Below, one piece after another: positions 1 through 64,000 of a DNA stretch of 64,000 nucleotides. Positions within the stretch are counted from its first letter, which is position 1, and each line of letters opens with the position of its first letter. Origin of the DNA: Terebella lapidaria. Lineage: Eukaryota; Annelida; Polychaeta; Terebellida; Terebellidae. The notes beneath the pieces were generated by a model, which saw only the letters and a list, made by a program, of their open reading frames with translations, made no database searches and was not told where the DNA came from. The DNA lies in NCBI GenBank assembly GCA_949152475.1, contig OX424564.1:34656165-34720164 (forward strand), read 5' to 3'. The translations under genes were made by a program, and so were the position numbers.

Positions 1-198
1 CATTCAGTTTGATCCATAAAGAGTAGAGGCCAAATAAAGTGTGTATATCTTGCATAGATTCGTTTCAATCTTTGTTTATAAGTGTTGGGCAACTTGTGCG
101 CTAAGGTATACATGTAAAGTTCATTGTAAAAGGTCTTAAATGCACATGCATTACATGTAATAACAATTTGAGTAGGAACATTTGACCAAAATACCCTC

Positions 199-380
199 CG
201 TATAGAAAATATTAATCGAAAGTCCATTAAGCAACTTTATTTGTGAAAAAAAGTTTCCCGCGTACAAAAATTATTGTCGAAAATCCATAGAAGAAATATT
301 TATTTGTAAGAAAAAATCTCGTATAGAAAATTTTGGTCAAAATTCCATAAATGAAAAATTTTACCTGTAAAAAAAAATCT
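199..380. repeat. Degenerate tandem repeat, three ~61-bp units
   Basis: Three successive units begin at about 199, 259 and 320. Each has the layout CGTA(T/C)A-AAA, an AT-rich stretch, 'TCCAT(A/T)', TTT and then a run of A before TCT/TCC. The rest of 1-518 is AT-rich with no coding signal; it holds one perfect TGACGTCA octamer at 433-440. Confidence 0.6.
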
Positions 381-518
381 CCTCCGTGGTGAGAAAATCC
401 ATAGACCAACTTCACAATTTGGTGTGGCCTGATGACGTCATTGATATTATTCAGAAATCCACAATGACAGCAGAATCTTCCCTCATACTTGAAGGCCTGG
501 TTAACACTATGTGTTTAT

Positions 519-960
519 AAAAGTTGGAATCACTCGTAAAATCAGCCAAATTTAGCATTCTTGTTTGTCACGCAAACTTGAAAGCACATCTCGAGATAGT
601 CGGGAATATATAGGAAATATGCACAGTTCGACAACGGATACTTTGAAAATTGCCGTTAATCGTGCATGAAAACAGTGGATAGAGAATGATCGGCCTGCCT
701 ACATTGCCGGTTGCCACAGTATCTAGACAAATACCAATGACGTCATGAGAGTGTGTGTAGAACTCGCCCGCAGGGCGGGCCGCTTTGAGGAAAAAATTGA
801 TGCGAGATTGAATGGCCCGAGTATGAATCTTGATTTGGCAACTCAAGTTAGGCACGAAATACACTTATCAGACCCAATTTTTTACGATTTCTCATTCTTT
901 AGAGAAAACAAAGCTACTACAGAATAAACACATTTTGTGAATTCTAAAAGTGATCATAGC
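519..960 (+). repeat. Dispersed repeat R1, copy 1 (uninterrupted)
   Basis: This ~440-bp sequence recurs at 7321-7739 and 26711-27052. Shared landmarks in order are 'GTTGGAAT', 'TTTGTCACG', 'ATCTCGAGAT', 'GTTGCCACAGTATCTAGAC', 'CAATGACGTCA', 'GCTTTGAGGAAAAAAT', 'TTGAATCTTGATT' and 'TAGGCAC'. No conserved frame is visible, so it is probably a non-autonomous transposon or SINE-like unit. This copy runs through 'AAAAGTGATCATAGCTTTA', which is the unoccupied equivalent of the Gypsy-1 insertion point in copy 2. Termini and class are not determined. Confidence 0.75.
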
Positions 961-1050
961 TTTATAGGGATGGTTTCAAATAAGCAAAACTTCATATTGT
1001 GGGATAATTATGTTTTCCAGGCTACAACAAACTTCAAATAACGGATCACG

Positions 1051-4000
1051 ATGGCGATGAACACTTCACCGATACCTGAGCTCACAAAGCATCTTGTGCC
1101 AGCAGAGGAACTCAACTATGGAGAATATGTATACCGAGTCCGTTTGTTTCAAATAGCCTCTAAGAAAGGGTTCAAGTATGAAGCAGATGCATGTCTCCCT
1201 AGGATCATATCTGCACTGTTGAACTCCAGTGGTGGAGTCATTCAGCTGATACCATGTGTCCCACAGAAGCAGCTCGGTGAAAAGGAGTTTGATACATGGC
1301 TGAACACACTAAGAGGCAAACATAACTTCGTTCCAGATGTCGTGTATCAGCACTGTATCTCCGTACAAGAGGGCAACGGGAAATGCATTCTGGTGCACAA
1401 ATCTCCCCAGTTTATTACTACCAATGGGCACATGTTTACCAGAGGCGTGAACGAAAACAGTAAAGCAAAGAGTTTTGACAGCTTGAGAGTACTCATGAGC
1501 CAGGTCCATGTGACTCCAAGAACAAGTGATCTGCCTGTGACTGGGCCCTTCATCTTGGGTGGCCAATGCTCTGAGACAGAAAGTAAATGTCTAGAGTTCA
1601 AACACTACAAACTTGGAACGCTCAAGGATTTATTCATACGGATGCAGAAGTGTCGGGCATTTGAAGCTCTGTTTGGGATGGCCAATCTCCAGGGTGGAGG
1701 GTGCTTGATTCTGGGCATCAGGGAAGATGAACAGAGTAAAGAAAACATCTATGCTGGTATCAACATTGAAGAAACTGAAGAGGACATCTTCAAACGAACC
1801 TTCACGAAATATATGACAGAGACCGAGCAAGGCGAAAAACGAGTTTGGGGTAACCCCAGTGTTGTACCCCAGGAAGGCAAGCACTGGAGGTGTGAATTTG
1901 TCCCTCTCAGTGGCACACAGGAGAGGGCAGTGCTGGTAAATATCCAAGTTTACCAGTGTGAAGGCGGAATGTTTGCACAAAATCCAGAAGCATTTATGAT
2001 AGATGATGGAGGAAACATTTGTCAGGTTTCTTTCCAGGAATGGTACAAACTACATGTACACAAACCAAAGAAAACTAAGAAAAAACCCACTGATACAGGC
2101 TTGCAACAAAGAAAAAAATCCAAGATATCTTCACATAAAAGTAATGTTACAAGTCGTACCACCGAAAGCGAAACAGGCTTGGAAAAGGTCATGTTTGCAG
2201 ACAACACGACCATCTCATTTACCAAACATAGTTCTGCATGGAACTCCCACCAAATTCCGATGAATACAGAACATCCAGTGTTTCCTGAAGCGAGCCAGTT
2301 GTTCCACACTGATTGCCCTGTGAGCTTCAAATTGCCTGATCGAGATGTCATTGAACACGTCCTAGATAACCATGATGTCCTTCCCTACATTGATTCTCAG
2401 ACAGAGGGCTGTGCATTCGGTATCACCATGGACACCTTAGCAGATGTTAAGCATTACTGCCCGAAACCGCAGAATCACGTCATGGACTTGGTTGTTGTGA
2501 ACGAGTCAGCGAGTATCACTGTCTTTGTCATCAGTTCTGGAAGTGTACCAGATCGGAAGTATTCGGTCGTACTTACAAGATTGTTGAAGAAGAGAATTTT
2601 GGAGGCTATACCACCTGATGATAACTACGTGCACCGTGCCATTGTGGTTACATGCCACATCATCAACAAAGACGATATGTCAACAATACGATATGATTCT
2701 CATTGTGGATGGTTCAAGGACATATCAAAATTGTCATTCAGATCCGATTGTGTGGCTTTGCACAGCTTGCTGGCTAACAATGATACGTGTATTGGTCGGT
2801 TCTTGGTTGGAGACGCTGAGATTCATCTCTCCTCAAGTCAGATGAGTACTTTGACAAGAATCACTGGGAATCGATTCTCTATCGTTGAAGGTCCACCCGG
2901 TTGTGGGAAAACAGTTCTGGCTAGATACCTCTGTAAGCACTTTGGCTATGACAAGTCAGCGTACGTGACCTCTTCATCCCAACTGAATATTCGACTAAAA
3001 CATGATGGAATAGACACATTCCTTGCAAATAATGGCGAATCACTTGTGCAACTGCTGGAAGGACCACTGAGAGAGCACAACAAGCAACATGTGATCCTGG
3101 ACGACAACCACACCATACTTTACAGAGAGGAACACCTTAAAGATATTTGTGCGCATTTTGCCTGCCATCGGAAACGTTTGTACGTGTTCCAGGACACAGA
3201 ATTTCAAAATTATCAAGAAATTACGGATTCAGTATCATTCAGGGACTTCTTGAACCGCCATGATAAAACATACGGCACAGTACTTTTCCACACAATGAAT
3301 CAGATACAGAGGAATAGTCAGGTCGTGGCATCTTTTCTGCAAGGCCAAGTGGAAAGACTCAACAAGGTAATTGCCGGTGAACTCAGCTGCATGAATTATG
3401 TGAAGGGAGACGATATCCACATAACACATGTCGCTAACCTGAGAAGCCAGGGGGAAGACAACGGTCTGTTGGAGCATCTCAAGAACCTCGTGGAATGCAA
3501 GTCGGCTGATCCTGAGGGCCCTTACTACACTCCTAAGCATTTCGCTGTTCTAGTTGACGGAGAAGACCCAAGGTCCACTCAGCGTGAGGTGGAGATGTTT
3601 GTGGAACTATTCAAGAGATTCTGGCCTGAGTCTAACGTTCATAATGCAGATATTTTCCCCGTGGAAGGACTGATCGTTGACTCTCTCATGAACTTCACAG
3701 GACTGGATTCGAGGGTTGTTGTCATTGTAGAACCAGCGGAGATACCCAGTCCGAATGATAAAAAAAACATCAAACGTCTGATCGCAAAAGCATCTAGAGG
3801 TGTTGAACGAGTGGATTTCCTATATGAGAAGAACTTGGAGGGCCGCATTGCTGCTGCCATGAAATGTGACAGTGTGCCACAGGAACTAGTGTGAGTAATG
3901 TGATATTTCATTATTCGAAAATCTGAATTCTTAGAAGAAGCATTATGTCTTATTGGGATCTCATATTCGCAGGAAAGAAAAGACACACGAAGATACAGAA

Positions 4001-5065
4001 ATAGGGGTACGTAGACTATATTGTTCATATTTTGCTCTCCGTGAACTTAAGTTCACGAGGTAAATTAACTCTATTAATCAAATGATGCATTGAATCGCAG
4101 ATGTCTTGCACAAAAAGCTAACCGAATGTTGCTTCATATGAGAATGACAGGTGCATACTGTCCAGAGAATGACCTGATATTTTAATATAACACAATATTC
4201 CTCACAGCGATCCGGCCATCTAGGTGACCACCTTGAGACAAGTGGCGCTAAAACTGAAATGGCAGATGATGGTATCAGGACAGATGACATGGAAACTACA
4301 GCTGTTGTTACAAGTGATCCTGAAATTACGACCTCTCATGGCCGCGTGAACAAAGGTTTCAAGGTGTATACGCCTAATTTGTTCACCGAAACCTCTGACT
4401 ATTATGATGATGACAATGATGATTGGGATATGAGTGATGATGATGAGGGGGATGATGAATATTATGAGGGGGATGAGGGGCATGCAGTGGCGGATGATGA
4501 TGATTTTGATGATGATGAGGGGGTTGAAGAGCCGGGTGATGATGATGAGGGGGCAGATGATGAGGATGATGAATATTATGAGGGGGATGAGGGGCGTGCA
4601 GTGGCGGATGATGATGATTTTGATGATGATGAGGTTGGTGAAGAGCCGAGTGAGGATGATGAGGGGGATGATGATGATGAGGATGATGAATATTATGAGG
4701 GGGATGAGGGGCGTGCAGTGGCGGATGATGATGATTTTGATGATGATGAGGGGGGTGAAGAGCCGAGTGATGATGATGAGGGGGCAGATGATGAGGATGA
4801 TGAATATTATGAGGGGCGTGCAGTGGCGGATGATGATGATTTTGATGATGATGAGGGGGATGAAGAGCCGGGTGAGGATGATGAGGAGGGGGAGGGGGAT
4901 GAGGATGATGAATATTATGAGGGGGATGAGGGGCTTGCAGTGGCGGATGATGATGATTTTGATGATGATGAGGGGGGTGAAGAGCCGGATGAGGGGGATG
5001 ATGATGATGAGGATGATGAATATTATGAGGGGGAGCTCTCTGCCATGTATGCACGACGCCGATGA
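1051..5065 (+). CDS. Schlafen-like protein: AlbA_2/SLFN core, P-loop NTPase region and acidic repeat tail
   Basis: Predicted exons are 1051-3890, 3973-4006 and 4208-5065 (1,243 aa). The first exon alone is an open frame ending at a TGA at 3892, but a strong donor (GTGAGT) starts at 3891. The 34-nt exon lies between CAG and GTACGT, the third exon follows CACAG, and all phases agree. The start ATG follows an in-frame TAA (1039) and an acceptor-like TTTTCCAG ending at 1020, so 5' UTR exons probably lie upstream. The N-terminal third resembles the Schlafen core: ESKCLEFK places E177 and E182 five apart, as in the SLFN13 nuclease site, while the third acid is shifted (IREDE, 223-227). A Walker A motif GPPGCGKT lies at 614-621 and a Walker B-like HVILDD some 70 residues later, as in long Schlafens. 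Family knowledge suggests tRNA cleavage or antiviral restriction; activity here is inferred. Splicing of exon 1 to the tail is a prediction, but three exons with matching phase make it likely. Confidence 0.75.
4440..5030 (+). repeat. In-frame acidic minisatellite in the last Schlafen-like exon
   Basis: The marker GCAGTGGCGG recurs at 4484, 4598, 4715, 4820 and 4937, giving units of 105-117 bp, all multiples of three. Each encodes a block with ADDDDFDDDEG, EEP, a D/E-rich stretch and DEYYEG. The frame is open throughout despite length variation between units. The DNA is almost pure GAT/GAG purine-rich repeat, so antisense His/Pro-rich frames are also open; those are side effects of composition. 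Confidence 0.85.
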
Positions 5066-5866
5066 GCCTCTGTCAGTGCCCGAGACACGTGACATCAGTG
5101 CCTGCTATACCTCCGCAATATCCTCCGCTTGAAACGCGCAGAGGACCACCTTTTTACAGCATAGAGCATGATTTTTTTGTTTCTCAAAGGATGTCTGAAT
5201 AACAGGAGGATGTCAAGAGATTCTGGCCCTATCTAAAATAGAGTCCGGCCCCATCACGCGTATGTGAAAATACAAAAAGAAGATTTAGGTTATTGTAAGG
5301 TATATACAATTCGGACATTTCAGTCTGCATATTCCATCAACAATACACGTTCATTCCCATAAAAAATACAATAGTTAAAAATATACATGAACAACATGGA
5401 TTAGCACGAAATAAATGTGACACAAAAATGCTAAACTTTGTATCCATAGGTTCAGACGATATTAATCGTATATTTTGATTTTGGCTTAGTTTAGGAAATA
5501 ATCCGCCTGGTGTGCACATATCAAGTGAAAATGGTGTCCTCGATATCAATATTCCAGTGATATTCCGCGTATCCAAATTACGTGGAGAAATCCTTCAAAA
5601 ACCCCCAGGTCGCTTCTCATCTGCAAGCATCTTGCACATTCCATGCAAATATAGATAGAATACTAGTATATAGATAGAGAAAACCGTGACTGCTTATACT
5701 GTGATTTTCGATGCTAAATGTTATCTTTCTATAATTTGGCATACTTCACATGGGAGTCAGTTTTCCACAGGATTTTCTTGAGTCTAACTCAGCATGTTCG
5801 AGGATTTGGTCCTGCTTACATATCAGGTTTCGGAATTATTGTAATTTTGGACCAGACGACACGTTG

Positions 5867-6000
5867 CAGGGGCGGATCCAGGAATTTGAAAAGAGGGGGT
5901 CCAATATGATACGGAGTGGAGTCTGGGGCCGCTGAAGGGCCCCATACTTCAGATCCTTTTTATGTCCTGTGGTATCTCCTGGGTATAAATTCCACTTCTT
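5867..6000 (+). repeat. Fragment of a repeat beginning CAGGGGCGGATCCAG
   Basis: The start CAGGGGCGGATCCAGGAATTT resembles terminal sequences of hAT-type non-autonomous elements common in invertebrate genomes. The inner part is shared with 6520-6640. The opposite terminus was not found, so the hAT assignment is tentative. Confidence 0.35.
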
Positions 6001-6439
6001 GCCCCTGGTATACATGAAATAGTCATAATTAATAAATTCGGACCACCTTATCTACATGGAATGTACCATTTTCAAAATGTGGACTATGACTCTCGGGGAG
6101 TGCTGAAACTTAAACAATGTAAATTTAGAAACACAAGATATGGCTACAACTGTTTGATATATCAAGGAAGTAAATTTTGGAACACTTGTGAGAACGATCT
6201 GAAATGTTCAACTGATTTAAAGCTGTTTAAACTTAAGGTAAACAATTGGCAACCATCACATTGTAATTGTTCAAGCTGTGTATTATGTATGCTGAATGTT
6301 ATGTGAGATGCAAGATATGCTGATTTTGACCGCTGAATGAAATATCTTTTGATGTTCATCTGTATATATTCGCTCATTGTAAATAGTCCTTCCTCACTCA
6401 GTCATGTCGGTAAATACAAAAGTTACTGTTTCCCAGCTG

Positions 6440-6500
6440 ATGTTCTGTTGTATCCTCCAACCGACGGTAAATAAAGGTTTATCTTATTTTATCTTATAGG
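6440..6500 (+). repeat. LINE-like 3' tail with short TTATC repeats
   Basis: 'AATAAAGGTTTATCTTATTTTATC' followed by TTATAG looks like the 3' end of a CR1/jockey-type retroposon, which end in short tandem repeats. A similar tail with (TGAT)n lies at 60712-60749. No RT sequence is seen upstream, so this would be a heavily 5'-truncated copy. Confidence 0.4.
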
Positions 6501-7320
6501 CCTATGTGTAAAAAAGAAAATATGGGGTCAAGCGAGTCTGTCCCGGTGGGGACTGGGGGCCGCTCAAGAGACCCTGAAGCCAGAGCTGTGGTAAGCTGAT
6601 GGCATTTCATGTGTATAAATTCCACTTGAATACCCATTGATCGCCATACTTTCATGATAAATGTAAAAAATTAACCAAAGGGCTAAGAAAGGTTACCGGA
6701 ATATATATATTTTAGATATTAGCATGTTGTCCCGTGATCTTGGTAATACGATCATTGATCGATTCAAGGTCACAAGAATTTTCAGCATATATCATTTCTA
6801 GTATGTTCACAATCGATCCCTAAGCTGTATAGTCGATAATAAGTGAGATATTAATCATTTCGTGATTGGACCTCGAAAATGAGGTCAAAGGTCAAGCTCA
6901 ACGTCACTAGAATATCCAGTATATAATCATTTATACTACGTCCACAACTGATTTCTAAGCTGTAAAGTCGATAATAAGCAAAATACTGTATTAACCATTT
7001 TGTGATCTGACCGTGAAAATAGGTTCAAATGCCAAATTCAGGATCATCAGAATATTCAGCATTTATTACATGGACACAGAGTGTATTGATGCAGTTGAAG
7101 GTGATTTTGCCATTATATATTCATAATATGAATCATCAAATATACAGCACGCAATGCCAATATCCACTACATGTAGTCTAGGCCTACAACACAAGAACTA
7201 GCCATGGAGGTGGAGACTGTGCCGATATCCGGAGATTACATATACATTCACGAAGACATTAAAGGGTATATTACGCTAAATGCAAAGTACTTCTGCCTGC
7301 TTGTAGGTCTGTCATGGCTT

Positions 7321-7739
7321 GTGTTAAAGTTGGAATAAATTTTAAAATGAGCCAAATCTAGCATTCTTGTTTGTCACGCAGACTTGAAAGTACATCTCGA
7401 GATTGTCAGGAATAAACAGGAAATATGTACAACTCGACGACAGATAATCAGAAAATCGCCGTTAGCTGTGCATGAAAACTTCGGATAGAGAATTGATCGG
7501 CCTGCATTCATTGCCGGTTGCCACAGTATCTAGACTAATATCAATGACGTCACAAGACTGTGTGTAGAACGCTTTGAGGAAAAAATGGTTGCGGCGCGAG
7601 TTTGAATCTTGATTCTTGCAACTCAATTTAGGCACATAATACATATTTCGGACCAAAATTTACACGAATTTTCATTCTATAGACAAAATATAGCTATTGC
7701 AGATTGAATAAATTTTGTCAATTCTAAAAGTGATTATAG
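7321..7739 (+). repeat. Dispersed repeat R1, copy 2 (interrupted by Gypsy-1)
   Basis: Same landmarks as copy 1, ending 'AAAAGTGATTATAG' at 7739 where Gypsy-1 begins. The repeat resumes for a few bases after the element ('ATAGCTTTA' from 20405), matching copy 1's continuous 'CATAGCTTTA'. This fixes the left border of Gypsy-1 and identifies ATAG as the target-site duplication. Confidence 0.8.
7736..7739. other. Target-site duplication ATAG, left of Gypsy-1
   Basis: ATAG precedes the 5' LTR and is repeated at 20405-20408 directly after the 3' LTR. The uninterrupted repeat copy at about 952-961 has this sequence once. Confidence 0.85.
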
Positions 7740-8081
7740 TGTAACGGTTTTGGGGCGTACCCAAAGGTTTCCCCTAGGTATTTATGTTAGTGTTTTGTGA
7801 TATTATGGTTAAATAACCGTTTATTAGGGTGTATATGTGTTTAAAGGTTCATACGGTTCCGTATTGTTAATGTTTTAAAGGTTTTCCGTCTCGGAACTTA
7901 GTAATTTATGATGTTGGTAAAGCCGGAGACGGATCCGGAGACGGAGACGGAACCGGACACGGAGCCGGAACAATGGAGTACAAAAACGTAATGACGTTAT
8001 TTCCGGAAGGTCATGTGATCAGCCTCGTTTTCGGTTTAAAAGGTGACGTGTCAGCCACTGATTGGTTCTAGAGTGTTTTTA

Positions 8082-8165
8082 GAAATCCGGAAAATATCAG
8101 TGTTTTGGCGGACTATGACGTCACAATAGGTTGGTCACGTGACGTGGGTCTCAGGTCTATAAAAG
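8082..8165 (+). promoter_or_regulatory. Gypsy-1 LTR promoter: CRE, CACGTG and TATA boxes
   Basis: TGACGTCA lies at 8116-8123, CACGTG at 8136-8141 and TATAAAAG at 8158-8165, with a start expected about 25-30 nt downstream. An inverted CCAAT ('GATTGG') lies at about 8060 in the same U3. The layout parallels the two internal promoters of this element. The 3' LTR carries the same sites 11,277 bp further on. Confidence 0.75.
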
Positions 8166-8306
8166 CCCCCGCTTCACAGCGGACGGCGGAGTTGGTGTCC
8201 TGACGTCGACCTGTGCAGACCCCTTCTCCCATAGCAGAGTACTCCCTTGTTCCGGATAGAGTCATCCAGATGATAGCAGTTAAGTCTTCCGACTGTGAAC
8301 TTGGAA

Positions 8307-8312
8307 AATAAA
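8307..8312 (+). terminator. AATAAA polyadenylation signal in the LTR
   Basis: This lies about 145 bp after the TATA box, as expected for the end of R. Its functional copy would be in the 3' LTR at 19584-19589. Confidence 0.6.
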
Positions 8313-9127
8313 CATGAAAACTTCAACCGAGTTGTTTTTCCGTGTTCGTTAGGGAACTGGAAGTTATAATAAAGTTAGTTTCCCGGAAAAGACAGTTATA
8401 CGGAGTAAAGGGAGATAAGACTACAGTCGGTTAAGACCAAGTTGTAACGACGTCTTAGGGTGATCTAAGAACCCAGATCACCGAGGAAGGAGTCGGAGAC
8501 GGAGACGGAGGTGGAAATCAACGGAGCAACTACGGAGGCGGTATCGGACGGAGCAGTTGCAGAGACGGGAACGACGAAGCAGTTGCAGAGGCGGTACCGG
8601 ACGACGGAGTTGCAGAGGCAGTACCTGACGGAGCGGTTGCGGTAACCGGAAGTGGGAACACTTCCGAGATACTCCATTTCAGGTGCAGTCGCAGGTTGCG
8701 GTGAGGCGGAGCCAACCGGAGCAGATTGCAGTGCGGCGGAACCTGGCAGAGCGGTTGCAGTATTCGGAAACGGCAACGTTCCCGGATTCTTTATTCCAGG
8801 CGCAGTCGCAGTTTGCAGTAAGACGGAAAACGACGGAGCTGTTGCAGTAAAGCGGTTTCCCGACGGAGCAGTTGCAGTACCCGGAGACGGAAACGCCTCC
8901 GGATCCTTACTTTACAGGTGCAGTTGCAGATTAGCAGTCGGGCAACGGTTAAGAGGTCCATTCCAGACCACGCTACCAACCTTAGAGACTTCTAGCCGGA
9001 GTTCAACCGTACAACAGTAGCAGTTTCCCGGAGTTTTACCGTTTCAGCTCCGGTTAAACAACAACTCACCCACCTCCCTAGAAAATCGGTTCATCAAGAC
9101 GTCACAGAAGGGTTCAAACCCGTTACA

Positions 9128-9161
9128 ACTTTTTGGTGGCAGCGGTGGGATCATCTGCAGT
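9128..9161 (+). other. Gypsy-1 primer-binding site region and gag leader
   Basis: Directly after the LTR comes 'ACTTTTTGGTGGCAGCGGTG', the TGGTGGCAGCGG type seen after the 5' LTR of many animal gypsy elements. The cognate tRNA was not assigned. The gag ATG follows 34 nt after the LTR. Confidence 0.55.
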
Positions 9162-10454
9162 ATGACTACTAGACGGGGCAAATTGGCGGAACAGCAGCTG
9201 AAGGCAGCCGTGTCGGACACGGAGCAGCCTGTAGGAGCAGTAGGAGCTGAGCCGTTGCAGATGCCGGTTGCGGAAAAGGAAGCGGTTCGTCCTGCCGAGC
9301 GGAAGCTGTTGCAGCCGGAAATGCAGAAAGCAGTTGCAGACGAGCCCCTCCGGGTTCCTCAAGGAGAACAGCCTGCAGAGCAGTTAGCAGAGGCGGAAGT
9401 TAACTTTCCGGACCAGGCTGGCGATCGGGAACCGGATGCGGACCCGGAAGGCGGAGAGAACTTAGTCGACAACCTGACCAGATTATTGGCGACCCAAATG
9501 GAGGTGTTTCAGCAGCACCTGGCAGTAACCGGAAAGCAGCAGCAGGCAGAAGCAGTACAACAGCCAGCACCAAGGGCAGGAGTAGCCAGATTAATGACAT
9601 ACGACGGAACTGATCCGTGGCCGGAATATGAGGCTCACCTCCTTGAATACGCTCGGTACTACCGTTGGACAGCAGAGGAAAAGGCGCTGAACTTATGTGT
9701 CAGTTTGAGGGGTAACGCCCGCAGCATACTACTGGATCTGTCCGCGGAGCAGAGACGCAGCTTTGATACGGTTGTGGCGGCATTAAAACAGCAGTTTTGT
9801 CCGGGGGAGAAAACATTTGTTTTCCAGGCAGAATTGCAGACACGGAAATTGCAGCCGGAGGAGGAGCTGTCCGAGCTGGCCAGAGACATACGGAGCAAGA
9901 CGCGGCTAGCTTACCCAAAAGCAGATCCGGCAACAACAGAAGTGCTCATGAAGATGCATTTCTGCAACAGCCTGACTAACCGAGATATGCGGTTGTCGGT
10001 ATTGAAAAGCCACCCGGAAACGCTGTCGCAGGCCCTGGCTTTCGCTACCGAGTATGAGAGTATCATGAAAACGGACAACAGCAGACCAGCGGAGCGACAC
10101 CGGACGAGGCAGCTGAACACGGAGCCGGAGTGGAGCCAGCAGGTGAACGAATTGCGGAAGCAAGCCGAGCAGACTCAGCAGCAGATGGCGGATCTGATGA
10201 CTCAGGTCAAGGAAGCGGTTAGCCGGCAGCAGCAGCAGCGCAGTTCCCGAGCGGATTTAGAATGTTTCAACTGTGGCCGGAAAGGGCATTTTGCCCGAGA
10301 CTGTAGGCAGCCGAAGCAGCAGCAGCAGCGGCGTCAACCACAACAGCAGCAGTCGCCGCGACAACAGCAGCAGCAGCAGCAGCCGCAGCCGCAGCAGCAG
10401 CAGCAGCAACAATTGCAGCAGCCACGACAGCAGCAGCAGCAGCCGGAAAACTAG
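9162..10454 (+). CDS. gag: Gypsy-1 Gag polyprotein
   Basis: 430 aa. The N-terminal ~130 residues are low-complexity and Glu/Gln/Ala-rich. The capsid-like segment (about residues 145-310) starts at MTYDGTDPWPEYEAHL and has the Ty3/gypsy pattern: a tryptophan-containing helix, then LRGNAR, FCPGEK and LARDIRSKTRLAYP. A CCHC zinc knuckle (CFNCGRKGHFARDC) lies at about 368-381 and should bind the genomic RNA for packaging. The C-terminal ~50 residues are almost pure glutamine encoded by CAG repeats. The frame ends in TAG at 10452, while the pol frame (-1 relative) is already open across the end of gag. No damage is visible. Confidence 0.93.
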   Translation: MTTRRGKLAEQQLKAAVSDTEQPVGAVGAEPLQMPVAEKEAVRPAERKLLQPEMQKAVADEPLRVPQGEQPAEQLAEAEVNFPDQAGDREPDADPEGGENLVDNLTRLLATQMEVFQQHLAVTGKQQQAEAVQQPAPRAGVARLMTYDGTDPWPEYEAHLLEYARYYRWTAEEKALNLCVSLRGNARSILLDLSAEQRRSFDTVVAALKQQFCPGEKTFVFQAELQTRKLQPEEELSELARDIRSKTRLAYPKADPATTEVLMKMHFCNSLTNRDMRLSVLKSHPETLSQALAFATEYESIMKTDNSRPAERHRTRQLNTEPEWSQQVNELRKQAEQTQQQMADLMTQVKEAVSRQQQQRSSRADLECFNCGRKGHFARDCRQPKQQQQRRQPQQQQSPRQQQQQQQPQPQQQQQQQLQQPRQQQQQPEN

Positions 10455-10516
10455 AGCGGGTCGCGGAAAAGGGGAAATCCGGGACCCGGAAGAGAGGACA
10501 CCCCCATAACCGGCAG

Positions 10517-13500
10517 GTGGTTCACGGACCCGGTCCCAGGGGCGAGGTGGGCATGTGTGTGACAGCCAGAGTATGCGGAGAGCCAGTAACGCTGATAATC
10601 GACACCGGCAGCACTGTCACAATGCTCAACCTACAAACCTGGGAACGGATCCGGAAACCCGGAATGAAGCTGAAGCGGTCGCCGATTCGTCTTTCAATGG
10701 TTGACGGAAGTAACATACGGACACATGGCCGGAAAGAACTCCCACTCAACATCGCAGGAGTAGCTGAGACCGTGACGTTCGAGATTGCAGACTGTGAAGA
10801 CGAAGGAATACTGGGGATGGATTTCATCCGTTCCCGAGTATCCGGCATAAACTTCGACCGGATGACCATGCAGATGGGCAGCCAGGAGGTGTTCCTCACC
10901 ATGTTCGAGCAGACCAGGGAGCCGTTTCCGATCAACGCTGTAGCAGATTACCAAATTCCGCCGGAAACGGAACAGCTGATTATAGGACAAGCAGAGAGTG
11001 TCCGTGAAGCAGAAGGAGTACTAGAAATGCCGCAGGAGCCTACGGAGAAAAGACCTTGGCTGATCGGGAGAACTTTATCCCGGATAAAGCAAGGAACAGT
11101 CCCGGTTCGAGTGATCAACGTGATGGCAGAGCCGGTAATCATCAAGAAAGGAGCGCAGTTGGCGACGATGACCACCTTAGCAGCCGGTTGCAGTGTTGTG
11201 CCGTTGGCGGAGCGGAGCCGGAAGGTGCAGATTTCCACGGAGTCGGAGTCCGGGCGGAATTGGAGCGGGTACGAGAAGCTGCGGCAGTTAGCAGAGCAGA
11301 CCCAGGATGCAGTGCCGAGTCATTTCCGCGAGAGAGTAACCGACCTCCTATTTCGGAATAAGCTGACCTTCAGTAATGATGCCGGAGAACTGGGGCAGAC
11401 CAACGAGGTACAACATCAGATAAACACGGGCAGTCACCGGCCGATTAAGCAGCCAACCAGACGAATTCCGCCAGACAAGAGAGAGCTGGTGAGCAGTCTG
11501 ATTCAGGAGATGAAAGACAAGAACGTCATTGAAGAAAGTAGCAGTCCGTGGGCTTCACCGATTGTCCTTGTGAAGAAAAAGGATGGGACCACCCGGTTCT
11601 GCGTCGATTACCGGCGGTTAAATGCAGTCACGGAGAAAGATGCTTATCCGTTGCCGAGAATAGACGACACCATAGCAGCCTGTGCAGACGCTAAATGGTT
11701 CTCCACTCTCGACCTGACCAGTGGCTACTGGCAGGTCGGGATGGATGAAGACGCCCGGAAAAAGTCGGCCTTCTGTGTTCCTGGCGGCCTTTACCAGTTC
11801 AAAGTGATGAGTTTCGGCTTGTGCAATGCTCCGGGTACGTTCGAGCGGTTGATGGAGAAGGTGCTAGGCGGTTTGTCCTGGAAGACCTGCCTCATATATC
11901 TGGACGACATCATAGTCTACAGCAAGACCCTGGAGGATCACATCCGTGATCTTCAGGAGGTGTTCAGCAAGCTGAGAGAGGCAGACCTAAAAGTCAAACC
12001 GTCAAAATGCAAGTTCTTCCAGCCGGAGGTGTCTTTCCTAGGTCACATAGTCGGCAGAGACGGTATCCGCACCGACCCGGCAAAAACGGAGGCAGTACGG
12101 AAGTGGCGGACACCCACCAACCTGACGGAGCTGCGCAGTTTTCTGGGACTTTGCTCCTATTACCGGAAGTTCGTGCCGAAGTTCTCCGAGATTGCAGCGC
12201 CGCTGAATCACTTGACGGAAAAAGGGGTGCCGTTCCGGTGGCAGACGGAGCAAGAACAGGCATTTGCAGAGCTGAAGAACCGCCTAGTATCGGCACCGAT
12301 ACTCGGGTACCCAAGGGAGCAAGGCCGATATATCCTGGACACGGACGCCAGTGACACCGGGCTGGGAGCAGTACTGTCACAGAAGCAGGGCAACCAGGAG
12401 CGGGTGATAACCTACTTGAGCCGCAGCCTAACCAAAGAAGAACGGAGATACTGTGTCACCCGGAAGGAGCTCCTGGCGGTTGTGTTTGCGGTACAGAAGA
12501 ATAAGCAGTACTTGCTGGGACGACACTTCCTTCTTCGCACGGATCATGGCAGTCTGACCTGGCTTATGAATTTCAAGGAGCCCCAGGGGCAGGTAGCCCG
12601 GTGGATTGAGCTCCTGAGTGAGTTTCATTTCGACATCGAACATCGTCCGGGGCGAATCCATAATAATGCGGACGCCTTGTCCAGATCCCCATGCAGCCAA
12701 TGCGGAAAAATCGACTGGAAACAAGCCAAGATAGATGCCTGGAACTACGGAGAAAGAATCCGGCAGACACGAAGTGAAGAAACTCCTCAGCCCAAGCCAA
12801 AGAAGGGGGGACGCCGGAAGCGGTCAAGGAGATCGGGCGGAGAAGCAGAACTGACGGAGGAAGCAGTCCCAAGGAAGGCGGTTGCAGTAGCGGAGAAAGC
12901 AGCGTCCCGGAAGCCGGTTGCGGTTGCGGTGACAGAGGAAGCAGTCCCAAGGAAGGCGGTTGCAGTAGCGGAGAAAGCAGCGTCCCGGAAGCCGGTTGCG
13001 GTTGCGGTGACAGAGGAAGCAGTCCCAAGGAAGGCGGTTGCAGTAGCGGAGAAAGCAGCGTCCCGGAAGCCGGTTGCGGTTGCGGTGACGGAGGAAGCAG
13101 CGTCCCGGAAGCCGGTTGCGGTTGCGGTGACGGAGAAAGCAGCGTCCCGGAAGCCGGTTGCGGTTGCGGTGACGGAGAAAGCAGTGTCCCGGAAGCCGGT
13201 TGCGGTTGCGGTGACGGAGAAGGCAGTTCCAGGAAAAGCGGATGCGGTTGCAGAGCAGATTAGGCTGGCGGAAAATGCGGACCAGGATACTGTGCTGGGG
13301 CAGAAATATCGACCAGATGATTTGTGGAGAATGCAGCAAGCAGAACCTTGGTACTCACTGGTGACGTCGCTGATCGACGGGAGCGGTACAGGTGGCAGTG
13401 CAGACTTTTCCAGTATGAGCAGCGAGGAGAAAGTGCTGTACGGGATGCGGAAGACCTTGCTGAAAGTCGACGGAGTAGTCTACCGGAAATGGAGAACGGC

Positions 13501-14716
13501 AGAAGGAACCAGCCGAATGCAGTTAATAACCCCGAAGGAGCTGAGACAGGAGATTTTCCGTCTGGCCCACCAGAGCCGGACGGGAGGACACCTCGGAAGC
13601 AGAAGGATGGCGGCTAGCATTCGGAGGCGGTATTTCTGGCCGGCTATGATGCGGGACATAAAGCAGTGGGTGCTGAGCTGTGACGAATGTGCGTCAAGAA
13701 GTATGCAGAACTTGAAACGATCTCCGATGCAGAAATACCGGGTTGGAGCGCCCATGGAGAGGGTGGCAATGGACGTGATGGGTCCGTTACCTAAATCCAC
13801 CCGGGGGAACCGGTACATCTTAGTAATCGGCGATTACTTCACCAAGTGGGTAGAGGCTTACCCGATGCCGAATCAGGAAGCGGTGACGGTTGCGGACATA
13901 TTCGTCAACCAGTTTGCAGCGCGGTACGGTATCCCGATGGAGATACACACCGACCAAGGCAGAAATTTCGAGTCCGACTTGCTGAGAAATGTTTGCAGAA
14001 TCCTGGGGATTCACAAGACACGGACGACCGCTTTCCGACCTCAGTCGGACGGTTTCATCGAGCGATTCAACCGGACGCTGCAGCAGATCTTGAGCCTGTA
14101 CGTAAGCGAGCGGCAGACCAACTGGGATCAGCTAGTTCCGTTGGCGATGGCAGCTTACCGGAGTACCCCGCAGGAGACAACCGGGCAGAGTCCCAACTTG
14201 CTGATGCTGGGCAGAGAAGTCAACACTCCGGTAGAGTTACTGATTGGCAGACCGCCGGGAGAATCAACGGCAGAAGTAACAGAGTATGGCAGTCAGCTCC
14301 GGGAGCGACTAGAGGCGGTATACAAGGCAGTTCGAGCGAAATCTGGCAGAGAAATGGAACAGCAGAAGAAGCTGTACGACCGGAGGAAGGTCAACAATCA
14401 GTTCCAGCCAGGAGACCGAGTGTGGATGGCGGTCAAAACACGGAAGAAGGGCAAAGCTCCCAAGTTGCAGAGGAAGTGGAGCGGTCCAAAGCTAGTGCTG
14501 AGCAGATTTACCGACGTGACCTACGAGATTGCAGAGAGTGAAACTCGACAGAAGGTGGTTCACTTCGATTTGCTGAAACCGTATAATGGCGTCAAGCATC
14601 CGAGATGGATGAAGCGGAGAATGGCGGATTCCTGGAGGCAGACGGAGCCGCCAAAGCAGAGTAGTGTTCCGGAGACGGAACCGACGGTCTCTGAGTCGGA
14701 TACGGACTCGGAGTAA
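10517..14716 (+). CDS. pol: Gypsy-1 Pol polyprotein (protease-RT-RNase H-integrase)
   Basis: 1,399 aa from the first start-like codon (GTG at 10517), but the frame is open upstream into gag and has no ATG there, so translation by -1 frameshifting from gag is likely. Protease has LIIDTGSTVTML (DTG about 29-31). RT has FCVDYRRLN, FGLCNAPGTF and the catalytic YLDDIIVYS (about 461). RNase H has LDTDASDTGLGAVLSQ (about 607) and LLGRHFLLRTDHGSL. A repeated spacer follows (about 779-900). Integrase has an HHCC finger (HQSRTGGHLG...CDECASR, about 1018-1060), then DDE residues in MDVMGPL, HTDQGRNFES and FIERFNRT, followed by a GPKLV-type C-terminal domain. The reading frame is intact, so the element could be autonomous. 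Confidence 0.95.
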   Translation: MVHGPGPRGEVGMCVTARVCGEPVTLIIDTGSTVTMLNLQTWERIRKPGMKLKRSPIRLSMVDGSNIRTHGRKELPLNIAGVAETVTFEIADCEDEGILGMDFIRSRVSGINFDRMTMQMGSQEVFLTMFEQTREPFPINAVADYQIPPETEQLIIGQAESVREAEGVLEMPQEPTEKRPWLIGRTLSRIKQGTVPVRVINVMAEPVIIKKGAQLATMTTLAAGCSVVPLAERSRKVQISTESESGRNWSGYEKLRQLAEQTQDAVPSHFRERVTDLLFRNKLTFSNDAGELGQTNEVQHQINTGSHRPIKQPTRRIPPDKRELVSSLIQEMKDKNVIEESSSPWASPIVLVKKKDGTTRFCVDYRRLNAVTEKDAYPLPRIDDTIAACADAKWFSTLDLTSGYWQVGMDEDARKKSAFCVPGGLYQFKVMSFGLCNAPGTFERLMEKVLGGLSWKTCLIYLDDIIVYSKTLEDHIRDLQEVFSKLREADLKVKPSKCKFFQPEVSFLGHIVGRDGIRTDPAKTEAVRKWRTPTNLTELRSFLGLCSYYRKFVPKFSEIAAPLNHLTEKGVPFRWQTEQEQAFAELKNRLVSAPILGYPREQGRYILDTDASDTGLGAVLSQKQGNQERVITYLSRSLTKEERRYCVTRKELLAVVFAVQKNKQYLLGRHFLLRTDHGSLTWLMNFKEPQGQVARWIELLSEFHFDIEHRPGRIHNNADALSRSPCSQCGKIDWKQAKIDAWNYGERIRQTRSEETPQPKPKKGGRRKRSRRSGGEAELTEEAVPRKAVAVAEKAASRKPVAVAVTEEAVPRKAVAVAEKAASRKPVAVAVTEEAVPRKAVAVAEKAASRKPVAVAVTEEAASRKPVAVAVTEKAASRKPVAVAVTEKAVSRKPVAVAVTEKAVPGKADAVAEQIRLAENADQDTVLGQKYRPDDLWRMQQAEPWYSLVTSLIDGSGTGGSADFSSMSSEEKVLYGMRKTLLKVDGVVYRKWRTAEGTSRMQLITPKELRQEIFRLAHQSRTGGHLGSRRMAASIRRRYFWPAMMRDIKQWVLSCDECASRSMQNLKRSPMQKYRVGAPMERVAMDVMGPLPKSTRGNRYILVIGDYFTKWVEAYPMPNQEAVTVADIFVNQFAARYGIPMEIHTDQGRNFESDLLRNVCRILGIHKTRTTAFRPQSDGFIERFNRTLQQILSLYVSERQTNWDQLVPLAMAAYRSTPQETTGQSPNLLMLGREVNTPVELLIGRPPGESTAEVTEYGSQLRERLEAVYKAVRAKSGREMEQQKKLYDRRKVNNQFQPGDRVWMAVKTRKKGKAPKLQRKWSGPKLVLSRFTDVTYEIAESETRQKVVHFDLLKPYNGVKHPRWMKRRMADSWRQTEPPKQSSVPETEPTVSESDTDSE
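12852..13240 (+). repeat. In-frame tandem repeat between RNase H and integrase
   Basis: The marker TGAC(A/G)GAGGAA or TGACGGAGAA starts at 12852, 12930, 13008, 13086, 13128, 13170 and 13212: three 78-bp units (26 codons), then three 42-bp units (14 codons). The protein repeats EEAVPRKAVAVAEKAASRKP and shorter (E/K)AASRKPVAVAVT blocks. All lengths keep the pol frame. Confidence 0.9.
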
Positions 14717-15465
14717 AGCCGCAGAGGACGCAGAAATATTAGAAGACGGAGTGAGCTGTAGAGCAGGAGAAGGAGATAGCTGAGACCCTGGTAAAACGTT
14801 GAGTTCCGGCAGAGAGCGACCGCAAGAAGTCGGAGCAGTGAGCAAGTGCTGGTTCCGGAAACAGGGCGGAGAAAGGAAGCAGAGCGGAAAGCGGTGCAGA
14901 GACCGGATAGAGACATCCTAGAGGTTCTGACTGGGTTGAGCACATAGTCAACCAGTCCAGGGTAGCGGCCAGGGGTCCAGAAGAACCTGGGTTAGCGGTC
15001 TAGTATCTCCAGAGAAGCAGCTACACGTCTTCCGTATTCAGAGAATTAAGACGGAAAAGTTTTCCGGCTGTAGACATCCAACCGGAGTTTCCACTTAGCA
15101 GAGACAGCAAACCGGCTGCAGATCGACAGAAGCGGTGAAACATCATTCCAGATAGGAAGGGCCCTCCTTCTGGACAAGAATGTATGCAGTTTCCAGTGTC
15201 GACAAGCAGTAATACCAGTGAGCAGATATGCAGTTGACGAAGCAGTACAGATGGCGGAAACGCCCAACTTGCAGTCTAGATGTTCGTCTGAGAGGCAGAT
15301 TCAACTGGCTGAGACTCTTTTCAACCTTCCTGATGGCAGAGATACTTCAAAATTGCAGATACTTCGCTCGGAGAAGCAGTTGAAAGGGAGCCGGAAAAAC
15401 CCGGAGAAGCCGGTTGAGCCGGAGACGGACACCTCTCGGTTAACGGTTGAGTTTTTGCATAATTG
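14717..15465 (+). other. Gypsy-1 spacer after pol, no convincing ORF
   Basis: About 750 bp with the same purine-rich style as the rest of the element. A 99-codon frame at 15218-15517 has no recognisable features and overlaps the next promoter, so I do not call it. This may be the pol 3' untranslated region or a decayed extra gene. Confidence 0.5.
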
Positions 15466-15535
15466 TGACGTCACTCCTGAGGCAGCCAATCAGCGTGGAG
15501 CTTTTCAAATCACGTGAGCAGAAAGGGTATAAAAG
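15466..15535 (+). promoter_or_regulatory. Internal promoter 1 of Gypsy-1, upstream of accessory ORF A
   Basis: TGACGTCA at 15466-15473, CCAAT at 15486-15490, CACGTG at 15511-15516 and TATAAAAG at 15528-15535 lie within 70 bp. These are the elements found in the LTR U3. The expected transcript would start near 15560 and its first substantial ORF is at 15780. Confidence 0.65.
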
Positions 15536-15779
15536 GGCCTTGAAATCGGGCTCTGACAGCAGTTGGAGAGCAGACCTCGAGCTGTGCACATCGCAGACAA
15601 AGTTTGGCGGAATCGAATCAAGTCCAGCATTTTCCGGCAGCGACAGATTTTGCAGTGAAAAACGACTAAGTGTTTCCCGGAAGACCACCAGTCCGGAGAA
15701 GCGGTGCAGAGGCGGCGCAGAAGCGGTGCAGTAAAAGCGGTGCAGTAGATCGACAATTTCAGTTTCCCGGCCTTCCGGA

Positions 15780-16565
15780 ATGGCCTACTCGGCGTTCCTT
15801 GATAGACAAGATCGCGGCCGGAGCAGAGATTGGGCAACCCCGCAGCCACTGGATTATAGCCAGCTGCCACTGGATTATAGCCGGCTGTGTAAGCGGTGTG
15901 ACCGGATGTTTGAGAGTGCGAGGGACCGGAGACGGCATGTGTGCCCAGCCCAGAGATTTCATTGCTGTTTGTGTGCCTTCTATGCCAACCGGGCGAACGA
16001 CCTTAGGAGGCATCTCCGGGAGATGCACGGGTGGAAGTACCCTTCCGGGAACCGTCCTCCTCAGGACGAGGCCACCCTCAACCATGTGGGAACCTTTGAT
16101 TCGGCCTGGCGGGGAACAGCAACGCAGTCCCGGCATAAGCGTTTCCGGCGATACTGCACCCGGTCACCAAGGGAGAATACAGTTCCGGGAACTTATGCGG
16201 ACCAGCTTCCGTTTGGCCCTGACTGGGATGCCGGAGCAGCCGCCCCCATCGGACAACCGGAGCAGTTAGATCTCCCGGAATGGGTTCCGGATCCACAGGG
16301 CTGTCTCCGGGCCGCCGACGACGCTCCTCCGGAAAGCTGGGATCAGGAGATGGAGCTGATTGCAGAGGCGGTCAGAGCAGTTATGCCGGATCAAGCAGAC
16401 GATTGGGAGAAACCCGAAGAGGAAGATCAGCCGGTGGAAGACTGGGAGGCAGAGATCCGGGTGTGGGAATATAAACCACCTTCTCCCACTTCGGAGCCGG
16501 AGACGGATGAGTCGGAGTATGAGACGGCAGATGAGGACTCCTGGACGGAAGCGAAGGCAGTGTGA
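15780..16565 (+). CDS. Gypsy-1 accessory ORF A: C2H2 zinc-finger acidic protein
   Basis: 261 aa, downstream of integrase in the position where env would lie in other elements, but with no signal peptide, transmembrane segment or other envelope feature. A canonical finger CCLC-x12-H-x4-H (HCCLCAFYANRANDLRRHLR, then EMH) lies at about residues 62-85. It is preceded by a degenerate one (CKRCDRMFESARDRRRHVC, about 39-57). The C-terminal half is acidic, with many Trp/Asp/Glu and tandem 'EPETDESEYETADED'-like runs. The start ATG lies about 245 nt after the TATA box of internal promoter 1. The fingers suggest nucleic-acid binding, possibly regulation or targeting of the element; this is inference. 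A 40-base poly(A) run lies 98 nt after the stop. Confidence 0.72.
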   Translation: MAYSAFLDRQDRGRSRDWATPQPLDYSQLPLDYSRLCKRCDRMFESARDRRRHVCPAQRFHCCLCAFYANRANDLRRHLREMHGWKYPSGNRPPQDEATLNHVGTFDSAWRGTATQSRHKRFRRYCTRSPRENTVPGTYADQLPFGPDWDAGAAAPIGQPEQLDLPEWVPDPQGCLRAADDAPPESWDQEMELIAEAVRAVMPDQADDWEKPEEEDQPVEDWEAEIRVWEYKPPSPTSEPETDESEYETADEDSWTEAKAV

Positions 16566-16663
16566 AAGTAGACGGAGGCGGTTGGCAGTATAGCGGTTGA
16601 CGGAGGCGGTTGGCAGTTTGGCGGAGACGGAAGAAGCGGTGGCAGTTAGCAGCAACAACACGG

Positions 16664-16703
<40 letters not shown>
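16664..16703 (+). repeat. Internal poly(A) tract, 40 bases
   Basis: An uninterrupted run of 40 A between accessory ORFs A and B. It lies 98 nt after the ORF A stop and 51 nt before the CCAAT box of internal promoter 2. Exact length may be affected by sequencing of homopolymers. Confidence 0.9.
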
Positions 16704-16706
<3 letters not shown>

Positions 16707-16753
16707 TATTTATCCAAGAAGACCACCAGGAGGAGTTGCAGTTTGCTGAGCAG

Positions 16754-16804
16754 CCAATCATCAAGCAGATAAGCCAGTCACGTGACTTCCAGAGACTATA
16801 AAAG
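16754..16804 (+). promoter_or_regulatory. Internal promoter 2 of Gypsy-1, upstream of accessory ORF B
   Basis: CCAAT at 16754-16758, CACGTG at 16779-16784 and TATAAAAG at 16797-16804. CACGTG-to-TATA spacing (18 bp) is nearly the same as in promoter 1 (17 bp). The context 'AGCCAATCA' is also shared. ORF B starts 78 bp after the TATA box. Confidence 0.65.
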
Positions 16805-16881
16805 GGGCAGTTAGCTGTTACCGGATGCAGAAGGCAGTTTGCTGTAGCTGAGTCAACATCGATACAAAGCAGAGAATCAGA

Positions 16882-18741
16882 ATGCCGAAAGTAAAGACAA
16901 CACCCCGCAAGCCCCGCCCTCACCGGTGTGGAGACTGCAACCTAGAGTTCAAGAGCAAGCACACGTTGCTCCGGCATGTCACGGAGCAGCACACAAGTGA
17001 AGTCACCGTCTTCGCCTGTCCGCAGTGTGACCATTGGAGCAGACGGAAAGAGGGAACACAGAAGCATCTGCAGTCCCGGCACGCAATGGACGCAAACCCG
17101 ATTCGACTGAGGGTGGGCAGAGAGCAGTTTGAGGAGAAAAGCCTCCGGTCCAAGATGACCCCACGGAAAAGCAAGAAGCCGGTAACACGGCATGACCAGT
17201 TGTCGGATACGGAGTCGGAGTCGGGAGGTTCGGTTTCGTCCCGGACCCGGTACCGTTCCGGTACCCAGTCGGTGGCCGCACTAGCAGCCGACGTTTCGTC
17301 CACGGAGGCGGAGAGCAGTTCGGAAGAGGAAGCGGAGCTGAAAATCATGGCAAGTGAAGACGAGTTGCAAGAACCAGGAGACCCGAAGCCGGTTAAGCCG
17401 CCTGTGACCCGGAGTTCTTCCCGGAACACCTCCCGGAAAAACAGCCCTGACTCATCTCGAGGTACCGGAGCAGATCGAGACCGCGGAAAGAAGCGGAGTC
17501 GCAGCCGTTCGCCGGATAAATCCGGACGCCATCAACGCCGAGAATATAGGAAGGAGAGCCCGGAGCGAGCCAAGGACCGAGGCGGAGAACGTGGTCGAGA
17601 GGAGAAACGACACACCCCACCCAAGTCTTCCGGAGGCAGCGTCAAAGGAAAAGGCAAGGGGGTGTATGACTACAAGTTCCGGCTGTTGGAGGAAGGTTCC
17701 AGCGGAGCAACGGCAGAAGTGGGAGTGGCGGACATTGCGGAAATGCAGAGCCGAGACGATGAGGAAGACCTTTTCCGGAGTCCACCTCCGAGAACAACTA
17801 GCAGTGGCAGAGCAGTGAGCAGTGTGATTGTCCGGCCCGGAGGCGGAGCAGAAATCAGATCCAGCGGCCGAGCCGATAGCAGAGCAGATAGCCGAGCCGA
17901 TAGCAGAGCAGATAGAGCAGATAGCAGAGCAGATAGCCGAGCGGACAGCAGACCCATTGGCAGATCAGGAGGCAGACCGGAGACCAAAACGGAAGGCGGA
18001 AACCGGAGCAGAGCTGGCAGTGAGACGGAGACCCGAGGATCCTCGGAGCGAACTTTGCCGGCAACCATTCAAGCAGTAGCAGGAAGCAGAACCAGTTCAG
18101 CGGCTAGGGATGACGGAATAGAGTCTTCCGCGTCTGAACGAAGCCATGCGGACGTGCAGAGAGCCCGGAGGAGTATCCTGGTAGATCAAGCCAGAGCTAC
18201 ACCCGGAATCCTGTCTCCGGTGGAAACCCGACCTCGACAGTCTTCCAGTGAGCGGTCCGGAAGGAGCCAAGTCCGAGCACCAACCCAGAGTCCACCCTAC
18301 ACATTCTACCCGTTTGGCGGTCCTTCAACTCAACCGTGTCCGTCACATTGTTTCCCGGTGAATATTGGGGGACGGAGCGCTTCCGTCTTTGCACCCGCAG
18401 TCCCGGAGCACGCTAGATACTATGCAGTACGTTGGGGACCGGAGCAGTGGGGGCCAGCCGAGATGAGAGACTCCGGCGTCTACGTGGAGATCATGGAGCA
18501 GAGAGAGTCACCGTTTGGTCTCGTCCCGACCCGTCAGATCGTCCGGATTCCAGATTGGTCCATCCGGGACGAACGCCTCAGGAATGGGTTCTACGTCCCG
18601 CCCCAGTGGAGCCTCCATGATCCGGATCTTCTCCCGGTTGATGCCAGAGGGACAAGCTTCGGACGACCGTTGGTACCACAGACCTTTCCACCGCGTCCGC
18701 CGTCGGGGAGCAGTTCGCGCCGTGATACTGGTGGGCAGTAG
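16882..18741 (+). CDS. Gypsy-1 accessory ORF B: two C2H2 fingers, RS-rich region and novel C-terminus
   Basis: 619 aa. Two canonical C2H2 fingers follow a basic N-terminus: CGDC-x12-H-x4-H (about 17-38) and CPQC-x12-H-x4-H (about 48-69), ending in HLQSRH. Then come an acidic/Ser region, an arginine-serine segment (KKRSRSRSPDKSGRHQRREY, about 200-245), a (RADS)n tandem (about 328-356), and a C-terminal region of ~120 residues rich in Trp/Tyr/Pro (ARYYAVRWGPEQWGP; IVRIPDWSIRDERLRNGFYV) that I do not recognise. RS segments are typical of nuclear RNA-binding and splicing proteins, so a nuclear nucleic-acid-binding role is reasonable but unproven. It has no envelope features. The frame is intact over 1.86 kb. 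It ends 275 bp before the 3' LTR and would use the LTR polyadenylation signal. Confidence 0.75.
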   Translation: MPKVKTTPRKPRPHRCGDCNLEFKSKHTLLRHVTEQHTSEVTVFACPQCDHWSRRKEGTQKHLQSRHAMDANPIRLRVGREQFEEKSLRSKMTPRKSKKPVTRHDQLSDTESESGGSVSSRTRYRSGTQSVAALAADVSSTEAESSSEEEAELKIMASEDELQEPGDPKPVKPPVTRSSSRNTSRKNSPDSSRGTGADRDRGKKRSRSRSPDKSGRHQRREYRKESPERAKDRGGERGREEKRHTPPKSSGGSVKGKGKGVYDYKFRLLEEGSSGATAEVGVADIAEMQSRDDEEDLFRSPPPRTTSSGRAVSSVIVRPGGGAEIRSSGRADSRADSRADSRADRADSRADSRADSRPIGRSGGRPETKTEGGNRSRAGSETETRGSSERTLPATIQAVAGSRTSSAARDDGIESSASERSHADVQRARRSILVDQARATPGILSPVETRPRQSSSERSGRSQVRAPTQSPPYTFYPFGGPSTQPCPSHCFPVNIGGRSASVFAPAVPEHARYYAVRWGPEQWGPAEMRDSGVYVEIMEQRESPFGLVPTRQIVRIPDWSIRDERLRNGFYVPPQWSLHDPDLLPVDARGTSFGRPLVPQTFPPRPPSGSSSRRDTGGQ

Positions 18742-19016
18742 TCGTCGCAAGTCGTCGCAAGTCGTCGCAAGTCAAGTCGGCGCAAGGAGAAGAAAGAAGA
18801 ACCGTTTCCCGGATTCTAGTATAATTAAGAGTTAAAAAGTGGGAAACGGAACAAGCAAGATATCCGGGTACAGTGACGGTAAACTAGTTAAGAGATACCA
18901 GTACCCGGATCACGGAGACAAGTTGTGTTTGATTTTACGGACAGTTTAACGGTTGACAATTTGTATATATGTGATATTGTTCTGTTCGGGACGAACAGAG
19001 TCTAAGGAAGGGGGAG
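18742..19016 (+). other. Gypsy-1 3' spacer with polypurine tract
   Basis: A short triplicate of GTCGTCGCAA lies at about 18740-18770. The polypurine tract 'AAGGAAGGGGGAG' ends at 19016 against the 3' LTR and would prime plus-strand DNA synthesis. Confidence 0.75.
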
Positions 19017-20404
19017 TGTAACGGTTTTGGGGCGTACCCAAAGGTTTCCCCTAGGTATTTATGTTAGTGTTTTGTGATATTATGGTTAAATAACCGTTTA
19101 TTAGGGTGTATATGTGTTTAAAGGTTCATACGGTTCCGTATTGTTAATGTTTTAAAGGTTTTCCGTCTCGGAACTTAGTAATTTATGATGTTGGTAAAGC
19201 CGGAGACGGATCCGGAGACGGAGACGGAACCGGACACGGAGCCGGAACAATGGAGTACAAAAACGTAATGACGTTATTTCCGGAAGGTCATGTGATCAGC
19301 CTCGTTTTCGGTTTAAAAGGTGACGTGTCAGCCACTGATTGGTTCTAGAGTGTTTTTAGAAATCCGGAAAATATCAGTGTTTTGGCGGACTATGACGTCA
19401 CAATAGGTTGGTCACGTGACGTGGGTCTCAGGTCTATAAAAGCCCCCGCTTCACAGCGGACGGCGGAGTTGGTGTCCTGACGTCGACCTGTGCAGACCCC
19501 TTCTCCCATAGCAGAGTACTCCCTTGTTCCGGATAGAGTCATCCAGATGATAGCAGTTAAGTCTTCCGACTGTGAACTTGGAAAATAAACATGAAAACTT
19601 CAACCGAGTTGTTTTTCCGTGTTCGTTAGGGAACTGGAAGTTATAATAAAGTTAGTTTCCCGGAAAAGACAGTTATACGGAGTAAAGGGAGATAAGACTA
19701 CAGTCGGTTAAGACCAAGTTGTAACGACGTCTTAGGGTGATCTAAGAACCCAGATCACCGAGGAAGGAGTCGGAGACGGAGACGGAGGTGGAAATCAACG
19801 GAGCAACTACGGAGGCGGTATCGGACGGAGCAGTTGCAGAGACGGGAACGACGAAGCAGTTGCAGAGGCGGTACCGGACGACGGAGTTGCAGAGGCAGTA
19901 CCTGACGGAGCGGTTGCGGTAACCGGAAGTGGGAACACTTCCGAGATACTCCATTTCAGGTGCAGTCGCAGGTTGCGGTGAGGCGGAGCCAACCGGAGCA
20001 GATTGCAGTGCGGCGGAACCTGGCAGAGCGGTTGCAGTATTCGGAAACGGCAACGTTCCCGGATTCTTTATTCCAGGCGCAGTCGCAGTTTGCAGTAAGA
20101 CGGAAAACGACGGAGCTGTTGCAGTAAAGCGGTTTCCCGACGGAGCAGTTGCAGTACCCGGAGACGGAAACGCCTCCGGATCCTTACTTTACAGGTGCAG
20201 TTGCAGATTAGCAGTCGGGCAACGGTTAAGAGGTCCATTCCAGACCACGCTACCAACCTTAGAGACTTCTAGCCGGAGTTCAACCGTACAACAGTAGCAG
20301 TTTCCCGGAGTTTTACCGTTTCAGCTCCGGTTAAACAACAACTCACCCACCTCCCTAGAAAATCGGTTCATCAAGACGTCACAGAAGGGTTCAAACCCGT
20401 TACA
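19017..20404 (+). repeat. Gypsy-1 3' LTR
   Basis: 1,388 bp, the same length as the 5' LTR and without differences in the parts compared. It is followed by the target-site duplication ATAG at 20405-20408. Promoter and AATAAA sites recur at +11,277 bp. Confidence 0.95.
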
Positions 20405-20445
20405 ATAGCTTTAAGTTTCGACTATCCCTGCAAGCGAAGATATTG

Positions 20446-20911
20446 TCCGTGCAATGAATACATGAACCGTGAAATGCATACACCGGCCTCAAAGTTCTGT
20501 TTATTTCGGAAATCATGGGAATAAACTAGATATTCTCATGTAATGATTGAAAACAAATGTTCGTTGTGTCAAATATAACACCAGGCTCGCGAGAAAGTGA
20601 GTTGTTTGCGTGGAAAAGGTGCGTCTTGCCTTGTTGACAGGGTGATAATGCAGAAAAATGGTCAGGGCGAGTGCCTTATGTACGAGATTTCGAAGACAAA
20701 AAGCAACTAAATGTGCCACTTGTTTCATTTTATTATAGAAAATACATCGCTTCATGGAATCGAGGGACTCCTGTGGATATATTTTAAACATTTGATCGAT
20801 TTCGAGACCATTTTACCACAAAATCATACATAAACTAAACGATCAGATGCCGTGCAATGAGTACACATCCGGGTATAGCTTTTAGCTTGTATTATCGTAT
20901 GCATTGCACGG
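20446..20911. repeat. Region with three CCGTGCAATG-type motifs, one hairpin
   Basis: CCGTGCAATGAATAC (about 20446), CCGTGCAATGAGTAC (about 20849) and the inverse GTATGCATTGCACGG (ending about 20911). The last two form a ~62-bp hairpin with 15-bp arms, and the outer pair could be short terminal inverted repeats of a ~465-bp element. No coding sequence is seen here. Confidence 0.4.
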
Positions 20912-20917
20912 ATTACT

Positions 20918-21208
20918 ATGTGTGGTATGTCACAAGTCGCAGTCCCTCTGGAGAAGATGAACGTGGATCAACTAAACTGGAGTATCAGCCGATTCATCTC
21001 AGAGACGCGTCCTGAAGATGGCTCCGATTATCCAGGACCGACGATCCGATCAATTATCATCATGCTACAGCTATACCTGCAGTCCTTGGGTCATCCATAT
21101 TGCTTCTTCCTGGACGATCGATTCCTACAATATATCCTAGAATATGTACGTTTACTTGCATATCACCTTTTCGTTAAATTTGTGCATTTTTCATGTTTAA
21201 ATCAAGAT

Positions 21209-21248
<40 letters not shown>

Positions 21249-22113
21249 GGTACGCAACACGGTCGACAATCTGATCAAGCAGCGCAGCCGGTCAGGTCTC
21301 AATAAACCTCCTGAGAAGGCGGAGGTAATCACCGTCGAGGAGGAGGAGGAACAGTAGTGGTCCAAAGGTTTGTTGGGTGTGGACGAGCCCACTAAGCTGC
21401 TCTACACGATGCCGTACGTCATTGGGCTGAACTTTGCACTGCGCGGCGGAGAGGAACATCGCAGCCTCAGAAATGGAGCGTCGTCACAGCTGAAGTGCGT
21501 CACTTTGCCATCTGGGGTGGAAGTGCTGCGCTACACAGAGGACTACTCCAAGGCAAACCAGGGCGGACTGAACGATGTCCACAAAAAGAAAAAATGCGTC
21601 GAAGCATTCGCTAGCGAGGATCATTCGTGAAAATATACAGAGAGTATCTGTCACACTGCCCACAACCATTGGATTCACTACCCGGATTCTATTTGCCGCC
21701 ACGGAAGCATCCCTCAGGTCCGGTGTGGTACAGTTGGAGTCCACTTGGACGTCACACGCTCGGAGGAGTTGTTAGACAGCTGTGTTCATCGGAGGGTCTC
21801 ACGGGATATCGCACGAATCACTCCCTTCGAGCATCGGCCAAGCGCTACTCGGTTGTTTGATGCTGAGGTTTATGAGCAGCTTATCACGGAGATAACCGGT
21901 CATCGTTCACTGGCTGTACGTGGCTACAAACATACGGGTGAAGCAAAACGCCAGAAAATCAGCGCCATTGTTCAGGGAAATTGTCCACCTGGACCACCAC
22001 CGTCAGCAACTGTGACCAGATCTCTGTCAGATACCAATACCCCTCAAATCAACAGTTCGTGTCCTACCCCAAACTCTCTGACAATCAATATCAATCTTAA
22101 TCGTGTAAATTGA
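20918..22113 (+). pseudogene. Crypton-type tyrosine recombinase-like gene (KIAA1958/QRICH1 family), decayed
   Basis: Exon 1 (20918-21145) encodes a start with MNVDQLNWSISRFISETR and GSDYPGPT, as in KIAA1958-like proteins. A 104-nt intron (GTACGT...TATTAAG) containing an (ATT)n repeat joins in phase at EYV-RNTVDNL (21250). The frame then hits a TAG after EEEEEQ (about 21355), continues with LNFALRGGEEHRSLR, ends at a TGA near 21630, resumes in another frame (VWYSWSPLGRHTL, TNHSLRA) and shifts again near 21835 to ATRLFDAEVYEQLITEITGH. These blocks match the C-terminal recombinase-like domain derived from Crypton transposons (DUF3504). One stop and at least two frameshifts make it non-functional. 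It could be a dead transposon copy or a retired host gene. Confidence 0.75.
21213..21248 (+). repeat. (ATT)n microsatellite
   Basis: About eleven ATT units lying within the intron of the Crypton-type pseudogene. Confidence 0.9.
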
Positions 22114-24419
22114 AAGGGAATTGTCAATGCTATCATGCTCGTTTTTCATCAGTTGTGTGGTTATTTCTAACCTTGTTATGCATTGAAACAGAGATTGGGA
22201 AACTTTTTGCGTGTTTTCGATTCATTCGGTAAGAGTCCAATATCCGATATTCCGCAAGTCTCCAATACCCAATACCTAAATGATAACCAAGGGGCGGGGC
22301 TTTTTCGTGGCTCAGCACTATCATACGTAGGGTTAGTACGAAATGTCGTAGGTATATTCTTTGTTGTCTTGCGTTTATACGCCGGTATGTCTGCATATTC
22401 CGCTGCCGTGGTCGGCAAGTCGGCGTGTGCTGGCGGTCTATCGCGATATTCATAGGACAATACATGGTACTTCGCGTATCCGTGATACGTTAGCCCCGTT
22501 TTCAACGTTCTCCCGCCGTATCTACGTACGTATTACCGGTGTCTTCCGCGACGTGCGTGAGATATGTTGGGACTTCATTTGCATAAAGGCCACGCCCAAC
22601 AATTACGCAATGATTCGGTGATGTAACCTTACGGACTGCCGTGAGTTTCTTTTTCACGGATACCACAGATTTACCGGCTATGTGAGAAAGGGGCAATAAT
22701 AGCATGACTGCTCATACCAGGAAAATAGCTGGAAATAGCCCAGGACTTTAAATGCCGCACCTTACTCGTCATTGTGAGGAAACTTTTCAAGGAGATGAGA
22801 CAGTTACTTCGCTGCGGTCTATTCTACATCTTTGAAGTTAAACAAAAACAATACCATTGTGAGTGAATAACAGTACGCTTGGATTGTCAATTGCCGACAT
22901 TTGACATTTCGTGTGAATAGCGACTCGCCTGACGAGGCAAGCGCTACCTCTCCCGTCCCGTGGACGACAGGACTGTTCCGGCACACCCGAATCGTTTTGC
23001 AGCCCTGGACGAAGGAGCACGCATCGTGGCACAAGCCCCAAGACGACAGCCCATCAGCACTCTGACATCGGGAGCCTCCGCTTCCGGTTCGACTCCCTCC
23101 TGTGCCTTAAGGGTTGAAATGACCAATTATTGGCTGCATTTAAATCAATGTTAAATTGGGCAACTTCGGGTGTGCGTTTCACCTTTCCAAAAAAAAATTA
23201 GGGCTTAACGGTTGACAGGGTGTGATAGTATAATCATAGTACTTCAATAGAATCTAGGTCACTATAGAGCATGATAGTACCAATTTTTCATAAAATGACG
23301 TTGAACAAGACCCCTGTCAATTTAGCTCGTTTTCAGATCGCAATTGCCGACATAGCATACACCCAGCAAAACCTTTCTCTACTCCAAATCCCGGGGAATA
23401 CCATCGGAATTTTTGCTTTTCCCAAAACCAGACTTCCACACGCGCAAAATAAACCAGCACGTGGATCAATATCGCTTCGCGTTGTCTCCCTAGGCAACCA
23501 TGCATCTGGCGAAATGACGTCACTTAAAACGGAATTCTCAATGTGTGAGACATCCCCAAGTCTATTTCTGGCTTATACCCACCACCTCTACGCCTGTGTC
23601 AACAGAACCCTATGTTGGAGTACAAGCCAAGTCGGAACCATACTCACGGCAGGTCACAGCACTAATGCCTACCGTGCGGGTACACTCACGCCACCGGGAG
23701 AGAACCCCTTCGACTTGTCCATCATTCCGCCTAAGCTCCCCGCATTGTTCCGACCAAGGGAGATCAGGAGACCCCTACGATAGCGATCACCACCCCCGAT
23801 GATCCGGAACCGCCACACCGAAAGCTGGCCCGTGGTCAACAACTGCACGGAACCGAGTTTAACAGCGAGTGGATTTTCTTTCGCAACTTAGAGCACCGTT
23901 TCCTAAGTCGACGCCTGCTCGGACTACAAACCCTGGTCGCTTAGAGCCCAGACACAGACTTCATACACTTGCCGACAACAGATAAGCTACTGGACGATCT
24001 GGCGTCATTGCCAATGGTGTCGATCCCCTCTCCACGCCCCTCGGGGCAGAAGCTCATCTCCCGTCGATTGACTTGGCTCGAGCAGACGATATGTTTCATC
24101 AGCGCATGAAGGCACAACGCCTACGCCGCCTGTTACGCTTTGGGCGTTCTACAGGAGTGTATTAATGTGGAATGAGGAATTGCTTGAGGACCTCGACGTA
24201 TCCTTGGCCACATCGAGGACTTGACTGAGCGCTTAGATCAACAGCTGGAAGCTCAGACCGATTGTTACAGATCGTTGGGGATATGGTCCCTCATCTCGAT
24301 GCTGACATACGACACCGCGTCATGGGTGCTGTGTATGCTACAGATGTGAAAGACTCTTCGGATGAGAAACTCTCAAAGGAGTAGTGAACTGTTCATTGTG
24401 AAAATCCTGGTCACAGACC
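22114..24419. other. No identified gene; unassigned remnants of coding-like sequence
   Basis: 22114-23270 shows nothing recognisable beyond a short frame with 'NRFAALDEGARI' near 22990. About 23790-23940 is open on the plus strand (ITTPDDPEPPHRKLARGQQL, then EWIFFRNLEHRFLSRRLLG) and further pieces follow to 24390 between stops. This looks like a decayed gag/ORF1-like protein, perhaps the 5' part of the LINE that follows. Family not identified. A TGACGTCA octamer lies at 23515-23522. Confidence 0.35.
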
Positions 24420-25447
24420 TTGGATACTGTGGCTAAGGAAACGGTACGATTCAAGAAAGGGGAAGCCAGCAATCCCCCAAACTACCGACCAGTATCTCTT
24501 CTAAACACATCGAGTAACATTTTTGAGAATATAATCTTCAAGTATCTTTTCAATTATTTTCGTGACAATTTTATTCTAACTGTCTGGCAGTCTGGTCAGT
24601 CAGTTGATAGAGCTTTATCACAAATTCTGTTCAGCTGTTGACGAGGGCGTAGAGGTACGCGTGGTGTTTTTAGATACTAGTAAAGCCTTTGAGCGACTCT
24701 GGCACTCTGGCTTTTATTCAAACTACACAAGGAAATGGCTTGCAAGCTACTCGAGCGAAAGAAGTCAAAGAGCTTGCATAAATGGCCAATATTCTAAATG
24801 GGGATCCAGGGTACCACAGGGCCCTATCCTTGGCCCCCTATTATTTTTAGTTTTCATCAATGGCATCACTGAAACGGTCAAGTTCACTGATATCACGATG
24901 TATGCAGATGATACGTGACTATTAACTGTCGATAACAGAAACATCGCGGCAGAATGTATCAATCATGATTTGCTGGCGATCCAATGGTGGGCTGACCAGA
25001 GGCTCGTAAATTTTAGCCCAAGCAAAACGGAATCGATGACCATATCCAATAAGCAAGATTTGCATTTGCATCCGCCCTTACATTTCGGCAATGTTAGAGT
25101 GGCACTACAAACATTTGGGATTAACATTTAGTTCTGGTCTTTGGTGGCCTTTGCTATTCGCATATCGAAAGCGTTTACATAAAGGTCATGAAGCGCCTAG
25201 ATCTGCTGAGTGCTTTCAATTCCAAACCCAATAGATCTGCACTCGAGAGATTCTATATGTCTTTCGCCAGGCCGATTTAGAATATGCAGATGTGGTCTGG
25301 ACAGGAGCTCATGAATGTGATCTGGAAAAGCTCGATAAAGTACAAATACGTGCTTTGCGAATTGTCACAGGGGCCACTGAGCGTTCCAATATAGAGAACA
25401 TGTACTTGCATGGATACCGCTTGGCCATCAGACGAAATATACACAAA
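24420..25447 (+). pseudogene. LINE-A reverse transcriptase remnant (jockey/CR1-like), 5' part
   Basis: Conserved RT blocks are present in several frames: FKKGEASNPPNYRPVSLLNT, then QLIELYHKFCSAVDEG, VRVVFLDTSKAFERLWHSG, GSRVPQGPILGPLLFLVFIN and MYADDT, followed by LEYAD-VVWTGAHECDLEKLDKVQIRALR written across stops and frameshifts. The catalytic ADD is preserved but the frame is broken at least four times. The sequence is cut at 25447/25448 by a solo LTR and resumes at 26186. Confidence 0.85.
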
Positions 25448-25451
25448 CTAT
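25448..25451. other. Target-site duplication CTAT around the solo LTR
   Basis: CTAT before the LTR is repeated at 26186-26189. Removing the LTR and one CTAT restores the expected LINE reading HKLCYLYKI. Confidence 0.85.
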
Positions 25452-26185
25452 TGTGGCGATTTTGCCCTAAGCACGCGGCAGGTGATTGTAAACATACATG
25501 CCATTTATGTGGCCTTTTCGTTCTTGGCCTTGTTTTGACACGCTCCGTTCGAGCGTGCGTTGCCACGGCAACGCATTGTAATTTACGCTCCAGTAAACTA
25601 TAACAATGGTTTGATTATACTTCGCGTGCAGCCTTTAGTTTCTGGTGTATTATATATACACTGGAGGCTGCTCGGTCGAGGAGATTGTCCAAGATCGAGT
25701 GACAGGATGCACTCGAAGCTCGCCATGAGCTTTGAGTTCCCTGTTCGGGAGTAGTGGGCTCCTAGAGCCCTGGGGACGATTTCCATGGGGAGGCCCGGGC
25801 TGGGAGAGACAAGTTGCTGACTCGGGGGCGCAAGCCCTGTGGATCGCCAGTTCTCTCCCTTCCCGGGACGTGTGACATAGGCTCTGGCCAGCATGTCGGA
25901 CTGTACGGGGTTTCGTCCCCGAGGCAGACCGCGGCTCGCCAGGCCCCTCCAGCTAACACCGTGGTGATGAACCAGTTTCTGAACGGTGTCCGTAGGCCTG
26001 GGAGTGTCGGGTGGGCTGTTACCTGGTTACCGTTAATGCTAGAGTGGTTACCGTGTCCGCAGTGACCTATGGTGAGCGGCGCCGCCACAAGGATCCGGAA
26101 TAGCGGATGCGCGTCCGCAAGGACTCGCGGTGAGAGGACTATCCTCGAGGATCCAGAAGAGCGGACGATAGTCAATAACTTTACA
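25452..26185 (+). mobile_element. Solo LTR of the Gypsy-2 family
   Basis: 734 bp, TGTGGCG...TTTACA, highly similar to the Gypsy-2 LTRs at 37238 and 45750. No internal gypsy sequence is present, so it arose by recombination between LTRs. Open frames on both strands within it coincide with GC-rich LTR sequence and are not called. Confidence 0.93.
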
Positions 26186-26570
26186 CTATGTTATTTATAT
26201 AAAATAGATAATGACATGGCTGCAACATATTTGGCTGATATTATACCATCCATTATACCATTAATGGGGGGACGCACGAACTATCAGCTGAGATCTCGTA
26301 ATAATATAACACAGCTACAAACGAGAGTGGAATCCTTCAAAAGATCCTTCTATTCCTCCACTATTTCTGCATGGAACTCGTTATAGAGGAATGTCAGGAA
26401 TTTACAGTCATTTGGCACATGCAGAAATTATTTAAAAACTAACATATGTAAAACTCAGAGGCCATGTTATCTCGTCGGCGATCGATTTACTAATATTCAT
26501 TACGCAAGATTGCGAATCGGTTGCAGTTTTCTAAATGCTATATACGCCCTTCACCTGCAATGGGCGGAAG
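26186..26570 (+). pseudogene. LINE-A RT remnant, C-terminal part
   Basis: The frame continues the LINE after the solo LTR: YLYKIDNDMAATYLADIIPS, GGRTNYQLRSRNNITQLQTR, SFKRSFYSSTISAWNSL, then past stops VGDRFTNIHYARLRIGCS. This is the typical C-terminal region of jockey/CR1-group ORF2 proteins. It fades at about 26570. Confidence 0.8.
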
Positions 26571-26710
26571 GGGAAGCCTGTTGAGGCTAGCGAGGCGGTG
26601 TAGAACGGTACTGGTTCAGATGACAACTGTGAACGTGGCCGTGTCGGTATCTCATCGGTATAGGATGATCTCATGTAATATGGACTGGACAACGATCGTA
26701 TGGCTTACGA

Positions 26711-27052
26711 GTGTTAAAGTTGGAATCAATTTAAAAATTAGCCAAATTTAGCATTATTGTTTGTCACGTAAACTTGTATATCTCGAGATTGTCAGGAATA
26801 TATAGGAAATACGCACAGTTCGACGACAAATACACACAAATTTGCCGTTAATCGTGCATAAAACACTGCATGAAAGTGTATGAAGTCACTGGATTGCCGG
26901 TTGCCACAGTATCTAGACAAATATCAATGACGTCATGAGACTTCTTTGTACAGAAATCGCCCACAACGTGGGCCGCTTTGAGGAAAAAATGGATGCGAGA
27001 TTGATTGGAACGATTTGAATCTTGATTTGGCAAGTCAATCTAGGCACATAAT
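26711..27052 (+). repeat. Dispersed repeat R1, copy 3
   Basis: Starts GTGTTAAAGTTGGAATCAAT, like copy 2, and keeps the landmarks up to 'TAGGCACATAATAC'. It is cut at about 27052 by the foldback element that follows; R1 does not obviously resume on the other side. Confidence 0.75.
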
Positions 27053-27057
27053 ACTAC

Positions 27058-27951
27058 GGCAGCGTGGAGCTGCCAAGTGGTTTTATTTCTTAATTGGTAA
27101 ATACAGATTAGTAATTTGCAAGTACAGATTAGTAGTACGCAAGTACAGACTAGTAACTCGTATACGAATTAGTAACTCGTATATACGAATTAGTAACTCG
27201 TTTATACGGATTAGTAACTCGTATACACGAATTATTAACTCGTAAATACGAATTAGTAATTCGTATATATATGAATTATTAACTCGTATATACGAATTAG
27301 TAATTCGTACATACGGTTTACTAAATCGTATATACGAATTACTAGCTCGTATAAACGAATTATTGACTCGTATAAACGAATTATTGACTCGTACTTACGA
27401 ATCATATCAACTCGAATATACGAATTAGTAACGCATGCATACGGACTAATAACTCGTATATACGAATTAGTAACTTTTTTTTTACGAATTAGTAACGCGT
27501 ATATACGGACTAATAACTCGTATATACGAATCAGTAACTCGTATTTACGAATTAGTAAAGCCTACATACGAATTACTAACTCGTATATACAAATTCATGA
27601 ACCTCGAGTATGCCAACAGTCATGGAGGATCCAGCCGAGTTATTAATTCGTATATACGGGTTACTAATTCGTATGTACGAGTTAATAATTCGTATATACG
27701 AGTTACTAATTCGTATATACGAGTTACCGATTGGTATATACGAATTACTAATCCGTGAATACGATTTATTATTCCGTATGTACGATTTAATAATTCGTAT
27801 ATACGAGTTGTTAATACGTACATACGAGTTAACAATTCGTATGTACGAGTTACTAATTCGTATATACGATTTATTAATTCGTATGTACGAGTTCCAAATC
27901 TGTATTTTCAATTTAAATAATAAAATCATTTGGCAGTTCCACGCTGCCATG
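27058..27951. mobile_element. Foldback element built from palindromic ~20-bp units
   Basis: The terminal inverted repeats are GGCAGCGTGGA(G/A)CTGCCAA at the left and its complement at about 27930-27951. The left arm (about 27100-27590) is an array of units with core TCGTATATACGA, itself a perfect palindrome, separated by ATTAGTAAC. The right arm (about 27640-27895) has the same units inverted (GTTACTAAT). The two arms meet around 27590-27640, so single strands could fold into a hairpin of about 400 bp arms. Open frames across the array are repeat artefacts. No transposase is present. Confidence 0.85.
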
Positions 27952-28462
27952 CAAACTTGTTAGTGATCGATGGGATGGTATATTTGTGAAGAAACTCATC
28001 GCAGACTAATTGAACAGCTGAAAATGTCTTGATATCACTGGGGGAAAACTAATATTTCCAAAACAAATTTGTAGTAATTCCATTATTTCATTAATATGCA
28101 ATGTTGGCTTTATAGAAAGATTCGAACTTATCAATGAGTGTTATTTTATAAGTGGACAAAAAATTGTAGATCACTTCATTAACTAGTCAGGAGGAATAAT
28201 GAGCATATAACACACAGGGTGGAAATGTAGTATAGACTTTTTCTGTCGATTGATATGGCTTCATAATGATCTAAGACAACCTTTTTCAGAGGGTGTGCAA
28301 AATTTTCTCCTGGGCTAAATTTTTTATGGCCTTTTTCAAAATGGCCGCCACCGACAATTGGGTATTTTAGGAAAAAAACAAAATTATCCTCCTGTCATGA
28401 TGCTTTCGGTCTAATATGGTACAATTTAATTATATGGAAATATATTCTTCATAACAATACTA

Positions 28463-29545
28463 ACGAGACAATCAGAGATTGCAGACCCTCGCCCTTCAGA
28501 TTTAGTCACTAAAATTAGGCGATAATTGAGAGTTTTGGTCTTAAGACCATCGGTTGTACGCCATACGATTGGGAATTGGCCAAAGAAAAATACAAAAATA
28601 GGTTACATTTAATATTGATTAGAACCGGAGTTATAGTCAATTATGTGATTTTATTTTTTAAGTTGCCATGGCAACCGTTTTCACCCGATTTTGGCAAAAT
28701 TTGAAAGGGACTGAGCCATTACCATAGCACTCCAGCCCTATAAATTTCAAATCTATCGAACCGTTTGCCTTTGAGTTATGAGCGCAGACATTTGCACTGA
28801 AACGTCGCTGGCCAAAAATAACCGAAATCGTGAAACCCCCCAATTTTTCGACATCCGGCGATAATGGAGAGTTTTCGTCGTACGACCATCGGTCGTACAC
28901 CAAACGATCGGGAATTGGCCAAAAAAAAATACAAAAATAGTTGGAAAAATTAATATCAAATAGATCCGGAGTTAGAGCCAATTATGTGATTTTCTTTTTT
29001 TCCGTTGCCATGGCAATCGTTTTCATCCGATTTTGGCGAAATTCTGAAGGGAATGAGCCAGCACCATAGCACTTTTGCCCTATAAATTTCAAATCGATCG
29101 GGTCGTTTGCCTTTGAGTTATGAGCGCAGACATTTGCACTGAAACGTCGCTGGCCAAAAAAAATTGAAACCGTGACCCCCAATTTTTCGACATCGGGCGA
29201 TAATGGAGAGTTTTGGTCGTACGACCACGGGCCATATATCAGATGATCAGGAATTGACCATAAAAAAATACAAAATTAGTCAGAAAAATTTATCTTGAAT
29301 AGAACCGGAGTTATGGTCAATTATTGATTTTTACATTTTCCGTTGCCATGGCAACAGTTTTTGACCAGATTTGAGGAGGACCGAGCCACTGAGATACCGC
29401 TTCATCCCTATAAGTTTCATATTGATCGGACCATTCTTTTTTGAGATATGCGCGCGGACAGACAGACAGACAAACAAACAGACATACAAACGGACAGACC
29501 CAATTGCAATACCCTCTGCCCCTATCGGGGCGAGGGTAATAATAC
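28463..29545. repeat. ~340-bp tandem repeat (three units) nested in the left arm of IR-1
   Basis: The unit start GATAATGGAGAGTTTTGGTC (with variants) occurs at about 28521, 28859 and 29199. Each unit then has AAAAATACAAAA, an 'ACCGGAGTTA' block, 'GTTGCCATGGCAA', 'CCCTATAAATTTCAAAT', 'GAGTTATGAGCGCAGACA' and 'AACGTCGCTGGCC'. It ends in a GACAGACAAACA-rich stretch and 'ACCCTCTGCCCC...GGGGCGAGGGT'. Complementary ACCCTCGCCC sequences flank it, suggesting a separate mobile repeat that landed in the arm later. Confidence 0.75.
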
Positions 29546-29554
29546 CGATTCAGA

Positions 29555-29576
29555 CCCCCCCCCCCCCCCCCCCCCC
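29555..29576 (+). repeat. Poly(C) tract, 22 bases
   Basis: An uninterrupted C run between the nested tandem repeat and the AAGATGGCCGCC block of IR-1. The matching place in the right arm has only 'GACGCCCCAAAA', so the run expanded in this arm. Confidence 0.9.
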
Positions 29577-30239
29577 GAAAATGAAAAAAATCCAAGATGG
29601 CCGCCAAATTCTCGCCGTTTTAACACAAATGCCCATTACTTCCTGCCAAATTGAGATAGGAAGCCAATTTTGGTGTCTAACCCTGGGTTTTTGGGTATGA
29701 GGATTCCAAATAAATAGCCAGTTTTGTGATTGGATGGATTGTGGCTGCTCAGAATCCAAGATGACTGCCAAATTATAGCTCGATTTCGCAAATAAGCACC
29801 AATAACCGTCACATATTCAACATAAGAAGCCGATTCTGGTGGCCAGTCCTGGGCTTCGGGGTATGAGGGTGCTACCTAAAGAAATACTTTTATGTGTAGA
29901 TGGTGATTGGCCAGTTCAAAGCTGTCCAACTGTCCAAAAGCCAAGATAACAGCTAATTAATGAAACACATGCAAACAAACCTGTCTAATAGCAATCACTC
30001 GCACTTCAAAATCAACAGTACCACTACCAGGCATAATTTTTTCCGAGCAATCAAACCCAAGTATATTATATTAGACATATCAATACCAAGCAAATTCCAT
30101 TAGGCATATAAAAACAATATAACAGCTGCCAGAATGTTTGATCAGAGAGTAAACAAAACTCCATGAAATTCACCATCAAATCAAATTGGCAAAATCTGTG
30201 ACTATTTTGTTTGATTTGAGTTTCTACAAGGAGGTTGGC

Positions 30240-32160
30240 CTCACATTCACTGCCTTTTCTGGGTGGAAAATCCTCCCAAACTGGACATGGAGTTTGGTGA
30301 GGAAGTTGTTGACGTTATTAACAAATATATCAGCGTAGAAGACGTTGATCAAACGAGATACAGCAAGTTACATGATATTATAAATGATGTTCAGCTTCAT
30401 TCCAAGAATTATACAAGGTCATGCAAGAAGGGTAACAGCTATGACCTTACAGTTTCAGGTTATCACGTCCACCTTCTTGTCAGACCTTTAAGTGCCGTCA
30501 GCAGACACTGATCCAGATGAGTGAAAAAAGACTGAGATCCATGCAGTGAAGACGTGCGGGCTACATCTGTACTAGACAGGTACCACGCACGCCCTCCTGC
30601 GGGTATTCTCAAACACCTATCTGGTTGAAATTGTATCCCTCTGCAAGGTCGATAGTAAAATAGGTAGAGATGATGAACCATCTGAAGAAAATTCTACCAG
30701 TAAAGTTTGCACATCTGTAGGGACAGTGAGAAACATTATCAGAATCTCATGATTCTTTATTTTCCACATTTTGAAATGGGTTTAGATGAGTGGGACAAGC
30801 ATCAGCAACATCATCAGGGAAAAAGCAAGCCCTTTTCGAAAAAAAATAGCAAAGAGTTTGAAGTGGCCATGAAAAGATCCAAGAAAATCATCTTGCAGAA
30901 GATGCCTTGGTACACATTTCCCCAGAAAGTGGAGGCTGGACTCTTGAAAACAAGAGCCAACCTGGATGACGCTGACTTGAGGACATCAGTCTGGAAGACC
31001 TGCCAGATTGAGTTGCCTGCCTCCGTGCTCCAACACCAAGATGGGCTCAGTTGTCACAGCATCTTGACAATCCCACAAAACCAGGCTGAAGTTCTCGGGC
31101 AGTGCATGAACACTATGCAAGGGAAATTCTTCATTCATACTTGCCAGTAAACATGGAAACAATAACCAAGTATATAGTATCGGAGCAAACAAAACCAAAT
31201 CCATTATCCAATCTCAATGTCCGGTGTCAGGCAGAATCGAGAAAGTTTGATGGAATTTCATGAACCTTCAAACCAGTGGTGCATCGATAAGATGAATGGA
31301 AAATGTCCAGATTGGTAAAGAAAGTTCTATATCATCCAAGCCCTGATGTGTGGCTCCAACTTGCACGTTGGCCAAAACATGCTCCCATGCAACGGGCTGT
31401 GGGAAAAAAGTGAAGAGCTCATCACTGCCCCAAGGGTTAGGTATCAAAACCTTGAGCTTATAATCGTTGATGAGATCTCAGCAGAGGCATGCTGAATTTC
31501 ATCAGAGGTCATCTGGATCAACTCAAAAGAAATTAAGGGTTCTTCATGATTCTGGCAATCAATGATTTTTTTTCACCGCCACATGTAGGAGGACAAAATA
31601 CTGAGACCCAGCTGCCTTTGCAGAGCCTTGGGATGGCTTCAATGTTACTACTTTGGCCGACATAATTAGACAGAAAGGTGACAAATCGTTTGCAGAGATG
31701 TTGAATTATTCCCGAACTCAGAGTTTTGAGAATTAAGAGATGCTTAAGGAGAGGATCACAGATTCCCCCGGCAGATGTACGTCATGTGTTCCCTTTCCGA
31801 AAAGTTGCTGCTGCACACAATGTAAAGATGACTGATTCTTTGAACAGACAGAAATCGAAGATTGTGGCTGAGGATGCTATCGAAAATAGATCTGGCTTGA
31901 AGAAGAATACAACACCTGTACCCATTGAATGTAACCTTCTTGCTGAAGTTACATATTGTGAGGGCTCCATGGTGATTATGATGAGTGAATCCTAATGTAG
32001 AGGATGGTCTGGTGAGTGGCGTCATGGGAATGGTCTTGAGGATATTCGAAGGTTCCATACCTATACACCAACCACAATATATGTGTTAGATTTGACAATG
32101 ACCAAGTTGGCATCAATGCCTGTGCCATAACAGCAGCACCAACAGGCCTCCCCGAAAAGT
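30240..32160 (+). pseudogene. Helitron Rep/helicase remnant
   Basis: Segments match, in order, the region after the Rep nuclease motifs of Helitrons (FGEEVVDVINKYISVEDVD, then LHDIINDVQLHSKNYTRSCK, and in a second frame YSFRLSRPPSCQT), the linker before the helicase (RDSEKHYQNLMILYFPHF), a helicase motif II-like LELIIVDEIS (about 31450), and the Pif1-type C-terminal region (LKERITDSP, then GLVSGVMGMVLRIFEGS-like and IYV-FDNDQVGINACAI read across frames near 32000-32120). Many stops and frameshifts interrupt it, and Walker A was not found. It is a dead Helitron-like ORF between the arms of IR-1. Assignment rests on remembered family motifs, not a search. Confidence 0.65.
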
Positions 32161-32905
32161 TTTTTTTTCTGTCTGATAGTGAATAATTTTGTTGATTTTG
32201 TGCGAGTGAGTGCTATTAGACGGGTTCGTTTACATGTTTCACATTAATTAATGGTCATCTTGGCCTTTGAACACCTTTAAATTGGCCAATCACCATGAAC
32301 ACACAAGAGAATTTCTTCAAGTAGCACCCTCATACCCAAAAGCCCAGGACTGACCACCAGAGCTGGCTTGTTATCTTGACGATTATTGGTGCTTATTCGC
32401 AAAATCGGGCTGAATTTGACAGCCATCTTGGATTCTGAGCAGCTTCGAACCATCCAATCACAAAACTGGTTATATATTTGGAATCCTCATACCCAAGAAC
32501 CCAGGGTTAGACACCGAAACTGGCTTCCTATCTCAATTTGGCAGGAAGTTATGAGCATTGGTGTAAAAACGGCGAGAATTTGGCGGCCATCTTGGATTTT
32601 TTTTCCCATTTTTGGGGCGTCTGACTCAGTATTATCAGTATTGTTATTAAGAATGTATCTCCATATAACTAAATTTCACCATTTTAGACCAAAAGCATCA
32701 TGCCAGGAGGGTAATTCTGTTTTTTTTTCCTAAAATACAAAATTTTCGATGTCGGCCATTTTGAAAAAGGCCATAAAAAATTTAGCCCAGGAGAAAATTT
32801 TACACACCCTCCGAAAAAGGTTGTCTTAGACCATTATGAAGCTATATCAATCGTCAGAAAAAGTCTGTACTATGTTTCCACCCTGTGTGAAATTTCCTCC
32901 TGACT

Positions 32906-35900
32906 ATGTCGGGGAACTGACCAATCAGAATCTTGCATTTTCAGCGATCCGATGATAAAACTGAGTATTAGTGGTTTCTCACTTGACTCAATGGACCTGG
33001 GTCCATACATATATTACATATGTATTATATTCCCAAACAATTAGTCCCACAAATCTCATATCGTGACTATTTATTTGAAATGTGGCCTACTTATCTGTGT
33101 TTTACCACACACAGATGTACATGAGTCAAATAAAGTCATATTTTGGTTCAATTATATCTGAATGTGGGTTATCATGTTTTCATGCAAATGAATCAGTGCA
33201 ACGGCTACACGTGGAGCTCCTGGATTGTTGTCATACGTTATCCTAAACATTGAAGTAACCAATCATGCGTAGCTTTATGAACAAGATTTTCAGTTCCTGA
33301 AATGTGATATACAAGACCATGGATACACTGAAGGAACATACCATTTGATGACTGATTTGATGAAGACACTTTCGCCGCCTTTTCTACTGGAATCGTTCGG
33401 TAACTTGTGGCCATCAACTCTCCAAGCAACCCGGTTACAACAGGTCAGTCGGCGCCATTTTTGTACATTTTGCTCTCGACCATGATAGGGTTGGGATTTC
33501 AAAAATTATGTATAATTATCAAATTTAACTGTTACCATAAAACAACACTCGTACATTGTAGCCATAACCCCAGAAGTGATTGACTACATTTTAAAACCAG
33601 CCTATGTTGGCTGTAACATAGACATTTTTGGGAATCCCCAACCCTGTATGTTTGGATTGGAATTTATTATTGAAATAATCGTTTAACATTTCCACTATTT
33701 TCGGTCTTTTGTCCCCCAGTACCATAGATTCAGTTGGTATGTCATTTGTAACAAGCAATTACCCATTTCATAGTGTTTTCGGGCCCACCAATTTTCAAAA
33801 TGTTTACTGCAATATACATGTCATAATGGGTTCAGCTTCCGGGGCCTGTTCTTCAGCCATCAAGAAGTGAAAACATCATATTTAAATCGATTTTTTTTAT
33901 GTCCTACTGCTAGATACAGTACACAGGGCTCAAATACCATAAGTTTCCGTGATATGGTGTTTCGTGTCTTTTTAGTTACGTTTGTATTATATCAATGCAT
34001 GATAAAGCAATGAGCTTAGGATGTTCAGTTCTCCCTGCCACTTTGCAGAAATCTCAAACACCAATGGAAACAAACAAGATTTGATGTGATTGAATTACGT
34101 TGAATATTCAAATATATGTATCGAGATATTGATGTTGTAAAACAACCGAATTTGTTATGTCTGTACATACAGACATAAGTATCAAAATATGACGGAGAAA
34201 ATTAGGGCATGTTTCGCAATTTTCACTGTACTTTACATCTTAGCGGGTTTTGTTTTAATTGGGCACTGAATCTCAACAGTGAATCGCTTCACTAGCACAA
34301 GGCAGGCGCCGAACTCAAAGCTACACGTCAGGCAAGTCACTGATCATAAGTGGTTACGTCTGTCAGTTGGTACTAGTATGCGCCAAATATTATGATAAAA
34401 CAACATATATATTGAGTGTAACACGGGCAAGGTATGTTTATAGCTGATAAATATTGTCTCCTGTCTGAACGGCACATTTACAGACCAGAAGCATCCATTT
34501 ACAACCGAATTTTGTGCCCTAAACTGTGCTACTCTGTGACCACTGCATATGAACCGTACATCAGTAGCTACTAGCGGATAGTTTCCATGTTACGTCTGAT
34601 TTGCGTATTTGCGAGTTTTCTTCACTATGCACGTGTACAACTCTATGTGAATATCAGGAGATACATATCAATATTAGTATACTTTGTAGAAACTGGTGTA
34701 TCCTATCATTTCCATTGAATATGCTCCAAGTCATGTGGTCACCAAAGACGCAACAAGGACATGAACACCAAAATGTGTACATCTTGTCCCTTTTACGTCT
34801 TCTCTTGGTATGGTTGGTTGCTTCATAATTCGACACCGCTACAAATCGTAGATAATCAATTGCAGTTTGCTTATCATCCAAACATATATGAAACTACGTA
34901 ACGCGGTATTTTCACTCTAAAATACATACGTAGCTGATGTTTAATTAGAGACGTAACTAGGGCACGGCTGGCTTGGGTCTTGTTACGTCTTGTCATAAAT
35001 ACGAAATATGCACTGATTCCCACACTAAAATTCCCAGAGATTCGCAAGAAAAATGCACTGCTTTTAATGTTAACAAATTGCCACCGGTCTGCGCCACTCT
35101 TGACACATACTAATCAGTATTAATTACAAATAGAGGGAGGGCGTAACAGAGATATGAAAGATCTGCTAGAACGTTCGTTTCTCTACCAACAGTTATTGTG
35201 GAGAAAACATACTGATTACTTTACCAATCTGGTATAGTTCCCCCAGTACTTTTTCTGGTTTGCTAAATATACAATATTAGCATTTGTCAGGCAGATGTAA
35301 CAGGCTTCACACATACCTCGCAGCAAAGATGCAATTGTGATTTTCTTATTCCATCCATGTTCTAGTGAACATATATGCATTTCTATTATACTAATTCTGC
35401 TTAATTTAAAAGAAGTGTTTCTTCAGCGTCCTAATGCAAACTAAACTATTTTAAATCCAAACAGACGTGACATGAACACACCAGTTACACATTTTGTGTC
35501 AGTGTTATGTCTTTAGGATCTAGTTACCTTGCACTAAATTCTAAATAGATAGATAGATAGATGATACTAACGTAACCCTGTAAGGGAACTTGCCTTACCA
35601 CCATCCGACCAACTTTGGTCCGCGATATTGGGTGGCGCGTCGCCGCAGTGCAGCGCCTGGCATATTTTTGGTTCCCGTGTATGTATGTAGTGTATGGACG
35701 GGATTTTCTGGTGTACTGCATTGATGGATATTTATAGCGCGGCCCATATGACAGATCCGTGTACGCCTAGTGAACTAGGTTTCCGCCCCTTCACCACCGC
35801 CGATACACTGAGTGCAGCAGTCTACAATGTATCACCTGGTCACCATATTAGTATCCGCTCCAGGCCCACGGACTGAGAAGTGAGGGGTAACCCTTGATCC

Positions 35901-36690
35901 GCTGAGTGAATTTTGCCGACGACGAACATTGAAAACTAGTTACGCTACAGAAATGCCAGACTAGTGGACAGTAGTTAAAGTCATAGTAGCAAGGTACCAT
36001 TATATGGTTTTATTCCTGTTCAGATGAAGTCATTGTGGACATTTGGTGATGAAAAAGGTGTTCGCGTTAATTGGTAACTAATAACAGCGACATGTAATGG
36101 TGTATATTGGGTCAGTATTACGATGGCCTTCTCCAGCCGATGAAAGAAATAGCTTCGGCAATTTCCGTAATCGTGACGTCAGTTGAGGCAGAATGTGCTC
36201 TGATGGCTCGCCGAAAACGTAAAACACGTAATTTGGTGGCCAGCTCAAAGAAGGGAAAATCACTTCAAAATGCATGCGATTCAACAGAAAACACGCAAAA
36301 ACCAGCAAATACTGGACATCTTGCAGTTCAACAAACCTTCGTTTTGGGTGAATAAATAGTGCTGATCCTAAATATCAAGACAAGAAATGCCGTATTTCTG
36401 CCATCTCACCTTCACTTGAATTGTCAAACATACACCAGGGGAATGATTATGCGACATGCAGTTTTATCTTGCTGGCTACATGTACTTTCAGGTCTGCCTC
36501 AACTGACGTCACCAACCACGTGACCCACTCTAAAGTCAGGATCAAAATTTTCGGCAATTTACGGAAGGAGTGCCTATTTGGTTCAATATCTCGAAACCCA
36601 TTGATTGTATTTGTAAAATTCGTTCGAATTTATTGAAAACTATTCATAATAGACTAAATGAAAAGCACTTTCATCGGCATGCAACTAGGT
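32906..36690. other. No gene recognised
   Basis: AT-rich sequence without a persuasive coding region on either strand. It contains a (TAGA)n run at 35544-35562. 'TGTCAGGCAGAT(A/G)TAACAG' at about 35286 is shared with about 51807, marking an uncharacterised repeat. 36137-36570 holds an inverted pair described separately. Confidence 0.5.
36172..36516. repeat. Inverted 20-bp pair around GTGACGTCAGTTGAGGCAGA
   Basis: GTGACGTCAGTTGAGGCAGA at about 36173-36192 recurs inverted at about 36493-36512, roughly 300 bp apart, and both flanks carry 'CGGCAATTT'. Possibly the ends of a small inverted-repeat element; boundaries unclear. Confidence 0.45.
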
Positions 36691-36699
36691 CTTTAAAGT

Positions 36700-37237
36700 A
36701 AGACAATATAAAACTTTCGGGCAACATAAGTTTCTGCTTTTCCGCCCGGTACTTTTGACAGTCTTGCTATTACAGTAAGATTTCGGCCTGCTTTTTTGCA
36801 AATTTCAGACACATGTACATCAAAAATTCAAACTGTGGTCTATGTGAACACCAAGTAGTTTAACACATTTTTGAGGTTCCAGGGTTATATCACCTATAGT
36901 CAGAGGACTATCCATAAACTGTTTGCTGAATGTTATGAATTGAAATTTCGAAGGGTTTGCCTGGAGACCATTGTTCTTGAACCATGTTATGGCCATGTTT
37001 GCACATTTGGTGAGATTATCAATAATCTTCCAGTTTGGTACCAGTAACACAAATGGTATTGTCATCAGCATAGTTATATATCTCACATATGTTTTCCATA
37101 AAGTACATTAGATCATTACAGTATATGTTGTAGGCAAAAGGACCTATCATTGAGCCTTGAGCTGTGCCTTTTTTACTGTTAACCAATCACTTCGATTGTC
37201 CCCAAGCTTCACCCTTTGTTTACGTCCACTAAAATAG
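36700..37237 (-). pseudogene. LINE-B RT remnant, C-terminal part (minus strand)
   Basis: Reading the minus strand: FSGRKQRVKLGD, then SMIGPFAYNIYCNDLMYFM, the catalytic block YNYADDNTICV, WFKNNGLQANPSKFQFITFS and LLGVHIDHSLNF, with a frameshift after ADDNT. It joins directly to the LINE-B piece at 46492 once Gypsy-2 is removed (LLGNY-FSGRK). Confidence 0.82.
37234..37237. other. Target-site duplication ATAG around Gypsy-2
   Basis: ATAG precedes the 5' LTR and is repeated at 46488-46491. With the element and one copy removed, the LINE-B frame is continuous across the junction. Confidence 0.88.
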
Positions 37238-37976
37238 TGTGGCGATTTTGCCTTAAGATCGCGGCAGGTGATTGTAAAACTACATGCCATTTGTGTGGCC
37301 TTTTCTGTCTTGGCCTTGTTTTGACACGCTCCGTTCGAGCGGGCGTTGCTACGGCGACGCATTGTAATTTACGTTATCCAGTAAACTATAACAATGGTTT
37401 GATTACGCTTCGCGTGCAGCCTCTAGTTTCTGGTGTATTATATATACACTGGAAGCGACTTGATCGAGGAGATTGTTCACGATCGAGTGGCGAGGATGCA
37501 CTCGGAGCTCGCCATGAGCTTTGAGGTCCCGAGTCATGAGTAGAGGCCCCTTGGGGCCCTGGGGACAATTTCCATAGGGGGGCCCGGGGCTGGGAGAGAC
37601 GAGTTGCTGACTCGGGGGCGCAAGCCCTGTGGATCGCCAGTTCTCTCCCTTCCCGGGACGGTGTGACGTAGGCTCTGGCTAGCTCGTCGGGCTGTACGGG
37701 GTTCCGTCCCTGAGGCAGACCGCGGCTCGCCACGCCTCTCCAGCTAACACCGTGGTGATGAACTAGTTTCTGAACGGTGTCCGTAGGCCTGGGCGTGTCG
37801 GGTGGGCTGTTACCTGGTTACCGTAAATGTTAGAGTGGTTACCGTGTCCGCAGTGACCTCCGGTGAGCGGCGCCGCCGCAAGGATCCGGAATAGCGGATG
37901 CGTGTCCGCACGGACTCGTGGTGAGAGGACTATCCTCGAGGATCCCGAAGAGCGGACAACAGTCAATAACTTTACA
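37238..37976 (+). repeat. Gypsy-2 5' LTR
   Basis: 739 bp, TG...CA. It is followed at once by 'TTGGTGCCGTGACCAGGATC', the likely primer-binding region. Confidence 0.93.
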
Positions 37977-38090
37977 TTGGTGCCGTGACCAGGATCAGTC
38001 CGACGGCGTTCCATCCCAGCCTAAGGTCACAGTGTTGTAGCCTCCTTCGTCCCTGGGGATCCCTCGCTCCTCTGGGACAACTCGACAAGG

Positions 38091-38845
38091 ATGAGTGACA
38101 AAGATGAAAATGAGAAAAACGGGAGGGATAAAGGTGGTAACGTCGGGGACCACACCCGGTCGCGCGACAGCCGCCGTGAGACATCTTCGGGTGACTCCGG
38201 CGGTAAGAAGGTACGCGCGGAGACCCCTGTAGACAGGACCCAGTCTGCGGAGTCGATTCCGGCGTCCCTGACTCCGTCTCCAGACGTAGAGTCGAGCACC
38301 GCGGGGCCGCAACATGTGTTGCAGTCAGGGCCTGGCCTTGATTTGTTAGGCGCGGTAGGCGGAGCTGGCAACGGCTCTACGCCGCGCATGCCTGTGTCCG
38401 GACGACCAACAGGCGGCAGTTTGAACGTGAGTTCAAAGCGCGAATCCGCCTACCGACTGAGTCCGTGACAGACTATGCGTTTAACCTGCGCATACTCGGC
38501 CGGAGAGCTTATCCGGACATGAACGCCAGGGGGTTTGAAACGATGCTGATCGATCAGTTCATCGATGGCCAGCCTTACCACCTATCATACGGGCTGGCCA
38601 GCCATGAAAAGCGGTCGATGGAGGAGGCGATTGACTCCGCTCTTGCGTTAGAGGTGGCTGTCCGTCCTAGACAGTTGCCTCCGGCCCCAGCTCCGGCCTC
38701 GGCTGTTCCCGCACAGGCGGCGACCCCTCCTCCGGCTAAGGCATCGCAGGTGACCCCGTGGCAGGACCCAGTCGTCCGGGAACCCGCCAGGGAACCTAAC
38801 CCGCAGTGGGTTAGTGCGCCAGCACCCTCTACAGGGATGCCCGCA
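38091..38845 (+). pseudogene. gag: Gypsy-2 gag, internally deleted and frameshifted
   Basis: An N-terminal frame (38091-38468, MSDKDENEKNGRDKGG start, Ser/Gly-rich) loses phase at about 38420. A second frame (38465-38851) holds the capsid-like C-terminal part (TDYAFNLRILGRRAYPD, MLIDQFIDGQP, MEEAIDSALALE), typical of gypsy Gag. The first half of the capsid domain is missing, and no CCHC knuckle or protease DTG motif is found before the RT region, so a second deletion lies near 38850. Confidence 0.8.
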
Positions 38846-38847
38846 CA

Positions 38848-41800
38848 ATGAGCGAGATGATCATTGAGGCGAGGCCGCGTCGACCCCGCATGCCCCTCGA
38901 TGGTCGTCCGTGTATAGTGCAACCAGTGAGCAGTTTCGCCGAAGGAACCGGACTAGTGTTGGGTGGGGCTCTGGTCATGTCCAACCCCCGCGCGATGCCC
39001 ATCCTTGTGGTGAACCCTACGGATGCTCCTATTATACTGCGGCGCGGATGCATAGCAGCTACTGCTACTCCCGCGTCGTCGAGTCGTGTCCTCCCCGACG
39101 ATCCTGTCTGCCACGCTGCGTGCGCGGCGGCGGCCGCCGGAGATGACCCGTTCACCCTGCCGGACCATTTGGAATCTCGGGTTCCGAAGGACCGGCTGGA
39201 TGAAGAGCAGCGCCAAGCGCTCCGCAAACTGCTGCGGCAGTATGCGGATGTGTTCATGGGTCAAGATGGTGCGGCTGGCAAGACTGACGTCGCCAAATAC
39301 CGCATCGACCTCGTGGACGAGCGTCCTCTCAAGCAGCGTCTTCGTCGGGCGGCGATAGTGCACCAAGAGGTCATAGACCAGGAGGTGCAAAAGATGCTCG
39401 ACTTGGACATCATCGAACCCAGTGACAGCCCTTGGGCCAGCCCTGTGGTTATGGTGAAGAAGAAGGACGGCTCGTGGAGGTTCTGCGTGGATTATCGTAA
39501 ACTCAACGATGCCCTGGGAAGGACTCATATCCTCTCCCACACATCGAAGACACCTTCGATGCCCTGGCCGGGTCGCACTATTTCTGTGCTCTGGATCTGG
39601 CCTCCGGGTATTGGCAGGTGGAGATGGAGGAGAGTGATCAGGCGAAGACTGCCTTCGTTACCAAGAACGGGCTCTACCAATTCAAGGTAATGCCGTTCGG
39701 GCTCTGAAACGCACCAGCGACGTTCGAGCGCCTCATGGAGATGGTTCTTAAGGGGTTCCTCTGGAAGTGATGTATGGTCTACATCGACGATGTCGTCGTG
39801 TATGGCCGGTCGTTCGAGGAAACCCTCACCAACCTCCAAATGGTGCTCCATCGCATCCATGGAGCAGGGCTTAAATTGAAGCCAAGTAAGTGCGAACTAT
39901 TCGCGCAGGAAATCCTGTACTTCGGCTTCATGGTAATGGGCACCGGAGTGAGACCAGACCCCGCAAAGGTGGCGGCCGTACAGAAATGGCCTCCGCCATG
40001 TAACGTGGCGGACGTGAGGTCCTTCTTGGGCTTCGCGAGCTATCACCGCAGGTTTACTCGCGACTTTGCGGAGATCGCGCGTCCCCTTCCTGTCCTCACG
40101 GAATAGGGCGCCGATTTTGTTTGGTCCGCCGAGCAGGCTGACGCCTTCTCGGAGCTCCGGCAGGCCTTGGTAGCGGCCCCGGTGCTGCGGCACCCTTGTC
40201 CGGACTGCGAGTTCATTTTGGACACTGACGCGAGTAACTTTGCACTCGGCGGTGTCCTCTCGCAGATCGTGGACGGGCAAGAGCGGGTAGTAGCTTATGC
40301 GAGTGTGGCCTTGAGCCACTCTCAAATGAATTACTGCACCACTCATCACGAGTTGCTTGTGGTGGTTACGATGACCAAGCGTTTCCGGCAAAATTTGTTG
40401 GGACGCCATTTCCGCAGTTCGCTGAGATGGCTCCTCAACTATAGTGAGGCCGATGGCTTGGTGGCGCGGTGGCTCGTCAAACTCCAGGAGTATGACATGC
40501 AAATAGAGCACCGCGCTGGTAAGTTGCACGACAACGCGGACGGTCTGTCCCGTTGTCATAAGTGCAAGAATCCTGGCTGTGCAGGGATGGCTCCATTCCA
40601 GCAAGCCGCGGATTCGTCCTCAGACTTGGAATTGGACGTTCCGGGGAGACCGCAGGCCGCCGCCCCCTCTAACAACACGGCGGCCGGAGCGTCTAGGGCT
40701 CATCTCCGCGCGAGGACCCGACGATATCAGCGAGGGCGTCCCATATATGAACCGGAGGTGCGGCTCAGCTCCAGCGAGTCCTCCTCGAGTCCAGCGGTGT
40801 ACTCCTCGTGGGTACCCTCGTCCTCTGGCGAGTCTGCGTATGAGCGGTCCTTGCCCCCTGTGGTGATGGCCGCTACGGCGCAGCCGGACGCGACGGATGA
40901 GGAGCCTAATTACTTGGGTGGCTACTCTCCGGCGCAGTTAGCTGCGAAGCAAAGAGCTGACAGTGCTCTGGCACCGGTAATGACAGCCCTTGAGGCCGGC
41001 CAGAAACCCTCTAAGGATGAGCGGAAAACCTACAGGGAGGAGACCTTGTCTCTAGTATCCCAGTTGGAAAGACTCTCCTTGAGGGATGGCCTCTTGTACC
41101 GGCGCTATGAGCCACCGACCCACTGCCTCCAATATGGCAGTTGGTGCTTCCGGCGGAGCTGCAGAAAGAAGTACTCCACCAGTTGCATGACCTCCGGGTG
41201 ACCGGTCACTTGGGAATCTGGAGGACCGTCCATAGGCTACAACAGCGCTTTCATTGGCCTGGTAGCAGTTTGGACGTGCAACGGTGGTGCGCAGCCTGCC
41301 CTCGGTGTCAAGCTCAAAAAGGAGTTCCGGTTCCTGGCCGCCACCCCTTAACCACGGTTAAGGCGGGCGCGCCGTTTGATCGGATAGCTTTGGATATACT
41401 GGATACCCATCGGGTCACCCCGCGCGGTTTCCGGTACATCCTGGTGATTTCCGACTATTTCACCAAATACACCGATGCCTACTCACTGCGCCGCCAGACT
41501 GCGGACGAGGTAGCTCGGTTGCTGGTGAATAGATAGGTGGTGTACCATGGGGTACCTAAGCAGGTACATTCGTATCAGGGCACGCAATTTGAAAGCACCC
41601 TGTTCCGGAACCTAGCACAGATGCTAGGCAGTACCAAGGTGCGGACCACCCCCTACAGGCCCCAGTCTGATGGCCAGGTCGAACGCTTCAATCGATCGGT
41701 CCTCAATATGCTGGCGGCCTTTGTAAATGATCGTGCGAATGATTGGGATGACCACCTCCCGTATGTCTTAATGGCGTACAGGTCGTCGGTCCACTCTTCG

Positions 41801-42487
41801 ACCGGAGTTACTCCGCACGCGATGTTGTACGGCCGGGAACTAAATCTGCCCATGGATATCATGTATCCAACCGCGGCAGAGACCAGCGCAGTACTCCAGT
41901 GCGGTCCAGAGTACGTGGAGTGGGTTCGCCGCGCCCTGGCGAACGCCCATGATTTCGCGCGCGCACGCCTGGACAAGTCTGCTATCCGGCAGAAGCGAGG
42001 CTATGACGCCCATGCTAAGGGTAGGCCCGCTTTTGCGGAAGGAGACAAGGTGCGCTACTATTATCCGCCGCTTAAGCAAGGCAATAAATTTGCTAAGTCG
42101 TGGATAGGCCCGTTTACAGTGCTTAAACAGGTTATGGACGTAGATTACCGGATCCGGAGGGACTCCGACCCGGATAGGGTTCTGGTGGTTCACATAGACA
42201 ACCTTAAGAAGTACGAGGGCCCGCTTGTCATGGATCCGCTCGTTCAAGATGCGGAACCAGATGATGCTCCTTTATTGGATCCGTCCAGTCAGCATCCGCG
42301 GACTCCGGATGAGCATGTGCGCCGTATGGTGGGCCTTCCGGACCTCTCTGACCCGTCAGATGATGGACTGGATGGCTATCAGCCGGATGACGGCGATCCG
42401 CAGGTACCCCCACTCCCTCCAGTACCTGCGGATGACGGGCGGCCACGCCGGAAACCACGTGCGCCGTCCCGGTATGGGTGGGAATAA
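38848..42487 (+). pseudogene. pol: Gypsy-2 pol, broken by stops and frameshifts
   Basis: Domains can be followed through the breaks. The protease-RT linker and RT (SPWASPVVMVKKKDGSWRFC, then VYIDDVVVYG) span 38848-40106, with a frameshift near 39520, TGA near 39707 and 39769, and TAG near 40104. RNase H (LDTDASNFALGGVLSQ) begins near 40220 and has a short deletion after LLGRHF. A frameshift near 41150 precedes the integrase HHCC finger (HQLHDLRVTGHLG; CPRCQ). TAG at about 41534 splits the DDE core, followed by YQGTQFES and PYRPQSDGQVERFNRS. The C-terminal part is open to 42487. The protease catalytic motif is missing. No functional enzyme can be made from this copy. Confidence 0.9.
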
Positions 42488-43653
42488 CATTCCGCCCATG
42501 CGGATGCGCCTGTGGTGCCTGTCTATCACACCAAGGACGGGTTTTAGGTCGTTCCATGAGAGTCCGCACGACTTACCTCCGTGGGTGGCTACTTTGTGGC
42601 TATCTCCGGAGTAGAGGTCAGCGGATACTTTCATGTCGTAACGCCTCCGCTCCGCATCCGCCCTCCCGTAGTTTTCAGCGCTAGGGATGTGCGGCAACCC
42701 TATCCGCATCAATTCGCCTGTTGTCCGGCGTAGTTAACACAGCGGCTACGCTGGCCGGACGACTTTTGTGGATGTGCCGGACGCCCCTGGTCCCGGGACA
42801 ACCTCTTATGTGGCCAGACTGAGGTTGGGATTTACATCCGCTATGGGAGAAGCGCCTTCCCACGGATTTGGGGAACTGGCTCTGGACGTGGGGATAGTGT
42901 CCGCACGTGAGGACTGACGTCCGCGGTTCGTCCGCGTGACTCGTCCGGCATCCGCGACACTTTAAGATGACGCACTTCGGTGTAGTTATCCCCCGTGCGC
43001 CATTACTATAACTAAGTTTATAGTAAGTTTAGGTTTCTAACGGCAGGAAACCGACTTTCCATTATGATAATGGAGCGGTTGTTAAGTACGCGTGTGCGGA
43101 CCAGCCGCGGCGGCGGGTGACGCTCATTCTCGTCCGGATCGTACCTTATAATACGTGGTCCGGCCGGAATGACCGGAACCCCGGCCTCCTTCTAAGAAGG
43201 GGTTCGTATATTACATGCACAACACTTGTGGTGGCTTTTAATTCCAATATCATATTCATTGGATAAGGGCAATATGCTATTATATGGCAGGCGTCCGGCC
43301 TGGACTCCGTCCGCGGGCAGCTCCGGGCGTCTGCCGGCTATTGCTTTCACCACCTTTGGGCGCCTCTGGATTGGGCGCCGGCAGGGAGGGATACGTCCCC
43401 CTAACCATTGAGGTTAAGGCCCTGTCGGCTCCGCGTCTGAATCCATTGGCTCCGCGCTCCGGTAGTCGTTTGAGGGGGCTCTGGGTTGGACCGGGCACCG
43501 CTCCGCGGCCGGGCAGTACGTCGGGGTTGCTAGTGGGCGCTTTGCAAACGCCCATAGGGCGCCCGATTGTCTGTCCGGACGTCATGGGTATGTCTGATTG
43601 CCCTGTAAGTGTGCCAGCGGCTATGGGGAGTGATTTTGTTTATTTTCCATCTC
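42488..43653 (+). other. Gypsy-2 spacer between pol and the accessory ORF
   Basis: GC-rich, 1.1 kb, with no frame I can support. A T-rich stretch just before 43654 (TTTTGTTTATTTTCC) could be a splice acceptor context for a subgenomic transcript of the next ORF; this is not demonstrated. Confidence 0.5.
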
Positions 43654-45351
43654 ATGTATTATTTATGGGAGAATTATAAGCCACAAGTGTGCGCGTGTTC
43701 CCGTGGAAACGCTATTTTGGATGAGAGTACTCGTGCGGAAACCCGTCCGGATGGCCATGGCCGTCTGGACACCGGTTCCGCCGAGAAATCCTCGGTGTCC
43801 GCACCTGCGGAGTCTGGTCCGCACGACCGGAAGACACCTGGGACTTGGGCGGAGCAGGTTGACGCGGCTGAGGAAGCCGCATCCCAAGCTCCGGCCCAGG
43901 GACAGGAGTCTGGCTCGAAGGATACCGAGAACCGAGATGAGGGGTTTGTATCTCCCATCTCCCGGCGCACTCGCCGTCGAGCTAAGGAGATCGCCGAGAA
44001 GCAGTGGCAGGCCCAACAGCAACTGGAGGCCGCCAACCGCGGGCGATCTGAGTCCGGATCCGACCAGGATTCGGCCTCCGCACCTCCGCAGACTCAGGAG
44101 AATTACCCGGGCTTGCTAGAGGTGACGGTACCTGCGGGTCCGTCTGAGGGACGGGTGGTGGCGGACACCTCCGCCTCCTCGAGTGCCACGTCGGTGGTCC
44201 GGCCAAGGACCCCGCGTGTAACTCCCTCTGTTGTAAGCAGTAGCGGATGTGCGGCACCTCTCTCGAGGTCGACGTCCGCGGGATGGCAAAGTATCGCCTC
44301 CCTGGACATGGATCCTCTTGACGCCACGGCGGACGTACGCCGGAGGTTCGGTTCCACAACCGCCAGCGCCTACGAGACTTTCCACGAGTCCGTAGGCCAG
44401 GCGGTTGGCCATCGTCGCGATGGTTTGGACCGGATCCCCAGTGATCCAGCGTTGGTTAACCTGCCAGTGCCCCGAGCCATCCGTGACTTGGGGTCCGCAG
44501 GCGTGGCCGCGCTGGTCCGCGCGAGAGAAGAGCACCCCTGGGATCACCTCCAGCGCGGTAGACTCACTCAAGCTGCGGAGTACCTTGTGGCAGAGATGGA
44601 CAGTTTTCTGGATCGGTTCAGCCGGTGCCGCGCCGAGGCCTCTCGTGTCGCATGCGATCTTGCATACGACCAAGGCCTCATGGAAGGCACCCGGCGGAGC
44701 CTTGAGAGCTTCCGGACTTTGTCGGCCGACATTGAGTGGCGCACGTTCGACCAGGGTCGAACCGCTGCTCTAGCCAAGCAGTCCGAGGGACCCTCCATCT
44801 CTCCAGAGGTGACCGCTAGGATGGAGCACCTGGAGGCTGAGAATGAGCAGCTACAGGGTCGTCTTGACGAAGCCGAGGCCGCTCGGACTCGCCTACTCCA
44901 GGGCATCGATGACCACGAGTCGTCCGCCCGGAACCAGGCGGCTCTCCAGCGGGCGGATGCCGCTTTGGAGCTGGCCATCTACCCATACCTACTCCAGGTA
45001 TGGGGAGAACACACTGTCGGTCCTCAGCGCACCCGTGATACGGTAGAGATGTTTGGCGCCATCGCAAATCTCGGCGCCACAGCTCTACCGGCCTCCGTTG
45101 CCATGGCTCTGTCAGGACCCGGTTTGCAGGGCTCCCCGCAGAAGCCCCTGCAAGCGCCACCGGGCCTGCCTCGTCCGCCCGTGCAGCCGGCTTACTCACT
45201 GCCGGCTCCGCTGCTTCCGCAGGACAGGCGACCCGGGCGAGGAGCCAATGACAGAGGGGGAAGGCTAGGTGCTAGCCTCGTCGCCGCACTTGCGCGGCGG
45301 CTCCACCCTGCCTCAGACCCGTTCTGCAGGGCGGCCGGCAACACTTTTTAG
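43654..45351 (+). CDS. Gypsy-2 accessory ORF: intact coiled-coil protein of unknown function
   Basis: 565 aa from the first ATG at 43654; the frame is open upstream to a GTG at 43609. It lies between integrase and the 3' LTR, the env position, but has no signal peptide, convincing transmembrane anchor or cysteine pattern of an envelope. The N-terminal ~220 residues are Ser/Ala/Glu/Pro-rich, with a basic stretch SRRTRRRAKEIAEKQWQAQQ. The middle is helical. A heptad-like region MEHLEAENEQLQGRLDEAEA (about 390-440) predicts a coiled coil. The tail is Pro/Arg-rich. It remains open for 1.7 kb while gag and pol of the same copy are broken. Not recognised; a nucleic-acid-binding or structural accessory protein is a guess. 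Confidence 0.65.
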   Translation: MYYLWENYKPQVCACSRGNAILDESTRAETRPDGHGRLDTGSAEKSSVSAPAESGPHDRKTPGTWAEQVDAAEEAASQAPAQGQESGSKDTENRDEGFVSPISRRTRRRAKEIAEKQWQAQQQLEAANRGRSESGSDQDSASAPPQTQENYPGLLEVTVPAGPSEGRVVADTSASSSATSVVRPRTPRVTPSVVSSSGCAAPLSRSTSAGWQSIASLDMDPLDATADVRRRFGSTTASAYETFHESVGQAVGHRRDGLDRIPSDPALVNLPVPRAIRDLGSAGVAALVRAREEHPWDHLQRGRLTQAAEYLVAEMDSFLDRFSRCRAEASRVACDLAYDQGLMEGTRRSLESFRTLSADIEWRTFDQGRTAALAKQSEGPSISPEVTARMEHLEAENEQLQGRLDEAEAARTRLLQGIDDHESSARNQAALQRADAALELAIYPYLLQVWGEHTVGPQRTRDTVEMFGAIANLGATALPASVAMALSGPGLQGSPQKPLQAPPGLPRPPVQPAYSLPAPLLPQDRRPGRGANDRGGRLGASLVAALARRLHPASDPFCRAAGNTF

Positions 45352-45749
45352 AGGTACTACTACTTTTGATCACCCGGTGTGTCGTTTTACAAAATTTCTA
45401 AATTTAAAGTTAACCTTAAAGATATTCCAAAGACTCGACACACCGTCCCTTTCGGCGGATGACCTTCCAAAGTCACCACACGGTTTTGGACCACCTCGGT
45501 CAAAATTTTAGCTTGTTTATGAGGGTTTATTCAAAATTCCAAAGCGCGTTATAGTTTACTCCGTAAGTCCGGGGGTAGTTCCCCATTCTTCCAAAAGGGA
45601 CTCTTAAAGTCCTAGTGTTTTGCGCCGTGACTTCTGGGTGCCGTTCACCTTGCTTCCTTCGGTCCGCCATGCGATGCCCTCATAGTGTTTCGGCAGGTTT
45701 TGGGCGCAGGCGGAGCATGTTGGGGACCAACATTGTAAGAAGGGGGTAA

Positions 45750-46487
45750 TGTGGCGATTTTGCCCTAAGATCGCGGCAGGTGATTGTAAAACTACATGCC
45801 ATTTGTGTGGCCTTTTCTGTCTTGGCCTTGTTTTGACACGCTCCGTTCGAGCGGGCGTTGCTACGGCGACGCATTGTAATTTACGTTATCCAGTAAACTA
45901 TAACAATGGTTTGATTACGCTTCGCGTGCAGCCTCTAGTTTCTGGTGTATTATATATACACTGGAAGCGACTTGATCGAGGAGATTGTTCACGATCGAGT
46001 GGCGAGGATGCACTCGGAGCTCGCCATGAGCTTTGAGGTCCCGAGTCACGAGTAGAGGCCCCTTGGGGCCCTGAGGACAGTTTCCATAGGGGGGCCCGGG
46101 CTGGGAGAGACGAGTTGCTGACTCGGGGGCGCAAGCCCTGTGGATCGCCAATTCTCTCCCTTCCCGGGACGGTGTGACGTAGGCTCTGGCTAGCTCGTCG
46201 GGCTGTACGGGGTTCCGTCCTCGAGGCAGACCGCGGCTCGCCACGCCTCTCCAGCTAACACCCTGGTGATGAACTAGTTTCTGAACGGTGTCCGTAGGCC
46301 TGGGCGTGTCGGGTGGGCTGTTACCTGGTTACCGTAAATGTTAGAGTGGTTACCGTGTCCGCAGTGACCTCCGGTGAGCGGCGCCGCCGCAAGGATCCGG
46401 AATAGCGGATGCGCGTCCGCAAGGACTCGTGGTGAGAGGACTATCCTCGAGGATCCCAAAGAGCGGACGACAGTCAATAACTTTACA
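45750..46487 (+). repeat. Gypsy-2 3' LTR
   Basis: 738 bp, almost the same as the 5' LTR. It is preceded by the purine tract AAGAAGGGGGTAA and followed by ATAG (46488-46491). Confidence 0.93.
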
Positions 46488-46491
46488 ATAG

Positions 46492-46773
46492 TTGCCCAAC
46501 AAAGTGCATGCATCGTCACTAAACCCATATGCATCAAGTTCCGTTACCAGTAAACCATGTGATAGGCAGTCAAAAGCTTTTGACAAGTCTATCATTAGAG
46601 CTGAGCATATGAATTTGTTGGCGATGGCTTTCTTACAATTTTCCATCATATTAATTAGAACAGTTTCACAGCTATAGCCTTTCCTAAACCCTGACAATCT
46701 ATTTGACATCAATGGATTCATATACCGTGACATTTGCTCAATTAGCACATAGTCTACTGTATTTAGGATTTGG
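46492..46773 (-). pseudogene. LINE-B RT remnant, middle part (minus strand)
   Basis: Minus-strand reading: VDYVLIEQMSRYMNPLMSN, RLSGFRKGYSCETVLINMM, then SALMIDLSKAFDCLSHGLLV and LDAYGFSDDACTLLGNY. This is the RT segment between the NYRPVS block (50.4 kb piece) and the YADD block (36.9 kb piece). Confidence 0.85.
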
Positions 46774-49700
46774 GGTAGACATTTGGGTGTCAAAGCTGAA
46801 TTTTTGCACAGTGACTCTGGAAACCATATAGATAACCCACAAAAAAGTCCCCATCAATCCCATGGGGGGTTTTCCTAAAAATCCAAGATGGCCGCCATTT
46901 ATACGCAAAATAGCTTAAAATTGTCCTAGCGAGTTATCTACTGCACCTACGTTGATGATTTTAGTGTCTACCCCCATGTTTTCTGACCCAAGGAATCTGA
47001 TGGTGATATTGCTGAGTCTCTGTGACTGTTGGTTGTTTCAGAATCCAAAATGGCTGCCACGAAAACCCGAGAAATTCGTAAAATCACGTTTCCAGCTATA
47101 TTTCAGCTGCTATGGCAGATAGAAGCAAAATTTGGGTGTTTAACCACATGTTTTCTGACCCAAGGAATCTGATGGTGATATTGCTGAGACTCTGCGACTG
47201 TTGGTTGTTTCAAAATCCCAAATGTCCACCACGAAACCCCGCAGAATTCGTAAAATCACGTTTCCAGCTATATTCCAGTTTCTATGGCTGATTGAGGCAA
47301 CATTTTGGTGTCTACCCTTATATTTTCTGACACAAGGAATACAGTGGTGATAATGCCGTGTCTCTGGAACTGTTGGTTGCCTCAGAAATAAATATGGCTG
47401 CCATCAAAATCTGTGAAAAATTTGCAAACCACGTTTCAACTTTATATCAGCATGTGTGACAGAAAATGTCTATATTATGTTCTACTCAGTGAAAGGAATA
47501 CCAGCACCAGTGGACCCATTTTAAACTAAGTCAAAAATGCCACATGATCTCTGTAAATTCATGAACTGAAGTTTAAAACCAACACAGACATTGGAATGAC
47601 AATCACAGTGCCGAATTGAATTTGCAGGAATGTGGAGGGACTGCAACTTAGCAGAGCATTTTGCTCAAGAGAGACAACTCAGTTTTGTCATGACTGAGAG
47701 TAGCTCTATCACTCGTGCAGTCACCTGTTCGGTAGTAGTTCGGAATAAGTCCACCATTTTGATAAATAATTGCTGGGCACGATGCAATGGGTTTTTATTT
47801 ACAAAGAGGCTTCGTTTTGAAGGACAACCACAGCTGTGTGAATGGTGCCTGCTGAGCACAGCAAAGAGTTTTGATGATCCCTTGTCATATTCACAAACAA
47901 GGAGAGTAGAGTTGATGTGGCCGGAGAGAGGTTGATGCTAATTTATGAGAGGCAAAGCATGTCAAAATTCTTGATGGAGCATGCTTACATGTACTTCTAA
48001 AGCAGATCATTGCACGACAATAACTCCTCCACAATGGATCTCAGCTCATCTATATCCACAACTCTCACCCACAATGATACCGTTAGCAAGTGGCTCTGCT
48101 GAGATCCCTTCAACAACCCGTGTTTTCCTGTATAGGTTAAGTTTTGGCATGGTAAATATTTTGAGCCCATTGATTTCAGAGGGGAACTACGAGCTTCAAA
48201 TCTCCTAAATGTCGGCTCGGATCGTGCTGCTGTTCCGAAGGGATTGCTCAAATTGATGTACATGTACTATGATTGTCAAGCAACTTGCTGGCGTAGAATG
48301 TGTGGCCATGGTGGGTTTAAGCTGTACAACTGCGCCAGATGAAAACATCACAGAAGAGACAGACTGACCAAATATTCTACATGCACATGAAGTGAACCTT
48401 AAATTAACTGTTCATACTGCCATGCCCTTGGTGAATGAAGCAAACTAAATGTTTGATGGTGTTTTTACACACGCGTTGATTATTCATATTGCAAAGCACC
48501 ACGGTATTTAGAACCAGTATTTATTATATCCGTGTAATATATCCGATACATCATGACATATACTTCAGTTTATAGGCACATGGTAGCCATATTGAATCTA
48601 TAAAACTTATACGTTGTACTTATATAAGGATCCACTGTTGCCTCTCTCGAATTCCCTGGGTCCCAAAGCTGGGATATGGACACCAAAATCTTATATATGT
48701 TTGTCATACATGTCCATGTAGAAGCCGACATATCTCAATGTAGTATATTGTTGATATAAAAGAATAGCTAGTTCGTTAAATTCCACCTTCAGATATATTG
48801 TTGGTGTCATATCACATAATAACCCTAGATTTGGTGAATACCCACGTCAGAATATCCAGACGGATTGGAAAGCAGACGTATTATTGATTTTTCAATATCA
48901 ACTTCTTACCTCGATATTTTCCTCGAAATTGACCACAAAAGTAAAGTGTGTACAAGGTTATATGACAAACATGACGAATTTGGTTTTCCTCTTATCAATA
49001 TCCCTGTCTTGAGCAGTAATATCGCAATTTCACAAGCCTACCGCGTCTAAACATGCGTGTCACAGTGTTCCAACTATGCCAGATAGTGCATATATCCTAC
49101 CAGGAACTCATAGCCGGAGCACAGGTTTCGACTTCAAAACTGCTCAAACATGACTGTATAATGTTTAGATTTTAAAATGTTTTATGGGAGGCATGGTTGA
49201 AAATTACTTGAAACCTCTCACATATATGCACATGTATGATGTTATATATTTTCCCAACATTGTGATTTTGTGGATGTATTTGCATCTAAATTTACAAGTG
49301 TGGATAGCAGAGCGAATGCCACATGCGGGGCAGGAGATGTTCACTATTCCGGAGCACCTGATCTCACACTCAGTTGGCTGAGTGTATGTGATGTTTAGGT
49401 GGCTACGACTTTGTAACTGATAGTGTCATCTGGATTTTACCACTTACATGTATTTTGATTTGTTGAATTGTGTCTTTGGTCTTGGGATAGGAGTTTATGT
49501 GTTGTTGGTATATCTATTCGTGCTCATTCAGCCAGAAACCTGGTTTGAGGTTACGATCGCACTGGAACTTCGATACTACAACGCGTCCTAGAGACTATTA
49601 TCACCGTTCCAAAATTACCATTGGACTCCATGGGTCAGAAAACATAGGGGTAAACACCAAAATCTTGTTTCGATCTGCCAGAGAAGCTTACATAAATCGA

Positions 49701-50349
49701 AATTCAATTTTGCAGATTTCACAGGTTTGATGACAGCCATATTGAATTCTGAAACCACTATTAGTGACAGAGACTCAGCATTATCAGTAGAATATCCTCA
49801 GAGAATACGGGGGTAGATACCAAAACGTATGCCAGATCATTAGCTGAACTATTGCAAGGAAACGTTATTCTGCAAATTTCACCGGTATTGATGGCAGCCA
49901 TTTTGAATTTCGAGGCAGTCAACAGTCACACGGACCCTGCATTATCACCATTGGTTTCCTTAGATGAGAAAACGTGGGGGTAGATACCAAATATTTGCCT
50001 CCACTTGCCATAGCAGCTGAAATATAGCTGGAATTGTGATTTTACGAATTTCCCGGGTTTTCGTGGCAGCCATATTGGATTTTGAAACAACCAACAATCA
50101 CAGAAACTCAACAATATCACCATTAGTTTCCTTGGGTCAGAAAACATGGGGGTAGACACTGAAATCACCAACTTAGATGCAGTAGATAACTCGCTAGGTC
50201 AATTTTAAGCTATTTCGCGTATAAATGGCGGCCATCTTGGATTTTTGGGAAAACCCCCCATGGGATTGATGGGGACTTTTTTGTGGGTTATCTATATGGT
50301 CTCCAGAGTCAGTGTGCAAAAATTCAGCTTTGACACCCAAATGTCTACC
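46774..50349. mobile_element. Long-inverted-repeat element IR-2 (3.6 kb) inserted in LINE-B
   Basis: The ends are GGTAGACATTTGGGTGTCAA (46774) and its complement (ending 50349). The first ~200 bp of the two arms differ at only a few positions. Both arms continue with blocks starting AATCCAA(G/A)ATGGC(C/T)GCC, spaced about 180 bp and containing 'GTCTACCCCCATGTTTTCTGACCC'; copies lie near 46876, 47042 and 47215 on the left and in inverse near 50222 and 50063 on the right. The core holds no recognised protein. Target duplication was not resolved, but LINE-B continues on both sides. Confidence 0.8.
47600..49500. other. Core of IR-2, no protein recognised
   Basis: Short frames exist on both strands (for example 47630-47935 plus; 47997-48263 minus) but none shows a motif I know. 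By analogy with IR-1 a decayed replicase could be present; I found no support in the sequence. Confidence 0.4.
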
Positions 50350-51190
50350 TTATGGGCTTTTTTGACCTAATTTAGGTAGACTAACAGACTCAAACACTTT
50401 GGACAAACATGGTAATACACTAACAGGTCTATAGTTTTCTTTGAGAAGTCGGTCACTTTTCTTATATATAGGTCTCACCTCAGCACACTTGAGCTCACTT
50501 GGGAATTTGTTAGAGTCAATTGACCTATTGATCAACCCTGTAACAGGAGTGACTAATACATTTGCACCTAATTTCACGAGTTTAGGTGGTATGGCGTCAT
50601 GCCCAGTGGCTTTGTTTACATTTATACTGCTCAGTTTTTCCAGCACAGCTTCAACATGACAGAACGAGAATACATTCGAGCAATGGTTGTTTTTAATAGA
50701 TATGACACTTTCATGACCCTGGTGCTTGACTATAATGTGCTCTATGGGCTCATCCCCTATTTCATCATCAAAACCAATGTCATTGGCAACATTAACATAA
50801 TAGTTATTAAGAACATTGCATACATCAGATGGGTTGTTGATAATATCATCATTTTCATTCAGACAGACATGGTCTGTTGATGATTTCATATTATTAGATA
50901 TTAATGGTTTGACTGTTCTCCAGAAATCCTTGGGATTCTGCAGATCAGAACATTTATCTTTCAGATACAGCATCATGCTTTTTTTTCTGAGTTTTACAAC
51001 TAGATTTCTAAACCTTCGATAATCTTCCCAGTTTTTCGAAGATTTACATTTATAATATTTTCTTCTAAACATTTCAAAGCTAAACATATATGTATCTATT
51101 ACTTGTAGTATAATATTTCGCGGGAAATATGTAACTGGAATAATTGAAAAGAGCTTAATGGTATACCGAGGTGTGTATATTTTCATATTA
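50350..51190 (-). pseudogene. LINE-B ORF2 remnant, N-terminal RT part (minus strand)
   Basis: A 285-codon frame on the minus strand containing WEDYRRFRNLVVKLRKK, NPKDFWRTVKPLISNN, SINVNKATGHDAIPPKLVK, FPSELKCAEVRPIYKKSDR and NYRPVSVLPCLSKVFE. This is the start of a jockey/CR1-like RT domain and the upstream linker. It is interrupted at 50349 by IR-2 exactly where the next RT block is expected. The endonuclease domain is absent, so the copy is 5'-truncated near 51.2 kb. Confidence 0.85.
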
Positions 51191-51870
51191 GAGGCACTGG
51201 TGCGCAATTTTTATCTATCGGTGATATTTCTTTTTCTATTGCCGGATGTTTTTCTGGTATAGACATGCATTTCAAAGCTAAATATATATCCGTCATATAT
51301 TCAGTATTTTGGCGATGTATTGGTGGAAAACATTCTTTTCCGAAAGATCGCCCATGGGCCATAATTCGGATTCGAATTTTATTCGGTGAGATGTTATTTT
51401 CCGAAAGATCGCCCAGGGCCATATTACGGAAAACCCCGGTACCTGCATCTAGTGAGAAGATGTAACATGGACTTTTTATCGATTGCGTCTTGTTACATCT
51501 GACAACTATCTTCGAAAATCACACCATTGAAAGTTCTGCAAGATCCAAAACAAGTTTGATTGTGTTCTAATTGTTCATACGAAATTGTTGTATTGTTTTA
51601 TTTCTGCACTTGTTTATCTTGAAAGGTATGTGAGGGGTATGTGAGAGGAAGTAACACAGATCTGAGTTCGCGTCTCCGATACGTCTATCCATAATCATCG
51701 TCGTCACAGTCTGCACTCCATTTGACGAAAACAGAGTAATCTCAATAATGACATAGTTCATCCAGTGTTTTTCTGAGACATACAACATCAACAATTTGAG
51801 GGCATTTGTCAGGCAGATATAACAGAGACACTGGTTTCACACTTACCAGGCAACAAGAAAGCGTCCTCAG
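51191..51870. other. Intergenic, with a ~67-bp direct repeat
   Basis: TTTTCCGAAAGATCGCCCA(T)GGGCCAT occurs twice (about 51337 and 51400). No gene is seen. The end of this stretch shares 'TGTCAGGCAGAT' with about 35286. Confidence 0.45.
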
Positions 51871-52900
51871 GCCTTTCCAGCGGTTGACCGTCCTCATGAG
51901 ATTCCAGGAATGACATTCCATTCAGCAGCTGACAGTCCTCCAGCAGCTCTCTGTCTCCAGGAATTCCCAGCAGCTGGCTATCTCAAGGAGTTCCTAGCAG
52001 CTGACCTTCGTCGGAAATTTTCGGCAGCTGATCATCTTCAGGAGTTTTCAGCAACTGATGGTCTTCTGGAGTTTCCAAAAGCCAGTTTTCCTTCAGCAGC
52101 TGACCATCCTCAGGGGTTTCAAGGAGCCAGCCGTCCTCCAGCTGATTGTCTTCAGGAGTTTTCATCAGCTGACCTTCCACAGCAGTTGACCATCCTCATG
52201 TGTTTCCGGGAGCCAGGACTTCATCCAGCATTTGGTCGTCCTCAGGAGTTTCCAAGAGTTGAGCATTCACCAGCATCTGACCGTTTTCAGGAGTTTTCAG
52301 GAGCCAGCCTTCCTCCAGATGATTGTTCTCAGGAGTTTTCAGCAGCTGACCTTCCACAACAGTTGACCGTCCTCAGAAGTTTCCAGGAGACATCCTTCCA
52401 CAATAGCTGATCGCCCTCAGGAGTTTCCAGGAGCCTTCCTTCATCCAGCTGATCATCCTCTAGCATATGACCGTCTTCAAGAGTTTCCAGGAGCCATCCT
52501 TCCGCAGCAGCTGCAGCTGGCCGTCCTCATGAGTTTCCAGGAGCCATCTTTCATCCAGAAGCTGACCGTCCTCAGGAGTTTCCAAAAGCTGATTATCCTC
52601 CAGCATCTGATCGTCATTTTCATGAGCCATCCTTCCTTCAGCGGTTGATCGCATTCAGGAGTTTCCAGAAGCCATCCTCCCACAGCAGTTGACCGTCTTC
52701 AGGAGTTTCCAGAAGCTGATCATCCTCCAGCATCTGTCCGTCTTCAAGAGTTTCCATGAGCCAGCCTTCCTTCAGCAGCTCATCATCCTCAGGAGATTCC
52801 AGGAACCATGCTTCCACAGCAGTTGACCCTCCTCAGGAGTCTCTAACAGCTGATCTCCATGCAGCACCTGACCATCTTCAGCGTTTTTCAGAAGCCAATC
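51870..52900. repeat. Decayed minisatellite around CTCAGGAGTTTCCAGGAGCC
   Basis: The unit 'CAGCAGCTGACCGTCCTCAG' plus 'GAGTTTCCAGGAGCCATCC' (with variants) recurs many times, with spacing mostly about 30-50 bp and a larger period near 180 bp. Interrupted frames exist on the minus strand (ETPEDGQLL-type repeats) and on the plus strand (QEFSAADLPQQL-type repeats). No single frame stays open across the array, so I treat it as a repeat. It might derive from a repeat-containing exon. Confidence 0.65.
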
Positions 52901-55900
52901 TTGCTCCAGCAGCTGGAAGTACTCCAGCTGATCCAGGAGCTCATCAATGTGCTACAGACTCTCCCACACTGATTGAACTTGACCAGCACGGCATTATGTA
53001 TCAAACTCACCTGAATGTAATTTACTCATTCATCAATGTTGATGCAGTAATTGATTTTCTATTCAAGATACCTGTCTAAGGAGCCGGGGGCCGTTGAATT
53101 TTAGTATTGGTGTTCGTGAAATCATAACGAAAGAAATAATGATTTTTTCTTATTAATTGATTGTTTTGAATGCATTTAATTATTAAAAGATATGTTGAGA
53201 CAATGAAATTTTATTTCGAACATTTTCGTGCGGCTTTATGCAACTCCAAAATAGGAAATACATAGATTAGTTGTGTCGACTTGGATCGCAAAGACGTAAC
53301 AAAGACGCCATTATAATGTTTGCCCTCTTTGCAATGCTTGGAAATTCGTGTTGTACGCTCTTAAACTTTGTACATTATTTTCTTGGAGATTGTTCCTATA
53401 TACTGACGCTGTTAAACAGGAAACTCATGCATAAACTACTGCCAAACCATGCATTTTTGTGTCTCTTGTTGTGTCTCACCTCTTTGAATGACATTTAAAG
53501 CCAGTCATGAAAGGTAGCAAACCCAGTATTTTGTGAATAGGCATTAGCATGAATGGGGTTACCATATAATACGAAATGGGCGAGTAATGAGTGTGAAGGG
53601 GTTCACAAAACGTGTATGAAAACGCTGTGATGTCATTGTTACGTCACACGAGCAGCACACTTGAGTGGCCTGAGTGGCGAATTGAATAGTTGCCCCTTCA
53701 CCGAATGATTGATAAATAGCGTATTATATAGCACTTTCATCCATAGCACCATATCGTATTCATCTTTCAGGCCAGTGGGTAAGTTCAAATTTGACTTAAA
53801 TGAATAGTTTCCATATTTCGAGCGTAACTGATATTGCATGACACGAAATTTTGCACCATTTACATAATTTACAAGAGGTGCTCACAATATACTGGTTCCA
53901 GGCGTAACATTGGCCTGGTTAATCATTTATGGCAAAACGGATGGATGCGTGTGATCCTAATTGACAAAATGATACCAGTAGGTGAGGGTTCTGTGGGTGG
54001 CGCACGTGGGTCATGGGCCCGGGTATTACAACATTTACGTCTACAGTTCCAGTTTCACGCCTTCATCAGGCTCCAAAATTCGTAACGTTTGTCACCTCCA
54101 TGACATTTCAATTTGTTTGTGGTGAGTATAGATCATGTATTGATCACACCCAAACTTGGAGAGTGCTACCGCCAGTTCTCAGGGTCATCGTGACACAGGC
54201 AGCATTGGTTTTATAACTGGACCGATCCAGATAATAAATGTGGTGTTAGAACGTAGTTACCCATTCCAAGCACCATCTACTGAATGATACCCGACACTAA
54301 TCGTTATGATACCGATATATCATAATGTATATACAATAATAAATCCGTATGAATCTATGATCATGTTTTTCAGCAGATGTATATTGTTGTTTTTCTATCT
54401 AAATCGTTTATGCCATATTTTCCTCGTATTATTGCAATGCTAAGTGAAAGGCCTCGAGTTGAAAATAGCATCAGACGGTTTCGTCTGTTCACTTGCTTTT
54501 GTACATGCGAGATATTTTGATGCCAGTCAATATATTCCTACTGGAGAATATTTTTACATAATTACTGTATTTACAAGCAATACTCTTGTTTGATTGTTAA
54601 AAAGAATGTGCGGCAAAAATGAAATACTCCAATGGACAACAGTTCTTGGATGACAGATAGCAAGTTACGATGAGAGCGTTATGATTTTAATAAGGCTTGA
54701 ATTTCGTCTTAGGCGCTCCATAGGTTTTCCCAAGTTTACACGACTTCCGGGCACAGATCAACGCCATGAACACTGAAACGTACTGTTCTCGAAAATATAT
54801 GTAAAATACTAGTGGTTTTCCACACACATGAACACGTTCATGATATACTGACGTACATATGATAAATATTTTATATTCGTATTAATCATAACACGCTTAT
54901 TAAATTTCCCCTCACATAGCACCACGATTACGATCGCTGTAAAACAGCGTGCATTCCGATTGCATTCGGTGCAACCACTGTCCGGAAGTGTAATTAACTG
55001 CGGTAAAGCGGAACTAGTGCGCCGTTCAGTGATACAATAGTACGGCCGGACCGGCCGCACAATAAACTTGGTTTGGATGGACGAAACAAACCGTTTCTAC
55101 CCCCCAACTGGCCCGTTTCTGCATTCTCCACTCCGTTTTGACAAAATGGCCCGTTTCTGTATTATGTACCGTGGAATAGTACACATCAATATTTTTTTAA
55201 TTCCAAAATTATTATAATCCTTCCATTCCTGGTGCAAATAAACATGACAAAATACCTGAATATGCTAAGGTTCCAGGGTTGCCATTTTGGGCTGATTATA
55301 CTACATGTATTAGTACATATTCACTTATGGATGCTATGCCAATACAATTTTTGTGTACCCAGTTTAATATAAATGAAATTTCCACCAATTTACAAAATCA
55401 TCACAGTGAAGTGTGCATACATCATATTAAGGCAAGAACACATACTATTAGTTCATTTATTAGTCTTTTCCATACACAGTCAATAAAGACATCGAGGAAA
55501 AATACATTAAAATGCTGACCTTTCTTCCACAGTTAAAACATGATACCGCACAATTTTTGGGAAGTTTGCAACAATTCAGACATACAATATACTCCAGAAT
55601 TCTCACATCTGAGGGAAAAGACAACATAGACAGTAAACCGACGTTGTACAGACCATGTACAGACATAGTACAGACACGGAGACGCAGTCACATAGATCCG
55701 GAAAACAGATTCAGAAAGTAACACTATACTATTAAACTGAACACAAGACAGGAATTTAAACAAATTGTCTTAATTCTAAATGCAATTTGTTCGGTATTGG
55801 AGAGACTTTCTATACACAGTGTACAAGATTTACCAGTACACTTTTTTCCACCTGGACGTGAAAATACCATAAGAAATTGTTCTAATGTATGTAAACGACA

Positions 55901-58484
55901 CCTAGGATATATATAATTGTTCACTCCTATTCCAAGGCCATGTGTTTGTGGGTTTTATAACAATTGCCAATGTTCTTGATTGAACATACTGAAAGATCAT
56001 ATACTTACTTCAATTGTAATTCTGAAGCTCTTTTCGAAAAAAGTAGTCTATCATGGTTTATTATTTCACACTTGTGTAGATAAGTTGACAATTCAAAAAT
56101 CAAGATTTCCCACACAAAGTACGTCCGATACCAAGTAGTTGTAAGGACGCTGTCAATTTCTAGTAATCATGTTAATGATTATTGTATAAACAAGATAAAT
56201 ATAAAGCTTTTTCTTGAGAGGCAATTACAAATAAATGTACGACTTGTAATCATGCCGAGTAAATTTACTGTAGTAATACACAAAATGACCACATACATTC
56301 AAGTACTTGACAAACCCCTTGAACGAACACGACCCCACAAAACCACAACAGAACAGTTACACATTCTACGAATGACAATCACAAATATAACATTATCCAC
56401 ACATAGTTAATATCGATCAGACAGACCCAACTTCTCCTGCAATCACAGGCTTGGGAGGAATAAATGATATCAGATAACTTATATCTTTATACAGATAAGA
56501 TTGAGATATACATGAAAAACACCCGCGACTTTGCAGTCATCACATGGACAAAATACTGCGATAACGTCGCTGGAAAGTTTACTTCGGTGGAGATCGGTGT
56601 TTCCATGGTAACCAGAAACATGGACAATAGCGATTGAGCAAGTGTGTTGCCATGGAAACTGATGATAGCGAAGTGCACGTTACATGCAAACGTGAGACCA
56701 AAGTTCAAATATTATCTCATGCTTTAATTAGAATTTCAATCACAACTTTTGGAGATTGCATAGATTACAATATTTCTGTTACCCCAAGAGTTGTCGAGAG
56801 TTATAGCATTCGTCCAGTTCTGGACAAAGTTCCAAGGTCATGTAGAATGACCTCAAAGCTCATTATGAACACGATAAATGTACAGGGAAATCTATCATTT
56901 ATCACACCATTGCCAAAAATTTCCTAGTGATCAATCATAATACAACAAGTGAATACGCTCATACATAAGCTGTACACAAAATTGCAAACTACCGAATTTC
57001 AATAACCTGCAATATGCCTGCATTGAACTGTCTTTATTCAACATGTGTTTTGTTTTCTGAGTTTTTATAATGATATTTCCTAGAAGTCCTGATCAAACGA
57101 CACAATTTTTGATGTCAGAAATTCTTTCTAGCTAACACAGCGCTATTACCTGAAGAAGTTAACTGAACAAACACACATTGAATTGCACGAGATATCACAA
57201 ATGTCTATCCAGTTCCGCACAGACACACAAGTGGCAACAAAACTTCAGATCACCTGGGCTCTCGCAACGGATTCATAGCTGATATACGTGTAGTATGATA
57301 CAATACTGTTAAATTAAGCAGACAATTTTTGTACACCAATATGATAGCATGTTACATAACAACCGCACATAATTGGATACTCATACAGTATCAGTAAGAT
57401 CTAACACAGTGTAATAACTAGGTGGTATATATTTTGTTATCTATGATCTTCAATCTATGTGCTCTTACAAAACCCTACATATAACTGTAAGCTTTACTTT
57501 ACATTATCAGACTGGGAGATTTGTTTTCCCTGGTGAGGTAATAGTTTCAGTTTCTGTTTCGGTAAAGATTCAATTAGCCTAGAACTCGATCTGCACCCGT
57601 ACAGTGAGTTGGGTCAGTGTGTGTTCACTGTCAGACTGCGAGTGTACCACGATACAGGGCTAGAACTGTGGACAATCTAACTGAGGAGATAAAACAACGG
57701 AGATTCTTGTGCACAAAAACACACAGAAAAATACAAGCAGACCAAAATAACAATGGATATATAAAAAAAAATTCACTTCCTCGATAAACTCAGCTTTACA
57801 GGGTTACATGCATTTCTTGATAATTTGCTTCCATGCAATTATCACATACATGTTTTAAGGAAAAATACAAGTTCCCTGCAATTAATCATACCGGATTTCT
57901 AACTTGATAAAATGCAACATAAAACAGATTGATAGAGATTCATAAAATATTTTCCAATCAACAAAGCATGAGCTAACATCAAACTTCGTTTTCAAACCAT
58001 TCTATAATTTACTGGTGTTTTTGAAATTAGGCTGTCTAAAATGTTCGAATAAAATTTGATTTCCAAGAACTTGATAAAAGTCAATTGCATGCATTGCCAT
58101 AGCATCAATAGGAACAACTCTGCAGCCACAAGATTGACTGGTCAGGGCACCAGGCCTCCAGGCTGCACCCTGGGCCCACAAAACCTGATGTCACATGCAA
58201 GGGTATCACAGGAAATTTTTCTCATGACGAAGCAAACTGATATCCACGTTTTGAGGCAAAAAAACTGCCTCGTAAAAACACTGCTCCACACTCACACATT
58301 TCACTGAAATTGTTTACATATAATTAGGAGAGAAAAATCACAAAAAAACATGTACATTTTGTCATTTAAATATATTTTCCTAATTTTGCATAATTTCCTA
58401 GGTGCAGCAATTGCAAGGAATCAGTCCTAGTGTCACGCGATGCGTAGCACCGTCTCCGCATGAACACGACAAACACGACAGCCC
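52901..58484. other. Long region without a recognised gene
   Basis: AT-rich. Open frames are short and unsupported. The part nearest 58484 is presumably the 3' UTR and downstream flank of the Na+/H+ exchanger gene, which is read toward lower coordinates. No rRNA, tRNA or CRISPR-like structure was noticed. Confidence 0.5.
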
Positions 58485-61400
58485 TCAGAGGTGCATTGCT
58501 TCAGGTCTGACGGCGTGAATGGTCAGAGACTTGACGGACCCCGTGGCGGGCTCCACGGACCCGCTGCGAGCCGGGCTGTCCGAGCGACTGTCCAGGTTGT
58601 TGTTGGCGACCGAGTGGCTGAGCTCGAGGTCCAAGTCGTCGGCCACTTCCGAGGGCTCAGGCTCGCTAGTCATTAGCCACAACATGACACGTTCGTGGAG
58701 GTCCACCTGCTCTTGGTCAAGCTCCAGACTCTCAGCGTCACCGCCGTCTAGGTCAAAGATCGGGCGGCCGTGCGGAATGTCGATCATATGGGGCACGTGG
58801 ATGGGCTCGGAGTGCTTTGACTCGGCCTCAGAGATACGGAAGCTCTGACTGGACAGCTGCGGCTTGAGGCTGTAGAAGGTGCCGGTGGCAGAGGGAGAGC
58901 GGATGCTAGACTCGGGTTCTGGGACGTGGCGCCAGGGCGGAGGTGGGACGTGCGACTGCTCCTCCAACGGTGGATCTGGCGATGCTTGCCGTGGCTGGCG
59001 AGGGGCACACTGGTCCAGCTTGACCTCCACGTTGCTGTTGTTGCGCCAGGGGAGAGGGGGGCCGTCGTGGGCGTCCATGTCAGCATCCGAGCGTGATCGT
59101 GTGTGTCGCTGATGGTGGTTGTGGGCCATGTGGCACTCACTGAGGTGCTTCTTTGGGTGGTGAGTACCGTTCTCCTCGGGCTTGTTGTGTTTACTGTTCC
59201 ACGGGAGACTTGACGTCTCGTCATTGGATGTGTCTAGGCTGCTCTGTCGCCATGGCAATGGAACCTGTGGGCTTGATTCTCGCTCCGGATAACTCGAAGA
59301 TCTCCAGGGCAGAACATCCTCAGAGTCCTGACTGTTTTGGCGCCAGGGTAGTGGAGTCTTGTCCCGGACAATGGTTTGTGGGGCGGACTGTTGGTTTGAT
59401 CGCCATGGTAACTGTGATGTGGGTTCGTCAAGGCTTTCTGAACGCCAGGGACTGGAAGAAGGCTCAGATTTGTACTCCTCTGTGCGCCAGGGTAACGTGC
59501 TAGGCGGTGATGTGCCAGTGCGCCATGGTAACGCCTCCTGTATTGTGGGTGGGGTCTCACTGGAATCCGGGTTCCCGTTGTTGTCCTGAATGGAGGCGGA
59601 TGACTTCACACCAGTGAGGTCATCTTTGGGACAGGAATCTGTCACTGCATTAGCACCTTGATCGTCGGGTGGGAATGTGCAGTTCTGGCACTTGTAGCTA
59701 TCGCTGTCACCTGCTTCGATAACAGCAGCAGTTTCACCCACAGTTCTTTCATGGTTATCATTTTTGTCATCATGTCGAATCTCACGATCAGGCTCGAGTG
59801 TCAACACTTTGTGGTCTGGCGATTGGAATGATATTAGATCCATCTCGAGGCCCTCCGCGATAGGTGTAGACTCGGCCGCGGGGCCCGAAGTGAAAGGGTT
59901 GACCTCGGAGTCCATGTCCAGGCTGGCGGAGTCGAGGGGCTCCGGCCCGTCAGAGGGCTGGGGGGTGGATGGCGGTGAGCCGGGAGAGGTGTATTCTGGG
60001 TTGTTGACCCAGGATGGCGCCTCACCAATCAAGGGGTGTTGGTCGTCCGGCATGGAATGTGTCACGGCACAAGTCAGCGGTTCCCGGCCCGTGTTACGCT
60101 TCCATGGCAATGACATCTCCACGGCAACCGGCTCCACCGGGATCTCTTCCACGAAGTCGTCATCTGCGTGGAAATAAACACATCCTTGGCTCAGTGTGTG
60201 GTAAAGCAATCTAGTACTGATACACTGTAACTACAAATATGCCTCAATTGCCTCATTCATTGAAAACACTAGCACTGGGGTCAACACTCAGATAGGCTGG
60301 CAATTCACCTGTTTGGCTCCAGCAATAAACAGTCCATTTACCTCACATTCAAAGCTATCATATTCAAGTTTTTTTTTACACGTACCGTTGTCCGTGGCAG
60401 TGGCAGTGAAGGTGATGCCACCATTTTCCGAGGATGTGGACTCGTCGTCGGTTGTGCCGCCTCCGCTCTCGGCCTTCGTGCTGCCAACGTCCTGGTCTGT
60501 CTCACTGCCTGTGGGTGGGAGTGTAGACAGTAAGTACAACAGCCAAGAGGGAGGAGGACAGATTGGTGCAACAGTCAAGATATAATAATGATATTTACTC
60601 GTGTTATTTTCAGTCATAATCTTAGAAATTCTAATGTTAATTCAAAGACTCATGTAAAACAGAAGTAATACAAAACATTGTATTGTACTGCACTGTTATG
60701 AATGTTGAATATTGAATAAACTGATTTGATTGATTGATTGATTGATTGAATGCATGAAATATAATATTATGTGCCTAATGCAGTGTAACATGTGAAGTAT
60801 TCCAATAAAGCAAGCTACGAGCTTTAAACTAACTCAACTTTGTGATACATCAAAATTGCACAAAACATTCAAAGCAAAACCAAATTGTATGTGAACATCA
60901 AGGGAAAACTGAAAAGAAAACCACAGAGATGCCACTTTGGTAAAACACCTCAACACAGATCCTACGTCTACATTTAACGCAACAAAAAACTTGGAACATC
61001 CAACTCTCAACGATTTCAGGCAAATTTCAACAGCAGAAAACCAGCTAGGAACATCTACAAGTCTGGAACTGGTAACAGCAATCTACAACAGATCTACGGG
61101 AGTCTTACTGAGGTCCAGCAGATTGTTTCCGACCAGCAGTGGCAGACACAAATCACAGGACTCTGAAACAAACAGCGGCACAGAACGGCTGTACTGGCTA
61201 CTCTTGTCGGTAAACCGTCCCTAGCTAACTGTCCAGTCTGAACAGAATTTGGATTTTGATAAATTGGTTTTTGCTGATAATCACATGTAAATTGTGGTGA
61301 ATTTATGTGCATTCACATGTGATTTAGCCTTTCAGTGTAATCACTGAATGTGATACATTGAATGTATAATCTTTTCTGCACATACAAGTTTTCTTACAAC

Positions 61401-62855
61401 TAACTACAAACTAAACCCGACACTACAGGTATCATTGGGACTATAACAATGCGAGATATGACAAATAAGTGACACTTACTTGCAACTTGGGTGACCTCCG
61501 CGAAGCTGACGTTCTTCTTGGGCTTGCCGTTGCCATGGTTTCCGTTGTGGTGTCCGTTACAGTGGTGCCCGTCCCGATGGTGACTCATTAGGTGGCGTAG
61601 GTGGAGTCGGGCGTTGTGGTGCATCTGCTGCTGTTGTTTGGCTGTGGAGGGGATCACGGGTCGTCTGTTGGTCGTGTACTGCGAGAAGCCAGGAGGACAT
61701 TGTACGTTACTTTAGGATGTACATACTCAAAATCTCCGGAAAAGAAGTTTTTGCCCAAGAAAACTGGAAAATTCACCGATATATCAAATATTGATATTAA
61801 ATAGCTGACTTCCAGACTTCAAAAACTAAGCTAAGAAAAGAAGTTTAATTCCCGTAGTACCCCCAGCCCCCTGAAGGAGAGAGAACTTACGCGTTTCCGT
61901 GGCATGAACATAACGTCCTCCACGATGTGGTGGACTTTGCTATCGTCTCGCATCTTCCGTGTGTCTTGAGCCTCGAGCGCCTGGAGGTCGACCTGCGTCT
62001 GGTCCCCGATGTCAAACGACGCTGCTGACCCCACGTGGTATGAACTGCAAACAGGAGGTACCGACAAAGTTCTATTAGTAATCATGTCACTTCTGCGAAC
62101 TCTTGTGCAGATTTATTTCAATGCATATAATTATTTCCTATGCAGTTCACATCATATCTGTAAGCAAATGATATTTTTTACTCTTTATATAGATAATATA
62201 TAATTGATTTTCGGAGCAAAGGTGTACCATCACTTCCTTCCGTTATTTCAGGTACAGTCAAATATTGTCCGAGCTATGATGTTGTGAAGTCAGCCTCACC
62301 TGAAGCTGTTGCGGCGGTTACCGATGGAGGACAGCAGTTTGAGGAAGGACATGTTCCTGAGCGTCATCGGGTCTCGCTGTAACTGTGTGAATAGCTCCGT
62401 ATAGTCATGGTTACCGTGCAGCAGCTCGTACGCGTCCCGCTCGTTCAGTTTGTCGTAGACCGACACGATAGACCAACCCTTCTTCATCACCGCGTCACGG
62501 CGCACGAATATCCGCTGTAGGTAGTTCTTGTCAAAGTATTCAAACCTGGCACCAGGAGATACAGGACCCAATTTAGTGGTAAGTCTCAAGGCAATATACA
62601 GGAAATTTTAACTGGCATAAGCTTTGTAGAAAGTGAATATTGTCTTCAGTAGTTTTCAGAATCAGTACAGGTCTACACTTGTGAATTGAATAATGACCAG
62701 CTGTGCTGATAAAATTGAACGATCACTGCAGACACGAACAGATAGAATTAAAAGGCACACAGCTCCGAGAGCCCGGTGACGTACTTTTCTCTGAGCTGAT
62801 GGTGTCCACTCTGCCCTGAGATGTCTTCTATCCCCGCCATCAGGTGGTCGATAAA
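58485..62855 (-). CDS. SLC9-family Na+/H+ exchanger, C-terminal cytoplasmic half (partial)
   Basis: Six exons on the minus strand, all GT-AG with matching phase: 62855-62785, 62545-62300, 62044-61891, 61678-61480, 60508-60386 and 60163-58485 (stop). The first begins FIDHLMAGIEDISGQSG, the juxtamembrane segment conserved in plasma-membrane NHEs. Next come FEYFDKNYLQRIFVRRDAV and VYDKLNERDAYELL (CHP-binding region in relatives), then VDLQALEAQDTRKMRDD and MFMPRKRYTTNRRPV, as in the NHE2/3/5-type tail. The last exon encodes about 558 residues, mostly disordered, with eleven LPWR-like motifs. The transmembrane transporter domain and start lie upstream of 62855, outside the window. The family exchanges Na+ for H+ across the plasma membrane; the tail controls activity and trafficking. 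Closest to NHE3-like members by eye; exact orthology is uncertain. Confidence 0.85.
59080..60130 (-). repeat. Repeated LPWR motif in the NHE tail
   Basis: The last exon holds eleven motifs of the form (L/S/P)PW(R/K/N): one near its start, eight in a regular series (about 59530 down to 59185, 12-18 residues apart, each followed by a Ser/Thr/Asp/Glu-rich spacer), and two further downstream. The underlying DNA is not a clean minisatellite: the spacers differ while the motif is kept. Confidence 0.88.
60712..60750 (+). repeat. AATAAACTGATT(TGAT)n retroposon-like tail in an NHE intron
   Basis: 'GAATAAACTGATTTGATTGA' followed by TGAT repeats resembles the 3' end of a LINE or its SINE partner. It lies in the intron between the fourth and fifth exons listed. 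Confidence 0.5.
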
Positions 62856-64000
62856 CTGTCAACACAAAACAAGCTCCACACTTACATGTATATGTCACTC
62901 CAATACCGCATTGATTACTGCCGCTTAAATTGATTAATAGGCGTCGACAGGCAAAGCGATGTTTTCACGCATGCAAATTATTGACAAATTATTCTGAGTT
63001 TGCTTCAATGCTTGCAAAACGCCCTGATAGTTTTTTTTGTTTTTTTATTTTTTTTGAGGTTCTCCCGATCAACATGTCAACACGATCAAACCCTTAGCTG
63101 TTTTTTCTAACATGAACTCACCCTAGGCCAAGCAAAACTGTGTGGTTCCATTGGGAATTTGTACATATCACATTGCCAACAACACTGTGATTGTGCGTTA
63201 TAAACTGGGAGAAAACTCCAGGGACACACTGTCCATTTGCTGTGCTGTGAGCTCATCAACTTCCATATAGAATATTCTTGGAAAGTCTCCACAATTTCCT
63301 CCATCACAAGCATATATGTGTGTCATTATTCCATTTTGTTTACTGTACACTTGTAAGTATGTAGCTTTTGGCTTGTTTTATATCAATTCAGACACCCGAA
63401 GTTCTGAGCATAAACTTCGAAGTGCTAAGAATGTTTATCAAAAACATCTAAAAATCTGGAAAGATTGTCCACATAAAATTTCCACTGTTAAAAGCTGGGT
63501 ATATTCCAATGTTTTGTTCCCCATGTTATGTTCTGTCCAGTCAGAACAGGTGGGAAACTTTAAATTGTCTACACAATTGTGGTCAAAAACAAAGGATTTC
63601 ACGATTCAGTGAACACACCATTGGTCAGACTTGCCACTTGACTGGGTTCTGTATTGCTATGTTTGATCAATTATGTAAGCTACTGTAGCTATTTGTGTAA
63701 TGGTCTAAACATGTGACAGAGGCCTAGCGATAGGTTGTGTCCCCGCAGGTTATGTAATATCATGACTAGGTCAATTTTAGTGGTGCTCGTTATATTAATA
63801 GCCTGCAGTGTACTAATTAAGAGGTACATGTTTGGCCAACTAGAACATATCTCATATGTTTATGGAAGACACACTGAAAACATTGAGCCTATTCCAAAAC
63901 TTCCAACCTTTGTTTGAATGATCTGTGAGTCTGTTCTTAACAAATTTTGCGGTATCACGGCACATTTTTTGCGGCAGTGGCCATAGCAACAGTGGCCATA
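62856..64000. other. NHE intron, no exon found
   Basis: The next upstream NHE exon (end of the transporter domain) should end in phase 0, but no matching sequence is seen to the window end. Open frames here are short and unrelated. Confidence 0.55.

Follow-up and report, generated by a model that had tools for sequence, protein, structure and literature searches.

A hallmark of the foamy viruses is that their regulatory accessory genes have an internal promoter to themselves. Passages of PMC7390438 describe several features for which the locus analyzed here has putative counterparts: a promoter inside the element, 5' of accessory genes at its 3' end; a regulator (Tas) with an N-terminal DNA-binding and a C-terminal activation part; and possible feedback upon both the LTR and the internal promoter (IP). 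Bdelloid rotifer LTR elements with an ORF3 are similar in having captured extra ORFs 3' of pol, but, according to PMC5408684, these are of GDSL, DEDDy, coiled-coil, TM or env types, and 'zinc finger' and 'promoter' each had 0 matches in that text. The plant Tat/Athila and Tekay elements also carry extra ORFs of unassigned role, some with nuclear localization signals; they belong to plant lineages, and excerpts of PMC11728184 and PMC2774666 mention neither a pair of C2H2 fingers nor an internal promoter resembling the LTR. DrFV-1 of zebrafish likewise combines a gag-pol element with several extra ORFs that lack known relatives, but is spumaretrovirus-like, with three ORFs and no fingers stated in the excerpt of PMC2774666. 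CERV, from Cer1 of C. elegans, differs in being made from a spliced mRNA and acting in RNA export, and may have a C4-type finger rather than the C2H2 type found here; 'promoter' had 0 matches in the text of PMC10309623. Within the open-licence literature, as represented by titles and abstract starts, the matches listed included no gypsy element bearing accessory ORFs of the C2H2 type or an internal promoter. An earlier note on this DNA put it forward as a candidate for an undescribed system, a term that is too strong: accessory genes at the 3' end are already known from LTR elements.

The locus is part of a structurally complete and very young Ty3/gypsy element located in a 64-kb window, the whole stretch of DNA that was analyzed (Table 1). 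Assignment to Ty3/gypsy follows from the paired TG...CA LTRs with a target duplication and, by Pfam, from the CCHC motif in gag and the PR-RT-RH-IN domain order in pol. The identical 1388-nt LTRs, the duplication, the gag with its CCHC knuckle and the fully open pol bear out the description of the element as intact and young. The pol frame is open from position 10307 and so overlaps gag, and the primer-binding-site-like sequence is one that we take to match the 3' end of a tRNA-Leu. The window gave no matches to Rfam at the gathering threshold and none in a tRNA scan, and no inverted repeats of at least 14 nt were found in 14700-19030. A nested element or internal LTR pair was rejected, as self-comparison of 14717-19016 gave no match at E 0.05. 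The earlier note began its region at 15466, the first base of TGACGTCA; its text mentions neither the promoter-like modules nor the A40 tract.

Table 1. Features of the element, by position in the 64-kb window
Feature	Position	Strand	Residues	Details
Target-site duplication	7736..7739 (left), 20405-20408 (right)	+		ATAG
5' LTR	7740..9127	+		TGTAACGG...CCGTTACA; identical to 3' LTR
LTR promoter module	8116..8165	+		TGACGTCA 8116, TCACGTGA 8135, TATAAAAG 8158
AATAAA signals	8307, 8368 (5' LTR; span 8307..8373); 19584, 19645 (3' LTR)	+		
Primer-binding-site-like	9134..9151	+		TGGTGGCAGCGGTGGGAT; read from sequence
gag	9162..10454	+		CCHC knuckle, Q-rich C-terminus
pol	10553..14716	+		protease, RT, RNase H, integrase; single open frame
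Promoter-like module A	15466..15535	+		TGACGTCA 15466, CCAAT 15486, TCACGTGA 15510, TATAAAAG 15528
ORF A	15780..16565	+	261 aa	between integrase and 3' LTR
ORF A finger pair			37-83	
ORF A degenerate finger			37-55	upstream of canonical finger; from alignment
ORF A canonical C2H2 finger	15963..16028	+	62-83	
A40 tract	16664..16703	+		between ORF A and ORF B cassettes
Promoter-like module B	16750..16804	+		CCAAT 16754, TCACGTGA 16778, TATAAAAG 16797
ORF B	16882..18741	+	619 aa	between integrase and 3' LTR
ORF B finger pair	16927..17082	+	16-37, 46-67	both canonical
ORF B R/S/G-rich middle	17482..18291	+	201-470	
12-nt tandem repeat	17870-17952			inside ORF B R/S/G-rich middle
Polypurine tract	19004..19016	+		read from sequence
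3' LTR	19017..20404	+		0/1388 differences from 5' LTR

The two open frames past integrase were found exactly as previously claimed. Their lengths were compared with those in Markov sequences derived from the 4298-nt 3' internal segment (+ strand, 1000 sequences for each of orders 1, 2 and 3). A 619-codon ORF did not occur at any order, nor did any sequence contain two ORFs of at least 261 codons together; the longest ORF reached at least 261 codons in 3, 7 and 15 of 1000 sequences at orders 1, 2 and 3, respectively. A codon score for which gag and pol served as the training set peaked, for both ORFs, in their own frame among six, with values (0.116 for ORF A, 0.020 for ORF B) below those of gag (0.391) and pol (0.257) themselves. 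ORF A is not a one-off, as its C-terminal 177 residues are also encoded, in frame, by a second source, an 868-nt ENA contig (P0001), which differs by a gap of 3 whole codons and by two conservative substitutions. The protein search that gave one outside match for ORF A found no relative of ORF B; one protein comparison scored just the 7988 candidates with most shared words, and the database may not cover the host. Searches of viral contigs (for pol and both ORFs) and of contigs from prokaryote genomes (for pol and ORF A) yielded no confirmed relative; neither collection, as described, includes eukaryote genomes.

The strict C2H2 pattern (C-x2-4-C-x12-H-x3-5-H) is present once in ORF A, a count matched by 5/5000 residue shuffles, and twice in ORF B (0/5000). 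This agrees with the finger make-up given in the earlier note, one canonical and one degenerate finger in ORF A and two canonical fingers in ORF B. All Pfam C2H2 matches fell under the Pfam cut-offs, the best being zf-Di19 in ORF B (19.4 versus 27.5 bits). Among solved structures, the ORF B pair matches C2H2 pairs in one stretch (CTCF 2ct1, E 2.5e-8), with PRDM9 and Ikaros-family chains also matching significantly, and the ORF A fingers match weakly (CTCF, E 0.0012). CTCF probably ranks first in part because of its many fingers and database entries. The ORF B pair is like CTCF-type pairs in finger spacing and linker; the ORFs differ in having two fingers only, with no reported match beyond them. 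Beyond their fingers the two ORFs gave just short weak matches on alignment, and homology there was rejected. By the recognition code the fingers might favor GCGG-like sites; the element contains 4 instances of GCGGTGCAG, of which 3 fall within the tandem repeat that lies in the leader of ORF A, and the rest of the window contains none.

The two proteins are of opposite net charge. ORF A as a whole has a net charge of -18, and its C-terminal half is acidic; nine of its tiles (starts 155-163) satisfy the relaxed rule for acidic activation domains (equation 3 of PMC10550315), as do 7 gag tiles between 71 and 79, and the stricter original form of the rule was positive for 0/5 proteins tested. ORF B has a net charge of +27 and 33 RS/SR dipeptides; the RS-rich segment reported earlier corresponds to its R/S/G-rich middle, and its C-terminus is Pro-rich, with 24 Pro in residues 471-619. 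AlphaFold models made without an alignment were uninformative (mean pLDDT 42.7 and 38.0). Hydropathy analysis detected no transmembrane segment in either protein (19-residue maximum of 0.46 for ORF A and 0.81 for ORF B), and an envelope or transmembrane role was rejected on this ground, in line with the earlier note; N-glycosylation motifs number 0 and 2, and furin-like R-x-K/R-R motifs 2 and 1, in A and B, respectively. With no transmembrane envelope protein 3' of integrase, the element does not group with the env-bearing (errantivirus-like) gypsy elements.

Judged from its motifs, each ORF looks to sit behind a promoter-like module of the same kind as that of the LTR. The succession of TCACGTGA and TATAAAAG occurs 4 times in the window, in both LTRs, 5' of ORF A and 5' of ORF B, and all 4 TCACGTGA sites in the window, two of them the LTR copies, have TATAAAAG 8-22 nt on. 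A pair count of 4 arose in 0/100 shuffles (mean 0.01) and a count of 4 for TCACGTGA by itself in 3/100, the pair, its length and its spacing range all having been picked post hoc. In a scan of all exact 8-mer pairs at 8-22 nt spacing in the repeat-masked element, the LTR being counted once, this was the only pair at 3 or more separate places; any such pair arose in 0/200 order-2 and 2/200 order-3 random sequences. Local alignments of TATA-anchored 180-nt windows were compared with shuffles and with random element windows. The LTR-A score was equaled by 0/1000 shuffles and 0/899 windows, and the A-B score by 0/1000 and 0/888; the LTR-B alignment was not strong (5/1000 and 11/891). From 32-33 nt past the initial T of TATA, about where transcripts would be expected to begin, module A and the LTR have 22/28 nt in common, an identity that arises in 2/400 random window pairs. 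When the LTR was compared with 14717-19016 by blastn at E 0.05, the sole match was a 26-nt CGGAGACGG-rich stretch and not the shared modules, and self-comparison of this segment did not report module A against module B.

Other signals around the two cassettes were also examined. On the + strand of the element AATAAA is confined to the LTRs; of its variants, ATTAAA is present at 9782, and AGTAAA in the LTRs and at 14712, 15730 and 16890. The stretch from the module A TATA to the ORF A start is free of ATG, as are 16% of gag-pol windows of 240 nt; close to the expected start of a putative transcript B there is an ATG, at 16825. A 17-nt repeat (88% identity) is found at 15675 and at 16713, there beginning 9 nt past the A-tract.

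The modules suggest that ORFs A and B could be transcribed independently of gag-pol, and the placement of each zinc-finger gene behind an LTR-type module suggests that the element makes regulators of its own expression. Our tentative reading, to which we assign a probability of roughly 0.45, is that the two finger proteins are transcribed separately and control expression of the element that encodes them, an arrangement resembling the foamy virus internal promoter and Tas. The region behind integrase would then be a two-gene regulatory block, each module carrying the palindrome-TATA core of the LTR promoter, with transcripts from the modules terminating at the 3' LTR poly(A) signal. ORF A, with its fingers and acidic tail, would most likely be a DNA-binding activator that acts in the nucleus on the element's own promoters. 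ORF B, with two fingers and a basic RS-rich middle, would most likely act on element chromatin or RNA, candidate roles being insulation, splicing/export or packaging. Host factors at the internal promoters could cause the regulators to be made first, and these would in turn raise LTR output. The earlier proposal of a self-encoded pair of nucleic-acid-binding regulators, for which transcription control, counter-silencing and integration steering were named as candidate roles, gains partial support from the fingers, from the lack of a transmembrane segment and, above all, from promoter-like modules that share LTR sites. It is rather doubtful that the element independently evolved a programme like that of complex retroviruses, in which a copy of the LTR core promoter placed 3' would drive, independently of gag-pol, two self-encoded C2H2 regulators, one an acidic activator and the other its basic, RS-rich partner.

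Alternatively, splicing of LTR transcripts might supply the messages for both proteins, which would serve in the export, packaging or protection of element RNA in the manner of CERV or Rev, the TATA-like modules being minor or decayed. The ORF3s of LTR retrotransposons are described in PMC5408684 as typically expressed from spliced messages, and the basic character and RS/SR dipeptides of ORF B are in keeping with such a role. With simple patterns, however, one donor-like match, a weak one, was found in 8186-10600 and no acceptor above 60% pyrimidine in 15560-15790 or 16560-16890, and the modules, for which splicing has no need, form the element's only such recurrent pair. We regard this explanation as unlikely.

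Similarly unlikely is that two host zinc-finger genes were transduced with their own host promoters as passengers of no benefit to the element. Sites such as CRE, CCAAT, E-box and TATA are common in host promoters, the A40 tract past ORF A recalls a processed transcript, the ORF B fingers resemble CTCF-type pairs, and blastn reported no LTR-module similarity. Against this, the alignment of module A with the LTR promoter exceeds shuffles, and the ORFs have the 5-mer signature of the element (0.523 for A and 0.667 for B, compared with 0.183-0.615 for held-out pol and -0.408 for a Schlafen-like ORF). So do non-coding 14717-15460 (0.528) and 16566-16881 (0.416), but not 18742-19014 (0.047). AATAAA is absent upstream of A40 in the cassette, and an origin of the tract in processed-gene capture was rejected on this ground. 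Outside the window one protein matched A and none B, in a database that may not cover the host, and the partial second copy of ORF A is in frame.

A role of the fingers in tethering the integration complex, or in building a CTCF-like insulator on the element, is quite improbable. CTCF fingers are the best solved matches of both pairs, and pol has no Pfam chromodomain match at E up to 0.1; the ranking of CTCF has the likely bias noted above, other families match as well, and a single insertion is uninformative on site preference. Chance open frames with accidental finger motifs in a purine-rich, stop-poor segment, an explanation already disfavored and very improbable, would fit the GC content of 55% in the 3' internal segment and the low codon scores of A and B relative to gag and pol, but not ORF lengths, finger counts and database matches beyond chance or the in-frame second source.

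If regulation by self-encoded finger proteins is correct for an env-less Ty3/gypsy element, it would show that such circuits arise outside retroviruses, and the DNA-binding proteins, target sites and promoters of one retrotransposon would become testable together. Element-encoded regulators would also bear on how elements escape host silencing. Compared with the foamy viruses, the element has no env-like ORF between integrase and the 3' LTR, which sets it apart from the spumaviruses; it has two internal modules rather than one, its regulators would use C2H2 fingers, and its internal promoters are putative. According to passages of PMC7390438, the foamy virus LTR and IP have little sequence relatedness, whereas here the internal modules share sites with the LTR.

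Gypsy-1, the Ty3/gypsy retrotransposon that carries the zinc-finger frames ORF A and ORF B, proved to be intact and young, as had been proposed from sequence alone: gag and pol are complete, ATAG is found on both sides, and the two LTRs (1388 nt each) show 0 differences, indicating that the insertion is recent. The pol frame is already open at 10307 and thus overlaps gag. The primer-binding-site-like stretch would fit a tRNA-Leu. Between its RNase H and integrase regions, pol contains an in-frame tandem repeat (12852-13256; 42-nt and 78-nt periods) that encodes AVAV-rich repeats, and a pure A40 tract occupies 16664-16703, between ORF A and the promoter-like stretch upstream of ORF B (module B).

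Features of Gypsy-1 and positions of the shared promoter-like motifs
Feature	Position	Strand	Detail
Gypsy-1, whole element	7740-20404	+	ATAG at either flank
Primer-binding-site-like stretch	9134-9151	+	after 5' LTR
gag	9162-10454	+	CCHC knuckle present
pol	10553-14716	+	protease, RT, RNase H, integrase domains; single open frame
ORF A	15780-16565	+	261 codons
ORF B	16882-18741	+	619 codons
Polypurine tract	19004-19016	+	directly before 3' LTR
TCACGTGA/TATAAAAG, 5' LTR	8135/8158	+	
TCACGTGA/TATAAAAG, module A	15510/15528	+	upstream of ORF A
TCACGTGA/TATAAAAG, module B	16778/16797	+	upstream of ORF B
TCACGTGA/TATAAAAG, 3' LTR	19412/19435	+	
TGACGTCA	15466 (module A); 8116 (LTR)	+	common to both

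The coordinates and lengths of both ORFs agree with the earlier note, and the lengths exceed chance. A test set of 1000 random sequences per order, at three orders (3000 in all), contained no 619-codon ORF and no sequence with two ORFs of at least 261 codons; 25 sequences held one ORF of at least 261 codons. Each ORF has its best codon score of the six frames in its own frame, with scores below those of gag and pol, which formed the training set. The fingers were also as described: one strict C2H2 finger in ORF A (residues 62-83) preceded by a degenerate one, and two strict fingers in ORF B (residues 16-37 and 46-67), counts matched by 5 of 5000 and 0 of 5000 residue-shuffled proteins, respectively. 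Pfam C2H2 models match both ORFs below their cut-offs. When compared with solved structures, the ORF B pair had its strongest match in CTCF (E 2.5e-8 over a single stretch, entry 2ct1), with PRDM9 and Ikaros-family chains also significant among the matches listed (best 60 of 113 distinct sequences, E up to 10); the ORF A pair matched weakly (E 0.0012). Similarity between the two ORFs is confined to the fingers (E 0.003, single comparison). ORF A is acidic (net charge -18); ORF B is basic (+27), contains 33 RS or SR dipeptides, and has a proline-rich end and the RS-rich segment noted previously. Neither ORF contains a transmembrane stretch, in keeping with the reported lack of envelope features. 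Structure models built without an alignment were uninformative.

Word composition bears on whether the ORFs are resident or captured. Relative to the rest of the window, the element is enriched in AGCAG (10.6-fold), CGGAG (10.1-fold) and CCGGA (7.7-fold); across 7740-19016 these words and GACGGAG are strongly enriched in coding and non-coding parts alike. The 5-mer log-odds were 0.523 for ORF A and 0.667 for ORF B, compared with 0.183-0.615 for held-out pol pieces, -0.408 for a Schlafen-like ORF, 0.035 for ORF 58485-60209 and 0.031-0.205 for a second gypsy element. The finger parts scored lower but within the pol range (first 90 codons of A, 0.257; first 75 of B, 0.210). Because the ORFs and their finger parts carry the element's word bias as pol does, both look long resident by composition. 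A protein database search, suggested in the earlier note for both ORFs, succeeded in part for ORF A and gave nothing for ORF B. Of 1468 candidates for ORF A, one matched: P0001, a 177-aa protein encoded on an ENA contig of 868 nt. It corresponds to residues 82-261, minus an in-frame 3-residue gap and with two conservative substitutions, and by sequence it represents a further copy or allele in which the 3' portion of ORF A, residues 82-261 only, stays in frame. No relative of ORF B was found among the 7988 candidates sharing most words, nor of its residues 470-619 among 224.

A new observation of this analysis is that promoter-like modules precede ORFs A and B. TCACGTGA occurs 4 times in the whole 64-kb window versus 0.98 expected, a count reached by 3 of 100 shuffles; at all four sites TATAAAAG follows 8-22 nt downstream, and four such pairs were reached in 0 of 100 shuffles (mean 0.01). 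Because the LTR pair is a single site in duplicate, the number of independent sites is three. As a guard against post hoc motif choice, all exact 8-mer pairs at 8-22 nt spacing were scanned in the repeat-masked element with the LTR counted once, the 8-nt length and spacing range having been fixed only after the sites were seen. TCACGTGA-TATAAAAG was the sole pair recurring at at least three places; any such pair arose in 0 of 200 order-2 and 2 of 200 order-3 random sequences. Module A and the LTR agree at 22 of 28 nt from 32-33 nt past the first T of TATA (reached by 2 of 400 random window pairs), and CCAAT lies 25 nt from CACGTG in modules A and B alike. We take the module sites to be E-box, CRE and CCAAT boxes. 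Local alignment scores for LTR-A and A-B exceeded 1000 of 1000 shuffles and all 899 and 888 random element windows, respectively, whereas the LTR-B score was reached by 5 of 1000 shuffles and 11 of 891 windows; the A-B and LTR-B windows were picked for holding the motif, which biases them favourably. Plain blastn searches of the 3' interior at E 0.05, with the LTR and with the 3' interior itself as query, did not report the modules. Since LTR-A and A-B stand out, LTR-B does not and blastn left the modules unreported, copying from the LTR is likely for module A and possible for module B. The finding is real, intact and beyond chance, and the promoter-like modules lift ORFs A and B above an ordinary accessory ORF.

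The second gypsy-type element (37235-46388) has two 300-nt LTR stretches 99% and 98% alike and a pol broken across several frames. It is the window's second element with a 3' accessory ORF (43609-45351, 580 aa, between integrase and 3' LTR), which has no family match above cut-off; the TCACGTGA-TATA module is absent from it. The 947-aa ORF at 1051-3894 is likely a host Schlafen-like gene, with a weak, below-cut-off Schlafen AlbA_2 match and AAA/P-loop matches (PF00004 just over its cut-off). A unit at 46774-50349, possibly a DNA transposon, is bounded by inverted arms of 492 nt that are 87% complementary and separated by 2592 nt; a 172-nt tandem repeat overlaps the left arm. Beside it, 50350-51207 (minus strand) is presumably a non-LTR-like reverse transcriptase fragment, from motifs read by eye in translation. 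Tandem arrays occupy 27151-27890 (21-nt unit, about 35 copies) and 28518-29361 (339-nt unit, 2.5 copies).

On the plus strand of the element AATAAA occurs in the LTRs only, so all three putative promoters could give rise to transcripts that end alike in the 3' LTR; among variants, ATTAAA lies at 9782 and AGTAAA at three interior places. No ATG falls between the TATA of module A and the start of ORF A, and one at 16825 lies close to the expected start of putative transcript B. Internal promoters and 3' regulator genes would form a circuit resembling the foamy-virus internal promoter and Tas. In foamy viruses, basal activity of that promoter starts the loop, Tas then raises LTR output, and Tas has its DNA-binding part N-terminal and its activation part C-terminal (PMC7390438). 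ORF A shows this order of parts, its acidic half following the fingers. The basic, RS-rich ORF B would be better suited to acting on RNA or chromatin. Nine tiles in the acidic half satisfy a published activation-domain rule (PMC10550315), but gag does as well, and ORF A does not satisfy the rule's original, stricter form; the case for an activation domain is therefore weak.

No gypsy element whose C2H2 accessory genes follow internal promoters turned up in the titles and abstract openings of part of the literature. Among animals, the closest precedent found for a 3' ORF that is not an envelope gene and that controls the element carrying it is the CERV protein of Cer1, which is made from spliced mRNA and acts in RNA export (PMC10309623). 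The main functional rival is that ORFs A and B yield spliced-mRNA products acting in RNA export; judged by simple patterns, however, the LTR transcript has weak splice signals for producing such mRNAs. The foamy-virus/Tas comparison shares internal promoters and regulator genes at the 3' end, both putative here, and differs in that Gypsy-1 lacks env. By analogy, Gypsy-1 may work like the foamy-virus/Tas or CERV systems, and we claim membership in neither.
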